Source: Sphagnum magellanicum
Taxonomy: Eukaryota > Streptophyta > Sphagnopsida > Sphagnales > Sphagnaceae
Assembly: GCA_021904315.1 (NCBI GenBank)
Contig: CM038910.1
Location: 2,480,001 to 2,544,000 of the forward strand
Length of the DNA: 64,000 nt
Direction of reading: 5' to 3'
Shown: piece by piece, positions 1 through 64,000 of the stretch
Numbering within the stretch: position 1 is the stretch's first letter
How the letters are laid out: each line of letters begins with the position of its first letter
Notes under the pieces: model-generated
Told to the model about the DNA's origin: nothing
What the model saw: the letters and a program-made list of their open reading frames with translations, nothing else
Databases searched by the model: none
Position numbers and translations under genes: made by a program

Positions 1-529
1 GAGCAGTTCAATTCATCTGCCATTGAGTTAATATTCTGTAGACAGATTGATCTCTTACCAGATTGCTAACCAGTAAGGTGACGATTTGTTACCTGAGCAG
101 CTAAAGATGTTCAATTAGTCAGCAATTGAGGCAAACAAATCCAACATAACCAGAAGACTGGTGTCCAGGGCAGATGAAAGATTTGAGTCGCTGTTAACTG
201 AAAGATTTAGCCCAGAAAAAAAGAAAAAACATAATCTAAACTTGTGGTTAGATTTCAAAGTGAGAAAAAGAACTGGGAGATCAATATTATAACCAAACAT
301 CATAATAACCAGTGTCAGGATGGCATGTAAGGTTGCACATGGTATATAGTCTGATCTATGTATTGGTATCAAAGAACCATACCAGGCCTGTCGACCTGAG
401 GTAATACCACCATTGTAGCAGTACCAACCTGGTAGGGACCTGAGGTGATCCAAGTTTTATTAAAGTTTCACTACTTGGTCTAAATGTACTGCATCATGCC
501 AGCCAAAAATCAGTCTTCAACCCAAAAAC

Positions 530-625
530 AGGACCAAGCTGATATGGAAGCTCTAAAACACAAGGACCAGGTTGGTATGAAGCTTTTAAAAAGGACCCGA
601 TATCAGGACCAGGCTGGTATGTTCA
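530..625. repeat. Short diverged tandem repeat (GGACCAGGCTGGTATG core)
   Basis: The core GGACCAGGCTGGTATG, or close variants, recurs about three times at roughly 35-42 bp spacing (near 531, 565 and 607). The intervening bases resemble one another (GAAGCTCTAAAA and GAAGCTTTTAAA). No coding role is apparent. Confidence 0.5.
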
Positions 626-2429
626 AAGGTCAATACCGGTCCAACACTGGCCAACAATGCTCTGAACTTAACTTGGTGCTTTCTTTGAATAAGTGGCACT
701 GAAACATCATAATAAAGCCCCAGGCTGGTTCAAGTTAGCAAACTTCACAAATGAGCTCAAGTGCCCCGATTATCTACAGAAACATCTCGTGTCCTCCTGG
801 GTGATGACTATTGAACAGTACCCAACCAGGGTCAGACAAAATACCAAAGAATCTGCTTTTATGTAGCCAAGCTCATAACTAAGGTCCTTGTAAACAGTGT
901 TGCTCCTTGAAGACGTTTTGATGGATCACAGAAACCATAACCTGGACACACAGAGTTCTTCAAAATTTAGGCAACATGTATCCTACAAATCTACATCAGA
1001 AAATTGAAGCCCAGAAAACCAAATGGTGTCTTTTTTTGTAATTCATTGGCAGATGATTTCTTCATTCTACCCAAAGCGCAGTGATCATGCTGGAACACAC
1101 CACATGGTGGGCAAGAACAATTGCTTGCTGGAGGTCACTGTGAGTGTCACTAGTGACCTGGTCAGGCCCAAAAACCATTTTGTATGCCGCTCTGGCCCCC
1201 CATGAAAACATCCAGACATGCCAGCAACTGCCTCTTTGCTTATGGGTGTTTCATCTTTGTCAGGAAGGCATGTCACCATTCCCAATGGCATCCCTCAGGG
1301 AGTGATGGTGGCTTTGTGTATTAGGTTGGCACCAATGGTGTTAAAGACGGCATGCCCACTATGATGGCATGCTGTTAGCTGCAAAACATGTAAGCCATCT
1401 ATTATTGAAATGTCTGACTGACATCAATTGCTTAGACATATCCAACAGGAAGAACGTCAAGAAAGATTCAAAGGGCCACACAACCTCCGTTTGGCATCCA
1501 AAAGTGAAGCAAAATGACTAAATGACTAATCAATCACCCATTAACAGTTCCCCAATGCTACATGCCAATCAACAGATTATGCAAGTAATACTGATGACAT
1601 GACACATCACATTTTAAAGACACCAATTTGAGTTGCACAATTGTGTCTGCAGTGCAAAGGAACACATTATGTACCTCACAGGACTCTTCAGTCAGGGACA
1701 CGGACTTGTGTTCAATACCAATAAGGAACTCAGTGTCTTTTGCAAACTCCAGGTGCATCAGAATGACAAATACAAGCAAATCAAAACTAAATCTGTCCTC
1801 CACTATCATCCTCTTTCCTTTTTTGGGGGCTTTGCTTGAATCCTCTTGGGGGCGGGGGTTTGCCAATGCTGATAGTGTTATGGTCTTGGAGGTTTACTGG
1901 CGTACCCAGTAGCTTTAGCAACAACTACAATAGGTTCCTCCTTTTTGTTTCTGCACATCTCCACATTATGGTTTGTACGATGACAATTTGTACAATACAT
2001 ACCTGGCTTTGCAACTATCTAATTTCTCACAGCTACAACCCCTATTCCTAAAACATGTGGTACAAATAATGAATTTTATGCTTCTGATACAGAAATGTCT
2101 TCTTCACACATCAGTGTAGATTCTTAGTGTAGATTCCTTGTGTTATTGCAGAGTGTCGCATTTCATCCCTGCTGTAGCAATACGCAGATAAGACTGTAGT
2201 CCCAATATGTATTGAGATCAATTCCATGAACCAAGCAAATTGTGCTACTTCTAAGCATAAACAGCCGGTTGCATAGGCGAGGTAGCACACTGCAATAGCA
2301 AGAGCTAAAACCAGCCACCCACCATTCATTTGTGAGGAATTTGCTGACAAATGAAGCAGAGAAAATGGAAAACCACAAAATGAAACCTTTCAGTAATAAT
2401 AAAACCTAGGGTTAGGTTATAGGGCATTC

Positions 2430-3140
2430 CAAATTTTCGGCCCCTCCCCTTAGCCTACTGACCTTGGGGGAGGGGACCTATCTCCTATACAAAATCTAAA
2501 TCTAATCACCAAAAAACGTAGGAAACACTGTAATGAAACAAATGGAATGACAATACAAGTAGAGGACACAAGGCAAAATAAAACAAACTGCACAAGTACT
2601 GTGCTAGAACCATGTCTGTAAATACCTAGCAGTTAGTTACACATTGATTATTGCTTTATTCAACATAACTAAAAAAACCAAATTTAGACCATCAAATCCA
2701 GCAACCCCATTGGCCTGAGCAAAAACATTTTTAGGCCTACACACAAACCCTATTCTGCTGAAAATTGGGAAAAAAGTGATCCTTTTTAACATTTCCATTA
2801 GTTGTAAAGCATCATCGGCACTTTTTTTTTTCCTTTCGTATTTTCAGGTTGCTCTTCAGCCTGAGAAGGTCTCATTTGCAAGGGCCTACCAAATTTTTGA
2901 CCTCTTTCAGCCTACTGATATCAAGGAGGATCTCAAATCTAGAAGGCCCTTGCAAATGAGACCTTCTCCTATACTTCTCAAATTCTCACAATATTACCAA
3001 ACCCTATTACACATTAAATTGTCACTGCAATCAATATAACTTTTTTTTAAAATTAGACCACCAAATCTAGCAATTTTGTTGGCCTTAACATTCTTTCTGC
3101 ACACCTACACACGAGCCTATTCAACACCCTCCGAAAACTA
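2430..3140. repeat. Degenerate direct duplication with internal hairpins
   Basis: Two diverged copies follow one another, roughly 2430-2770 and 2870-3140. Shared landmarks in order are CCTACTGA, CTCCTATAC, a stretch reading like TAGACCA.CAAATC.AGCAA, and CCTACACAC.A.CCTATTC. Each copy begins with a potential hairpin: CCCCTCCCC/GGGGAGGGG in the first and a 24-bp stem in the second. It is probably a small non-autonomous repeat family. Confidence 0.55.
2864..2967. repeat. Perfect 24-bp inverted repeat (hairpin)
   Basis: The arm at 2864-2887 is the exact reverse complement of 2944-2967, with a 56-nt spacer. The arms contain GGTCTCATTTGCAAGGGCC and its complement. It lies in the second copy of the local duplication. 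Confidence 0.8.
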
Positions 3141-4300
3141 ATATTATAGCCCTTGTTATAGTCAATAACCCAGGGTTTTAAATCATAACCCCTGATAACC
3201 GATTATGTAAGAAATAGGTCTCATATATAGGTGGATAGGTAAGAAAATTGATAACTACCAGGTAAGTAGATGATTTATAGATGGGTAAAGGCTGTTTTTA
3301 CTACCTACGTACTAACAACCCGCTTTGGATTGTTAGTAGGTAGGTAAAAAGAAAAGCAACTGAGCTAACCACCATGGTTAGCTAGGGGAACTGGAACCCA
3401 ACAGAAAACTGTTTCCTGACCACTTCTGGTGGGTGCTGGTTCACTGTGGCCAGGTGAACACAACTAGGCCTATTAGACAATGGAGTTTTCGCTAAGTCAG
3501 GAAAACAGGGCACCAGTACCCTGGTACTGAGTTTGGTCCAAAACCGGGTGAGATTCAAAGAAAAACCCGCAAAAAATTGCATTAGCCTTCAAGCGGGGGT
3601 CAAACTTAGAGATGCACCACTTTTTGTGCCAAACTGAGTTTCATCCGGTCTTTTCTTTTTCCTGAGCGCTTCCACTGCTGCTACGTATGTTTTCACTGCT
3701 CCTACATGTGCAACTACTATAATTAACTCGAACCTTGTGCATTAAATGCTGATTTTCAGCATTTCATACCCAGATTTAATAAAACTTCCTTACTTTGCAG
3801 ACCTCACTCAAAGAGGGGATAGGGGGTGAAAAGAGGCCCAAAGACAGGGTGAAGAGAGGATTACTTTAAGGAAAACTCTAATGTGGTCTCTTTTTTTAAG
3901 CATTTGTATTCTGTGATCTTGCACAAGCTCAGAGAAGAGTAAGTTACTAGTTACTACCTACAGCCCTCACTTTTCTCTCCTAACACAGGTCTCCTCTGTC
4001 CACTCTCCCTGTCCTCGTGCGTCCCTTGCTACAAGCCCTAATATTTCGCCGGGTGTGGGGTGCCTCTCACCCGGGAATATCCACGGGTTCAGATGTCACA
4101 ATGAGTAGAGGTGAAATTCGGTGCGTATCGCTAGTATGTAGCTCAATGATGCAAACCGTGTCACCCGAGTTTCTGGCGGGTGGTCTGCCCTCCTCCAACA
4201 GTAGAGCCACAACAACAACGCGCGCACTCGGGCGGAGAGTGCACATACACACGAATTTCCTTTCTCCTGCGCGACATTGTCGTCTTCTCTCGCTGGCGTC

Positions 4301-7300
4301 ATGGGCCGTCCTCTCCCATCGGAGTTAGTGGATAATGTAAGCATTTTCAAATCACCAACAAAGGCATGTCGTGTCGCATTAGGTTTTGTATGTTCCTGTG
4401 TCACATTGCACCCACTCATTGCACGCTTTGGTGCACGAGATATTGCCGTTTCTGATTTTGAATGCCGATTTGCGGGTTGATGATGTGATGAGGGGGCATG
4501 GATTGATGCGCATTGCAGTCTTTCAGTCTAATTTTCTTGCCCCTTTTTTTTTGGTGAATGCAATTACCATATTAGTGCTGGTGGACATGGGGCATTGGAA
4601 ATTCCAAACCCTTTCAAGTTGACAAAGAATCGATCTTGTATTAGAGAGATTTCCGAGGAATATGACATGTGGATTGATTTTGAACATATGCAATTGGAGT
4701 GTCACAGTGCTCTTTTTTCTCAAGCATTGATTTTTCCATTTTGGACATAAATGTCTTATTGTGTGAATTCTCAAACCCTAAGCAATTGGCTGGAATTCTG
4801 GCTATTCATTTTCAGGAATGCAACTTCCATGTTGATGTAGGGGATAAGTGCAATGTGTGTAGCACTACTGTTTTGTGCACTACTTAGTGATTTTTAATGT
4901 GGGTGTAATATGATCCTTGAGGGCTGGAACTTCCAAACCATCTTCAGCCAGTTGAAATACTGGTGATAAATTCTAACGTAAGCAACAATGGGTTGATGCT
5001 GTGCATGCATTGGATGTGTGCACAGGATGACAAAGAAGTTTTGCTGGGATTGCCAGGGGCATGGGCAGATGAGAACAATGAGCTTGCAGATCACTACACT
5101 ACCAAGATTGGTGGCTCCCCGGTACTACCTCCTTTACCCACCCTGTGCTCACCATAACCTTGTTGTGTCTGGCAATCTCACCATGGTCCAGCTTCACTTG
5201 CAAAACAGTAGTTTGAGGTCGTTTTGTTTCAGATGGTGTGATTGAGATACTGGCAATTGCAATTTGCCATCTTCTATATCCAGCAACTGCATTATGGTCC
5301 AGTTTGATGTTCAAAGATTAGTTTGATTTTTCAGTTTTCAGGGTTTCATCTTCTGCATAATGTCAAAACAGGCAGTTCATGATGCTGCTCAGGAAGGTAG
5401 GCTTTTGTGGCATTGTCCAATACATTGCAGCCTCAACATTATCCAAGTTCACTCTAGGATAACTAGTTCATATTTCTGGGTTTTAGGGTTTCATATTTGT
5501 GCATAATTTGGGACCAGCATTATGACTAAAATCATAATCCAGAACAGGAGAAGGAAATTCTATGCTGTAATGCATTGGAACTTTGCTATGATCAAAATGC
5601 CCATTGGAACATTAGTTCAAACCTAGGGTTTTGCCGTGTAAGAAATTTGGAAACAGACCCTGTGTGATGTGGATTTGGTTTGAAAGACAGCAGGAAATTC
5701 TATGCTGTTTATGCTATGCTTTGTCATATCTCTGGCAAGACCATGCCCAATGACACTTGGAAGCATCTACCTTGGGTTTCCAGGTTCATGATTTCTGTAA
5801 TGTAGACTGCATTGGGACTCTGCTCTGCAAGCCAGCATGAAAGTCACAGGCATTCATGCTGCCCCTGGCTTTTTGTGTGCTTGCAAATGGAATGTGAGCC
5901 ATTGGAGGAATTTTGGTGTCTCTGGTCTACTGGTGTCCTCTGGGGACCAACCTGAAAGTTCTCCATGTTTCTGTCTTCTCTTCCCTGGCTCCTTTTATGT
6001 TTTGTGTAGCTAACCAGCATCATGATGGAGTCTTCCCATCACTGCAGGGCTTGTGCCAGAAAGTATCTCAGTTAATGTGTGACATTGACCTCCATCTATG
6101 CCAGGAGCTAATGAAGTCAGTGGGAATGAATCGTAGCTGACTATTACCATACATGTTGCCGCTGAAAGCCACTGACCATGTGTTTGACTGTTGCTTTTGT
6201 GCAAATTGCTCCTCAATTTTTTCTCTGTTTTTAGGGTTGAAATCTCCTCTTTTTCCTGTTCACTGATATGTTATTGAATCTGAAATGTCTGTAGACTTAT
6301 TCTCTGCTCTCAATTCTATTCAAGTTTACTGAAATTGGAGCTATTGAATTTTTTTAATACTTATGAACATATTTTATCGTGTGCACAATATGGAACTGTT
6401 AATTAGGAAAGTTTAGGTGTCTATACTTTTACTGGCCTTTTTCTAAGTTTGGCAACCTTGCCATAATTGAAATTGCTGTTGGAAGAATATTCTGGTTCTT
6501 CAGATATCAGAGTATTCCAGTGTGGAATGCCATTTTTACCACAGCAAAAACATCCAACACCAAGTGAATGATGAAGGCATCTCTGTACAGTACTAGACAT
6601 CCAGCCCAAAGGTTTTGTGGGTCAGTGATGAGCCAGGACTGCATATTTGTATGCTTAATACTGTGAAAGTTGACCATCATATCTTGTACAGAGGTGTATT
6701 TTTATCCATTCAGGAGGCAAATGTGGAAAAGCTCACAGTACTGCGTACTAGTGCTGTTGTGATAAAAAGATGACAGTGATGTGAACTATGAGGATATTTA
6801 CTGATTTTCATCAAAGAAGGGTGCAGGATTGGCCAGTACCCCTTCAGGACATAAATGCTGACCTTCTGAAGTGCGGGGTTTGTGGCAGCTATCTTGGCCT
6901 TGTTGCACAGGTTCTTGCTATGTATTCCTTCCTGCCTTGCTTTCTCTCCTTTCCCGTTTCAATAGATGAGCAGCATGGTGCAGTGTGATGTCAGGGTCAT
7001 GGCCTCTTTTTGCAACTTTCCACCTCTTGGCAAAAGCATGTTGATAGTGTCGCGAAGCTTGATATGCATTTCTGAAGAGCAGAAAGCTTGAATCCCTGTT
7101 ACGTTGCTCAGAAGTTCAGTCTTTCCTTTTAGCATATGGTTGCAATTTTAACATCATCTTGGAATTAGGCAATAGGATCATCCAACTAAGCATGAGCCTG
7201 GACCCATGCTGTACCCAACATAGCTTAAGAGGGATTGAAAGAAAGAAAGAGTGGGAGGGATCATTATTTCTCTGGTGACAGTTTTCTAGTCTCTTTTGAG

Positions 7301-9316
7301 GTGCATATAGGCTTATTTCTTTTCTACAAAATAGACACATGGTTGCAGATACTCATGAAGCCAATATTTTCTTAGAAGAATTAGCATATTGAGATGCAGG
7401 TATATGCACCCCTTACGCTCTATGGGAGTAAGATTGATGAGCGTGCTCTCTATATTCTGGGGTGTGGATCTCCAAGTTGTGGTACCAACCCTGCAAGGCA
7501 AGTTTTGACTGGCGCTGATTGCAGCCTTTGCCTAACTTATGATCTCTATGGAGGCAAAAGCCAGTGTCACAGCCATTGATGTGGGATTCTGTTTTTGCTT
7601 GTGATTTTGAACAGCTGGCGTACAATCAGATTTCAAAAGGAGGTTGCTCATGATGAAACTTTCTTCATTGATCAGACAGACAGCACAGGGGGGTCCAGTG
7701 CCTCAAGTGGCCAACCCAATGGGTTGAGTGATGTGCTCCATCGACACAGGTACCAGACTGATAGGAGAAACTAATTGGATAACCAGGCTGCTACTTGTCC
7801 TTCTGACAAGTCAATTGGGCTTTGTCTTTTCTCATACTTCAGCTGGGTGAAATATGCAGGTGGGGTGAGGCTTCAACGAGTGGTCACCAGACACAGCAGC
7901 AAACAGAAATTGTTGATTGGTGGGATGAAAATTTATGGGATGGTGGGTATATTGAGGATGGTGATGATGAACCTGGAAATATGACTCTTCAGGATCTCCA
8001 GTCTTCACTATTAGAGAGTGGTGATTTTGCATCAGCAGCACCAAGGCACCATGAAGCACATTCAAGTTCACAAGAGGCAACAACCTCAAGTCAGAGAGGC
8101 TCTGTAACCGATATACCAAGTATGACGCTTGTGAACTTTGTCTTTTGTCTCTTTTCTCGAATGTACATCATGGACATAATGCTGTACTGCAGAACCTTTT
8201 ATTGAATCTCTCACAGAATGGTATCTTTAAACTTACATTTGGTTTTCATTCAATGACTGCAGTTCTCCCATGCTTTTATGTTTACACACAAAGTGAGGGA
8301 TCCACTGTGGATGGTAGTCCTGCGGATGATGATGACTCAGCTGAGTTTGAAGAGACTGAACTAGTGGATGCAATAGAAGACCCTGGTAACATTGTAGATG
8401 GAGTTGGTGAGCTGTGGGAGGAAGAGGAATATGAACCTGAGCATTCACTTTCAACTGACCAGACATATCTTAATTTCAAGAAGAAACTGGATTTAAGCCC
8501 TGAGCAATGTTTCAGGTACTCACTCGTGTCTAGCCTGTTGAATAAGTTTATTATTAAAAGGAAATCCAATTATTCAAAACTTGACCTGCAAGGCACTGTT
8601 ACTGTGTACAGGTCTGTCATTGTTGTCTGGGCATGATTTTGGCTTCTTGAAGGACGAAAGGTGGCCAGTTGCAACCACATCACAATGTAGTCAGAATGCA
8701 GTTTGCTATGCAGGAGAAGTAGATAGCCACTCCAAGTGTTTAGATTATTTCATGTCTTGGAACATGGAAGATAAACTAAATCTGGACATTCAAACCCTTT
8801 ACAGATATTGCTTTGGAGGCCCACCCTTGTGGGCAATGGAGGCCCATGATGAGCCAGACAAATGTGGTGCTTGTGGAGGACCCCGTGTATATGAAATGCA
8901 GCTCATGCCACCATTGCTCTACTTTTTGCAGCAAGCATCCAAGGACCTACCACCTTCAGCATATGGACCCAGTGAGTGGTCTTGGTTCACTCTGCTGGTC
9001 TACTCCTGTGCCCAGGTGCTTGTCTGCTTCCTTCTAACTTCTTGGTTTTTCTGTTTCCAAAATATTTAGGAACTGGTCATTAGATGGAGAGACATCCTAG
9101 AGTTTCTTTGGGGACACCCAACACCAGTTCTACTTACCATACATGTGCAACATATTATAGAGAATGCAGATGCTATAACAGTGCATTACATTGTTTGTGC
9201 TCTTCCAATAGAGCTGTATGCAAGGACCTGGCGACCGTGCAGTGATTCTGGGAGTACAATCAGACTGGAGTGTCACTGTGGAAGCCACAATTCTTCAGGC
9301 AGAAGCATCACACTGA
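4301..9316 (+). CDS. PDCD2/TSR4-family ribosome assembly protein, 9 exons
   Basis: Spliced CDS inferred by eye: 4301-4336, 5026-5121, 6827-6910, 7400-7497, 7615-7749, 7860-8119, 8263-8515, 8805-9015, 9212-9316. All phases join and give 425 aa. The family (yeast Tsr4, animal PDCD2/PDCD2L) chaperones ribosomal protein uS5/RPS2 and is needed for 40S subunit assembly. The N-terminal TYPP-like region has LGLPGAWAD (about 18-27) and DHYTTKIGG. Cys pairs are CGVC (60-63) and GCGSPSCG (93-100). An acidic, Asp/Glu-rich linker occupies about 165-300. The C-terminal domain has [21 protein letters not shown] (341-346), [10 protein letters not shown] (C389, C393) and an ending like the plant family ([13 protein letters not shown]). 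There is no MYND finger, as in PDCD2L. The start is the first ATG after a pyrimidine-rich leader and exon 1 is short, so the N-terminal 12 residues are the least certain part. It converges on the urease gene. Confidence 0.88.
7498..7614 (+). other. GC-AG intron in the PDCD2-like gene
   Basis: The donor reads AAG/GCAAGT, the classic context for rare GC donors, and the acceptor is AACAG/C. Splicing here joins NPA to [10 protein letters not shown] in the frame expected for the family. No GT donor nearby keeps that frame. Confidence 0.75.
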
Positions 9317-9410
9317 CACTACTGACCTTTTTTGTCTTCATTATTGGTCAAAAGATTTTGGCCACCATTATTTCATTGTATCCTTCTTGCAACTGTTGAA
9401 TCATTGATTT

Positions 9411-9416
9411 AATAAA
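9411..9416 (+). terminator. Probable poly(A) signal AATAAA
   Basis: An AATAAA hexamer lies 95 nt beyond the stop codon of the PDCD2-like gene, in a T-rich context. It is the first such hexamer after the stop. The position suits a plant 3' end, but no transcript evidence is available. Confidence 0.5.
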
Positions 9417-10424
9417 ATCTGTTGGCCAAGCATTCCTTGGCAAATAATTCAAGTTCAGACAACTGAGTCTTTTCATTCAGATGGTCGTTTGATATCTCAG
9501 AAGTACTCACATGATGAAGGCTGTATGCCTCAGGCTTAGATACTTGCTTGTACAGGGACAAGCCAAAATGACATCATCAGAAGCTTATTGCAGCTTGAAT
9601 GAGGGCACTATTGACTTTATTGATTACCTGTGTATGTGAGAACTAGCCAACATCACTATTGAGTCTTCTGTTTCTTCCAGTAATGTGACAAACTCAGGAA
9701 GCAGATTATGTATATGGTTTGCCTGAAATTTTTGGCAGGTTATTGTTTACTTATCTATGCCCACCACTAGGAGCTGATAAAGTCAGCAGGTAATCATGGC
9801 AGCTCATTGCTGTTATTCAGAAGGTAATGGTCTAACACTTTGTGAGCAACTCTCACAAGATTATTACTCCACTCATCGTATGTTTACCTTCAAAAGTGCT
9901 GTGGAGATTTCTCAGCAAACTCATTTATATACATTCAAGTGCAAAAAAAAGTACTGAGGAGGTGCACAACCATATTATCTTAGACAATATGGCCATCAAA
10001 AGCAGAGAAATCCCTAAAGAAAAAACAGTCAAGCCAACAGTTGGTTAAGCCAAGAACTACTATATGAAAGCACTTCACAAACCTAGGGGCAGCCTCAGAA
10101 ATATACTCAATTTCAGGGGAAAACTCTAAACAAAATAATCTGGATTAACTCCATATATCAGACCCTGCAGGGAAATTGAGGCATTTCAAGGTTAGTCAAT
10201 GGTGGGTTTTTCTAGAGGTTGTAGATCCAAGGTGGTTGTGTAAACATATGTGTCCGCATAAAAATCAAATTGCTTCAGCCAGAGGAAAGCTTATGTGCCT
10301 TTTGTATTTGTGTTATATAAATGTGTGTGAGAATTCAAAGCCAAATTGCTCCAGCCCAGAAGAAGCTCATGAGCCTTGTGTACTGACACAACCAACATGA
10401 GAATCCTATGCTTGGTGTTGGCAT
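9417..10424. other. Convergent intergenic spacer, with a small 3'-side repeat
   Basis: This spacer lies between the two convergent genes. I see no coding potential. Near the urease stop there is a diverged direct duplication: CAAATTGCTTCAGCC...CTTATGTGCC near 10264 and CAAATTGCTCCAGCC...CTCATGAGCC near 10340, offset about 76 bp. It would lie in or just beyond the urease 3' UTR. Confidence 0.55.
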
Positions 10425-13400
10425 TTAGAAGAGAAAATAATTTTGGGTCAAGGGGAGTGATTCAGCAGGTTGGCAGACAAGTGGGACGCCATCAGCTGTC
10501 ACATGGTACGTTTCTGGGTCTACCTCAATCATCGGCATTGCTGAGTTCAGCTTCATATCCAGCTTGCTAATTTTACGTACATGTTCAATAGCTTCCACTC
10601 TCTTGTCGAGTCCATAACTAGATTTCACCCCTGCCTCCAATGCTGCCTGCCAGACCCATGGCCACACCAAAGAAATGCACAAAAGCTTGATCAATGTCTG
10701 GGAACTTATATGTAAATGAATGGAGACAGAAATCTCACTCAAGCTATTTGCAATTAGGGTTGGACAAGGAAACAAAAGCCCTTCCATGGCGTCCAAAGGT
10801 CAAAGAAGCAATGAATGTGGCAGTGAGAATTCTCATAAATCATTAAGTATAAGGAAGCAAAGCAGGAACTTACCTTGCTGACAAAAGCAATGGAATGAGA
10901 GCTGCCTCCCTTGCCTGTTGCCCCAAACATTGGTCTCATAATCACCTGTCCACACATGCTCAACATGTCAGCTTCAGGACACACATAATCTGCTTACTTT
11001 GATCATAGGAGCATCATTTTCTGAATGCTCTACCTGAGTACAGTTTTTAAATGATTTTAAGTATCTACATCTTTTGGCCTGTGCCCCTCATGGTCCAATT
11101 GCTAAGCATTTCACATTGAGTTGTATTGCAAGACTGAATGCTACAGAAACTATGGACCCTTAGATGGTGAGGAAGGTCTAGAGTAGGAAGAGACTTCTAT
11201 AAAACCCCACATATATCCAACTTTATAGCCTGTGACCACATTGCTCCACTAGATTTTGTTGGTTGAAAGCTCATATGCATGGCAGAGAAGAGCACAACAT
11301 ACAGGTTCAGGTGTGGGGATGCTTGCATTAGCATCACCCATCTGTGCCCATGCTATGATACCCCCCTTGATCACCAGTTCTGGTTTTGCCCCAAAAAACC
11401 CAGGGCTCCAAAGCACAAGATCTGCTAGCTTGCCAACCTGCCATCCCAATCCACTCCATCATTTTGGTCACCCTCTTGAGGACCAAATGCCACCCGATAC
11501 TATATTGTCACTCAGTTGTTTGTCTTTGTCATCTGTACATATCTTTGAGATTGCAGAGAAAACTCCAGAGCAACAATTGAAGATAACATGACAATGAGTG
11601 CAGTCATCATGCAAAAAATAGCTAGAACAATCTCCATACCTCAACAGAGCCAACAAGGTGAGCAAAGCCATGGGTGATAGCTGGATTGATCGTGTACTTA
11701 GCAATGAACCGTCGGATGCGCAAATTATCATTATCTGTGTCCCTAACTTCAGGAAGCTGACCTCTCTGCTGTTTCATTTTGTGGGCTGTCTGCCAGGTGC
11801 GTGTAATGACCTGGCACATGAAATTCACCCAACACAGGTACATTATGAATAAGCTGCTAAAAGCTCAACTGGAATCGCAGTGTCCACTTCTAGTACAGGA
11901 GATTGTCTTCTCTGTTCCTTTCCACATGGTAATTTCTTCTGCCTTTAGTCATCTACATGGATTTCTGTTTCTGCATAGAGATGCATGCACAGATTGTGAC
12001 AATCACCTCCCCAATTCGACCCATTGCTTGAGAGTCGGATGACATCATGCTAATTGCTCCCATATCATGTAAAATGTCCTCTGCAGCTATTGTCTCTCCT
12101 CGAATTCGAGATTCAGCAAATTGTACATCCTCCTTCAGGTTCTTGTTGAGGTGATGACACACCATCTGCACATCCATGTTTTCAAAAAAAAAAATTATTG
12201 TGCTGTTCACATCATCAAGTGACCAACATGCTGCAGCAGAGAGTTTGGATATTCAACAATGGGATGGGAGGAAGTCAATTGCATGAATCCATTTTGATGT
12301 CAGGGGATTCAGATGCTGAAAATGATGCTCACATTAAGGAAGTGCATCATACCAGCATATCAAGGTGTTCATCAATAGTGTTGACAGTGTAGGGTCGTGT
12401 TGGATTTGTAGAAGAAGGCAGTACATTTGGCAGGCCACACACCTTGATGATATCTGGTGCATGGCCTCCACCTGCCCCCTCACTGACAAGTGACAAAGAG
12501 GATTGTCAATCAAAGCAAACATAGCTCATCTTAGAGACCTGCAGATGCCTCCAGCCAGTTCACAGAGACACATTCCAACATCCACTGCTCACCCCCATAT
12601 ATACGCATGATTAGAGCAGGATCCTGAAAGATATTATCCTAGAGAGAGCACCGTGGAGGATGGATACAAACCTGTGATAGGTGTGAATTGCCCGGCCTCC
12701 AAATGCTGCAACAGAGTGCTCCACACATCCAGCTTCATTCAATGTATCAGTATGGATTGTCACCTGCATGCAAATGAGCAAGGTTCATTTCCTGGTGGCA
12801 CATGGTGAACAATGACTTTGTGCCTCAGATCTTGTCTCAACACAATACCAATACCTCCATAACAACTATATAGCAAAACGGATTACAACCAGACCTGTAC
12901 ATTCCACCTGTGCGACAATAAACCCCCCTTGGAAACATTTTCAGTTCAGCTCCATCCTCATAAAATGTCAAATCAGAACAAAAGGCATAACCAACCTGGA
13001 CATCAAACTCATCAGCTACATCAAGGCAGTTCCGAATTGCAGCTGGTGTTGTGCCCCAATCTTCATGAAGTTTCAAGCCAATGGCGCCTGCTTTTATGAT
13101 TTCTGGTAGACCTTCAACACATGATGTATTTCCCTGCATTCATAAGCCAGAGGCACACATTGCATTCATTGGGCCCGTGCTGATTACAGATACACTTGAA
13201 TGCAAAGATGATCCAGAGCAACTCAGCATACAGGAAAGTGGGCAACTACAGAAGAAGATGCTAGTACTGAGGGAGCCACCTTGCCAGTGAAACCTATGTT
13301 GAGAGGCAGATCATCTGTGGCTCGTAGCATGAGGCGCATTTGTTCTGGAGCCGGAGTGCAGGTAGTGGCACAAGTACTTTTGGATGGCCCAGTCCCACCT

Positions 13401-16380
13401 CCTACCAAAGTTGTCACGCCTACACTACCATGTGTGCACTTTATTACTTGCAAACAATTAAGGATAGGAGGCCAGTTACTATGGAGCAATTGCTCCAGTA
13501 GCAGCATTGACTTCAGTACCCATACAGCAACCAGGAACCTGATGATGAAAAACAATTAACTATACATCAAGACTTCAACAACCCAACACAGGGAATGGAA
13601 TTTACCACTTGTTATAGCCGCATTGGCAAGTTGAGGACATATGAAATGAATATGCGCATCCACACCTCCAGCTGTGAGGATCAGGCCCTCTCCTGATATT
13701 AACTCAGTGTTCACCTTGCAGATTGCAACAACAAAAAATTTATGGCTCCCTTACCGTGATGATGCATTGACATTTGGTAGAAAATTTGCCTCACAAAGGA
13801 TTGTCACCAATGTCATTTCTCTGCAATACTGCTGAGTAAATGCATTTTTGAAGAGTGGACAAAACATTCAAGAAAGCAGAGCTTACTCCAAAGACCATGC
13901 CATCTGAGACACCATCCATGACTTCTGGATTGCCTGCTTTCCCAATTCCAACTATCAAGCCATCCTTGATGCCAATGTCTGCCTTGTAGATGCCAGTGTA
14001 GTCAATTACCAATGCACTGGTAATAACAGTATCCAATGTGTCCTTGGCAAAATAGCCACTTGCTTGCCCCATACCCTCACGGATGACTTTACCTCCGCCA
14101 AACAGACATTCATCACCATACACAGTGAAGTCAGACTCCACTTGTGCATATAAATCAGTGTCTCCCAACCTTATCTTATCACCTACAGTAGGTCCAAACA
14201 TGTTTGCATAGTGTTCCTTCTCCACTGCACACGTCAATCTCTCATCTTCCCCGGTAATACCTGTCCTGTCCCATCATACCACACCCATTGCTGACTCTCT
14301 CATGGTTGATGTACAATGATGGACTGATCCACATTCACTTGGTCTACAACAGTGTATATCAAGAGACTCTTGTTTTTCAAAATCCCCAATGCATTTATTC
14401 GGGCACCCAATAGTTGCCAAAACAATACAATGGGCATATTGGGTGGTGAGACCTATTGGACATACAATGCATTAAGCTGTTGTGCATGCCCAAACTTCCT
14501 GCTGTGAACAGCCTCCATGATCTGAGGAAGGCGGGATGAGTCCACAGGACCTTTTGCCAAGCCATTGCCTCCATGGATAACCTTCCTTCCACCAATACTT
14601 ACAAGTGACACACTCTTGGTCTCGCCTGGCTAGAACAACATCAATCAACCCTCAACAATAAGCCAATGCAATGTAAGCTCATTGACTACTGTCTTTTGTG
14701 ATATCACACCCACCTGAGTTTGTGTGAAAAAACACAGCTTGAACTTGAAATACAACAGAAATCCATTAAAAAATGTCAAGAAAATTACAGAGGGCCATGT
14801 ACCTCAAAGCGCACTGCTGTACCGGCAATGATGTTCAAGCGCATGCCATAAGATTTCTCACGGTCAAAGATGAGATATGGGTTGGTCTCAATGAAATGGA
14901 AGTGACTGCCAACCTGCAAAGAACACAGATCTCAGTTTTCTTCCAGGAAGGCTATTGAACTCCATTCCACTTGTGTGGAACAATTTTCTTAATGGTTTCT
15001 GCAGAGGGACAGGTTTGGAGTTGAAATGCAGAAATTAGGTCCATGCAAACCACTGGTAGCTCAGATTTCAGAGAACAGAATAGAGACCTGGATAGGGCGA
15101 TCTGCTTGGTTACTGACAGAGAGTATCACAGCTCTCCGACCTGCACTGCATATAATCTTGCCAGGAGCAACAATCATTTGACCGGGCAGTACTTCTTCCA
15201 AAAGTACTGGAAAGGCTGATAGTGGTGGCACTGCATAGACAGAGTAGCAGAAAAACAACAAAATTGAGGGAATTAAAAACAAATGACAGTGGCACTTTCA
15301 CCATCAGAAACTACAGACCCAAGAGTACCTGTTTGCTCAAAGAAACCCTAAGTCAGCTCAGAGATGCACACCTGGAAGAAAAGAGCCATGCAAGGCTAAA
15401 GCCAAATCCCCATTTTCCCTTGTGAAAGGATTATGGACGGTGACAAGCTTTGTTCCATCTCTGAAAGTTCCCTCCACCTGCAATGACATATATCAACCTC
15501 TCTTTTTCAGGTCATACACGTGCATGATTCCATGAACCCTATTAAAAAAACCCTTTGTTACTGGAAGTTTATGGTTTGAACCTTGTGTCACAACGAGCAG
15601 TCCTGCTTTCTGGACAGACCCAATCTCAGAGATGACAGCAAGAGTGCTATATTACAATATAAAAAATGCTTTGTCAATACCTGCACTGTCTCCACAAGAT
15701 GTGGTACTGCAGGAAGCACCTGCCGCCTGTACATCCCCACACCAAATAGCTTAGCAATAAGTTAATATATGAAATGACCCAATTACAATTTTGTGCAAGG
15801 AATTCCCAAGTGAAAAATCACATAAAATCAACAGAAAATTTTCGCTGGTCTTCTGAACAACATTTCTTCTTCAGATGCATGAACAACCTATGCAAACATG
15901 TACTAGTGAACTATAGAGCAAGAATTCTATACTTCTTTGATCCTGGCTTCAAAGAATATATGATTTTTTCTGCTTGTGGTTGTATGCACCCAGAAGTAAA
16001 TGCACCAACAACCAGTGGACAAATCAACTCACCTTCCAAGTAGCTGTTTGCCAAGATCCATGAGTTCTGCCACAGACTTCCCATCTCGTATGAATTCCAG
16101 GATCTGGGCTGACATGGATATCACATGGATAAGATGCTCACTGTGAACAAAATGTAATCGAACTTCTCTCCTCTTTCCACACAAGAGAAAGAGAAGAGAT
16201 TGTTTTAGCTACAGCCAAAACAAAGTGTTTAAGAAGTTAGGGTGAAACCCCTACCTGCGTTGCTATGAGGGCAACAGCTTCAGGGTGGTTGAGAGGAATT
16301 CCCCTGGCAAGTCTTTTCTGTGCAAGCACACCTGCTGCATGAAGGGCAAGCTTGTCGACTTCTCTTGGTGCCAACTTCAT
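10425..16380 (-). CDS. Urease (fused gamma-beta-alpha), 18 exons, complete
   Basis: Nickel enzyme that hydrolyses urea to ammonia and carbamate in the cytosol, recycling nitrogen from arginine and ureides. Exons on the minus strand: 16380-16255, 16103-16033, 15726-15681, 15477-15372, 15230-15088, 14913-14803, 14629-14466, 14265-13887, 13714-13606, 13419-13280, 13133-12996, 12763-12672, 12482-12353, 12165-12007, 11810-11640, 11437-11303, 10945-10874, 10646-10425. All junctions keep frame with GT-AG introns, giving 837 aa (plant ureases are about 838-840). Gamma domain about 1-100 (starts [10 protein letters not shown]), beta about 130-250 ([10 protein letters not shown]), alpha from about 268 ([16 protein letters not shown]). 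Nickel ligands: H403 and H405 (DAHIHF), the lysine to be carbamylated K486 (GLKLHEDWG), H515 (IHTDT), H541 (HTYHSE), D629 (SSDSQAMG). The flap is C588-H589-H590. No stop or frameshift. It needs UreD/F/G accessory proteins, which are not in this window. Confidence 0.96.
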
Positions 16381-17700
16381 TTCTTTGCAATTTCACTGTT
16401 CCAGATAGCTTCACATCACAAGCAAACCAGCAACCCAAAACCATTCAATTCATGCATATGTGATGGTAACAACATAGAATTATGTTCCAGGACTAGTCCC
16501 TTGTTGAAACCTTTCATTTCCATGGGAAAAGAACAGAATATCAGATTCAGATCACCAAGCACAAACCCAAAAACCAAAATCCAAAAATCAAGCCATGCAA
16601 TTCATGCATTCATGCCCAGCTGAAATAACAACCCATTAAGTTCCAAAATCCAATTTTCTTCTCATAGTCTCAAAGCTTTCATTTCCTTGGAGCAAGCAAA
16701 AACAATTATGGACAGTATTAGAGCTTCACAACACAAACAATTAATATTTCAAATCTTCATGAATCTCTCTATTCATGCTTTAGCTGAAAACACCCTTAGG
16801 TTCCAGAAACACCCAATTACTGCTCTTGGTGAGAAAGTTTCATTTCTCTCCAAAGAAAATGTATGTTTTATGAAGCTTCTTCATACAAAACACAAGCAAA
16901 AACCTCAAAGCAATCAAGCTATTTTAACACAAAACTCATTCATGATCCCAACTCGACAAAAAACACTACAACATGACAAAATTACCAGGACCCAACTTCC
17001 AAAATGCTATAAAATGTCAAAGAAAGGAAGGAAGAAAACTGAAGCTTACAGCAATATTCTCAAAAGGATTATCCACCAGGGATGATGAACTGAAGAAGAA
17101 GAAGAAGAAGAAGAATGTCCTCATTGCCACACACTTACTTCTCTCCAACAACCCCACCAAAGATCAAAGCATTTGTCAAAAGATTCGCCTAAAAACAAAG
17201 GTTAGGGGGGGGCGGGATGGGGACCCCACCCTAAACCCCACCTATTTGGCATTCAATTCAAATTATTCCTTCCTAGACTAGTGCTCTGCAACAGCAGTGA
17301 TTTTTCAGGACCCCAAGAGTCAAAAGCAACCACAAAACAATAATACACACATATTACAGAGGGAGAAGTGTGCAAGCTGCCAAATTATAGAGAACCAAGT
17401 TCCAACCCACCTCTTTAGGAAGCACCTAATTCAAAAAAAGGCAACCATTTTGTTGTTGTGTTAAAGGAATTGGTAAAAGCAGTTGGAGAAATTCCCTGAG
17501 TACATTCGAAGGGCATCTTAGACCTTTGGATTATATTCCAACTATAAAAGACCATGGATATATTATACGTACTCTTTAAAGAGTGAAAAGTAAGCCTAAG
17601 ACCTTCCCCAAACCTCCCACTCTTAAGGAGTAGGTGTACAAAAAAAGGGCGTGACGTGGTATCCAAATAAATGTCAGCTCAAGGCTAGAGCTCAGGGACG
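16381..17700 (-). promoter_or_regulatory. Urease upstream region (5' UTR/promoter not resolved)
   Basis: DNA upstream of the urease ATG. I cannot fix the transcription start. There may be a leader intron, but I see no decisive splice pair. A perfect (GAA)8 tract lies at 17092-17115. Open frames on the plus strand here (such as 16687-17085) lack motifs and I treat them as chance. Confidence 0.35.
17092..17115. repeat. (GAA)8 microsatellite
   Basis: Eight perfect GAA units, about 0.7 kb upstream of the urease start codon. On the urease sense strand it is a TTC tract. Confidence 0.9.
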
Positions 17701-19430
17701 CTTATTTTTGTGAATGCCTTGCTATGAGGTTGTTAGTTGTTACCCTCATGAAAAGCACCAGAAAAAAAATTATTATTTTATTTGTTCTCATGGTACCCAC
17801 CATATCATGTGAAATTTTTCTAAGAGCAAAATGCCCATCAAATCAAACATTTCACTTTTCAAAATGTCTCAATCTTTGTCGAAGAGAAATTTCACTAGAG
17901 AAGGTGCTTTTCAGATACACAAGAAATTTTCTGCCAGTGCTTTATGAACTAACAACCCTCTCACTCCTAGGCCCCCATGACATATGTATGTTTAGATCCC
18001 TTCTATATACTACTTCTCGCGTTGTATTGAGGGGTAGAGCCCCATGGTTAGGGACAATCTCAAAATGCGTGGTCAGAGTCAGTTACTGCCTTGCCTTATT
18101 CCCCTTATATTTGGAATGGCCTCAAACTAGGGATTTACCCCCAACACACACACACACACACACACACACACATTCATTTGTCATTTTTTCCATGTGTGCA
18201 AAAATGGAGCATTTCTTTGGGTGTCAATGAAAATATTGTGGAATTTTGTAAAGACCTGGATATAAAATTTTAATTATACAAAATTAGCAATCTTTCCATT
18301 TGCTTAGGTGTGAATCGTTGTGCGATTTCATTCAGATCTCACTAACATTTTGTTTAGGATAACACCTGAGGAGTGGAATGTTCCTGAAATAAGCATCCGC
18401 CTTAGGTTAAGCCAAGGAGGAACGCCCTGCTTCAAGGCCATTACATACCATTAAGCACCTGCCAAAACAAAAACAAAAATTACAACGATACTCAGAGGAT
18501 GTTTGTTGGGTACCATGGGAATTTCTTTTTTTGAAACAAAATGCTTGCTGGAGTGGGCATTTGGCTTTTCAAAATGCTTCACCCTATTTCAAAGAGAAAT
18601 TTTGCTCAATAAGGCACCTTCTAGATACACTAGAAAATTTCTGCTGGGTGCATAGTTATGGACAATAACACATAATGCAGTAGATTAGTTGTTAGGATGG
18701 CACCTTACAATGAGGTTTTGGGGCAAGGGGGTTTTTAGTATAGGAGAAGGGTCTGAAAACAGATGCTTCTGGATTTGAGATCCTGGGTAAGCCAGTAGGC
18801 CAAGGGAACAGGTCAAAAATCCAAAAGAGTCTGAACCTGTGTAAAGACTGGCATGATTTTTCTTTTTGCTTCTTTTAATGAACAAAGATTAAAAAACGAA
18901 AAAGACGATGTACATAAGTAAAAGGTAAAAGAATGAGTTTGAAAACTGTCCCTTCTGGAATGTGGAACGCCCAGTACATCATGTTACATGGAGGGGCCTT
19001 GCACATTCTGAAAGGTAGGCTCTACGCAAAAATCAGGTTAGTGAGTGTCCTGAAAATACAAAGGGAAAATTCTAGCTGGTCATTACGAGCTTGCAAAGTG
19101 CTTCTTCTTATATCCCATCTTACAAAACCTATTAAGGAGAATTTGATCATATTCTGTTCACCAGGCACCTTAATGCATGATGTTGCTAGAAATTAGGCCA
19201 TAGGAAACTTGTCTGGTGCCTTGTGCTGCCTCCCCCCCCCAACCCCTATTTGACTTGGGTATAACCTTAATTTCATGCCTAGAAAGAAATTTTCTAGTGT
19301 ATCTGGAGGGCACATCACCAAGCAGAACTTCTCCTCCACAAAGGGCAAGATGTTTTGAAAAGCGTAATGGCTACACTAGAGGACATTTCATTATTTTCAT
19401 CATTGATTCATTTCATTGTCTTTGATTTCC
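17700..19430. repeat. Three copies of a ~100-bp dispersed repeat, one inverted
   Basis: Copies lie at about 17838-17945 (+), 18570-18668 (+) and 19275-19368 (-). They share CTTTTCAAAATG, AGAGAAATTT and AGATACACTAGAAAATTTCT-type blocks. The second and third face each other across about 600 bp, so they could be ends of a decayed element. No coding sequence was recognised between them. Confidence 0.5.
18144..18172. repeat. (AC)n microsatellite
   Basis: About 14 uninterrupted AC units. Confidence 0.9.
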
Positions 19431-22200
19431 CAAAGCTGCAAAACCATGCAAGTGGCTTCATAAAGTACCAAAAGTAGCACTACTTTGTCAAACCTGCAGT
19501 AAAATTGAGTTGCACCTCATCTGGGAGTAAAATTGAGTGCTCTACAGTACACTTACCTGCCTGTAAAGTCATGCCCTGTTGGCCCTGAGTTGCACCCCCA
19601 ATTTGATGCTTCATACCCTCCTGGCTGTTGTCGGCAAAGTAATGAAATTTTATTAAATAAGGGTATGAAATACTGAGACTCAGAATGCACCAAGCTCCAA
19701 AACATATATAACTACAGTACACATAGCAGCAGCAGCGATTGGTTGAAGGCGTTCAAGAAAAGAAAGGACTGGGCAAACTCAAGTTTAGCACCAAATTTGC
19801 TGCTAAACTGAGTTTCATACCCAGTTGAAGCCCAGTGTATTTTTTTTTTCCTTGTTTTTTGAAATCTCATCCCCTATGTGAGAGCAAACAAGGGTCCAAT
19901 TGTCGTTTTTTCCTGACTTTTACAGATAACTTTATTGTATGGTGCCAGCTCGCTGGGAATTGTGGTGGATCTTGGTAGGCATATTCTATTTTTCAGGTTG
20001 CATTCAAGAGGAGCGTGCAACAAGACAAGCCTAAACAAGGGGTGTGTCAGTCACACTGTGGCCTTGCCATTTACATTAAAAAAGTATCTTAGTGCAAAAG
20101 AAGAATTAAGGAAATTCAAATATTTCACCATGCAAAAATATACTCTTCCAAAAATCCTCCAAAAGAAACCAAAATCTTTCAAGATATTATAACTCTATAA
20201 CTAATCTCAGGTTTTGACAGAAGCCAAAATATCATCTTTCAAAAATCCTCATGTAAAAATAGACCTATTACCTAAGGGGCCAAAATCCCTTAAGCTACTC
20301 TAAACACAATATCCTTGCCTTGGGCGGGGAGGGTGGGGGTGTAGTATTTAGTGTTTTGCATAGCCCAATTCCCCCTTTATTTTGAAACAACACTTACACT
20401 CATATCATGATAAAAAACCCAAATGTTTTTGGGTTGCTTCTTAACATACATATCTCATCCCTGAAGGGTTTTTGAGTTCAAATTTACATTTCCTTCGTGA
20501 GCTATTAGCTCTAAAAGGCATTGGTCAAGAAGATAAAGGTTCTAGTGTGAAGGGCAAACTAGAACATATCAAGGTATGTTAAAGACTAATCAGGGCAGAT
20601 CAAGGTTGGAACAAGGATTTGAATTCATTTTTTCCATGAGGTCGTTTTGGGGAATATTGGATAATTGAAAATAGAGCATAAAGGAGGAACTTAAGATATA
20701 GAATTCTAAACACATTGTTTGTGTTTCGTTATTTTTACATGTATTTTTTTGTTTCTGAAACATTAAGATTTTTGATGCAATAAATTTTGTGTTTTGATGA
20801 TGAATTATTTTTTAAAAGTATACAATAGTTGTTGTAGCCAGGAATTGTATAAGTTTCTGTAATTCTTTCTATAGAACTCAAAGGTATATGTTTTGGAGCA
20901 TAGATTATGTGGCAAGGATTTTTAGTGAAATTTTTTGTACAAAATAGAACTTCTCATTTGGCAACCATTGCTAAGATGAATTCAAGAAAAAAAATCAATT
21001 TTTTTAGGCTCTGATGTTATTTTATTATTGTTTCTAAAAATGATGTACAATGTGAGAGGAAACTTGTTTTTTTAATTTTTTGTTTCTACAATTTTTGATT
21101 GTTTGATTTTTTTAAGACAAGAATCTAAATGGTAGTTGTCATAAAAGTTTGGTTTGAAAAAAAGGTTTGTCAATATGAACAATGGACACAAAAAGAAAAC
21201 ATGTTTTAAATGGTGACTTGAATTTTGCAAAGAAAATTGGATCAAGGAGGGAATTAGCATGATGAAGCTCTAAAATCAGAAGATGATGAACATGTGCACC
21301 ATGAGATATCTAGTTTTTTACACTATAGCAAGTGTAGCATACAATGTAGCATGTGCCAAAAACAAAAAAACTACATGCAAGGTACAAGACACCTTTAATA
21401 ATAAATTTGAAATCATGAAAAACATTTATTAGAAAAGCACAAAGGCAACCCAATTATCAATATCATCAATCCTTGAAGGAGATGCAATTGATAGTGGATT
21501 CAAGAATTTGGAAACAAAATGCAAATGGGGCCACAATTTTGGTTTTAAAACAACGGGAACAAGAAATCATGTCTGAAGAAATCTCACTACCTTACAATTA
21601 AGGATTCCTATGAAACTACCATGCAACTAGACTACAATTGCCTTTTAAATATGATCATTTTTATTTTAAAAATCCATGTTAGATATTATAGTTGCACATC
21701 AATTGCAAAATGGATCCTATACGAATGTATGTACACATCATCTATATGGTCGTGATCAAATGTATTTGACTTTTTGACCAAGTTGCATGGTAACTTTGCA
21801 TTATACAACTACTATACAATTGAGACCTATATGTGTGACTTCATGTGTGATTACATTGCAACTAATTGTACATAGTGGCATGTACGATCAAGCCACATGT
21901 CCACATTTCCACCATCCATTTGAAATGGAACTTTCAACTTTTATATAACTAATTTTCAACTAAACTTGCCATTGATATGACTACTATTACCACTAGTTCC
22001 CACTATGTAAATACTATTAATCCACCAATTTGGACTTTGTTCAACTTCAATATGACTAATCATCAACTATGTTACAACTAGCATGTTATAATACCACTTA
22101 CAAATTGTACAATTTACTGAAAGTGAAAGTGTAGTCCTCAAGTGTTATTGAAATAATGTATACATTGTATTATCAAATCCATTAAGATATACATAAATAT
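19430..22200. other. AT-rich intergenic DNA with a TTGCAACT-type repeat
   Basis: No gene was recognised. About 21600-22130 resembles, in reverse orientation, 39250-39650; the shared landmark is GTGGACATGTGGC.TGATC followed by a TGCAA-rich stretch. The same style of repeat returns at 42560-42860 and 46000-48800. Confidence 0.45.
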
Positions 22201-22201
22201 T

Positions 22202-22500
22202 TCATCTCATGACATGAGTTGACGATAACCATGCAACACTTGTATAAATTTTCATACCATCCTCTTAAGGACAAGCAAACTTATTTATATGTCAAGGGGC
22301 AGTAAGGTTTTGTTCGTTATATCAAATTAAACCACATGTTCCACCGCTTGTGTAGGCCCCCATTAATTCCTTTGAGTTTCAGCCTTGCAGTCGTACTTTC
22401 CAAGCAACGTGTTTAACACATTAGCTAGGCCCTTGATCAGCTATTTTGCATACAACGCAAACCAAGGACAAACACTCATCGTTTTCATCATTTAAGCCAT
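22202..22500 (-). pseudogene. rrn18: Mitochondrial small-subunit rRNA fragment (rrn18)
   Basis: On the minus strand this reads as the conserved 3' part of SSU rRNA: ACGATGAGTGTTTG, AAACTCAAAGGAATTAATGG, ACAAGCGGTGGAACATGTGG, AAAACCTTACTGCCCCTTGA, then GTCCTTAAGAGGATGGTA and CTCATGTCATGAGATG. The TGATCAAGGGCCTAGCTAA stretch and the GACATAT continuation fit plant mitochondrial rrn18 rather than chloroplast 16S. It differs from the expected sequence mostly by C-to-T and G-to-A changes, some in universally conserved positions, so it is a nuclear pseudogene fragment. Confidence 0.85.
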
Positions 22501-23026
22501 AAGATAATTAACATATCACATATGGTTTTTGTTGGGGGGAGGGGAGAGGGGAAGTTGCATACAAAGGCATTAACCTATCCCAATATTACGATTCTTCTTC
22601 TCCTCTATTGGATTATTATGTGGAGGAATCCTCATCTTCCAAGGCTAGCACTTAAACCCGATTCTTCTATTGTTTCAGCACTAATTTTGGTAAATAACAA
22701 AAAAAAAAAGGATGTTTTGTTAGTAAGAACAACATGTTGTTGATAGCCATTGTAATATAAATAAGTAAACTCATCCGAACTATAGGAACATGCACATAAA
22801 TAATGCAAGAACTTTCACTCTATTGAAAATCAAATGGTGCCATTCAAATACTTAGATAAATAACCATCGTTATTAAAAACCAACAAAATTCAATGATAAT
22901 TTGCACATAGTGAAAAGGACATAACATGAGAAAATAAGGTTGTAGTAATTCAGAATACATAGGAATCTTCTAATTTTATTTTTCATAGCTTTTAACATGA
23001 AACAAGATATTAAAAAAGCCAACAAA
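22500..23026. other. AT-rich spacer
   Basis: No recognisable gene. A G-rich patch (22532-22554) and poly-A runs are the only marked features. Confidence 0.4.
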
Positions 23027-23316
23027 ATGAGACTATATACCATTGGTATTTTAGTAAGAATACTTGGAATAGAAATACCCCTTTTACTAGGAGTAGTTTT
23101 TTTAGTTTTAGCTGAGCGTAAAATAATGGTTTCCATGCAACGTAGAAAAGGTCCTAATGTAGTGAGATTGTTTAGATTGTTATAACCTTTTGCATATGGT
23201 TTTAAATTAATGATAAAAGAACCCATTTTACCAAGTAGTGTTAATTTATTTATTTTTATAATGGTTCCAATATTTACATTTATGTTAAGTTTGATTGCTT
23301 GGGCCATCATACCGTG
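23027..23316 (+). pseudogene. nad1: Mitochondrial nad1 5' exon fragment
   Basis: It translates from an ATG as [20 protein letters not shown] and continues through [18 protein letters not shown] and, after one in-frame stop, [11 protein letters not shown] to IAWAIIP. That is the N-terminal part of mitochondrial NADH dehydrogenase subunit 1 (complex I). The internal stop and loss of the rest of the gene make it a nuclear copy that cannot work. It starts exactly at the normal start codon. Confidence 0.9.
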
Positions 23317-23399
23317 CACCATCCATTAAAGAAAAAGGGGGCCATATCCTTAAATTAAAAAATGTCATAGAAAAAATGTCAAAGTAGGTACCCTTTCTT

Positions 23400-24320
23400 A
23401 CCTTTGTTTCATTATGCCCCTATATTTGATTGGCAATTACTTTCGATGAAGGAAGTACGGTTGAAAAATGTATATATGCGCTGTCGCAACCGCACTTTGG
23501 CCAAGTGTGAGGGTGAAGCCCAACACTTGGAAAAGTTGGAGGTTGAGAGTCTTTCGGGACTCCCAAATGTTCAGAGCTCGACAACAAGGCCCAAAACACC
23601 TTGCATTGAGGCGTTCTTGGTGTCATTGGAAAGGTCTTGAAACGTAGATATCGAAAATGGCCTCGTATTGCCAATTCGGACATCTGCAGCCCAAGTTATG
23701 GGCAAAAGAAGGGCCGGGAGTCAAACTGGTAGTTTGACTCCCGACCACTAAAAGTCGGGAATCGACGTCTTCCCGACGTCGCCTTGAAGAGTGCAACACG
23801 GCGTTGGAAAGCTCTCGACGAGAGCTACAACATTGATTCAGGACTCGTCCCGATTCAAGTTTGGGGCGAGAAGCTATGGCCGTTCAAAGTTCTGAGAGTC
23901 TAACCGGGACACTTTCGGGACTCCATTTCGGGAGTCCCAACAAAATGTGCCATTCGGATGTAGCCTCCGCGACCAACCGCAGAGAATACTATATGGGGGA
24001 AGCTGATGGCTTCCCCCGGGTCCAGGCCGTGGTGAGTCTTGTGTGTCCAAGTGCCCGTGGCAAGTCCCAACACCAAAGGGTGTCCCGAATGCTAAACTAA
24101 CCCGATTTGGTTGGTTTTTGGATGCTGATTCACACGAGCTAAACTAGTCCCTCTTCCTAGTCTAATCTCGGGGCTCCCAACTTGACCCTCTACCCCTTTC
24201 AAGAGTTGGAAGTTGGGAGCGTGCTACCTAGTCTCAACTTTCCGCAACTTGACTTTGTGAAACCCTCAAGTGGGATTCACCCCGTGACTTGGGAGCGCAT
24301 CATGCGCCCATAAATAAATC
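23400..24320. repeat. GC-rich, hairpin-rich island, possibly an LTR remnant
   Basis: This stretch is sharply richer in GC and CpG than its neighbours. It contains several strong palindromes: a 13-bp stem with 3-nt loop at 23715-23743, GCTCTCG/CGAGAGC at 23811-23825, GTCGGGAA/TTCCCGAC near 23753-23776, and a 9-bp stem at 23995-24017. CGGGACTCC-type motifs recur in both orientations. A run beginning TGTCGCAACCGC at about 23481 could be an LTR start, but I found no matching end, primer-binding site or coding domain. Open frames within it lack motifs. Confidence 0.4.
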
Positions 24321-25235
24321 ATGTTTGATTTATTTAAGTCATTCCAATCTAATTATATAAGTATGGATTATCATAGATAAATCACCGCAAATAATTGAAA
24401 TCCATGTTAGACACAAGGGATATGAATCATCATAGAAGATCAAAATTCATTTACTATAAGTAAACTCTACCACCCTTAAATTTATTTTCTTTTTTTCTAT
24501 ATTACCTCTTTGTATGTGGTTCTTTAGTTTGAAGAGCCCATAAGCATTTTGTATTATATGCCTATAGCAATGTTACAATATAAGCTTATATGGTTTATGT
24601 TATTCTCTTGGAAAACAAAGCCCGAGGAAAAAAATCAAATGTCATTTAGCCTTGATGATCTTAATTGTAGTGTGGGAGGATACTAGAAATAACTCATACC
24701 ACGATTGCTATGTTTTTTGGGTATTTTTTTCGAAAAAAAAATCCTTGTAAGTAGGCCTCCAAAATGAATGCAAAACAAAGCTAATCTAACTATATAGTGG
24801 GCTAACTATTAGACTTTAACTAATATAGACTAAACTCTTTTTTTCCAAGGAGGGAGTGAAGATAAAAAAACTAATAGCCACACCTTAATAAATAGGGGAG
24901 TACACTTAGAAAATAACCTCGTAAAAGCTTAAAAGAAGCTAGATACTTGATTATAAAGATGAATTGGCCTTTTAACAAGCCAACTCTTGCTTCTGCTCTT
25001 GTCATTGCTAGAAAATCAGACAAGTTTACATTGCCATTTCATAGCAATGATGATGAAATTGTCTACTTTATGACATATAACCATTATATAAAATAATATA
25101 GAGCAAAGATTATTCTGTTATAAAACAAAATAGACTAGGCTAAAAGAAGTACACTCATGTAAAATCCATGATTGGTTGGACTTTTTTTATTTGGATATGA
25201 CGCAATAGGTAGCTTGAACCTTTCTTCCTTTTTTA
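24320..25235. other. AT-rich DNA without recognised genes
   Basis: I recognise nothing beyond poly-A and poly-T runs. Confidence 0.4.
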
Positions 25236-25307
25236 AGCGACACCCAAATTCGAACTAGGGATAGAGGATTTGTAGTCCTCTACCTTAATCCACTTGGCCA
25301 TATCACC
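25236..25307 (-). pseudogene. trnC: Chloroplast trnC(GCA) pseudogene with altered anticodon
   Basis: The minus strand reads GGTGATATGGCCAAGTGG, GAGGACTACAAATCCTC and GTTCGAATTTGGGTGTCGCT, the layout of chloroplast tRNA-Cys. The anticodon position (25271-25273) reads ACA instead of GCA, a G-to-A change. The acceptor stem keeps most pairing through G-U pairs. It is almost certainly a non-functional transferred copy. Confidence 0.85.
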
Positions 25308-25570
25308 TCCTTTGTATCCTCAAGCTATATTCCTATTTATACGGTCGTATATCAAACTAGTAAAAGTTCATCTTAGTTGTAATGAGTGACGGAGTAATCT
25401 ATTATAAAGCCTAATCATCTTTTAATCAAACTTTACTTGATCAAGATGGGGATGCAATGAAAAAAATGGGTGGGATATATCATTTTTTATAAATAAAATT
25501 ATTCTTTAATAATTATTATTTTTATTTTACCCAAGAATAAAGAAAATCGACCTTTTCTATTCAATTTCCT

Positions 25571-25610
25571 TCTCAAAGAACTGTACATGACAATTACCGT
25601 CATACGGGTC
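25571..25610 (-). pseudogene. Group II intron domain V remnant
   Basis: The minus strand reads GACCCGTATGACGGTAATTG then TCATGTACAGTTCTTTGAGA. This matches the domain V hairpin of organellar group II introns (GAGCCGUAUG...GUACGGUUCUUU) with two changes that weaken the stem. It lies about 0.3 kb downstream, on the same strand, of a maturase-like reading frame, as expected for an intron with an internal ORF. Confidence 0.7.
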
Positions 25611-25892
25611 CCCTTATTCTCCAACTAGTATATGTTTTAAACTTGAAACCATGGGTGTGGTTTAAAGTAATATTGTCTACATAAAGTTTGTCATGATGAC
25701 GCTTGCACAAGGATTTTTTCTTTGGTCAAATACTGAGCCATCCAATCAATCTTTTCATTCTGTGATTTAAAATGGAAAACTTGTTGATCATAACTTGGTT
25801 GGCAATATGTATGAACTCAAAATCTTTTTTTTCTTGGCCCATACTTAAGTCTTTTTCGGACTTTATCAAACACTTGATGTTTAGCGTTGCTC

Positions 25893-26177
25893 TTAATTAT
25901 AGGCACATTTGGGGGATTTATCATAAATATTTTCAGACCTAAGAAAAAGATCAATCCTATTTGAAATTATATAGGTTAAATTAATTTTCTTTAAATTAAA
26001 CATAATATTAAACCTAAAGAGGTTTTCTTTAAAGAATGATGTCAAATTTGTATTATATGTTTCGCCAGAAATTGAAGTCCACACAATGATAAAGTCATCT
26101 ACATAGCATATATGGTGAAGGTGTACATAGTTTGGATCCTTCTGGTCTGCAAAGGTTATTATTTCTTTCGCAATCAA
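25893..26177 (-). pseudogene. Group II intron maturase (reverse transcriptase) fragment
   Basis: A 94-residue open frame carries the reverse-transcriptase catalytic box as CYVDDFIIVW, followed by a FFKENL...NLKKINLTYI stretch typical of the palm/thumb boundary of group II maturases. The rest of the protein is missing. Its orientation agrees with the domain V remnant. A non-LTR retrotransposon origin is the main alternative. Confidence 0.6.
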
Positions 26178-26199
26178 TTTAAATTACCGTCTCTCTTTT

Positions 26200-27344
26200 C
26201 TTTCCAAAATAATCAAAATGCTTCCTAGCTTCCTACGTTTTTATGTGGGATTTGGGTCTTTGTAAAAAATAATCCAAAGTATATACTTTTGGAATTATTA
26301 TATTATTCAATGCAGCTTGTCTAACTATATTGAATATAATTCCATTTTATTTATCGTAAGTGCATAGTATGATACTTGCAAACTCACTAGAAGCAAAAAT
26401 AAATAAATAAATCGCTTCTATTTGCCGCAACAACCTAAGGGCGTCAAGTGTAAACCATTTCCACCACATGTGCATCGTTCTGACCTTTAAAAAATAGACA
26501 ACCTTGAAATGGGATATTAAGTGAAAAAGGGTGTTATGCCTTCCACAACCCAATTAATGCCTGAAACAATATGGTGGGATTGAGAACAATCAAAAGGAGT
26601 TTAGAATAAGTAAAAGCGCAAGGTGGGGATAAATTATACATACATATATATGTATATAGATGTTATATTTTATTTTCTTGATTGGTTCAGCGATGACTTA
26701 TAATTAAGTCTACTTTATCTCAAGCAATCTCAATGTTCTTTGAATTTCACATGATGTTTTCGAGGCAACTTTATTACTAAAATTGTTCCACTTGCGTAGC
26801 TCACATCCTAATGATAGCCAACTTGAACAAATGTAGCAAAGTTGGAGTAGAACATGCAATTGTGATGATATATTTAAGCACATTCAATTATTCCTTACAC
26901 TAAAGGTGTTGCTACATCTTGAAATCCTAATTGCTAAGGTTTTGCAACGTCACAATAAGCAATTGGAAATAGCCATATTTTTTCAAAATCATTTGGTACA
27001 TTCTTGTTTTGTCAAAACTATTCCAACCCTTCTAGAAGGCCCTTTGCAAAAAGGCCAACCAACCAAAAAAATAGATTTTTTTTTTGCCTTCACATAAGGA
27101 CGCCCATATAGGTAGACCCACCATAATGATCCCATAAAAACCCATCAAATAGAAAGATCAAAAATAAAACCCACCCTCCAAAACCATAGGTGATAGCTTT
27201 GCATCATACGACTTTCCATTTCAATTGATAGGACTTGAGTCCTAAAAAATAAACTTGGTAGGCCTAAAAAGGAAAAAAACCTAAGCTCCCAATGGCTCTT
27301 CAAAAAGCGAAGGTACTTTTGTATTTTATAAAAACAAAGGAGTT
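26200..27344. other. AT-rich spacer inside the organelle-derived cluster
   Basis: No gene was recognised. The open frame at 26906-27097 has no family resemblance I can name. Confidence 0.4.
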
Positions 27345-28539
<1,195 letters not shown>

Positions 28540-29500
28540 TCTAGTATTTTGAACATGGTGGCCTTACTCCTCAAGACACCAATCAAAAAATTGTCTGCAT
28601 ATCTAATATATTTTACCCCAATGAACTCAAGGTTTTTATAATATTTGTGGTTGATTTGCAACTCCCTTGCCGTGTGCATTCAATGCCGATTTTCGCACCT
28701 TAGTTGCTGTATATTTTTCTTTATCTTGCCATCATTTTCCTATCTAGGTAATTTAGTTTTCAATATTCAGGGTTAATGTGGCTTGGATTTCATGTTCCAT
28801 TTTTTCTTAACCTAATCTACTTCATCTTCTAGTTGGTAGAGGTAAATATCACACAACAGAAATGACAACATGCTTTTTCCTTGAGGCATTATCTTATCTT
28901 CATATATAGATCTTCCTACACTTATTATGCCCACGTATATGTGTTAACATATCCAAAAAATGTTTATTTTGTATATTTTTTTAAATAATGCCTTCGAGCC
29001 TTTTTCGATTCAAGGTTTCATAGCACTTTTGAATGTCGAATTCAATAAAGCAAGACATTTTCTTCTACCCATACTTTATGATTTTGAGTGCTATATGGCA
29101 AGACTTGGTCAGTCTAAACTTATGCAAGTCCTTTCAAAATGTTGGTTTGTATATTTTTTTTATAGGATTGCTTTGATGATTTTTTATACTTGGTGGTCTT
29201 TGAGGTTGATCATTACAAGCAGTCTCATCTCCTTGGGTTTTCCTAGTTTTGGGATGTTGACTTGTCTTGCAAGTTTAAATGAATATTTTCTCATGCATAG
29301 TCATTTTGCAATGTGCTCAAACCATCTTCAGTTGACACCCAAAATAAAATGTTTTCCTTCCCCTCCTCCCCAAGAAGGTCTTCCGTTCATCATCTCCTCT
29401 TAGGGTCATGTTTTTTAGTTCAAATTTGATATGTTTGTATGTTGTTATGAGCACATGTGGGTCAACTATTATGTTGGTGATCTTTTGATATTTTATTTTG
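28540..29500 (-). pseudogene. Decayed group II intron maturase, several RT motifs in order
   Basis: Reading the minus strand from 29500 down, the order of a group II intron-encoded protein is visible: an N-terminal HIKFELKNMTLRGDD-like block, NIPKLGKPKEMRLLVMINLK (fingers motif), FIEFDIQKCYETLNRKRLEG (palm), IMPQGKSMLSFLLCDIYLYQ (PQG box) and YIRYADNFLIGVL (catalytic YADD box with Asp-to-Asn). Frames shift and stops intervene. The mitochondrial genomes of early land plants carry many such ORFs, so mitochondrial origin is likely. A second copy of the N-terminal part lies inverted at 36490-36735. Confidence 0.75.
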
Positions 29501-29512
29501 GCATTAGGTTTT

Positions 29513-29716
29513 AGTTTCCAAATCCAATTGGTCGCAATCTTAACTCAGACATGAGAAATAAAACTTTTTCAGTTTTCAATTCCGAATCCAATTGGTCGCA
29601 ATCTTAACTCAGACATGAGAATTAAAACTTTTTCGGTTTTCAATTCCGAATCCAATTGGTTGCAATCTTAACTCGGACATGAGAAATAAAACTTTTTTGG
29701 TTTTCAATTCTATCCA
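29513..29716. repeat. Three 64-bp tandem repeats
   Basis: Near-identical units begin at about 29521, 29585 and 29649 (AATCCAATTGGTCGCAATCT ... AAAACTTTTTCGGTTTTCAA). The minus strand has an open frame (29609-29815) that starts in unique DNA (MEIAPCLWGKATIYTVLVEP) and runs into the repeats. I cannot assign it. Confidence 0.85.
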
Positions 29717-30154
29717 TTGTTGAACCAACAAAGTTTCCTTTGTAAGTTCTTGTGGTGGTTCTACTAGGACTGTATAAATCGTAGCCTTTCCCCATAGACA
29801 AGGTGCAATTTCCATTAAAAGTTCTCTCTATGTATTTAAAGATTTATAGGGCCTTGGTTGACTTGTTTGTTGTCGTGGAGTTTGTGTATTTTCCGATGCA
29901 AGGTTCCCTTTTTCCTTCCTATGTAGTAAAAGTACTCATGTTGTAAATGGCACATATCCCAAATTCACGCATGTGTAATCCTAGGTGTCTTCCCTCCAAG
30001 AATGGGGCGACCATCATCAAGGTTCATTTTCCTAAATTTCCGATAGTTAGTTTTTGACTCACCTACTTTCAACTCAGTTCTAATCAGATAAGGCATATTA
30101 CACGCTAAAGGATCCTATGCAAAGCTTTCCAATTCTAGCAATCCCATGTAGATT

Positions 30155-30945
30155 TCACCCCGTTCACACGATTTACACATAATCCTACGTTAATAACAAG
30201 TCAAATTCCACGATAAAAGAGTTTTGTTTCCAAAAAGATTTGTCCATTTGTAATTGAAATAACATTCATAGGAATATAAGTAGACACGTCTCCAACTTGT
30301 GTTTCAATTGCGAGTAATGCAATGAAACTACCTACACCAATCTACTCTGACATTTTAGCGACTTTTTTTAATAAACGAAAATGTAAATAGAATACATCTC
30401 CTAGGAACGCTTCACAACCTAGTGGTCAACATAACAATAATGGCATTTGATGATATGCCACTAATTGCTTACTTAGGTCATCATAAATAATTAAAGCATG
30501 CATTCCATTATCTCGAAAATATTTTCCCATAACACAACCTAAATATGGTGCCAAGAATTGTAGAAGAGCAAGATCTGAAGTAATTGTTGCTACAATAATG
30601 TGATATTCTAAAACATCTGCTTCTAAAAAAATCTTAACCAATTGTGCCACGATTGAACGTTTATGTCTAATTACTACATACACACAATAAAAAATTTCAT
30701 TATTTGAAGTGCCCTGCACGTTGATTTGCTTTTGGTTTAATATGGTATCAATAGTTATAGCAGTCTTTCTAATTTCTTTGTCTCCTATTATAAGTTCTTA
30801 TCGACCACGACCTATAGGAATTAGGCTATCTACTGCTTTCAATCTTGTTTGCATTCGTTCATGCACAAATTTACATACAATAATCCCAAGGGTTTTAACT
30901 TCTACACACCTTCGTTTTGTAGCACTAAAAACATCAAGGGAAGAG
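30155..30945 (-). pseudogene. atp1: Mitochondrial atp1 fragment
   Basis: The alpha subunit of mitochondrial F1-ATP synthase is readable over about 260 residues: [135 protein letters not shown] and [14 protein letters not shown]. The Walker A segment is damaged (GDKEIRKTA instead of GDRQTGKTA) and there are stops. LAPYSGCAMGEYFRDNG and NQKQIN distinguish the mitochondrial gene from chloroplast atpA. Confidence 0.92.
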
Positions 30946-31269
30946 GGAAATGTTACCATCTTGAAAGTAAATAACTCAACAACAAAGCAAACTTACTTTC
31001 CATATTAAGATGATTTGATGTTGTAGCAAATTATAAAATATTTTAAGGATTTTTACCTAGTAACTGAACATTGGCATCTAAGCTACATAAATGAAAACAT
31101 GCGCAAATGTACGTCGCTTGCTCTTTTGCAAGTGTTTTTGCTTTATGCCTAAACGTGTTTTTTTTTTTCGATGTTTTTTTGCCGATGAAAACAAATTAAT
31201 TTTGCCATCATCAATATCTTTTACCATGATATTGTCGATTTTTTAGTTCATATTCAAAATGGAAAAAAA
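30946..31269. other. Spacer
   Basis: AT-rich, nothing recognised. Confidence 0.4.
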
Positions 31270-31425
31270 TTTCCATTGATTATGAAAGATGATTCTGAGT
31301 TGCTTTATCTAGATCAAATGCAAATTGTGCAAAGGCTCCTAACTCCACAAATTAAGCAAATTCTAATTTGAATTTTCTAGTTACTTGTTTCATAGCTTTG
31401 ATTTGAGCCGCAAAACCTACTCCAA
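31270..31425 (-). pseudogene. atpA: Chloroplast atpA C-terminal-region fragment
   Basis: The minus strand reads AAQIKAMKQVTRKFKLEFA, a stop, then FVELGAFAQFAFDLDKATQN. This is the chloroplast ATP synthase alpha subunit; mitochondrial Atp1 would read [21 protein letters not shown] here. It is only about 50 residues long and carries a stop. Confidence 0.85.
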
Positions 31426-32356
31426 TTATATACGATCAATAAAAAGATTAATAGACAAACACAGTATACCTTCCGTCAACACTTCATTTTAGATAGCAAA
31501 AGAAAAGTGGTAATAGATTTTTTTTTATAAAAAATTTAGTCATTCTAAAAAATCAATATTTTTTTGCCATGGATTTTATCTTCAAGCTTTTTGTTTTTAT
31601 TTTTGGGTTCAACCCAACTATGTTCGCCTAGGTGGTGTTGTAAAGGCAATGTATCACCTTTTCTATTAACGCAATTGCACCCATGACCAAGAAACCAAAA
31701 AAGATGTTGGTTGCTAATTTGTTCTACAAACGAGATGGGAAAAAAAAAAAAAAAAAATCGTTTACTTTATTCCCTTCCATCACCTAAATGGCATCGTGAG
31801 CTTTTGATGGCAAAATATCAATTGCATATGCCATTGGTGGCTTTCACAAAGACCGATATAATGATAACAATAACATAGCCAAGCTTGTTATGCCCAATGT
31901 GCAAAAAAAAAATTTTTTTTGAATGCACTTAATAAAAAAAACTCTTTATTTTTGGCATTCATAGATGGTGCGTAGAGCCAAAAAAGATTATATTGGTGCT
32001 TTCTTGTTTTGCGCCTTTTGTTTTGTAAAAAAAAGAAGCCTACAAAGGTCATAGGCTGCAAAAAAGGAATATATATTTACATTTTCTCCATTACTTCACC
32101 TTTAACATAGTAAATAATGGGGCAAGGTGGAATGATGAAAGTGCCCGTGGCCGATAAAAACATAAAGATTATGCCATTATTATGTAATATAATAATAAAA
32201 ACGCACTCTCAACCATGAGTCATTCTACTTATCATTACACTTTTCTAGCTTTATGTCAAAGCATTGCTTTCAACAAAATATATGTTTTACATGGACAGAA
32301 GAACATTCTAGTAAATATCCAAAACAAACCAAGAAAGAAGAGGAATATGAATGCCA
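31426..32356. other. AT-rich spacer with long homopolymers
   Basis: Contains an A-tract at about 31740-31757. The open frame at 32215-32490 is an artefact of the rRNA fragment that overlaps its 3' half. Confidence 0.45.
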
Positions 32357-32612
32357 TAATGGCACAAGCCTGCTTAACTATGAGACTTACTAATCGAACA
32401 AACACAAAAGTCGACCATAGTGATTTGGGAGTCTCGTGTGGAAAGGCTTTCGCTCAATGGATCAAAGGTACAATGGGGATAATAAGTTGATGACTCCCAA
32501 GAGCTTTTATCGACGAAGTCGTTTGGCACCTCAATGTCAACTCATCACATCCTGGGGTTGAAGAAGGTCCCAAGGGTTTGGTTGTTCACCAATGAAAGTG
32601 GTACAAAAAAAT
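32357..32612 (+). pseudogene. rrn26: Mitochondrial large-subunit rRNA fragment (rrn26)
   Basis: It reads as domain V of LSU rRNA (peptidyl-transferase region): GCTTAACTATGAGACTTACT, GTCGACCATAGTGATTTGGG, CGCTCAATGGATCAAAGGTA, CCCAAGAGCTTTTATCGACG, GTTTGGCACCTCAATGTC, CATCCTGGGGTTGAAGAAGG and TGAAAGTGGTAC. The details fit plant mitochondrial rrn26. It ends abruptly in an A-rich run. Most differences are transitions. Confidence 0.9.
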
Positions 32613-33269
32613 AAAAAATAAAAATCTGGTTCATTTCTCCCACTTTATTGGCTTTATGGATATAGGGGAGAAATAGACTTATTAAAGGCCTCCATTTTTA
32701 AGTTTGAGTTCTTTACAAGTACGTACAACTATTGCCCTAACTACTTTTGATTTTTTTGACAGGCATATTTGGTATCACCCTTTTTCATCTGTTAATAAAA
32801 AAAAAATCATTTATAAAATTCTAAGAAATTTTCCAACTAGGAAGGATTTGTTCTATGATCCAATTTTTCCACCATTGTGAACCCCAAAAATGAATTTGGT
32901 CATATAGAGACGTAATACAAAGTTTTTTTAAAAAAAATTGTCTAGTAACTAAGTATTTCTCCTCCTTTTTAAAAAAAAATAGCAAATTATTCTTACTCCT
33001 CCAAAAGAAGGAGAATGATGCAAAAAAATACAGAAATTTCGATAACATGTTCTGCCTTAAGCAAACGTCAAAGAGTATGTGTTCAAATCACAATCCAAGA
33101 TTTTCAAGGGTTTGCGATGAAATGACCATAAAAAGGAAGAAGTAGGTAATTGCGGCCTATTTGGTGACAAGTTTTGCTTAGAGAACTTTAGTAATAAGGA
33201 CTTAGACAAGAAAACTTGTTTTCTTTTCTTGTAATTTAATAAATACGTAAATCAATAATTTTTTAAAAA
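32613..33269. other. AT-rich spacer
   Basis: No gene recognised. Confidence 0.4.
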
Positions 33270-33362
33270 ATGCTTCAACTAGATCAATTTACGTATTTGA
33301 CACAATTTGTTTGGTTATGTGTGTTATGGGTCATGGTCGTGTTATTTATATGTTTAATTTTT
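33270..33362 (+). pseudogene. atp8: Mitochondrial atp8 5' fragment
   Basis: It opens with MLQLDQFTYLTQFVWLCVL, the conserved N terminus of the mitochondrial ATP synthase subunit 8 of plants, then loses similarity within about 30 codons. It starts at the native start codon. Confidence 0.8.
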
Positions 33363-33744
33363 TAATATGCCGAGTAACACGTTCGACTGCGCCCTTATAT
33401 TAATAAACATATGTTTCATTTTTATTACTACATCACTAGGTAAGACCTAATAACTTATTTATTCGCCCAATTTATTATCTAACACACATAAAAAAAATCT
33501 ATATTTTTTTCACCCCCCTCACCCCACATTCATTATTGGCTTTATGAAGGGAGAGCAGGACTTTAATCTCGGAAAATGTTAGCTCTCTAGGGGTTTATTC
33601 AAAAGTTTACCCGATCACAATTGTTACCTTTAACCTTCTATAAGCAAAATCTAGTTTCATTACATAGACAACTCCAATCTACTTTAGTCAATCATATGGA
33701 TATAAAAAGAGTTTTTGATTTATAAACAATACAATATTTCAACA

Positions 33745-34025
33745 ACTTTTTGAACTTATCTTTTATCCTACTTTCCATTGGGTCATAATTCGACTATGGA
33801 AGCAAGCCCTATCGATTTTATGAAAAATAAAGCTGATAAAATGAAATCTCTCTCCAATCTTCCATGGAAAGATGTAGGTTTTTTATGATGATAATTGGAG
33901 GCCATGTTCTGCTAGGAAACTGTTGGCTTCTTCAAAATATTGTTCCACCAACCTCTCATCATTGATAATAATAACAAAGTTATCAACATACTTGATGAGG
34001 CAGACTAATGTTGTTTTTTGGGTTT
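33745..34025 (-). pseudogene. Group II intron maturase fragment (YVDN box and X-domain start)
   Basis: The minus strand reads IKYVDNFVIIINDERLVEQY, then FLAEHGLQLSS, a stop, KTYIFPWKIGERFHF and KIDRACFHSRIMTQ. That is the catalytic RT box (Asp to Asn) followed by the thumb region of a group II maturase. It belongs to a different maturase from those at 25.9 and 28.5 kb. Confidence 0.6.
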
Positions 34026-34111
34026 AACAAAAGAAAGACTTATGGGCTTCGTGGCCCCAACAACTTTGTCTCTGTGAAAGCACGGAGGAAGACCTAGTAA
34101 ATAAAAATCTA

Positions 34112-34183
34112 AGCTAAAAAAGGGACTTGAACCTTCAACCTTAACCTTGGCAAGGCTATACTCTACCATTAAGCTATTTCCGC
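34112..34183 (-). pseudogene. trnG: Mitochondrial trnG(GCC) copy
   Basis: The minus strand begins GCGGAAATAGCTTAATGG and carries CCTTGCCAAGG (anticodon GCC intact) and GGTTCAAGTCCC. The 3' acceptor strand has decayed to TTTTTTAGC, so the acceptor stem no longer pairs well. It resembles plant mitochondrial tRNA-Gly. Confidence 0.8.
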
Positions 34184-34288
34184 CAACTCTAATAAAACAA
34201 TAAAATAGAGGGAAAATATGTGTAATTATAATTACATACTTTCAATTTATCAGACGTATTTTCCTAATACAATTTGATTAATAGCGTC

Positions 34289-34356
34289 ATGCTTGGAAAG
34301 ATTTGAACTCTTGACTCCCAAATCTATAAGTGTTCTATCCAATTGAACGACAAGCA
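34289..34356 (-). pseudogene. Degenerate tRNA remnant, trnR-like
   Basis: The minus strand begins TGCTTGTCGTTCAATTGG and ends GAGTTCAAATCTTTCCAAGC, giving a pairing acceptor stem, a D-arm and a T-arm of tRNA-Arg type. The anticodon arm is shortened and scrambled, leaving about 68 nt. It lies 105 bp from the trnG copy on the same strand, so the two may have moved together from mitochondrial DNA. Confidence 0.55.
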
Positions 34357-34399
34357 TAAGAAGATAGACTTGTTAAATATTATGGAGGTTTAATCAGTA

Positions 34400-34655
34400 C
34401 CATGCTAATGTTCTTAATATTTTTTTATTTTTTACTTTAGCCAATATGAGTTTACTTAGTACTAGCAGCTTTATTGGGGAATTTCTTATTATAGTATAAG
34501 CTTTCCAAAAAAATAACTTAGTGGCCGCATTAATAGCACTTGGGATGATTTTAGGTGTAGCTTATTCTCCTTGGCTATATAATCATGTGATTTTTGGGAA
34601 TTTCAAACCTAAATCCCTCCAAAAAATTTCTGATTTAAATGGAAAGCTTACATAA
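34400..34655 (+). pseudogene. nad4: Mitochondrial nad4 C-terminal-region fragment
   Basis: It translates as LANMSLLSTSSFIGEFLIIV, stop, AFQKNNLVAALIALGMILGV, AYSPWLYNHVIFGNFKPKSL and QKISDLN, the antiporter-like subunit 4 of mitochondrial complex I near its C terminus. One in-frame stop and truncation make it a pseudogene. Confidence 0.9.
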
Positions 34656-35139
34656 ATTTGTATATAAGCAGTCATTTCTTCCTCTCTTTAGTGATAAGTA
34701 ATTTGATTATTTTAAAATAGTAATATATGGAAATAATGCTTGTGAAAAGTCCTAAAAAACTAGGAGATATAGACCTTCAACACATTTCATTTTATGTCTC
34801 CTCTTTCCTTTTTTATTTTTTTTGAGTGAACCTTGTCGAAGAAAGAATGAAAAGGATTGAAAAAAGATGTACATATTTGTTTTTCTACAAGCTCTTAAAA
34901 ACTTTATTTAAATTTATCTTTTTGTTTATTGTAAGGGAGTGTGACGTGCTAACCAAAATAGATGATGTTTAATTCACTATAACCCCACATAAAGGATCGT
35001 GATAGGTGTCTAAGTATTTTTCTAAAAGCCTTGTGAAATGTTTATGGGCATGCATGATTTCTTTTGGAATTTCCATCCAAGAAGATATGTTTAGAAAGGC
35101 CTCTTTGGACAAGAGACACTTAACTAATTGCTTAGTTTC

Positions 35140-35332
35140 ATTTTTTTCGATTCCTCTAAAGACAAAAGACTTAATTAATGCCTTTTTTGAACCTTATCAG
35201 TATTTAATATTTTGCAATATGAAATTTCATGCCATAATTGTTATTTGTATTTTATTTTTGATTAGTGATGTTGGAAAATCTACACAAATAGGATTACATA
35301 CTTGGTTACATGATGTAATGGAGGGTTTTTGA
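35140..35332 (+). pseudogene. nad5: Mitochondrial nad5 fragment
   Basis: [20 protein letters not shown] then [20 protein letters not shown] matches the conserved core of mitochondrial complex I subunit 5 (expected GLHTWLPDAMEGP). The upstream part of the frame is only weakly similar. It sits about 0.5 kb after the nad4 fragment on the same strand. Confidence 0.88.
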
Positions 35333-35473
35333 ATAAATATTTGAGGGCTCTCATGTGCCATTAGGTACATTCCAACAATATCATTATACAAGAAGGCACA
35401 ACTTTAAATATTGAAGAGAATTTTTTTATAAAAAGAATTATTTACTCCCACATGCCACATTGTGGTAGAAATA

Positions 35474-35578
35474 TAAATTATTTGTCACAATTCAAGGTGC
35501 AAGTGCACTTTTTTTCTTTTTTTCTTTTTGTTGTGGGGGCCATTACCCTGCAAAACATAATAAAACTAGTGTTGCACC
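35474..35578. repeat. Direct repeat, left copy (pair with 36298-36395)
   Basis: ATTATTTGTCACAATTCAAG, GCAAGTGCA, GGGGCCATTACCCTGCAAAA and AAAACTAGTGTTG recur, slightly diverged, at 36298-36395. The two copies flank the chloroplast atpA and trnD pieces. Confidence 0.7.
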
Positions 35579-35693
35579 CACATTATTTACATAATAAATG
35601 ATGGAGGCTGGTTGGAAATTAGGGGGACGGAAAAAATGTACAAAGAATCATTGAAGGCACAATGTTTTCCTTCTTCTTAGCAAAGGCCAAAAA

Positions 35694-36045
35694 TACTTGC
35701 GCATTGCACATATTTATGGTCTTGACAATGTAATGGCGGGCGAGTTGGTCGAATTTGAAAATGGTATGATAGGCATTACTTTGAATTTAAAATCAAATAA
35801 TGTCAAAGTTGTTTTAATGGGTGATGGCTTGACCATTCAAGAAGGTAGTTATGTAAAAGCAACGAGTCAAATTGCTTAAATACTAATAAGTGATGCTTAT
35901 TTGGGTTGTGTCGTAAATGCCTTAGTTCAATCTATTGATGATAAAGGTCAAATCCCAGCTTTGGAATTCAAATTGATTGAATCCTCATCTCTTTGTATTA
36001 TTTCAAGGCCTTCTACATATGAACCTATGCAAACAAATGGAAAAA
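35694..36045 (+). pseudogene. atpA: Chloroplast atpA N-terminal-region fragment
   Basis: It reads [58 protein letters not shown], stop, [34 protein letters not shown] and YEPMQT. This is the beta-barrel region of the chloroplast ATP synthase alpha subunit. The first 60 codons form an intact open frame; a stop follows. It belongs to the same gene as 31270-31425 but lies on the opposite strand. Confidence 0.93.
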
Positions 36046-36213
36046 AAAATTGCTAAGACAAAAATATATATATAATTAAATTAAGGTTTTTTTCAAAATA
36101 TTTGGAATATATATTGTGCAAAAAATTAAAAATATTTATTATTCTTTATTTTACATTCCAAAATTCATTTGACACAAACACTTATGGATTGACATAATAA
36201 ATTCATATTTAAT

Positions 36214-36287
36214 GGCATTGTAGTTTAATCGGTTAGAATACCACCCTGTCAAAACGGAAGTTGCGGGTTCAAACCCCATCAATCCTG
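36214..36287 (+). pseudogene. trnD: Organellar trnD(GUC) copy
   Basis: The 74-nt sequence GGCATTGTAGTTTAATCGG...CCACCCTGTCAAAACGG...GCGGGTTCAAACCCCATCAATCCTG folds as tRNA-Asp with an intact GTC anticodon (36248-36250). Acceptor and anticodon stems have mismatches relative to the organellar gene (C at position 3, AAAACGG instead of AAGGCGG). Chloroplast origin is likelier given the adjacent atpA piece, but plant mitochondria carry a near-identical gene. Confidence 0.8.
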
Positions 36288-36297
36288 ACAAAAAGAT

Positions 36298-36395
36298 AAA
36301 TTATTTGTCATAATTTAGGGCGCAAGTGCATTCATCTTTTTTTGCGTAGTAGGGGCCATTGCCTTGCAAAATGCAGTAAAATTAATGTTGAGCCA
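36298..36395. repeat. Direct repeat, right copy (pair with 35474-35578)
   Basis: A diverged copy of the left repeat: ATTATTTGTCATAATTTAGG, GCAAGTGCA, GGGGCCATTGCCTTGCAAAA. Confidence 0.7.
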
Positions 36396-36489
36396 ATCTT
36401 TTTTTTTTCTGCCTTTTATTTTTGTTTTCTTCCTTGCCTAATAAAGCTTAGAGAAAAAAATACATTTTCTTCTCTACCTAATGCCGACA

Positions 36490-36735
36490 AAAAATTTAAA
36501 AAGATCACCAACATAATAGTTGACCCACATGTTCTCATAACAATGTACAAACATATCAAATCCAAATTCAGAAACATGACCCTAAGAGGAGATGACAAAA
36601 AGAAGACCTTCCTAGGGGGAGGGGAAGGAAAACCTTTTTTTTTCTTGGCATCAATCGAATACATGAATAATAACTTGGCTATCCATTTCCGAAGCATATC
36701 CAAATTTTTCACAACAAGGTTATGAAAATCCCTAA
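36490..36735 (+). pseudogene. Group II maturase N-terminal block, inverted copy
   Basis: VDPHVLITMYKHIKSKFRNM then TLRGDDKKKTFLGGGEGKPF corresponds closely, at DNA level too, to the minus-strand block at about 29290-29500. The spacing and wording (KSK..NMT) resemble the N-terminal RT-0 region of group II maturases. The following residues differ between the copies. Confidence 0.55.
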
Positions 36736-36867
36736 AAAATAATTGGTCATATCATATGCACTAATTGTCATTTGTCCAAAAAACCTATAGATTTTATCTT
36801 TCGATACTCAAATCAAGGTCCTGAAAATGAAAGGATATTACCATATTGAAGTCATAACACTCCTTTT

Positions 36868-37110
36868 TGAAAATCCCCTTTATAATAGTTAGCATTGCTA
36901 TTCTTCATCTTGTTACATTACATCAATATGGTTCTAATAATCCATTGGGTATCAATTCTTTTGTGGATAAAATAGTTTTTTATCCCTATTTCTACATAAA
37001 AGATTTATTAAGTTGGGTAATTTTTGCCATTTTTTTTCTATTTCTTTTTTTATGCATCCAATGTTTTGGGGCATCCTAACAACTACATACTTGCAAATCC
37101 ATGTATAACT
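36868..37110 (+). pseudogene. cob: Mitochondrial cob fragment
   Basis: [40 protein letters not shown] and [14 protein letters not shown] are mitochondrial cytochrome b. After a frameshift it continues as [14 protein letters not shown]. The heme-ligand region [10 protein letters not shown] keeps its histidines. Similarity stops close to where bryophyte cob genes carry group II introns. Confidence 0.92.
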
Positions 37111-37335
37111 CTTCTTGTTTGTTACAATTATGTCTGGAGGGTTGTTCGCACGTGAGTAGCATTCAAACCCATGTGCCTTCCGGCCTCGCCTTTCTATAAG
37201 GAGGAAAAAAGTTACCTTATCCCTATGCATACAATTGTCCTTGCAATGAAACGTAGATGGTACCCATGTTATGGTTCCTTGCAGTCCAATCCCACACAAG
37301 GTTAGGGAATCCACTCAAGCAATTGCTTTGAACCT
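37111..37335. other. Possible cob group II intron sequence
   Basis: Directly after the cob exon is a GC-richer block containing GAGGGTTGTTCGCACGTGAG and GCCTTCCGGCCTCGCC, which looks structured and could be intron RNA sequence. I cannot see domain V or VI, so the call is tentative. Confidence 0.3.
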
Positions 37336-40300
37336 TCATCTTCCCAAATGCACCCTCTTAGGTGCACAACACTAAGTAAACCGAGCCAACTCACATTATG
37401 CACTAATGGTGGATAATCATATTTTTTAAAGGTACTAAGTACAACTCCATAGATAAGCAAAATGATGGTTGCATTATTTATGATAATTCATTCAAAAAAC
37501 CATGGTCTTTGGCTTTTGGCTCTTAGTTTGATAGTTTTCACCCTTGGCAATAGATAATAGCCTTAAAAGCTTAGAAAGAGCTTGACCTAGCAGGGCAACA
37601 CATAAATCGTCACCATATTTTCGGCTTAACTTAAGGCACCCAAAAATCGTACATGGTGGTTTGCCTCCGTTTGGCTTAGACTATATATATATATATATCT
37701 TCTTTTTTTTTTGTACTCCATCACGTTTTTTTTGTCGTCCCAATTTCAAGTTGGCTTGTTTCTTTTGTTCTTTTGAGTGATCTTTTACCCCACCTATTTT
37801 GAGATATTTAATTCCTAATAACGTCAAAAAAATCTTGGATATTTTCTTGTTTGAATCCTAATAACCTTTGTAAACCTCAAATGTTTTTATTCTAAACATA
37901 AAAAATAATTGTATGTTATATGTTTCAACTCTAGAGGCAAATAAACAACATAGAAGAAGCATAAATCATTTTTTTTTAAATGACCTTTTATTTCTAAATA
38001 TCATATCTTCCTTGTTTTCTATCCATTTTCAATAATCTAAAGTGCTATGGATGCACTAAGTTAAAATCTACATGTATTATTTAACCTATAGAGGTAAAGA
38101 AACAACATAAAAGAGCCATGAAAAAGATGAATATGTTGAATTTCAAAATATGGATTAAGCCAATGACCAAACATTGACCCCACTTATTTTTAACAATCAT
38201 ATCTTCTTCATTTTGTGTCTTTTTTGAGCAATTTAAATGACTATGGGTACACCAAATCAAGGTCTAAAAAACCCTTTTCCACTTGAAAGGCAAAAGGACA
38301 ATGTACATTAAAATCTAAAATTATTTAAAAACTTAAGTGTTTGCTCACTAACTTGTCTTATAATAGTTGCAAATGAGTTGCAATTATGATGTAACTAATT
38401 TTTTATCCCATACTATTTGTCCTACCTTTCATGTTTGCAGAATATATTACTAAGTGCATTTAGAGTATTAAAAACAAGTGACATTTGGAACAAACTAATA
38501 AAAAAAGGTTTGGCCTTAAAGTTTAAACCCAAAATAAAATAGGATTATTCCAAATGACCTACCTACTTACTTTAAACCTACCTACCTATCTATTTATGTC
38601 TAATTTACTTACATAACTAGACTATGAAATTTAAGTAATAATGCTTACCTACTTGTTGACTTAAGCACAACATGTCAACATATTATTGGCCTTAAGTTGA
38701 ATGATGTTTAAATTTAATTAATAAAAATATTAAATATCAAAATAAATTTATAATTGTCACATTCCATTAATGATTTGTCAACACAATGTGTAGGGCATTA
38801 TAAATCATCAAAAATGGAATAAATTTGAGAAAGTTATGGCCCCCCAAAGTAGAGGGGATCAATTTTTTTTAAAAAAAAACAAACCATTGAATGCTACAAA
38901 GGCCAATTCCCAAACACTTAAAAAAATCCTTTTATGTTGTTTTATTGTTATTAAAGTTCAAATATGATTGTAAAACTTCAGGTGGCATTCCTATAACACT
39001 TTAAATCATTAAAAATGAATAAGAAATAAAAAAGTTATGAGGTTTGAAAGTTGGAGGGGTCCAAAGAGGGAAAAAAAAAGGAAAAAAAAATGTTTTGTAA
39101 GTTGGAAAGTTTATTTCTCTTCTTGTTATTTCTTCATTACACCTTTTCCTTTACATTTCAAAGATGATTTCTAAAGCTTGAGATAACACTCCCATAACAT
39201 TTTAAATCATTCAAAATGAAATACATATGATGAAGATATAAATAATTGATGGATATGTATCTTTATTAAGTTATAAGTAGTTGTATTGTAGTCATAACAT
39301 AATTGAATAATAATATTTTAGTGATGGCGCAATAGTGGTTGGGCTAATTGTATCAATGGGAATCATAATCGAAAACTAGTTACAAATATATTCCATAATG
39401 GGTGGTCGAAACGTGGACATGTGGCATGATCACATTATGTAGTTTGTACCTAATTGCAACATAATTGTTGCTTTAGTAACACATTTACAAGTAGTTACCA
39501 CATGTAATTTTTGAAAAAGTTAAATATGATTGACTACATATGTATGTATGATATGTATAAATTATCATATAAAATACCCATTTTCAACTCACTTGCAATT
39601 ATAATACAACTACATGATTTTTTGATGTGACAATTTATTTATTAATACATCGTATTTCTAGAGGGATAGTTGCACTTAGTTGTAATACCCAGAGATAATT
39701 GTAAAATAGTTGTATATGATCATTTTTTTGAGTTTTAGTTGTAAGATAATGTGGTTTCGACAAATGCAATTTCTCAAAGTGTCTACTTCATTTCATAAAT
39801 CAAGGTATGTAGAAATATCCTAATATTCCTCAATATAAACCACCTCAAAAATGGGAGGATGACCTAAATAATGATGAGGTGAACAGGCAATACAACAAGT
39901 TGTAGACATTGAACTATAATAAAAATATTTAGGAGAACAAATGTAAATTATTAAAATAATGTATCGACATCATCAAACACTATAATTGCATTTGGAATGT
40001 GTTATTCCATATGTGCTTGTCTCCAATAAGGAGCAACTATAGAGACTAATGGGAATAGATTATATAACAATGTACCAAAGATGTGACAAGATCAATTAAG
40101 TATGGTTCAACACGGATAATGGGTTTGGAATATAAAAGTTCATAAAGGATTGTGTACTAAGACCTACACCAAACTGATGTAACTATTGACAACAAGAGGT
40201 CCACATCTAATTATTGATTGTCTTTTCATTGAGGAATTTGTGAGGCAAAGCTTTATGGATCATGTCACCATAGAAGTGCAAAAAAATTGAACATGGAAAA

Positions 40301-40890
40301 ACCACAATCCATAGGAGTTGTGCAATCTAGCCAAATAGGCATCATGCACGATTTGAATTTAAGATATTCAAATTGTCCACATATGGCAAGGAAATGTGAA
40401 AAACACCAACTATGGTTCAGATTCTTCAACCACCATCTTATCTACATTTTGTTCCTAAATGAGTTTGGTTGATGGCAATTTAAGCAAATATGGGATACAC
40501 CAAACTAAACCCATACAATGTACAAGTTTAATGCCTATAATTTGGACAACTCAACCAATGACAACCATAGGAAAAGTGTGTAACATTGTACATGTTTACA
40601 TTAGAGTGTCACCAATTGCATAGATGCCCAATTCATCATTAGGAGGAAAGGTGTTCGAAACAACCACAAAAGCAATGATGAGGGTAAGGTCTATTGGAAC
40701 AATTCTAAATGTGGACCCAATAACAACATGGAACCTTAGAGTTTTAATTGGTTTTACAAACCAATTATCTATTTCATCCTATATTTATAGACCCAATTGT
40801 CACCACACAAAGGACACATTCACATATTTTGGGAGTAGCACATAATGGATATGTAGTAATGAAACTTTTGTAACTTTGTACTTGCGATGT
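37336..40890. other. AT-rich repeats, no genes
   Basis: Contains an AT microsatellite at about 37682-37698, diverged repeats around 37740-38300, a TACC-rich patch at 38555-38650, and several copies of the AAAGTTATG repeat family listed separately. The 39860-40480 stretch has a possible retroelement remnant (SNCPHMARKCEK, reminiscent of a zinc knuckle) but it is too decayed to assign. Confidence 0.4.
38740..39240. repeat. Tandem copies of an AAAGTTATG-containing repeat family
   Basis: Three diverged units (about 38740-38890, 38950-39070 and 39150-39240) share ACTTTAAATCATTAAAAATG, AGAAAGTTATG and a GGAGGGGTC-like ending. Two further units occur at 50890-51180. Confidence 0.6.
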
Positions 40891-42590
40891 TAACGACAAT
40901 GGCACCCCCAATAATAGTGTTCAATCCAACAACATTACCAACATATATAGGAGGAGAAATGTTAGATCCTCCCAAATGTTTTGGAAGAATTGTGAGGTTA
41001 TTTGAAATGCCAATTTTTTGAACTTACAAGAAACCATCGAACTATCCTTAATACTAGAAAGACTTTAATCCATATGAACACGAGCAAGTATTTAAAGTTG
41101 CCATTAAAACTCATGGGGAAATGGTAGATGAAGAAACAACAAATACATTCAATTTCACACTTAAGGACATTGCTTTGAAATAATGTAACAACTACATGAA
41201 GGATCATCCAAACTACAAATTTGATAATTCATAATTGATTTTTTGCAAACGATATTGTATGGTGCAAAATGATGAATACATGTACCTACAGTTAAAACCC
41301 TTGAAACAAGAGACAACAAAATGAATGAAGGTGTACTATGAATGATTATTGAAGTTGGCCAATGATTATAAACACCAACTACTAACAATTTCCTAACCAA
41401 TATTTTCATATTTGGACTATAATCATATTTTTGTATTGCAACTACAAGGATGAAGAAGACAACACCGTAGCAACAAAGTAATCAACCATATTATGTGAAA
41501 TAGGGATTTCAAAACATGAAGCACAAAATTATCTCTCAATATTTCAAGTATTAAGGATCACATGGTAATTGCATGTCAAACCACAATAGTTAAACTAAGT
41601 ATGTATTACATTAATTACCACTACATTAACCACAATGTGGAAAGATGTTGAAATTTTTTTATTAAAAAAACCAACTATGGCAATAGCAAAAGTTAATGCA
41701 TAAGTTGCAAAACTGCCTAAACCATTGATTTATCCTTGTCATATTTTTGGAATCATTGGGCGCAAGCTCAACACTTGTCCAAAGTTCAATGAAATGTAGA
41801 ACATGTTAAAGGACAAGGGAAATAAAATTAAAAATAATAAACTGATTGTTGATGTGAAAATTACAATTGCATTTGAAAATATGGTGGATGTGCATGTGGC
41901 AACCACTAGGAGCATCACAAACTTACCCCCTTCCTATATTTGTGATGTTACAACACTTTAACAATGTGTTGATATAATCATTGATATGATATTGAGATGA
42001 CATTCCAACATAATGTTTGGATCAAAACATAATGTTACAATGTTATGACAACATCATATCAATGATTGTATCAACATTTAACCTTGAACACAATGTTAAA
42101 ATGTTGTAAAAACACAAATACATTGAAGGGGCAAGTTTGTGATGAACAAGGTAACTAAAGTACAATTGTTCAAGGAGTTGGAACCAAGAAAGAATAAGAA
42201 ATGAACTAGATTGGGAAGTAAAGGAACATCTAAAGAAATCCATGGTTCATACCATACAACAAATGCAACTTATTAATCCACTTATGGAAATGCCTTTCAC
42301 AACAAAAGGTGAATGGAATACTACCTAGATTAGAATGCCAAATTCAAAAGTGCTTGAGGAAACATCAAAACCACAATAAATACATTTTATCTCTCGAAAC
42401 AAACTAATATTTGTATTTAAAAAATTCCAAGATATTAGTAAGCAATTGCTAGAATTGAGTTATATTTTGAACCTAGGACAATTATTCCAAATAATGTCTA
42501 ATCTCAAGAAGTACTTAAGCATAAACACTAAACCTCATTTTGTGACTTCAAATTTTGACTTTAAGATAGTCATAAATGATTATCACAATT
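40890..42590 (+). pseudogene. Ty3/gypsy-like gag remnant
   Basis: Broken plus-strand frames read MLDPPKCFGRI, YEHEQVFKVAIKTHGE, CMVQNDEYMYLQLKPLKQET, MKVYYE, LLKLANDYKH, a damaged zinc knuckle CHIFGIIGRKLNTCPKF near 41740-41790 (expected C-x2-C-x4-H-x4-C), and ILNLGQLFQIMSNLKKYL. The order and wording fit the gag region of plant Ty3/gypsy retrotransposons. Many stops; no LTRs or pol domains recognised. It is interrupted by a fold-back MITE at 41913-42144. Confidence 0.55.
41913..42144. mobile_element. 232-bp fold-back MITE
   Basis: Both ends begin CATCACAAACTT(A/G)CCCC and the similarity continues inward (TATTTGTG, TTACAACA.TTTAACA.TGTGTT) for over 50 bp per arm, so the element can fold on itself almost completely. 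The centre reads ATCATTGATATGAT and its complement. No coding capacity. Both sides continue the gag remnant. Target-site duplication not clear. Confidence 0.75.
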
Positions 42591-42961
42591 AAATTTTTCA
42601 TTAGTTGCATTAATCGCACTCAACATGTAGTTACAAATATAATCCAAACATGACATCAACAAATGTCCCATGGATGAAGTATGCACTCAAACATATATTC
42701 CATCCTTTAATTATATAATTTTTATAATTACTTACCACTATTTGGAACTATAATGGCACCAATTACAAATTGCCACATGGAACAAATATGAAAATTAAAT
42801 AATCAATTTTACTTCATTCATTCAAATTTGATGGTTTAAGATTGTTCCACATGCACCAACACATTTTGCCATGTGAGGATTCAAAATAAATAAATTTTAA
42901 AATTCAATTTAAATAGGTAGGTATGTATATAGGTAAATAGGTATGTATATAGATAGTTATG

Positions 42962-43299
42962 CGTTACTAGAAAACACGGTCCTAATCCACTCGACATTCC
43001 ACCCCCCACCCAACATTGAATGGGAAATACCCATTTCCACCCATGTGCATTCTTAATGGAAGTCATGAAGGATTTGGAATGCATGGTAAGGTGTCCATTA
43101 TGATTCCACCATGCACCACTCCCATCCATTGAAATCCACTAGTTTCCACAAAAAATCCATTATGAATCCACTATGCACACATTCAATTGGAAATGGTCCA
43201 TCAAATAACCACAAGTTAGTGGTTTGGATGAACTCCTTTCCACTTGGCTTAAATTGGGTGGAAATGCATAATGGATTAGGACTTGGTTTTCTAATAGTG
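42962..43299. mobile_element. 338-bp CACTA-type MITE
   Basis: The right end (reverse complement) reads CACTATTAGAAAACCAAGTC then CTAATCC; the left end reads CGTTACTAGAAAACACGGTC then CTAATCC. Subterminal motifs such as ATCCACT, TTCCAC and GGTGGA recur inside in both orientations, as in CACTA elements. Flanks are ATG on the left and ACG on the right, a 2/3 match for a 3-bp duplication. No transposase; mobilised in trans if at all. Confidence 0.65.
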
Positions 43300-43505
43300 A
43301 CGTGAATAAGTAAGTAAGTAGGTAAAGAGTATGTATAACCACAAACTTGGGTAAGACAAACAAATGAAGTCAAAACAAGTGGATTAGGACTTGGTTTTCT
43401 AATAGTGACATGAATAGGCAAGTAGGTAGGTAGGTAGGTAGGTAGGTAGGTAGAGAGTATGTATAACTATGAACTTGGGTAAAATAAACAAATGAAATAA
43501 AATCA
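43272..43505. repeat. 108-bp tandem duplication of a MITE end plus flank
   Basis: TGGATTAGGACTTGGTTTTC, TAATAGTGAC and the following GTATGTATAAC..C..ACTTGGGTAA occur at 43272 and again at 43380. The second unit has an expanded (GTAG)8 tract at 43422-43453, where the first has a short, imperfect version. Confidence 0.85.
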
Positions 43506-46500
43506 AACATCAAAGAATGAAGGAATAGCTACCCTTTGAAGGCAATCCTACTTTCAAACATAAAACTTACAAAGAATAATCCCAGGGCAAGTTAAGTGAC
43601 TAGAAGGTAATTACCTTTTAATTCAAAAAAATATTTTTGAGCTGTAGAACAACATTTTCACATTGCCTTCATCATTTTGCACATTGCCTTCCAACAACTA
43701 CCTTTCATTGTAGCTACCATCATGTGCATTCTAGAAGCTCCAAAAAGACAATATAAATGAAACTAAGAAAAGGGAAACCCAAAAAACAAAAAAAACTACA
43801 ATATTCTATGGAAAGATGAACTTACATTTTCACATTAAATGAGGCTAGGAAAATAAATGAAAACATGAGTACACACCAAGGTCCATCACCTTCACCCTTC
43901 ATGTATTTTAGTATTATGAAGTACAACATGGTTATGTCCTCCCAAATTCTCCCAAACTAACATCTCCATCTCTTTTCCTACTCCTCCTCTACCATGCTAC
44001 TCCAAGAATGATGTTCCTCCTCCTATAAGTTCCCCTTTTCACTAATCCACACATGGTCCACATCTTTCCCAAGAAAATAAGCCCTTACTTTAATCCTTCC
44101 TCAAAAGTCCCTTAGTTGATTGGTGAAACAAAACCCAATCCTTCATCCACATGAAACTAGTTAACTAATAGTTTCATCCCCTAATAAATTAAATAATTAC
44201 TAGGATGCCTACTAGGCTATAAGATTTTTACCTTTAACAAAGTAGGCAAATAAATAATTTTGTTATTTTAATTTTAAATTTAGCTTTCAAGGCGAAACCT
44301 TTTTTATTAATTCATCCCAAATGACATGTTTTCTTTTCTAAGTTGTTTGTGTTTTTAATATTTCAAGTGCATTTCTTATTTTACAAGATTAAAATGGAAG
44401 ACAAAATATATGGGATAAATTTTATAGTTGCAACTTACTTACTTACAGTTGTTTGCCTACCTACTTATGCCTTACCTACATACTTACCTATATTTGTTTA
44501 CTCGAGGCCTATTTAATGACTATCTATCTACCTAATTTACATACATACGTACGTATTTACCTAAATACCTACCTACCTACATAATTAACCTACCCACTTA
44601 ACTTATTGACCTACCTTTTTAACCTCCCAATTTAATTAATAGATACATTAATACATGTAATTAACTTAAGGTACTACCTACCAATTAATACCTAGCCTAA
44701 CCAATACCTATTAACTTAATTTACTACCTACTAATTAACCATTGAAGGTGAAAGTCTCTTTTGAAGTGAATTTTTTTTTAAATGTGCATATTGTATTACA
44801 AATTCAATTAAAATGTATGTACATATGGATCTACCTTTATATAACTTGATGTCTTATACCTTAAATGTCAAATTGCTTCATTGACAAGGGTCAATTCCTT
44901 CAAACAACTCGTGCATCTATACCTATTATTAAGAAATTCAAGATGAATTAGAAAGGATAATTTTTTTCTTTCAAATAAATAACATCTAATAAACATGTAA
45001 GCCAAAATAATCAAATTATGAACACATTAATCACGTCAACCATGTGATCATTGTGAACAACTACTATGCAATTAGATTTGGACTTGGAATTTGAAATTTA
45101 AAAATATGAAATTTGGGGAGGAAACTTCTAAGCAAGTGTCACATGGTAATAAATTAACAAATCTCCCCTTTGCATCAATGACCCTCATGCACCTATGCCT
45201 ATTGTCAAGAAGATCAAGATGAATTATAAAGGAGAAGGTTTTTTTTCTAAACATTCTATGTATTTTTTAGTTTTTTAATGATGCAATTATCATCTCATGT
45301 GTTACATAATAATAAATTTTCTAGTTTAAGAGTAGAGCTAAAAGATTGATATAAGTTTTTTGTTTATTTAAAGAACTTGGAGGTTGAAGGTTCTTGTTAT
45401 TATTGTTGGAGGTTGAATTTTTTTGTTTTTATTCTTGGAAGTTGAAAGTTCATGATTTTTGGTTTGTTTATTTGCATATATTTTTAAAAATGGTATGAGA
45501 AAATCTTTCATTTTTTTAGAAGTTGACTTGTAAAACATAACTTATAGTGATGAGGGATTTGTGAAAGGTGAATTTTTTTAATGAAAATCATGTTGTGTCT
45601 TTTGTTTATGTGTTAAAAAATTTGGATTTTTGAGCTAAAAGGTGGAGTTGAAATAAAATTAATTTATATAAACACATTTTTTTTGTGCATTTATGATGAC
45701 TTTTGTTGTTTTTGTGTTGTAAGGCCAAACTTTGATAATGTTCAAATCCATCAAAATCAAAGTTGTGCAAAAACTTAAATGGAAGCTTTGTTTGAAAAAT
45801 ATAGTCTTTAGTAAAAGATGTTGTATAATTTGGTTAGGTTGTTAATTACTATGTCATTGAATGTGTTGTTTGTGTAGTAATCCAAACCAACACATCTAAG
45901 AAAACAAATTCTAAAACAACAAAGGTGAAGTAATACACCAAATATGGTGAATTCTAACCTCAATACTCCAAGTATCACTAGGAGAAGTTTCAATTTGTGA
46001 TTGTAATTTGCAACTAAAAATGAGTTGCAACTAACATGTACAACTCAAATTCCATTAATTGTATAAATGAAGTTGCATGCAACATTTGGTTGCAAATGAC
46101 AATTTAATATGATGTCATCACATTCCACATAGATGGTGTATATGGTCAAACATATACACCTTTATCCATTGACCAACCATATAAAACTTGCAACTAGTCA
46201 CCATTATCTACAACAATGTTATAACCCATTACAAAGTGCCATGTGGCATAATAAAAAATCCATGTGGCATGTTAATTGAGTTAATTTGGCCAAAATAAAT
46301 CTAAATTAATATTTAGAAGGTATATAGGTAGGTAAGAAAGAAGGTAAATAAGATTAGGTGGATTGGTAAGTAGGTGGGTGCATAATCTAGGAGGTAGATA
46401 TGTAAATATTTTTATTTTATTTTAAATTTAACCTTTATGGTTAAACCTCTTTGATTGGTTCATCCCAAATTACACGTGTTTTTTAGATCTAAGGCAAAAC

Positions 46501-48845
46501 ACCTTCCTTATATACACTTTTGCAAGGTGGAAATGAAAGACAAAACACATGGGATAATTTTTTTAGTTGTAACCTAGTTTGCAATTAAGTTGTAGCAAAA
46601 AAGTTTATTCCATCATTTTAAATTTTTTTGTAAACTATATATATTAAGTAATTAACTAACTAACTAGAACCAATTGATTAACTAGGCATTAACTAATTAC
46701 TTACCCACTCACCAACCTACCTACTACTTATTATTACCTAATAATTAAGTAATAACTAGTATTATCATAAACTATTTAAATTTTTACATAAACTAGTAAA
46801 TTATTAAAATAACATTAAAGGTAATTAACTAATTTTAAGTTTTTAAAATTACATTATTATTCATTAATAATATTTTAATAATAATTTTATTAGTTAATTT
46901 TGTATTAATTATAAATATTTAATAATACGTAATTATTAATTAATTAAGTAATTATTACTATGAGCTAACTAATTAACTCATAATTAATTTTTTAATTACT
47001 TATATTAAATATAATAGGTAGTTTTACCTACCTAACTATTTAACTATTTACTTACCAATTTATTTAGCCTATGTAATCACAATATATGTAAAATGTATAT
47101 TTAAGATGCCTTAAACATAAAATTAAATTCATGAATATATAAATATATCCTTAATATATATTCCAAAACATTTTAATATATATCAAAGGCATATGTACAT
47201 CACATATAAATAATCAAGTTGCAATTACTTTTGCAACTAATTGGACATCATGGAGGCCTTTTTTTAAATGAAAGACCAAAAAAACATGGAAGGATGTAAA
47301 ATCTAATAGTCACAAATTAATTATGCCATAGTTGCAAAAAAAAAAGAAAAGTGAACACATGTTGAATAGTTGTAAAAATGATAAAACATTAGTTGCAAAT
47401 GACATTTAGTCACATATAGTCGCAAATTGGATGATTGTATAATATTGTAAAAAATGCTTTTGAAGTGCATCTTTTAACCTTGAATGTCAATGCATACAAT
47501 TTTAGATCCATTTCATATTTATAGATGGAATGTAATTTTGCATTATTTATCATAATTTGGACAATGCTAATGTGTGTGCAAGGTTTACATATTTGCATTA
47601 TAAGTTGCAATTTAATTACATAATACTACTAAAATCAATTGTCATATAACTACATTAAAACCTATAGTTGTTTATTAAATTACAAAGGACATCAACAAAC
47701 TTTGTTTGTCAATGGATGAATGAAAAATCATGCAAGCTTTAGGTCTATTGATGGATGAATGAAAAATCATACAACATTAGGTTTATCAATGGATGAATAA
47801 AAAATCACACAAACATTAAGTTTGGTAATGGATGAACCTACCTATCAGTTATTCCATAATAATATTGCCATTTGCAAATTTTACAACTCTTGAGCAATTA
47901 CATTAAACCTAATGGTTGCATTGTAATTGATAAAACATTGTTTTATTTCAGGAATGTAATTATAATTGATGTGAATTGCCATGGTTGTTAATTAGTTGTA
48001 GCCATATTAATGTGTTTCCATTAGACCTACAATGGAAATCAACAAAGTTCATCATTGATGGATGGATGAAAAACAATGTTAGCATGATTTTACAATAATA
48101 GTTGCAAATTGGTTGCATTTGGAGTTGCATAATATTATTCTTGCATAGTTGCAATTGAATTGCGTGAGTTGTATATGCATACAGTTCCACATATGTTGAG
48201 TTGTGTCCATTGTAATTCATGCAACTTATTTGGTAACACGTATGCCATACAAATACATTAAGTTAAAATGAAGTTGCAAGTGGTCATTGCAATTAAAAAA
48301 CCCAATTGCAAGGCTAGTTGCAAATCACCCTATTTTCTCATAATGTTAAATATTGAAATGGAATTCAAGCCCTTGATTGCACCATGATGGAAGGAATGGT
48401 AACATATCATGTTACAGTATAATGTTTTACAATGTTCCATGTGCTAACATATTAGTTTGTCCATTATTTTGAAATAGTTGAAACATTAAAATTAAGCCTT
48501 TGACTTCACTAGGATAAATGAAAGGGTGAAATATCAAATTATAATTAAATGTTTTGTAATGTGTAATATAAAAAATTGAATTTTTACAATTCATTCTTTA
48601 TTTTTTATAATTAATAATGTACCTTTGTGACCAAATGTTTTTGTATCTACCTAGGACTAAATGTCACCAAATAATTAATTGCAAAAGACATCATGTGGTA
48701 GTGCAATCAAATTGGCAATCACACAATTATAATTACAATAGATTTTTTCATCCTTTGACATGAATGATTGTTAGTATGACATGGACCCCATTGCAACCTA
48801 TGTGGATCACAACATTTGGATTTACAATTGAATTTTGGATAGTCA
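43506..48845. other. AT-rich repeats: TACC/TAGG tracts and TTGCAAC-rich DNA
   Basis: No gene recognised. 44440-44720 is dominated by diverged TACCTACCTACTTA-type units; 46620-47060 by TAATTAACTAACTA-type units. 46000-48800 is littered with GTTGCAA and TTGCAAC words. A direct duplication of about 265 bp spacing lies around 44870-45240 (CTATGCCTATTGTCAAGAAG). A 38-39 bp tandem repeat is listed separately. Confidence 0.5.
47711..47840. repeat. 38-39 bp tandem repeat, about four copies
   Basis: AATGGATGAATGAAAAATCA starts at about 47711, 47750, 47788 and 47827; the last unit is truncated. Confidence 0.75.
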
Positions 48846-48916
48846 CACTACTAGAAAACCAGGTCCTATGCCACTACATACTTCCATTCAAATCCAGTTT
48901 TAGACAAATGTGGTGC

Positions 48917-49250
48917 ATGCCATTCCACCATACATTGGTTGTAGTGAAAGGGAATGCGACAATGCTACTTTCTTGACTATTTAAGTGGAATGGGATCCAT
49001 GCCATTCCATTGTGTAATGGTTATAGTGGAAGGGAGTATGACAATTTGCCATGTTTTTTACTACCTTAGTGCAATGAGATTCATGCCATTCCACCATACA
49101 TTGATGCAAATGGAAGGAAACTATGACAATGCCACCTTGTTGACTATTGTCGAGGTGGAATTGGACTTGTGCCATTCCACCACACATTGACACAAGTGGA
49201 AGGTAACTGTGGCAATGCCCTTTTCTTGAATACCTAAGCAGAAGGTGAAT
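48917..49250. repeat. 82-86 bp subterminal tandem repeats, four copies
   Basis: Units start at 48917, 48999, 49083 and 49169 with (A/G)TGCCATTCCA(C/T) and contain GTGGAAGG and a TTCTTGACTA or TTGTTGACTA stretch. They lie just inside the CACTA-like left end, where transposase-binding repeats usually lie. Confidence 0.85.
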
Positions 49251-51229
49251 GATGTGTTCACCATTGAATGTGCAATTTTTTAGGGGAATTGTAAAAGACT
49301 AAACTTATTCATTCTTCTTTTATGTGCACCACTAACTTGCAACATGCCAATGGTTGGAACCAAGACACAATTCACCCATCCCAAGTGCATGCATGGGCAT
49401 ATGAATGCAAGATATGATATGGAGTGTGAACTATGTCCAATTTCACCTATTGACCTTGGATAACCATGTGTAGTTTACTTGAGGGTGTGCTTACAATATA
49501 TACACAAACACATATTCATTAATCTCCATGAGCAAAATTGGTCATTTTGGCACATGTCACTTTATTGTTTTTCATTCAAGTGTGATCATTCACATAACAA
49601 GGTGGTCCATACATTGCCCTCACTAAGGTTACAATCTACCTTAATCATCAAACCCTATGTCACTCATCTCATATTGTAATTTGGCCTATGTATCATAATT
49701 AAGTCATGGCCACTTTGACCATCTTGCTTCATGAATTAGAACCATGACCTCCCCTATTTTGAAGGAGTAACCATTTGATTTCATCTATGCTTGCTACCGA
49801 GCCATTAATTTTCACCTCCATGTTATCCTACAGAGCCTATTCCATAATATAACATTGTGACAACTTGATGGTTTTGAACTACACGCTTATTTTTTATTTA
49901 TTTTTGGGTTGGTTACCTACTATATATAATCAAGATACAAGCTACCAATTAGAAATATTGGCATCAATACTTCTATCATCCATGTGTTCAAATCAAAATA
50001 TTTTCACTCAGTTAATATCACTCAAAATTATTATTCATGATTTGTTTCTCATCTTATAAGCATGCTTAACCTATTTCACTCAAGCTTGTGTTGAAGATGT
50101 GTGTTTCTTAAGCAAATGTATAATAACCTTGTTGATGCATTCCACTATATACATTAATGCCACTCAATTGTAACTTTTAGAATGCCATTAAGGTGTGGAG
50201 TAAATGCCACCATTGCACATGCCATTACAAGGTCACCCACTTGTCACCCCATGTGTTATCATTAAATTTCCAATCACATTAAGTTATAGTGATGTATTAT
50301 CCTAATGATTTGATCATGAGCTAGTTTGATGTGACGTGCCCCTTACATGCATTGTTGGAGTAAGGAGCAATGGTGTTGATTCTTCTTGGCCCCTTTGTGT
50401 TATTTTGCCTTTTGATCCTCCCCCTCCCTCTCCTCATGATCATGATTTGTATATGTCAACCCATGTAAAATACAACACATTTTTCCCAAAGACTCGTGTC
50501 ATAATTAGGGCCTATGCAATCATTAAGTTCTATGCCATCAAGGTTAGTGTCATTAAGGCTTATACCACTACTAGCCTATGTCATTCAACACATGTCACTT
50601 AATATCCCTTGTGACCTATGTCACTCACTAATATTTAAGTTTATCATTAGGACCTCTATCACTGAACTTGTTGTGTCAATAAAGTGTCATATGTCACTTA
50701 TCACTATGCCATGAAGGCCTATGTCACTAAGGTTGATGTCACTTGGGGTTTGGTGCACCATGTGACTGGAACATATGCCACTAAGGCCTATGTCATTCAA
50801 CCTATGTTAGTCAAGTTCATAATATCATTAAGGTTGATGTCATTTGAGTTTGATGTAAATGTCATTAGGGCTCCTTTGTTTATGGTGTCCAACAAAAAGT
50901 TGGAGATATCTTTGTGGTGCATTTATAACATTAAAAATTGTCAAAGATGGATAAAAAATGAGAAAGTTATGGCCCTTCGAAGTGTGCATGGTCAAAAAGT
51001 TGAAAAAATGTCACACCCAACACTAGGAAACTATTTTGAAAACACCCAAACATTTTTTGTATGTTGTTCTTCTACCTTTAGAGTTCGAAGATGAATTATA
51101 GAACTTAAGGTGGCGTTCTCATAGCACTTTAGATCACTCAATTTGAATAGGATTTAAAGAAAGTTATGAACTTTGGAAGTAGGAGGGGTCTAAAAGAAGA
51201 AAAATGTGTTTTTTAGCATTTTGAATTAG

Positions 51230-51400
51230 ATTTTGGTGGACTAATCCACTACATCCAATGTATGGTGAAATGACACTAATATGATTCCACTAAAATTGGA
51301 TTTGGGTGGACCAATCCACTACATCCAATGTGCAGTGGTATGGACCATCCCATTCCACTAAAACTGGATTTGAGTGGAACTATGTAGTGGTACATGACCT
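51230..51400. repeat. ~70-bp subterminal repeats, two copies
   Basis: TTGG(A)TTTGGGTGGACCAATCC then ACTACATCCAATGT recurs about 70 bp apart just inside the 51415 end. The motifs (TTCCACT, TGGATTTG.GTGGA) match those at the left end. Confidence 0.75.
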
Positions 51401-53689
51401 GGTTTTATAGTATAGTTATATATGTGTCAATAGGGTTTGTGTGAATTGGGCTTATTTCATTTAATTTTATGTCATTTAAAACATTATCCGTGTCACTGGA
51501 ATACTAGGCCCTAATCACCAAGCCCATGTGACAAGAAGTTATAATTACTAGGGCATCAAATGTTGGATTCGCCACTAGATCATTCTAATAGGATCACTTG
51601 TATGTCACTTAGTGTCAATTAAACATTACCTTCCATCATGTTTGACTGGCATATCAGAGGTTCACATCCACTATACTAAACCACTTTGGTAAATTGACTC
51701 AAGTATGTCACTTGGATGCCATTCACTATCACTCAAGAATCAAATAATAACACATCAAATGTTTGACTTAATTCACATCCACTAAATTAAACCAACACTC
51801 TAGTAAATCACTCAAGTATGACACTTGATGTCATCCAACCATCACCTTCAAGAATGGGTGATAACTTGCACATTATATGTTCAATTGTGGCATGGATGTG
51901 CCACCACCCATGCTAGTATCATTTATAGAAAAATGTCATTAAGAAAAATCTATTAACATTACATGAAGCTACCAATACACCAATGGTTGAACCATGTCAA
52001 ATTCATACAATGACATATGCAGAATGTACATTACCTTCACTAAGGTCTCAATCTACTAGTCATCAAAGATAGTCACTCACCCTTGATGTCATTAGATCTC
52101 TTACATTGTGTCACAAAACCTTGGATCTTGATGTACTAATAACATACAACACACATACATTCACATTTGGGATGGATGGATTATGTACCTTGTCTTAAAT
52201 GTCACCAAGGGTAGTATGATGGAGCTTTTGTTCATTTTTTCTTTAATGTGTGCTTCTAATGTTGCATGTCAATCTACCATAATAAATGACAATGACATGA
52301 ACAAGTGGTGTTTGGACTTAGTTCATCACTCATACATGTGTCAAACCAAACAATTATGGCATGTTCATTCATATGTCTAGGAGATCACTTTGCTATCATT
52401 CCCACCCTTGAATGACTTCAATTTCACCAAAATATAATCATTAGATGTATGTAACTACATTGCACCCATGTTTCAATCACTTGCAAATCAATTGACTTAT
52501 CCATTGATAGACATGGATTTTTAACCCTTTCAATGCTTTTCACCAACCTAAATTTGATCACTCAACTTAAGGTGACATGACTCACATCACTTAATGTTGG
52601 ATGTCACTTGAACTTGAAAACATAAACCAAGAGCTCTCCATTCAAGTTCAAGGCTTACATTCTACATTATTCCCACCTTGTGCCACTCATTTTTTGTGTT
52701 CACGACTTTGTCATCCAAAAATGTTTCAATCATGCTAGTGTTAATCACCCATTCAACCATCATTTAATTGTCATTCAAATTTCCACCTATGTACAGATGA
52801 TTAAAGGGTGAGATTTGAGTGATTATGTCATTCTAAAATCTAGTGTTGCATATCTAGATGCACATGGATCTAGAATCTCCTTTACCACATGTGAAGGTTT
52901 TTTACACTTGATGCCCTTGTGATGGTTCATGCATGCTTGAATCCTCTTCCTCCAACTCAAGAACTATTAGTTTTAACCCCTTGAATGTCATAAATAAATT
53001 GATGTTTAGTACCTACCCCTTGTATGACAAAAACAAAGGTAGTTATAAATGACAAATTGACCAACACACATTACATTAGCAATCAAAATTGTCACAAAAA
53101 ATGCCTAAGTATGATACTTGGGAAATTAGATTATCTATGATGTAACAAATTGTAAATTCTAATATCCATGTCCAAGTGTGAAATGAAAAATAAACAAGAA
53201 ATCCCAAATTTGTTCAATGTGGGAAAAAACCAGCAAAATCTAAAGTTCAAATGTTTGCATTGACATGTGTCCAACATTTAATTAGTTACATTTCTTGATG
53301 CTTCAACAACACCTTGTAGCAATATATCAAGTAGGTGCATGGAATAGGGTATTGAAGTTTATCTTGATGTTATAAAAATTTATACTTTGTAAAAACCTTG
53401 CCACCATTTGCCACTTTTTGTTGAAGTTTAACATTGTCAATATAGTTTAACAATAGGTCAAAAAATCTAATAACAACATCAAGTCATAATATCCAGTAAT
53501 TAACTAGTTTAGTTGACATAAAATAATAACATTGTGCATCAACAAATTGTTGCCACTATTGAGATGGTGTTACTACTACATCAGGTTACAATAACACCAT
53601 GTAACAACACAAAAGTAGTAACAAGAAAATAATAACAACATAACACAAGAGCACAAGAAGATAATAATAATAATGTATAACAACAATAC

Positions 53690-54355
53690 ATCAACATATG
53701 AACAACAACACTATAATAGCAACAAGGTAGGGTTTTAAAAAGTTTAGTAGTACTGTTATCTTGAGCCGTAATCCATTTTTGGCGGCAAGTTACTTACATG
53801 AACACAAATTTTTTTCCACTTCTTTTCAACTTTCCACTTGATATACTTCCACCCCTACACCAGCTCCCATTTTTTATCCATATCATGTTTCATTTTCAAA
53901 CACCATTAGATCTTTGGACACTATTCTAACATAAGCACACAACAACAAGCAACTTAATTAAACAACCATCTTATCCATTCCCACCAAACACTCATGTACA
54001 TGTAAAAAAATTGGCATTTTGTAGACCACAATCAATAGTCAAGATCAAAATGTATATATTACAAGTTTTCACTCCTTGTCATATTCCTTTAAGCCTTCAA
54101 AATCCTAAAATGGTTTACATCCATCATTTTTCATCACAAGTGTTTGTGGCAAAATCTTCTCCAACAAAATGCACGGGAAAATTCAATTTCAAATTTTAGA
54201 TGAATGTGGCATAAAATGTTTTCATCTACTCCATATTTAATGTTAAAGCCCCAATGATGAGTACACCCATTGATTCATCTCTACAACTTTATGTTTGCAA
54301 GGTTGTTGTGGATGGGGTTTGGTGATGGTCAACCGTTAATCTCCTATGCAATTAG
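53690..54355. other. Unique centre of the palindrome
   Basis: Single-copy spacer between the arms. The longest open frame (54011-54199) has no recognisable motif. I see no transposase. Confidence 0.5.
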
Positions 54356-55155
54356 TTCAAACTAGTTATTATTATTGTTATACTACTACTCTCGTGTTGC
54401 TTTTCATTTGTTGTTTCTTTTATGTTGTTATTTGTTGTTTTGTGGTTATGTTGTTGTACAACATGAAAGTAGTAACACCACATTAGCAAGGACAACAATT
54501 TGTTGATGTGGTGTTATCAGTTTATGTTGTAAGCTAGATGATTGGATACTCATGCATGTTGTTATCAGATTGGTTTGACCTATTAGTAAATTGTATTAAC
54601 AATGTTGGACCCCAACAACATCTAGCAAATGTGGCACACGAAGGAAGAAGTAAATGCTAGCAATGTATTTTACAAGGTATCAAATTCTATGACAATAGGT
54701 TCAGAACTTCTGTACCTTAAACTCCATGCACATGTACCTAGTGTAGGAGCTGCACGATGCTACCAAGGCATGTAGAAAGTATAATTAAATCAAGTGTTAG
54801 GCATTTCTTTAGCATTTAAAGTTTGAACTATAACATTTTAACTTTTTTATTGCTGGTTTTTTCCCATAAATTCAACTGATTTGGGATTTATTGCTTAAGT
54901 TCACACTCGGACATGGCATGATTAGGGTTTATAATTTGTAGCTACATCATACACAATATGATTTTTCAAGTATCATACTTAGGCATTTTGTTGTGATGGT
55001 TTTGATTATTGATGTATTGTGTGTTGGTCCACTTATCACTTATAGTTTTACGTTTGGTTGTGTCATGCAAGTGGGTAGGTACTAAACATCATTCTACTAT
55101 GACATTCGAAGGTTACAATTTGAGGTGGAGGAAGAAGATTCAAACATGCATGAAC

Positions 55156-56523
55156 CATCACTAAGCACCTTGAGTCTAAAGAACCCCCTCATGTAGTAAG
55201 GTAGATCCTAGATCCATGTGCACATATATATGCATGAACACTAGACTTTAGGATCACATAATCATTCAAATATGACCCTTTAGCAACAAATAGAACAATA
55301 TAAAGTATTAAAATTATGTATGTATGTATGTATGCATGTATGTATGGAAGTTCATTATGTATAGGAAATACATATGTATATATATAAAAACTTGGGTAAA
55401 TCTAATTACATAAGATTTAAGGCTTTTAGATCTAGTGATGCAAGCCATTTGATCACCTTCAGTTGAATGATTGAAGTCATGGTGTCAAATGTTGAGTGGG
55501 TTTTAAATGATAGTTGTCTAAGTGATTTTTGAATCATCTCCATAGGTTTAGAAAATGATTGAAACATGAGTGCAGTGTAATGATCTACATTTAATGATTA
55601 TGCTTCTATATATGACATTGAAATCACTTTGAGGTGGGAATGATAGTGAAATGATGTCCTAGTGACATACGAATAAATGTGCATAATTGTTTGGTTGACA
55701 TGGGTATGGGGTACAAACTAAGTCCAAAGACCATTTTTTCTGGCAGATTAATGTGCAACATTAGAAGCACACATTGAAGGACAAAATGGAAAGCTCCATC
55801 ATACTACCATTTGGTAACATATGTGGGACAAGGTACACGATCCATCACTGAGCACCTTGAATCTAAAGAACCCCACATGTGGTAAGGGATATCCTAGATC
55901 CATATCTATATGCAACACATACTTTTATAATGAAATAATCATTTAAATTTGACCCTTAACAACAAGGAGGACAATATAAAATACTACAATAGAAAATACA
56001 TATGTATGGAAGTTCATTATGTATAGGAGATAATATGTATATATCAAAAAACTTGGGTAAATCTAATATGTAAGATTTTGGGCTTTTAGATCTAGTTATG
56101 CGAGCCATTTGATCACCTTTGCTGAATGATTGAAATCATGGTGTCAAATGTTGAATGGTTTCAAAGTGATGGTTGTTTAAGTGATTTTTTAATCATCTCC
56201 ATAGGTTTAGAAAGTGATTGACACATGGGTGCAATGTAATGACATACATTTAATGATTATGCTTTTATATATGACCTTGAAATCACTTCAAGGTGGGAGT
56301 GATAGTGAAATGATGTTTTAATGACATATGAATACATGTGCACATAATTGCTTGGTTGACATGGGTATGGGGGACAAACTAAATCCAAAAACCATTTATT
56401 GTCTTTTTCATTTTCTTATGGCAAATTAATGTGCAACATCATAAGCACACATTGAAGGACAAAATGGAAAGCTCCATCATACTACCATTTGGTAACATAT
56501 GTGGGACAAGGTACATGATCCAT
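55156..56523. repeat. ~687-bp tandem duplication in the right arm
   Basis: Unit 1 is 55156-55842 and unit 2 is 55843 to about 56523. Both start CATCACT.AGCACCTTGA.TC and end ATGGAAAGCTCCATCATACT ... GGGACAAGGTACA.GATC. The left arm seems to have one copy, so duplication followed palindrome formation. An internal (TATG)n tract at 55315-55346 is expanded only in unit 1. Confidence 0.88.
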
Positions 56524-56872
56524 CCCTCCCAAATTCAAACGTTTGTGTGTTGTATGCTGTATGTTAAGATGTATGTCAAGATCCAGAGCTTTATGACACA
56601 ATGGCACGTAGGATCAAATCTAATCCAAGATCAAGGGTAAGTGACTGTCTAAATGATGACTATGGCAAATTAAAACCTTAATGAAGGTAGTGTATGTTTT
56701 ACATATGTGGTTGTGTGAACTTGACATTGTTTAGTGATTAGTGTATTGGCTTCTTAATGTTAATCAAGTGAATTTACCTAATGATAGTTGTATGCAAATG
56801 ATACAAGCATAAGTATTGGCACATTCATGACATGTGTAGTGAAAGTGACTATATAATGTGCAAGTCACCCAT

Positions 56873-57690
56873 TCTTGAAATTGATAGTTGGATGGCACCT
56901 AAGTGACTTACATAAGTAATTGATAGTTGGTATACCAAAGTTATCTAGTAGTTGATTTGAACATATGATATACATTGTGTTGGTATTAGATTTTTGAGAG
57001 TGATGTTGAATGGCATCCAAGTGTTACAAGTGAAATCATTTTAAAGTAGTCTACTAATGAATGTGAATGTCTAATGTACTACCAATAAGATATTAAGGAA
57101 AGTGATGGCTAAGTGACACTAAGTGGGCATACAAATGATCTTATTAGAGTGGTTTAGTAGTGAGTGTGAACATTTGATGTGCTAACAATAACTTCTTGAA
57201 AATGATGGTCAATGACACCCAACTGACATGTACATGTGATCAATTATTAAAATGGTCTAGTAGTGAATGTGAACTTATGATGTGTTGATAAGGCAAGCTT
57301 GACAATGGATGAGTGACACCCAAATGACACCTAAATGATTTTACCATAGTGGTTTAATAATGGATTCAAAATTTGATGTGTTAATGTTAAATTTTTTGAA
57401 AATGATGTTGAGTGACACCCAAGTGATATGTATAAGTGATTTCATTACTATAGTGGTATAATACTCTAATGGATGTGGACTTATGATGTGCTACTAAGGC
57501 ACATTTGAGAATGATGGATGATTGACACCTAAGTGACATTCAAGTGACATCCAAATGCTTTACCATAGTTATTTAATATAAATGTGAACATCTAATGTGT
57601 TAGTGGTTAGATTCTTGAAAACGATGGTTATGTTGTGACACCCAATTAACACCCAAGTCACATACAAGTAACTTCAATAAAATGATTGAA
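56873..57690. repeat. ~100-bp satellite-like array, about eight units
   Basis: Units begin near 56873, 56993, 57094, 57195, 57298, 57394, 57504 and 57613 with TTGA(A/G)AATGATGG and continue TGACACCCAAGTGACAT, a TAGT.GT.TA.TAATG stretch and GATGTG(T/C)TA. They are strongly diverged from one another. Related inverted units appear in the left arm at about 51580-51900. Confidence 0.75.
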
Positions 57691-58239
57691 TGGACACAAG
57701 TATGGGTGATAAATGAATGATTGCTAAAGATGTAGATGACCTAAGGTTTGAAGGAATTTGATTTTGATGGCTATGTTGTATAGTGGAGCTTATTTGCATG
57801 GGGGATTCTAATACCTTTTGGGCACCCCTAAGTAGGGTGTTGTCTAAAATGTGGGGCAACTATTTAGTTGCCTCATTGTAGTATGTTGCAAATTGGTGTG
57901 TGAAGTAGGAAACACATTACGAAAAATAGGGTGGAAAGTTCCATCATTACAAATAACAAATGGAAGAACAACTTGGATTTGGCAAAGATGGAGAGTTTGG
58001 CATTTTGCACGAAGGATATCGAAGAGTTGTTGTTGGACAAAGGATATTGTAGTGGATTAGTGCTGGAGCATCCCTTGGGTTGACAAATGAATTAGAGGAA
58101 GATCAATTTTGTACCATCATCTTCTACTAAAGATGTGGCATATATGAGGTAATGATTTGAATCTCAACACACATTATAAGCTTTTTAACTTATTTATGTA
58201 GGCTTTAGTGATGTGAGAGGAGTGATATAATGATTGTTG

Positions 58240-58870
58240 ATTTAGTAGATTGTCACCTTAGTGAAGGCAATGTATCATGTATTCAAACCACCTAATTATG
58301 TGAGTGACCACATTTGAATGAGAAAAATAAGTGACATGTGCCAATTAAATGATTAATCTTACTCATGTTTGGATGTATGTATGGGGCATGTAGGGGGAGA
58401 TGAGTTGAGTTTTAATGAAGTTAGGTTTTATGACTTAGTGATACACATGCCAAGTAGCAACATGATCAAATCAATGACATAATGTTTGGTGACTAAGGCA
58501 AATTGTCACATTAGTGAGGGTAGTGTATGGACCACTTTGTTATGTTAGTGACCATGCTTGAGTGAAAAACAATAAAGTGACATGTGCCAAAATGACCGAT
58601 GTACTTACTTGTGGACATGTGGACATGTGCATGTATGGGGTAGTGACTTGAATCCTAATGAATAATCTTTGTGATTCAGTGACATGTAGGATTTAATAAC
58701 ATGATATGAACAACATTATAGTGTTTGGTGACTAGGGTAATTGTCACCTAACAAAGTTAATGTATGGACTGCCTAACTATGTGAATGACCAAAATTGTTC
58801 ATGGGAAAAAATAGTGACATGTGCTGCAATGACACAACTTGTAGGGATTCAATCTTTGTGAATTCCAATG
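58240..58870. repeat. ~240-bp repeats, three units
   Basis: ATTGTCAC.TTAGTGA.GG.A.TGTAT recurs at about 58256, 58500 and 58738, each followed by TATGT(T/G)A(G/A)TGACCA and AAGTGACATGTGCCA-type blocks. An inverted relative lies at 49548-49660, which places it outside the main palindrome but inside the outer ends. Confidence 0.7.
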
Positions 58871-59365
58871 TGACAAGTGATTATGATTAGACACAAAAAA
58901 TGGCAATTGGAAGATTTGGATTAAGGTGAACTCCTATATAAATGACCTCTAAGGCATTAATAGATGTAATGACATGGAGTATGGCTATCAATCCCACCAC
59001 CTAGTAGTGAAGGTAGCCATTGGTATTGCACCTTACAATGATGAATGTTAATGGAAACTAATATTTAGAAATAAAGTGTGAAAGTAATATGTTAATCTAT
59101 CAAATTGGGAAAACTGAACTAGTAGATATTTTGATTAGTCATGTGTGTAATATGGTGTGTGCATGCACACATTGGAATTCTCTAGAATCACTAACATAGG
59201 TAGTCATTAGAAAATCACTATGGATTCACATGAAGATCAATGTGCAATTATTATAGAATATAATTTGATACAATCACTAGAAAATCAATATATGCCCATT
59301 ACAACAATAGATTGAGTAGTCATAAGAAGATCATTATGTAATCACCAAAACATCGATATGTATCT

Positions 59366-59596
59366 CACTTAAGGATCACAGGGGATAATCCACTCGCCCT
59401 TGTCTTGGGTAGTTCATGCCATTATAATAGACTAATCCACTAGGATTCCATTGGTCGTTGCCACGCGACCCCGTTCATTGGCCAATTCCACTAAGTTGGG
59501 CAAAATGTCACTATAATGTCATTATAGTGGAATTGGTCCAATCCACTATAAAATGAGTGGAATGCGTAGTGGCTGGGATTGCATCTCCTAGTAGTG
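59366..59596. mobile_element. CACTA-type end or ~231-bp MITE
   Basis: The right end (reverse complement) starts CACTACTAGGAGATGC and continues GCCACTACGCATTCCACTCA. A possible left end CACTTAAGGATCAC lies at 59366. Between are TTCCACTA and TAGTGGAATTGG motifs in both orientations. It may be a free-standing MITE or the right terminus of a larger element beginning at 48846; the flanking TCA matches that left flank. Confidence 0.5.
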
Positions 59597-60660
59597 TCAT
59601 ATGATGCCATGTGTTTGATGATGGATGACGATAATTTAGCCATGTGGCAATTTTACACATATTTTTCCTATTTACCTACCTAAGTGAAATAATAGGTTGG
59701 AAGGTAATAGGTACCTATTTCACCTAATAACTTAGCCTATTTGACCTATAAGGGCTAATTTAACCTATTTAAATTATTGTAACTTAATTATTTAACCTAG
59801 CTTATCATAGTCCATGGGATGCAAATATATATAAGTAGTTGAACCCTTCACCTCCATAAAGATTAATCAATTTTTAACCATTGAACCACATTTTTATAAG
59901 GTGATAATTTTTTTCAACTTATATATTTCATATCTTGTTGTACACTATTTACATACATAGTTAGGAAAGTAGGTAACATATGTAGATAGGTAATATGCAT
60001 GTAGGGTGTAGATAGTAGGTAAGGAAATAGATGGCCAACACCTACCTACCAAACTTCAACCTAACACATTATGAATAATCATGTCCGTGGAAACTATATT
60101 GCCTTACAACTACAAATCCAAAAATAATAATATACAATTTTATTATAATTATCCCATTAAAATACAAGAAATGAATAAATAAAATACTATGTAAAAAAAT
60201 CAAGAAGCTTTATTATAGTTGTAAGTTAGTTGCAAAACATACATCTATACAATAAAATGTCCACATTGTAGATATGATTATATTCAAAATAACTTGAAAT
60301 TATGTGACAAATTTTTAAAAAAAATGTTGGGAATGTTTCCTAAGTATTTTGACCACTAATCCCAATTCCTTTTTAAACCCATTTTCCTAGACTACTTAGA
60401 CCTTTATTTTGAAATCTAGTGAGATCTATGCATCAACAAATCAAATTACTGAACCAACCACTGGATTTGAATTTACCCATTCAAATCATGTCAAACCATA
60501 CATGTGTTGTTGAGGGGTGGATTTGAAGTTCCCTATCCAAAAAAAAAGACTTAGAAACATGAGACTTTTTGCATACACTTTAATATGAAGCTCAACATGA
60601 TTAATTCATAAGACAAAAAATTGACCAAAGAGTGATTCATCAAGTTACCTAACACACATG
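59597..60660. other. TACC/TAGG-rich, AT-rich DNA
   Basis: 59660-60060 holds diverged TACCTA and TAGGTA tracts on both strands. No gene. Confidence 0.5.
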
Positions 60661-61220
60661 GTTAGCATTAGCCTTCTAGCGTAACCCGGATTAGATTCAC
60701 TAATTATCCTAGACTTGTTAAACGACTAGGACTTAATATGTGCAAGCTCCTCCAAGCCCATGCGGGGCTACTCCACAAAATGCCCATGGCATTCGATCTT
60801 TTAGGGTGACTCTTAAAATACTTTGGGGTGATTCTTTTGGGAGAGGGATTCTAGGACAACTCCAAGAGCCACCTTGAGAAAACACCGAGTGTTGAACCCA
60901 CTTGAGGGTTATTGGGGTGACTCTAAGAGGTGCCCAATGAGACAACCCTCTGCCCTCCTACTTGCACCAACTGCATGTTGATACCCAACCTTATGTTGGC
61001 ACACCCAAGGGTGAGTCTTGTTCGCCCTTGGGTCCAAACTCCACTGCCCGATTTGCTCACACAGACTGGGGAGTTGAACCCTAGTCTACCATTTTGGTTC
61101 CAAGTCTTCCCATGTTGCCATGGTGCCCCATCACGGAGGTCCCGATATGAGGCCCACTTTGCATGAATGCCTTGCATGAAGGGGCATGTCATGCATCATG
61201 TAGTCAACACCCCCACAATT
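60660..61220. repeat. GC-richer repeat-like block
   Basis: This block is much richer in GC than its surroundings. It has short inverted and direct motifs (GGGGTGACTCT, CCAAGGGTGAG, TTGTTCGCCCTTGGGT) and overlapping open frames on both strands that lack known motifs. It reads like an LTR or other retroelement remnant, but no ends were found. Confidence 0.3.
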
Positions 61221-63540
61221 TATCTCTTGAGGTTTGCCCAAAATTCAAATGTGACAATTTATAAAGATGGACAAAATGAAAAGTTCACCATCATTCTACT
61301 TTTACTATGTCCAATGCTCCATTTCTTTTGGGTGTGATGGGCCAATCAAAGTGACTCCTTATAATAATTTGTATTAAAAAAAAACTTTGGGTGCACCCTT
61401 CCCCCAACCAATCAATATAACTAACAATAGAGTACTATCACCAAAAGAGGGGGCACACCCAAGTATTCTTATGTTTTGACATCAAAGGAAAGTTTCAGCA
61501 TTAAATATTCAATACATCAACAATATAAGATGAGAGCACACATCTTGACAAAACTTAGATCCATTAACAACACAGGAACAAGACCTTAATCTATAGACCT
61601 TCGATGGATCAGCTCACTCCGGATCTTCTTTCTATGTGGGTTATCATGACCTATGGGTTGTGGGAAATCCAACAAAGAAAATCCATGCATAGCTAACACC
61701 CAAACCTTATGGAAAACCAAATATTGCAAATAAAGTAATTTAGTTGATGCTACCTTCATTCCCTTAGCAATTTCCCATTGCAACTGAATCTGCTCATACC
61801 TCCCAAACATAAAGGCGTTAGATTGTCTACAAATCCCAACAAAATTTCCAAATACATTAGACTTGAGCAGTATGCCACACAATAGGCCAACCCACTAACC
61901 CCCTTGAGCCTTTCATCATTTCCATCTTAAGTTTTTATTCACTCATTGACACACAATGTTCTACCTACTAACTTTAACGCCACAAATTCTATGAAGCTAA
62001 AAGGCAAAACATCCACATAATTGAGCTTGGGCATTCCTCCCAAAATTCACAATAGTCAAATCAAAAACATAAAATCCCAGAATACAAGTTTGAATTTAAA
62101 AGTACTTAGCTTTCTCCACTTGTAAGTATTTATCTCCATCCACCACCAAGCACATTGTTGACCTCTTTGCTTCATCCTCATCTTCACAATAAAAGAGAAT
62201 CCTGAAAACAGAGCTCCATTGCCAATTCATGAGCAGGGTGTTGACATTCCATGAAAAACACAAACCAAAACTCATAAGCTGCAAACAACAAAAACACCAT
62301 AAAAAAAAAAAAACATAAACAATTAGAAAGTGGTTCCTTTACCTCCCATGACACCAACTATCTCTTCTTTTGGCACTTTTTACCAATCACATTCGATGAA
62401 ATAAATCATCCATCAATTTAGGGTTTCGTCAAATCAAGGCTGAGTCACACAAATTAGTTTGTTGACACAGGTCTAGGTCATAATACTACCATTAAGAGGA
62501 ACCCAAGCCAATGTGTAACTGTTGAAACTCATAGTGAGTTCATAAACAAGTTTTAAGAATTAGCCATTTGCTACCTTACCCTATGATCCCCCACTACCTT
62601 CATAGGTTTATTGGTGCACTTGTGAGTGTGGCTTGATGAACTAGGTAGAGCTTTTATGCAAATAATGTTTTATTCAAACCCTTGCTCAAATCCACATGCC
62701 AATAATGCTTGGGCAAGCCATGATCTTAGAGCTCTCAAAAAACATTGTGCAACCATTGCTTTTGCAAAAGATTTAAAATTTCCCTTGCCCTTTGGATTTG
62801 GCTTAATGGGCAATTAGGGGTTAGGAATTGCATACATGAAGCACAAGAGCAATTTTAGTCTACGTACATAATATAAAATGTTCAGATTTTTTAATGAACA
62901 TATTGTAGGTAATTAGAAAATTACAAAACAATGTGGCCAATGGAAAGGCAAGGAGTAGGAGTAGTATGAAGCATATGAAACATATTATCGAAATGAAAAG
63001 AAAAGAAGTTCAATTGTGATGTGTGGGGAGGTGAAGTAACGGAGTCACATTGAACAAGAGTGAGACATAAGTTAGAAGGAGATAAAGAGATCTGAAACAA
63101 AAGAAAAGGAGACAATAGGTGAAGGAAAGAGCAAAGGTAAACAACATAACAAGTGACAACCCCCACTTGATGATCCTCAACTTGTCATACAAGAGCAAAA
63201 TAATTGAGGGCATTTGAACACCTAGAATGGGTCATTTGGGCTTCAACACATGTTGATGACCACATACTGACATGTCAAAGTTGATTGAAGTTTGAACCCT
63301 TCAAGGAAGGTTTTATGTTTGATTGTTAACAATAATATTTTAAAATTGATACAAGGAAAAAATGTAAGAGGGGATAGGCTATTATGGTTGGGGATATTGG
63401 GACAATAACATGCTTTAAAAATAGTGCACAAAAGTAAATGGCCACATGAACTTTTATGTATGTTTGGTGAGATGGGCCACCTTGGACCATAAATTCAAAT
63501 CAGGTCTTTCCACTTGTTGATTGATGTATTCATTTGCATT
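61221..63540. other. Intergenic DNA, nothing recognised
   Basis: Open frames are short, overlap on both strands and carry no motif I recognise. Confidence 0.45.
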
Positions 63541-63639
63541 TTAGGTTTGCTAACCATGGGTTACCAATCGTCTAAAGTCTAAACCATGGTTCAAAAAATC
63601 AAAGAACCAATGGTATATATAACCATGTTCTGATATATA

Positions 63640-63925
63640 ACCGTGGTTCTCCAATGCTTTAAAAAATGGGAATTGTCTCAGTTCCAGTTCCAAACTTGTA
63701 TTCAACTAGATTTTGGTCTTATGTCTGATTCTTCAAAAAAAACAAAACAAAAACAATTGGGTTCTGGTTCCAATTTCAGTTCTGAATATCAGTCCTGGAA
63801 ACAAACAAAATCAGTCCTTGTTCCAATCCAGTTCTTACCAATTGTGCACGGAACCATTAGTTAACTGGAACCAGAACTGCCAACTAACCTTCAATTCTAG
63901 TCTCTATAACTAAAAACCCTGCAAA
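63640..63925. mobile_element. Possible hAT-like terminus (GGTTCC-rich)
   Basis: TTCCAGTTC, GGTTCTGGTTCC and GGAACCAGAAC motifs cluster in both orientations and the block ends AAAAACCCTG (CAGGGTTTTT in reverse), the kind of terminus and subterminal repeat seen in hAT elements. The opposite end and any 8-bp duplication were not found. Confidence 0.3.
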
Positions 63926-64000
63926 AACTTTATTTACAAACACATTTCTGATTTGAAAAATGTACAAAGTATTAGAAATAAGAGAGAAATTAAAGGACAT

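Follow-up and report, generated by a model that had tools for sequence, protein, structure and literature searches.

In the moss Sphagnum magellanicum we identified a mosaic mitochondrial–plastid insertion ('numin') of 15,663 bp (~15.7 kb), located at 22202..37864 of the analysed 64,000 nt stretch of a nuclear chromosome (the window; all positions are given within it). Insertions of this kind are already known from flowering plants, and this one is seen unusually clearly, as approximately 48 organelle-derived or recurring fragments tile ~95% of its length. The structure and decay of the block make it probable that the mosaic formed in one event, by the joining of many pieces.

The insertion interrupts a dispersed nuclear repeat

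The left part of the broken repeat lies at 21562..22201 and is 76–82% identical to six paralogous places, five of which end at 22200–22202. The remainder of the repeat, at 37865..38790, is matched by many paralogues, of which several begin at 37865–37867. Paralogues of the surrounding repeat do not carry the block: among the matches listed, four of the six left-flank paralogues bear the right flank within 0–14 bp by search coordinates. One of these empty sites was read at base level (locus L049, C16:10393500-10393680) and aligned gaplessly across the joined flanks, 22201|37865, whilst search coordinates showed adjacent halves in three more paralogues. The gapless alignment indicates that insertion neither removed nor duplicated any base of the target. 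The terminal fragments reach the edges of the empty site within a base, as the first begins at 22203 and the last ends at 37863–37864. The left edge in the initial annotation (22202) was exact; its right edge, 37335, moves to 37864 on the evidence of the paralogues.

The block lies on a contig of 26.7 Mb (C4) and is flanked by dispersed repeats, which establishes the nuclear location that defines a numin. That the block is an artefact of assembly is scarcely conceivable. A misassembly would hardly have edges that match a paralogous empty site without a gap, nor would it be expected to show a common level of C-to-T decay or a later insertion with its own target duplication (see below), and the likely source assembly is described in PMC9946827 as having ~70× PacBio coverage and a contig N50 of 17.5 Mb.

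Composition of the mosaic

The fragments have a median length of 204 bp (range 49–2784 bp); 24 were labelled mitochondrial, 11 plastid, and 13 recur elsewhere in the genome with no fixed organelle. Short stretches totalling ~725 bp lie outside assigned fragments. Other nuclear copies served as reference sequences in place of the organelle genomes of the species, and labels given below as 'by linkage' are inferred ones. The non-coding pieces match other places in the same genome, several of which, when read directly, hold long organelle DNA. The initial annotation had counted at least ten mitochondrial and four or five chloroplast pieces (~15 in total) of 70–800 bp, separated by AT-rich DNA that was not obviously organellar. 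The count is thus too low, the pieces extend from 49 bp to ~2.8 kb, and much of the supposed spacer DNA is organelle-derived.

Both organelles are represented by coding pieces: atpA and rpoB from the plastid, and nad1, nad4, cob and atp1 from the mitochondrion. The nad1 fragment (22973..23322, + strand) matched PF00146 (E 1e-20), NADH-ubiquinone oxidoreductase chain 1 (E 1.4e-31) and nuclear copies; its chloroplast homologues reached only 1.6e-8. The largest fragment, from the mitochondrial atp1 region (28150..30933, − strand), was joined from several copies (L021, L022, L023, L027, L029, L031 and L038) and might be composite; it matched mitochondrial ATPase alpha at E 2.2e-50 versus 1.1e-32 for the chloroplast protein. 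Solved-structure searches identified the nad4 fragment (34367..34644, +; L048; chain 4 protein, E 1.1e-23) and the cob fragment (36874..37112, +; C1:28654215 and others; cytochrome b, E 2.8e-19), neither of which had a Pfam match above the curated cut-off in a single-peptide search. They also identified plastid rpoB (27347..27748, +; L036/L037; RNA polymerase beta, E 5.6e-43), for which no Pfam family was found. The top protein entries for rpoB, nad1, cob and nad4 are, we partly assume, those of plant mitochondria or plastids. The atpA fragment (35701..36035, +; L041) matched chloroplast ATPase alpha at E 1.1e-34, and the best entry named mitochondrial at 6.2e-15.

Four tRNAs and one LSU rRNA piece were found in the block. 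The LSU piece, labelled mitochondrial (32407..32603, +), matched RF02541 of Rfam (E 5.7e-29) and C19:1965490. The first piece at the left edge (22203..22491, −; C11:3298320, 87%) is mitochondrial by linkage, and we take it to be SSU rRNA. A decayed trnG-GCC and a second tRNA, both recognized by tRNA matches, share a fragment labelled mitochondrial (34046..34384, −; L047 and C11:5975256). The mitochondrial fragment at 35180..35383 (+; C15:10422443, 94%) is presumably nad5-like, from a motif we recognized; its match to PF00361 (E 0.014, under the cut-off for that family) points weakly to the antiporter-like NADH dehydrogenase subunits, and a first reading as sdh was dropped on account of that match.

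Four further mitochondrial fragments, at 26724..27350, 32186..32354, 33153..33325 and 36787..36878, match L030, L033 and L034, the first and last of them also L032. Two others match L024, L025, L026 and L028: 25522..26242, from a region linked to cox1, and 33326..33466. Mitochondrial by linkage are 31712..31976 and 33615..33768 (both L020), 32606..32690 (L047), 33762..34049 (L029), 35387..35693 (L047 963-1268) and 37102..37476 (L048 and C15:10430351).

On the plastid side, L036/L037 also match a fragment of what we take to be the ycf66 region (22483..22689, +), a fragment with a decayed trnC, supported by a tRNA match (25180..25530, −), and one that we presume to be from the ndhB region (34638..34775, −). 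The fragment at 31290..31422 (L041) adjoins atpA in its source. Plastid by linkage are 27748..27958 (C7:142383 and C20), 32781..33043 (C7:180997 and C20:1164624), 36118..36288 (+; C7:173781 and C20), whose decayed tRNA, found by a tRNA match, is presumably trnD, 36665..36792 (C7:161760 and C20), and the last piece at the right edge, 37639..37864 (C7:145507, 92%).

The 13 fragments of no fixed organelle total 2,208 bp by row lengths, and all recur in the genome. They lie at 22678..22977 (C5:3457911, C4:21306345), 26246..26688 (C11:5988856), 27962..28152 (two rows that overlap and may be a single fragment, at C19:1965099 and C5:3439859, one of them adjoining the LSU source), 30934..31289 (two fragments; C10:15630776 and C11:3296201, C7:10073981 and C5:3454221), 31422..31470 (49 bp; C7:467269, 96%), 31621..31711 (C5:3445713 and others), 31972..32189 (C7:1265113), 34777..35173 (three fragments; C5:3491125, C11:3312277 with C5:3497747, and C11:5885570 and others), 36397..36460 (C9:18998184) and 37472..37639 (C20:1064454, C17:13641033 and C6:24676185, 92%). 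We considered whether modules with recurring edges might be mobile cassettes, and rejected this. The loci share long contiguous stretches pairwise, several with organelle genes, so that the recurring edges belong to the pieces of the window.

A later LTR-like insertion

A solo-LTR-like repeat of 821 bp (23482..24302, +) splits what was a single fragment, mitochondrial by linkage (23322..25183, +), parts of which L020 and L025 carry unbroken; these loci thereby display the empty site of the element. It has TG...CA ends and a 5 bp target duplication (TGCGC), and is dispersed at 39 genomic places of ~820 bp, 37 of them at 92–94% identity. It is the only clear nuclear element between the organelle pieces.

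Source order, double sampling and junctions

The fragments come from differing places of the organelle genomes, in mixed orientations and with the organelle order not kept, as judged from nuclear-copy positions standing in for organelle positions. Source order and block order were not significantly correlated for 10 plastid fragments (Spearman −0.47, p 0.17) or for 15 fragments placed on C11 (Spearman 0.12, p 0.67). The coding matches and this scrambling bear out the initial proposal of intermixed mitochondrial and chloroplast pieces, in both orientations and out of organellar order. The opposing case it had named, a single unbroken organelle locus altered by simple inversions, does not hold: the sources span ~70 kb in nuclear copies of plastid origin and ~65 kb in those of mitochondrial origin.

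Scrambling could also arise if one or a few large organelle inserts were shattered and rejoined in place, in the manner of chromothripsis, with most of their length lost. Four pieces of one 5 kb plastid stretch (L036) are dispersed across 12 kb of the mosaic, as such shattering would produce. However, if the source spans are taken, an insert of ~135 kb holding DNA of both organelles would be needed, only about a tenth of which survived, whilst the flanks are untouched to the base. Furthermore, two source regions were sampled twice: 35387–35693 (in part) again at 36289..36394 (L047 1043-1148), and 29341–29509 again at 36476..36659. The changes in these samples are mostly private, with 14 and 9 private and 2 shared in one pair, and 8 and 7 private and 2 shared in the other. 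We consider shattering unlikely.

Neighbouring rows meet within 12 bp in 39 of 49 pairs, two of the 39 being edges of the LTR-like element. At the nine junctions for which both sources were available, runs of 0–4 bp were shared (mean 0.67 bp, versus 0.73 for random source pairs) and at least two held small fillers; blunt or briefly shared junctions of this sort characterize numins. Joining driven by microhomology was considered, since overlaps between search matches reach 18 bp, and 80 bp for the pair at 27962–28152, and was rejected as sharing at base level is at chance in these nine junctions. Near-blunt joints fit end joining without proving it. Together, the scrambled order, the double sampling and the chance-level sharing argue for end-joining of many loose pieces and against repeated capture.

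C-to-T decay is homogeneous across the fragments

C-to-T decay in the block falls mainly on CG and CHG sites, the pattern that methylated DNA would show (CHG 163/407, CG 140/430, CHH 269/2421, where C or G was mostly taken as original when references differed C/T or G/A). The rate of C-to-T and G-to-A change per C/G site was homogeneous over 24 rows representing 22 of the 48 fragments (χ2 13.8, df 23, p 0.93), although short fragments carry wide errors and a small late arrival is compatible with this test. Plastid pieces (100/590 C/G sites; 6 of 11 fragments) and mitochondrial pieces (472/2690; 16 of 24) had decayed equally. This is the comparison of fragment ages that the initial annotation had proposed as a check; transversions, by contrast, differed between fragments.

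Transversions therefore failed as a second clock. Over the same 24 rows their counts per site were heterogeneous (χ2 60.2, df 23, p 3.5e-5; p 0.028 without rows 31713–31976 and 35387–35693), and the heterogeneity persisted with near-gap columns dropped and one reference per row (p 3e-10, 20 rows). Changed columns that sit side by side account for part of the excess, and each such run resembles one complex change or a slip of the alignment. Plastid (30/1542) and mitochondrial (181/6956) transversions did not differ significantly (Fisher p 0.15). Total divergence of the fragments ranged from 0.055 to 0.167.

Of the two origins weighed in the initial annotation, the joining of numerous fragments in the course of repair is supported by the position of the block as one unit in the repeat and by equal decay. 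The same evidence tells against the other, repeated capture, in which organelle pieces were added over time at one hot spot. The presence of both organelles at one site and the unequal transversions would suit such accretion, an option raised in PMC6215612 and PMC7037861. Yet homogeneous decay over 22 fragments, equal for plastid and mitochondrion, flush flanks, and the LTR-like element as the sole clear nuclear element between pieces make it very improbable indeed; moreover, the rice comparison in PMC6215612 looked for recurrent cases and reports none.

We also sought signs that the pieces derive from older nuclear organelle copies and not straight from the organelles. The genome is rich in such copies, the listed matches lie on large nuclear contigs (C1–C20), and the atp1 fragment has no young copy among its best matches. 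Older copies would, however, bring unequal C-to-T decay, whereas that of the fragments tested is homogeneous. In eight aligned stretches the window shared 99 of 344 copy-private changes (29%), and in no copy with at least 10 informative sites in a stretch did the shared portion of its private changes exceed one half. The shared fraction exceeds the 12% seen at sites where references agree, an excess that we read as hypermutable sites. A nuclear donor is therefore very improbable.

Formation of the mosaic and comparison with known numins

According to the single-event reading that we favour, DNA of both mitochondria and plastids would have been broken into pieces of ~50–2800 bp, the two organelles having lost integrity as DNA sources. 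The pieces may then have been joined end to end in random order, putatively by non-homologous end joining, before or during insertion and not after it. The resulting ~14.8 kb of filler would have sealed a clean double-strand break in the dispersed repeat, to be followed by C-to-T decay, mainly at CG and CHG, and by one LTR-like insertion. A possible, if rather improbable, variant is that dozens of pieces from both organelles first formed an extrachromosomal concatemer or episome, which then entered the chromosome intact through a flush join at each end. If so, the nuclei of mosses would sometimes harbour molecules of organelle origin that resemble minichromosomes.

Whether a numin arises at once or is built up by successive captures has so far been debated, in the literature consulted, on the basis of inner junctions and of two rices compared with each other. 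Here two lines of evidence point to one event: both outer junctions, resolved to the base, and a decay clock linked to methylation, which was applied to plastid and mitochondrial pieces separately. Paralogous empty sites and per-fragment decay tests are applicable to mosaics in any repeat-rich genome, making the question testable across plants.

The block resembles the numins that Portugez, Martin and Hazkani-Covo (2018; PMC6215612) describe from nine flowering plants, in which mitochondrial and plastid fragments adjoin at one nuclear place in differing orientations, and extends the comparison to a moss. Their junctions are blunt or share 1–7 bp, comparable with the 0–4 bp found here, and they propose the same mechanism, in which pieces are joined either ahead of their capture at a double-strand break or in the course of it. 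Outer junctions were left out of that study for want of close enough genomes, whereas here the paralogous repeat provides both; and recurrent capture, examined there by comparing two rices, is disfavoured here by the decay test on 22 fragments. The same paper cites Noutsos, Richly and Leister (2005) for five numins of Arabidopsis and rice, of 3–92 kb, with segments of both organelles numbering as many as 100, in which, by its account, signatures of joining or recombination were not detected and the mechanism stayed unclear. The worked example in Fig. 2 of PMC6215612 comprises four fragments, compared with ~48 in the moss block.

Make-up of the block

The block at 22202–37864 of the window (15,663 bp) is a real many-piece insertion of DNA from both organelles. 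The initial annotation had claimed such a patchwork, and its mixed origin proved real: decayed pieces of the mitochondrial genes nad1, nad4, cob and atp1 lie alongside decayed pieces of plastid atpA and rpoB, together with an LSU rRNA piece and four tRNAs. Searches of the genome (438,994,042 bases in 31 contigs, with the window at C4:2480001–2544000) revealed that the DNA between the gene pieces is also recurrent: successive pieces match other places, and the matches are sharply bounded and for the most part directly adjoin one another. The tiling comprised 50 rows, namely 48 fragments and one LTR-like element that splits one of them, and covered 14,938 of the 15,663 bp. Organelle labels, assigned either by gene content or by linkage to places in which genes were read, gave 25 mitochondrial rows (24 fragments), 11 plastid rows and 13 rows without a fixed organelle. 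The overlapping rows 27962–28099 and 28020–28152 may be one fragment, and the fragment at 28150–30933, assembled from several old copies, might be a composite. For this atp1 region, the compared copies (L021, L022, L023 and L027) were old, at approximately 16–17 % apart, and in contrast to other regions no young copy was seen among the best matches. Those pieces that were translated contained stops or were cut short, and on this basis would not be expected to have a function.

Sources of the pieces

Plastid linkage ran through C7:142–212 kb, with sequence read at 203–213 kb and over about 3 kb near 194 kb, whilst mitochondrial linkage ran mainly through C11:3.29–3.36 Mb, read in parts. On reading, several of the matching places consisted of long contiguous organelle DNA. 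Mobile cassettes were ruled out as an explanation for the pieces with recurring edges, because the source loci hold such contiguous DNA; the recurring edges are thus a property of the cut pieces in the window. Plastid-like fragments were matched from 142 to 212 kb on C7, so the region near the start of this contig may be a very large plastid insertion.

Two young plastid insertions, L036 (C20:1810001–1820000) and L037 (C7:203001–213000), shared 97.8 % identity across 9.4 kb, and plastid genes such as rpoB were present as long open frames in L036. We take C20 (4.7 Mb) to be the small sex chromosome. Pairwise comparison identified one stretch common to the nuclear places L024, L025, L026 and L028, and another common to L030, L032, L033 and L034. 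Judging from their frames, the members read contain pieces of cox1 (L025) and of cox1 and atp4 (L033).

Insertion site

One nuclear repeat supplies both flanks of the block, its two parts lying to the left (21562–22201) and right (37865–38790). According to the search coordinates, these parts are adjacent in four of the six places listed for the left part, with gaps of 0 bp on C16, 0 bp on C7, and 5 and 14 bp at two places on C2. The 181 bases read at the C16 empty site (L049, C16:10393500–10393680) aligned without gaps across the joined flanks, CATAAATATT meeting CCTTTGTAAA, with target sequence neither lost nor duplicated. The outermost fragments end no more than 1 base from the empty-site edges. 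At C4:8566717–8576449, ~8 kb separates parts of the flanking repeat, and this interval contains a copy of the 821 bp LTR-like element; the locus is possibly another repeat copy that carries an insertion.

Order and joining of the pieces

The order of pieces in the block does not track source order, bearing out the earlier description of fragments not in organellar order: Spearman coefficients were −0.47 for plastid pieces against position on C7 (p=0.17, n=10) and 0.12 against position on C11 (p=0.67, n=15). One 5 kb plastid stretch gave rise to four pieces dispersed across 12 kb of the block. Two source regions are each present twice with mostly private changes, which indicates that more than one molecule took part. 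At the nine junctions with both sources known, the shared runs were 1, 0, 4, 0, 0, 0, 1, 0 and 0 bp, a mean of 0.67 bp compared with 0.73 for random source pairs, and small fillers were found at two or more of these junctions. Since junction sharing is close to chance and fillers are present, the pieces would have been joined by end joining without the need for homology.

Age of the pieces

Decay was measured as C-to-T plus G-to-A changes per C/G site relative to other nuclear copies, in 24 rows (22 of the 48 fragments) with a reference sequence; 32606–32690 and 36289–36394 were left out though a reference was present. Rates of 0.11–0.21 were homogeneous across rows (χ2=13.8, df=23, p=0.93). 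Plastid (100/590, 16.9 %) and mitochondrial (472/2690, 17.5 %) decay did not differ (Fisher p=0.76, one poor reference excluded); the 95 % error of the difference, calculated by hand, was ~3.3 points, so the two are equal within about 20 %. Decay reached 40 % in CHG, 33 % in CG and 11 % in CHH contexts, a bias that matches the expectation for methylated DNA. We consider it likely, with good confidence, that the mosaic was made at one stroke, in one event.

One result stands against a single age: transversions over the same 24 rows were not homogeneous (p=3.5e-5), and the heterogeneity stayed over 20 rows with a single reference per row and near-gap columns dropped (p=3e-10). Plastid (30/1542) and mitochondrial (181/6956) transversions showed no difference (p=0.15), and total divergence per row was 0.055–0.167. 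In rows 31713–31976 and 35387–35693, adjacent changed columns in a run account for part of the excess, and in row 33155–33325 the excess was seen against L030 as single reference (14/155) but disappeared with three references (4/164). We attribute the heterogeneity to small changes of a complex kind, to changes in the references and to slips in the alignment, a reading that falls short of proof.

The LTR-like element (23482–24302, 821 bp) has TG...CA ends and a 5 bp target duplication, and matches at least 39 other places of ~820 bp, 37 of them 92–94 % identical. The fragment that hosts it is uninterrupted in L020 and L025. The most plausible interpretation is a solo LTR inserted after the mosaic had formed.

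Relation to known insertions

This kind of insertion is already known: mosaic insertions of both organelles were named numins in flowering plants, as described in PMC6215612, the sole paper found on numins with mitochondrial and plastid DNA. Among the titles and abstract openings listed, the NUMT/NUPT literature on Sphagnum, mosses and bryophytes yielded no moss mosaic, which is no proof of absence. The text of the review PMC7037861 does not contain moss, bryophyte, Sphagnum or Physcomitrium, nor does the Sphagnum genome paper (PMC9946827) contain NUMT. The empty site and decay clock make a cleaner demonstration than those in the portions of the numin literature compared.

Surroundings of the block

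GC content falls from ~0.42 to ~0.32 at about 20 kb (20001) and is mostly low up to ~60 kb. The GC-richer left third contains an exon with a PDCD2 C-terminal domain (8731–9069, E=2.9e-16). At 13618–14082, a minus-strand exon for the N-terminal part of urease alpha (Pfam PF00449, E=6.3e-54) faces an Rfam 5_ureB_sRNA match on the plus strand (83 bits). The Rfam model is probably picking up the conserved coding sequence of urease, not a genuine antisense RNA. Dispersed repeats occur at 20034–20323 (~290 bp; at least 28 places at 85–91 % identity) and 38795–39780 (~985 bp; at least 39 places at 78–84 % identity, some partial).
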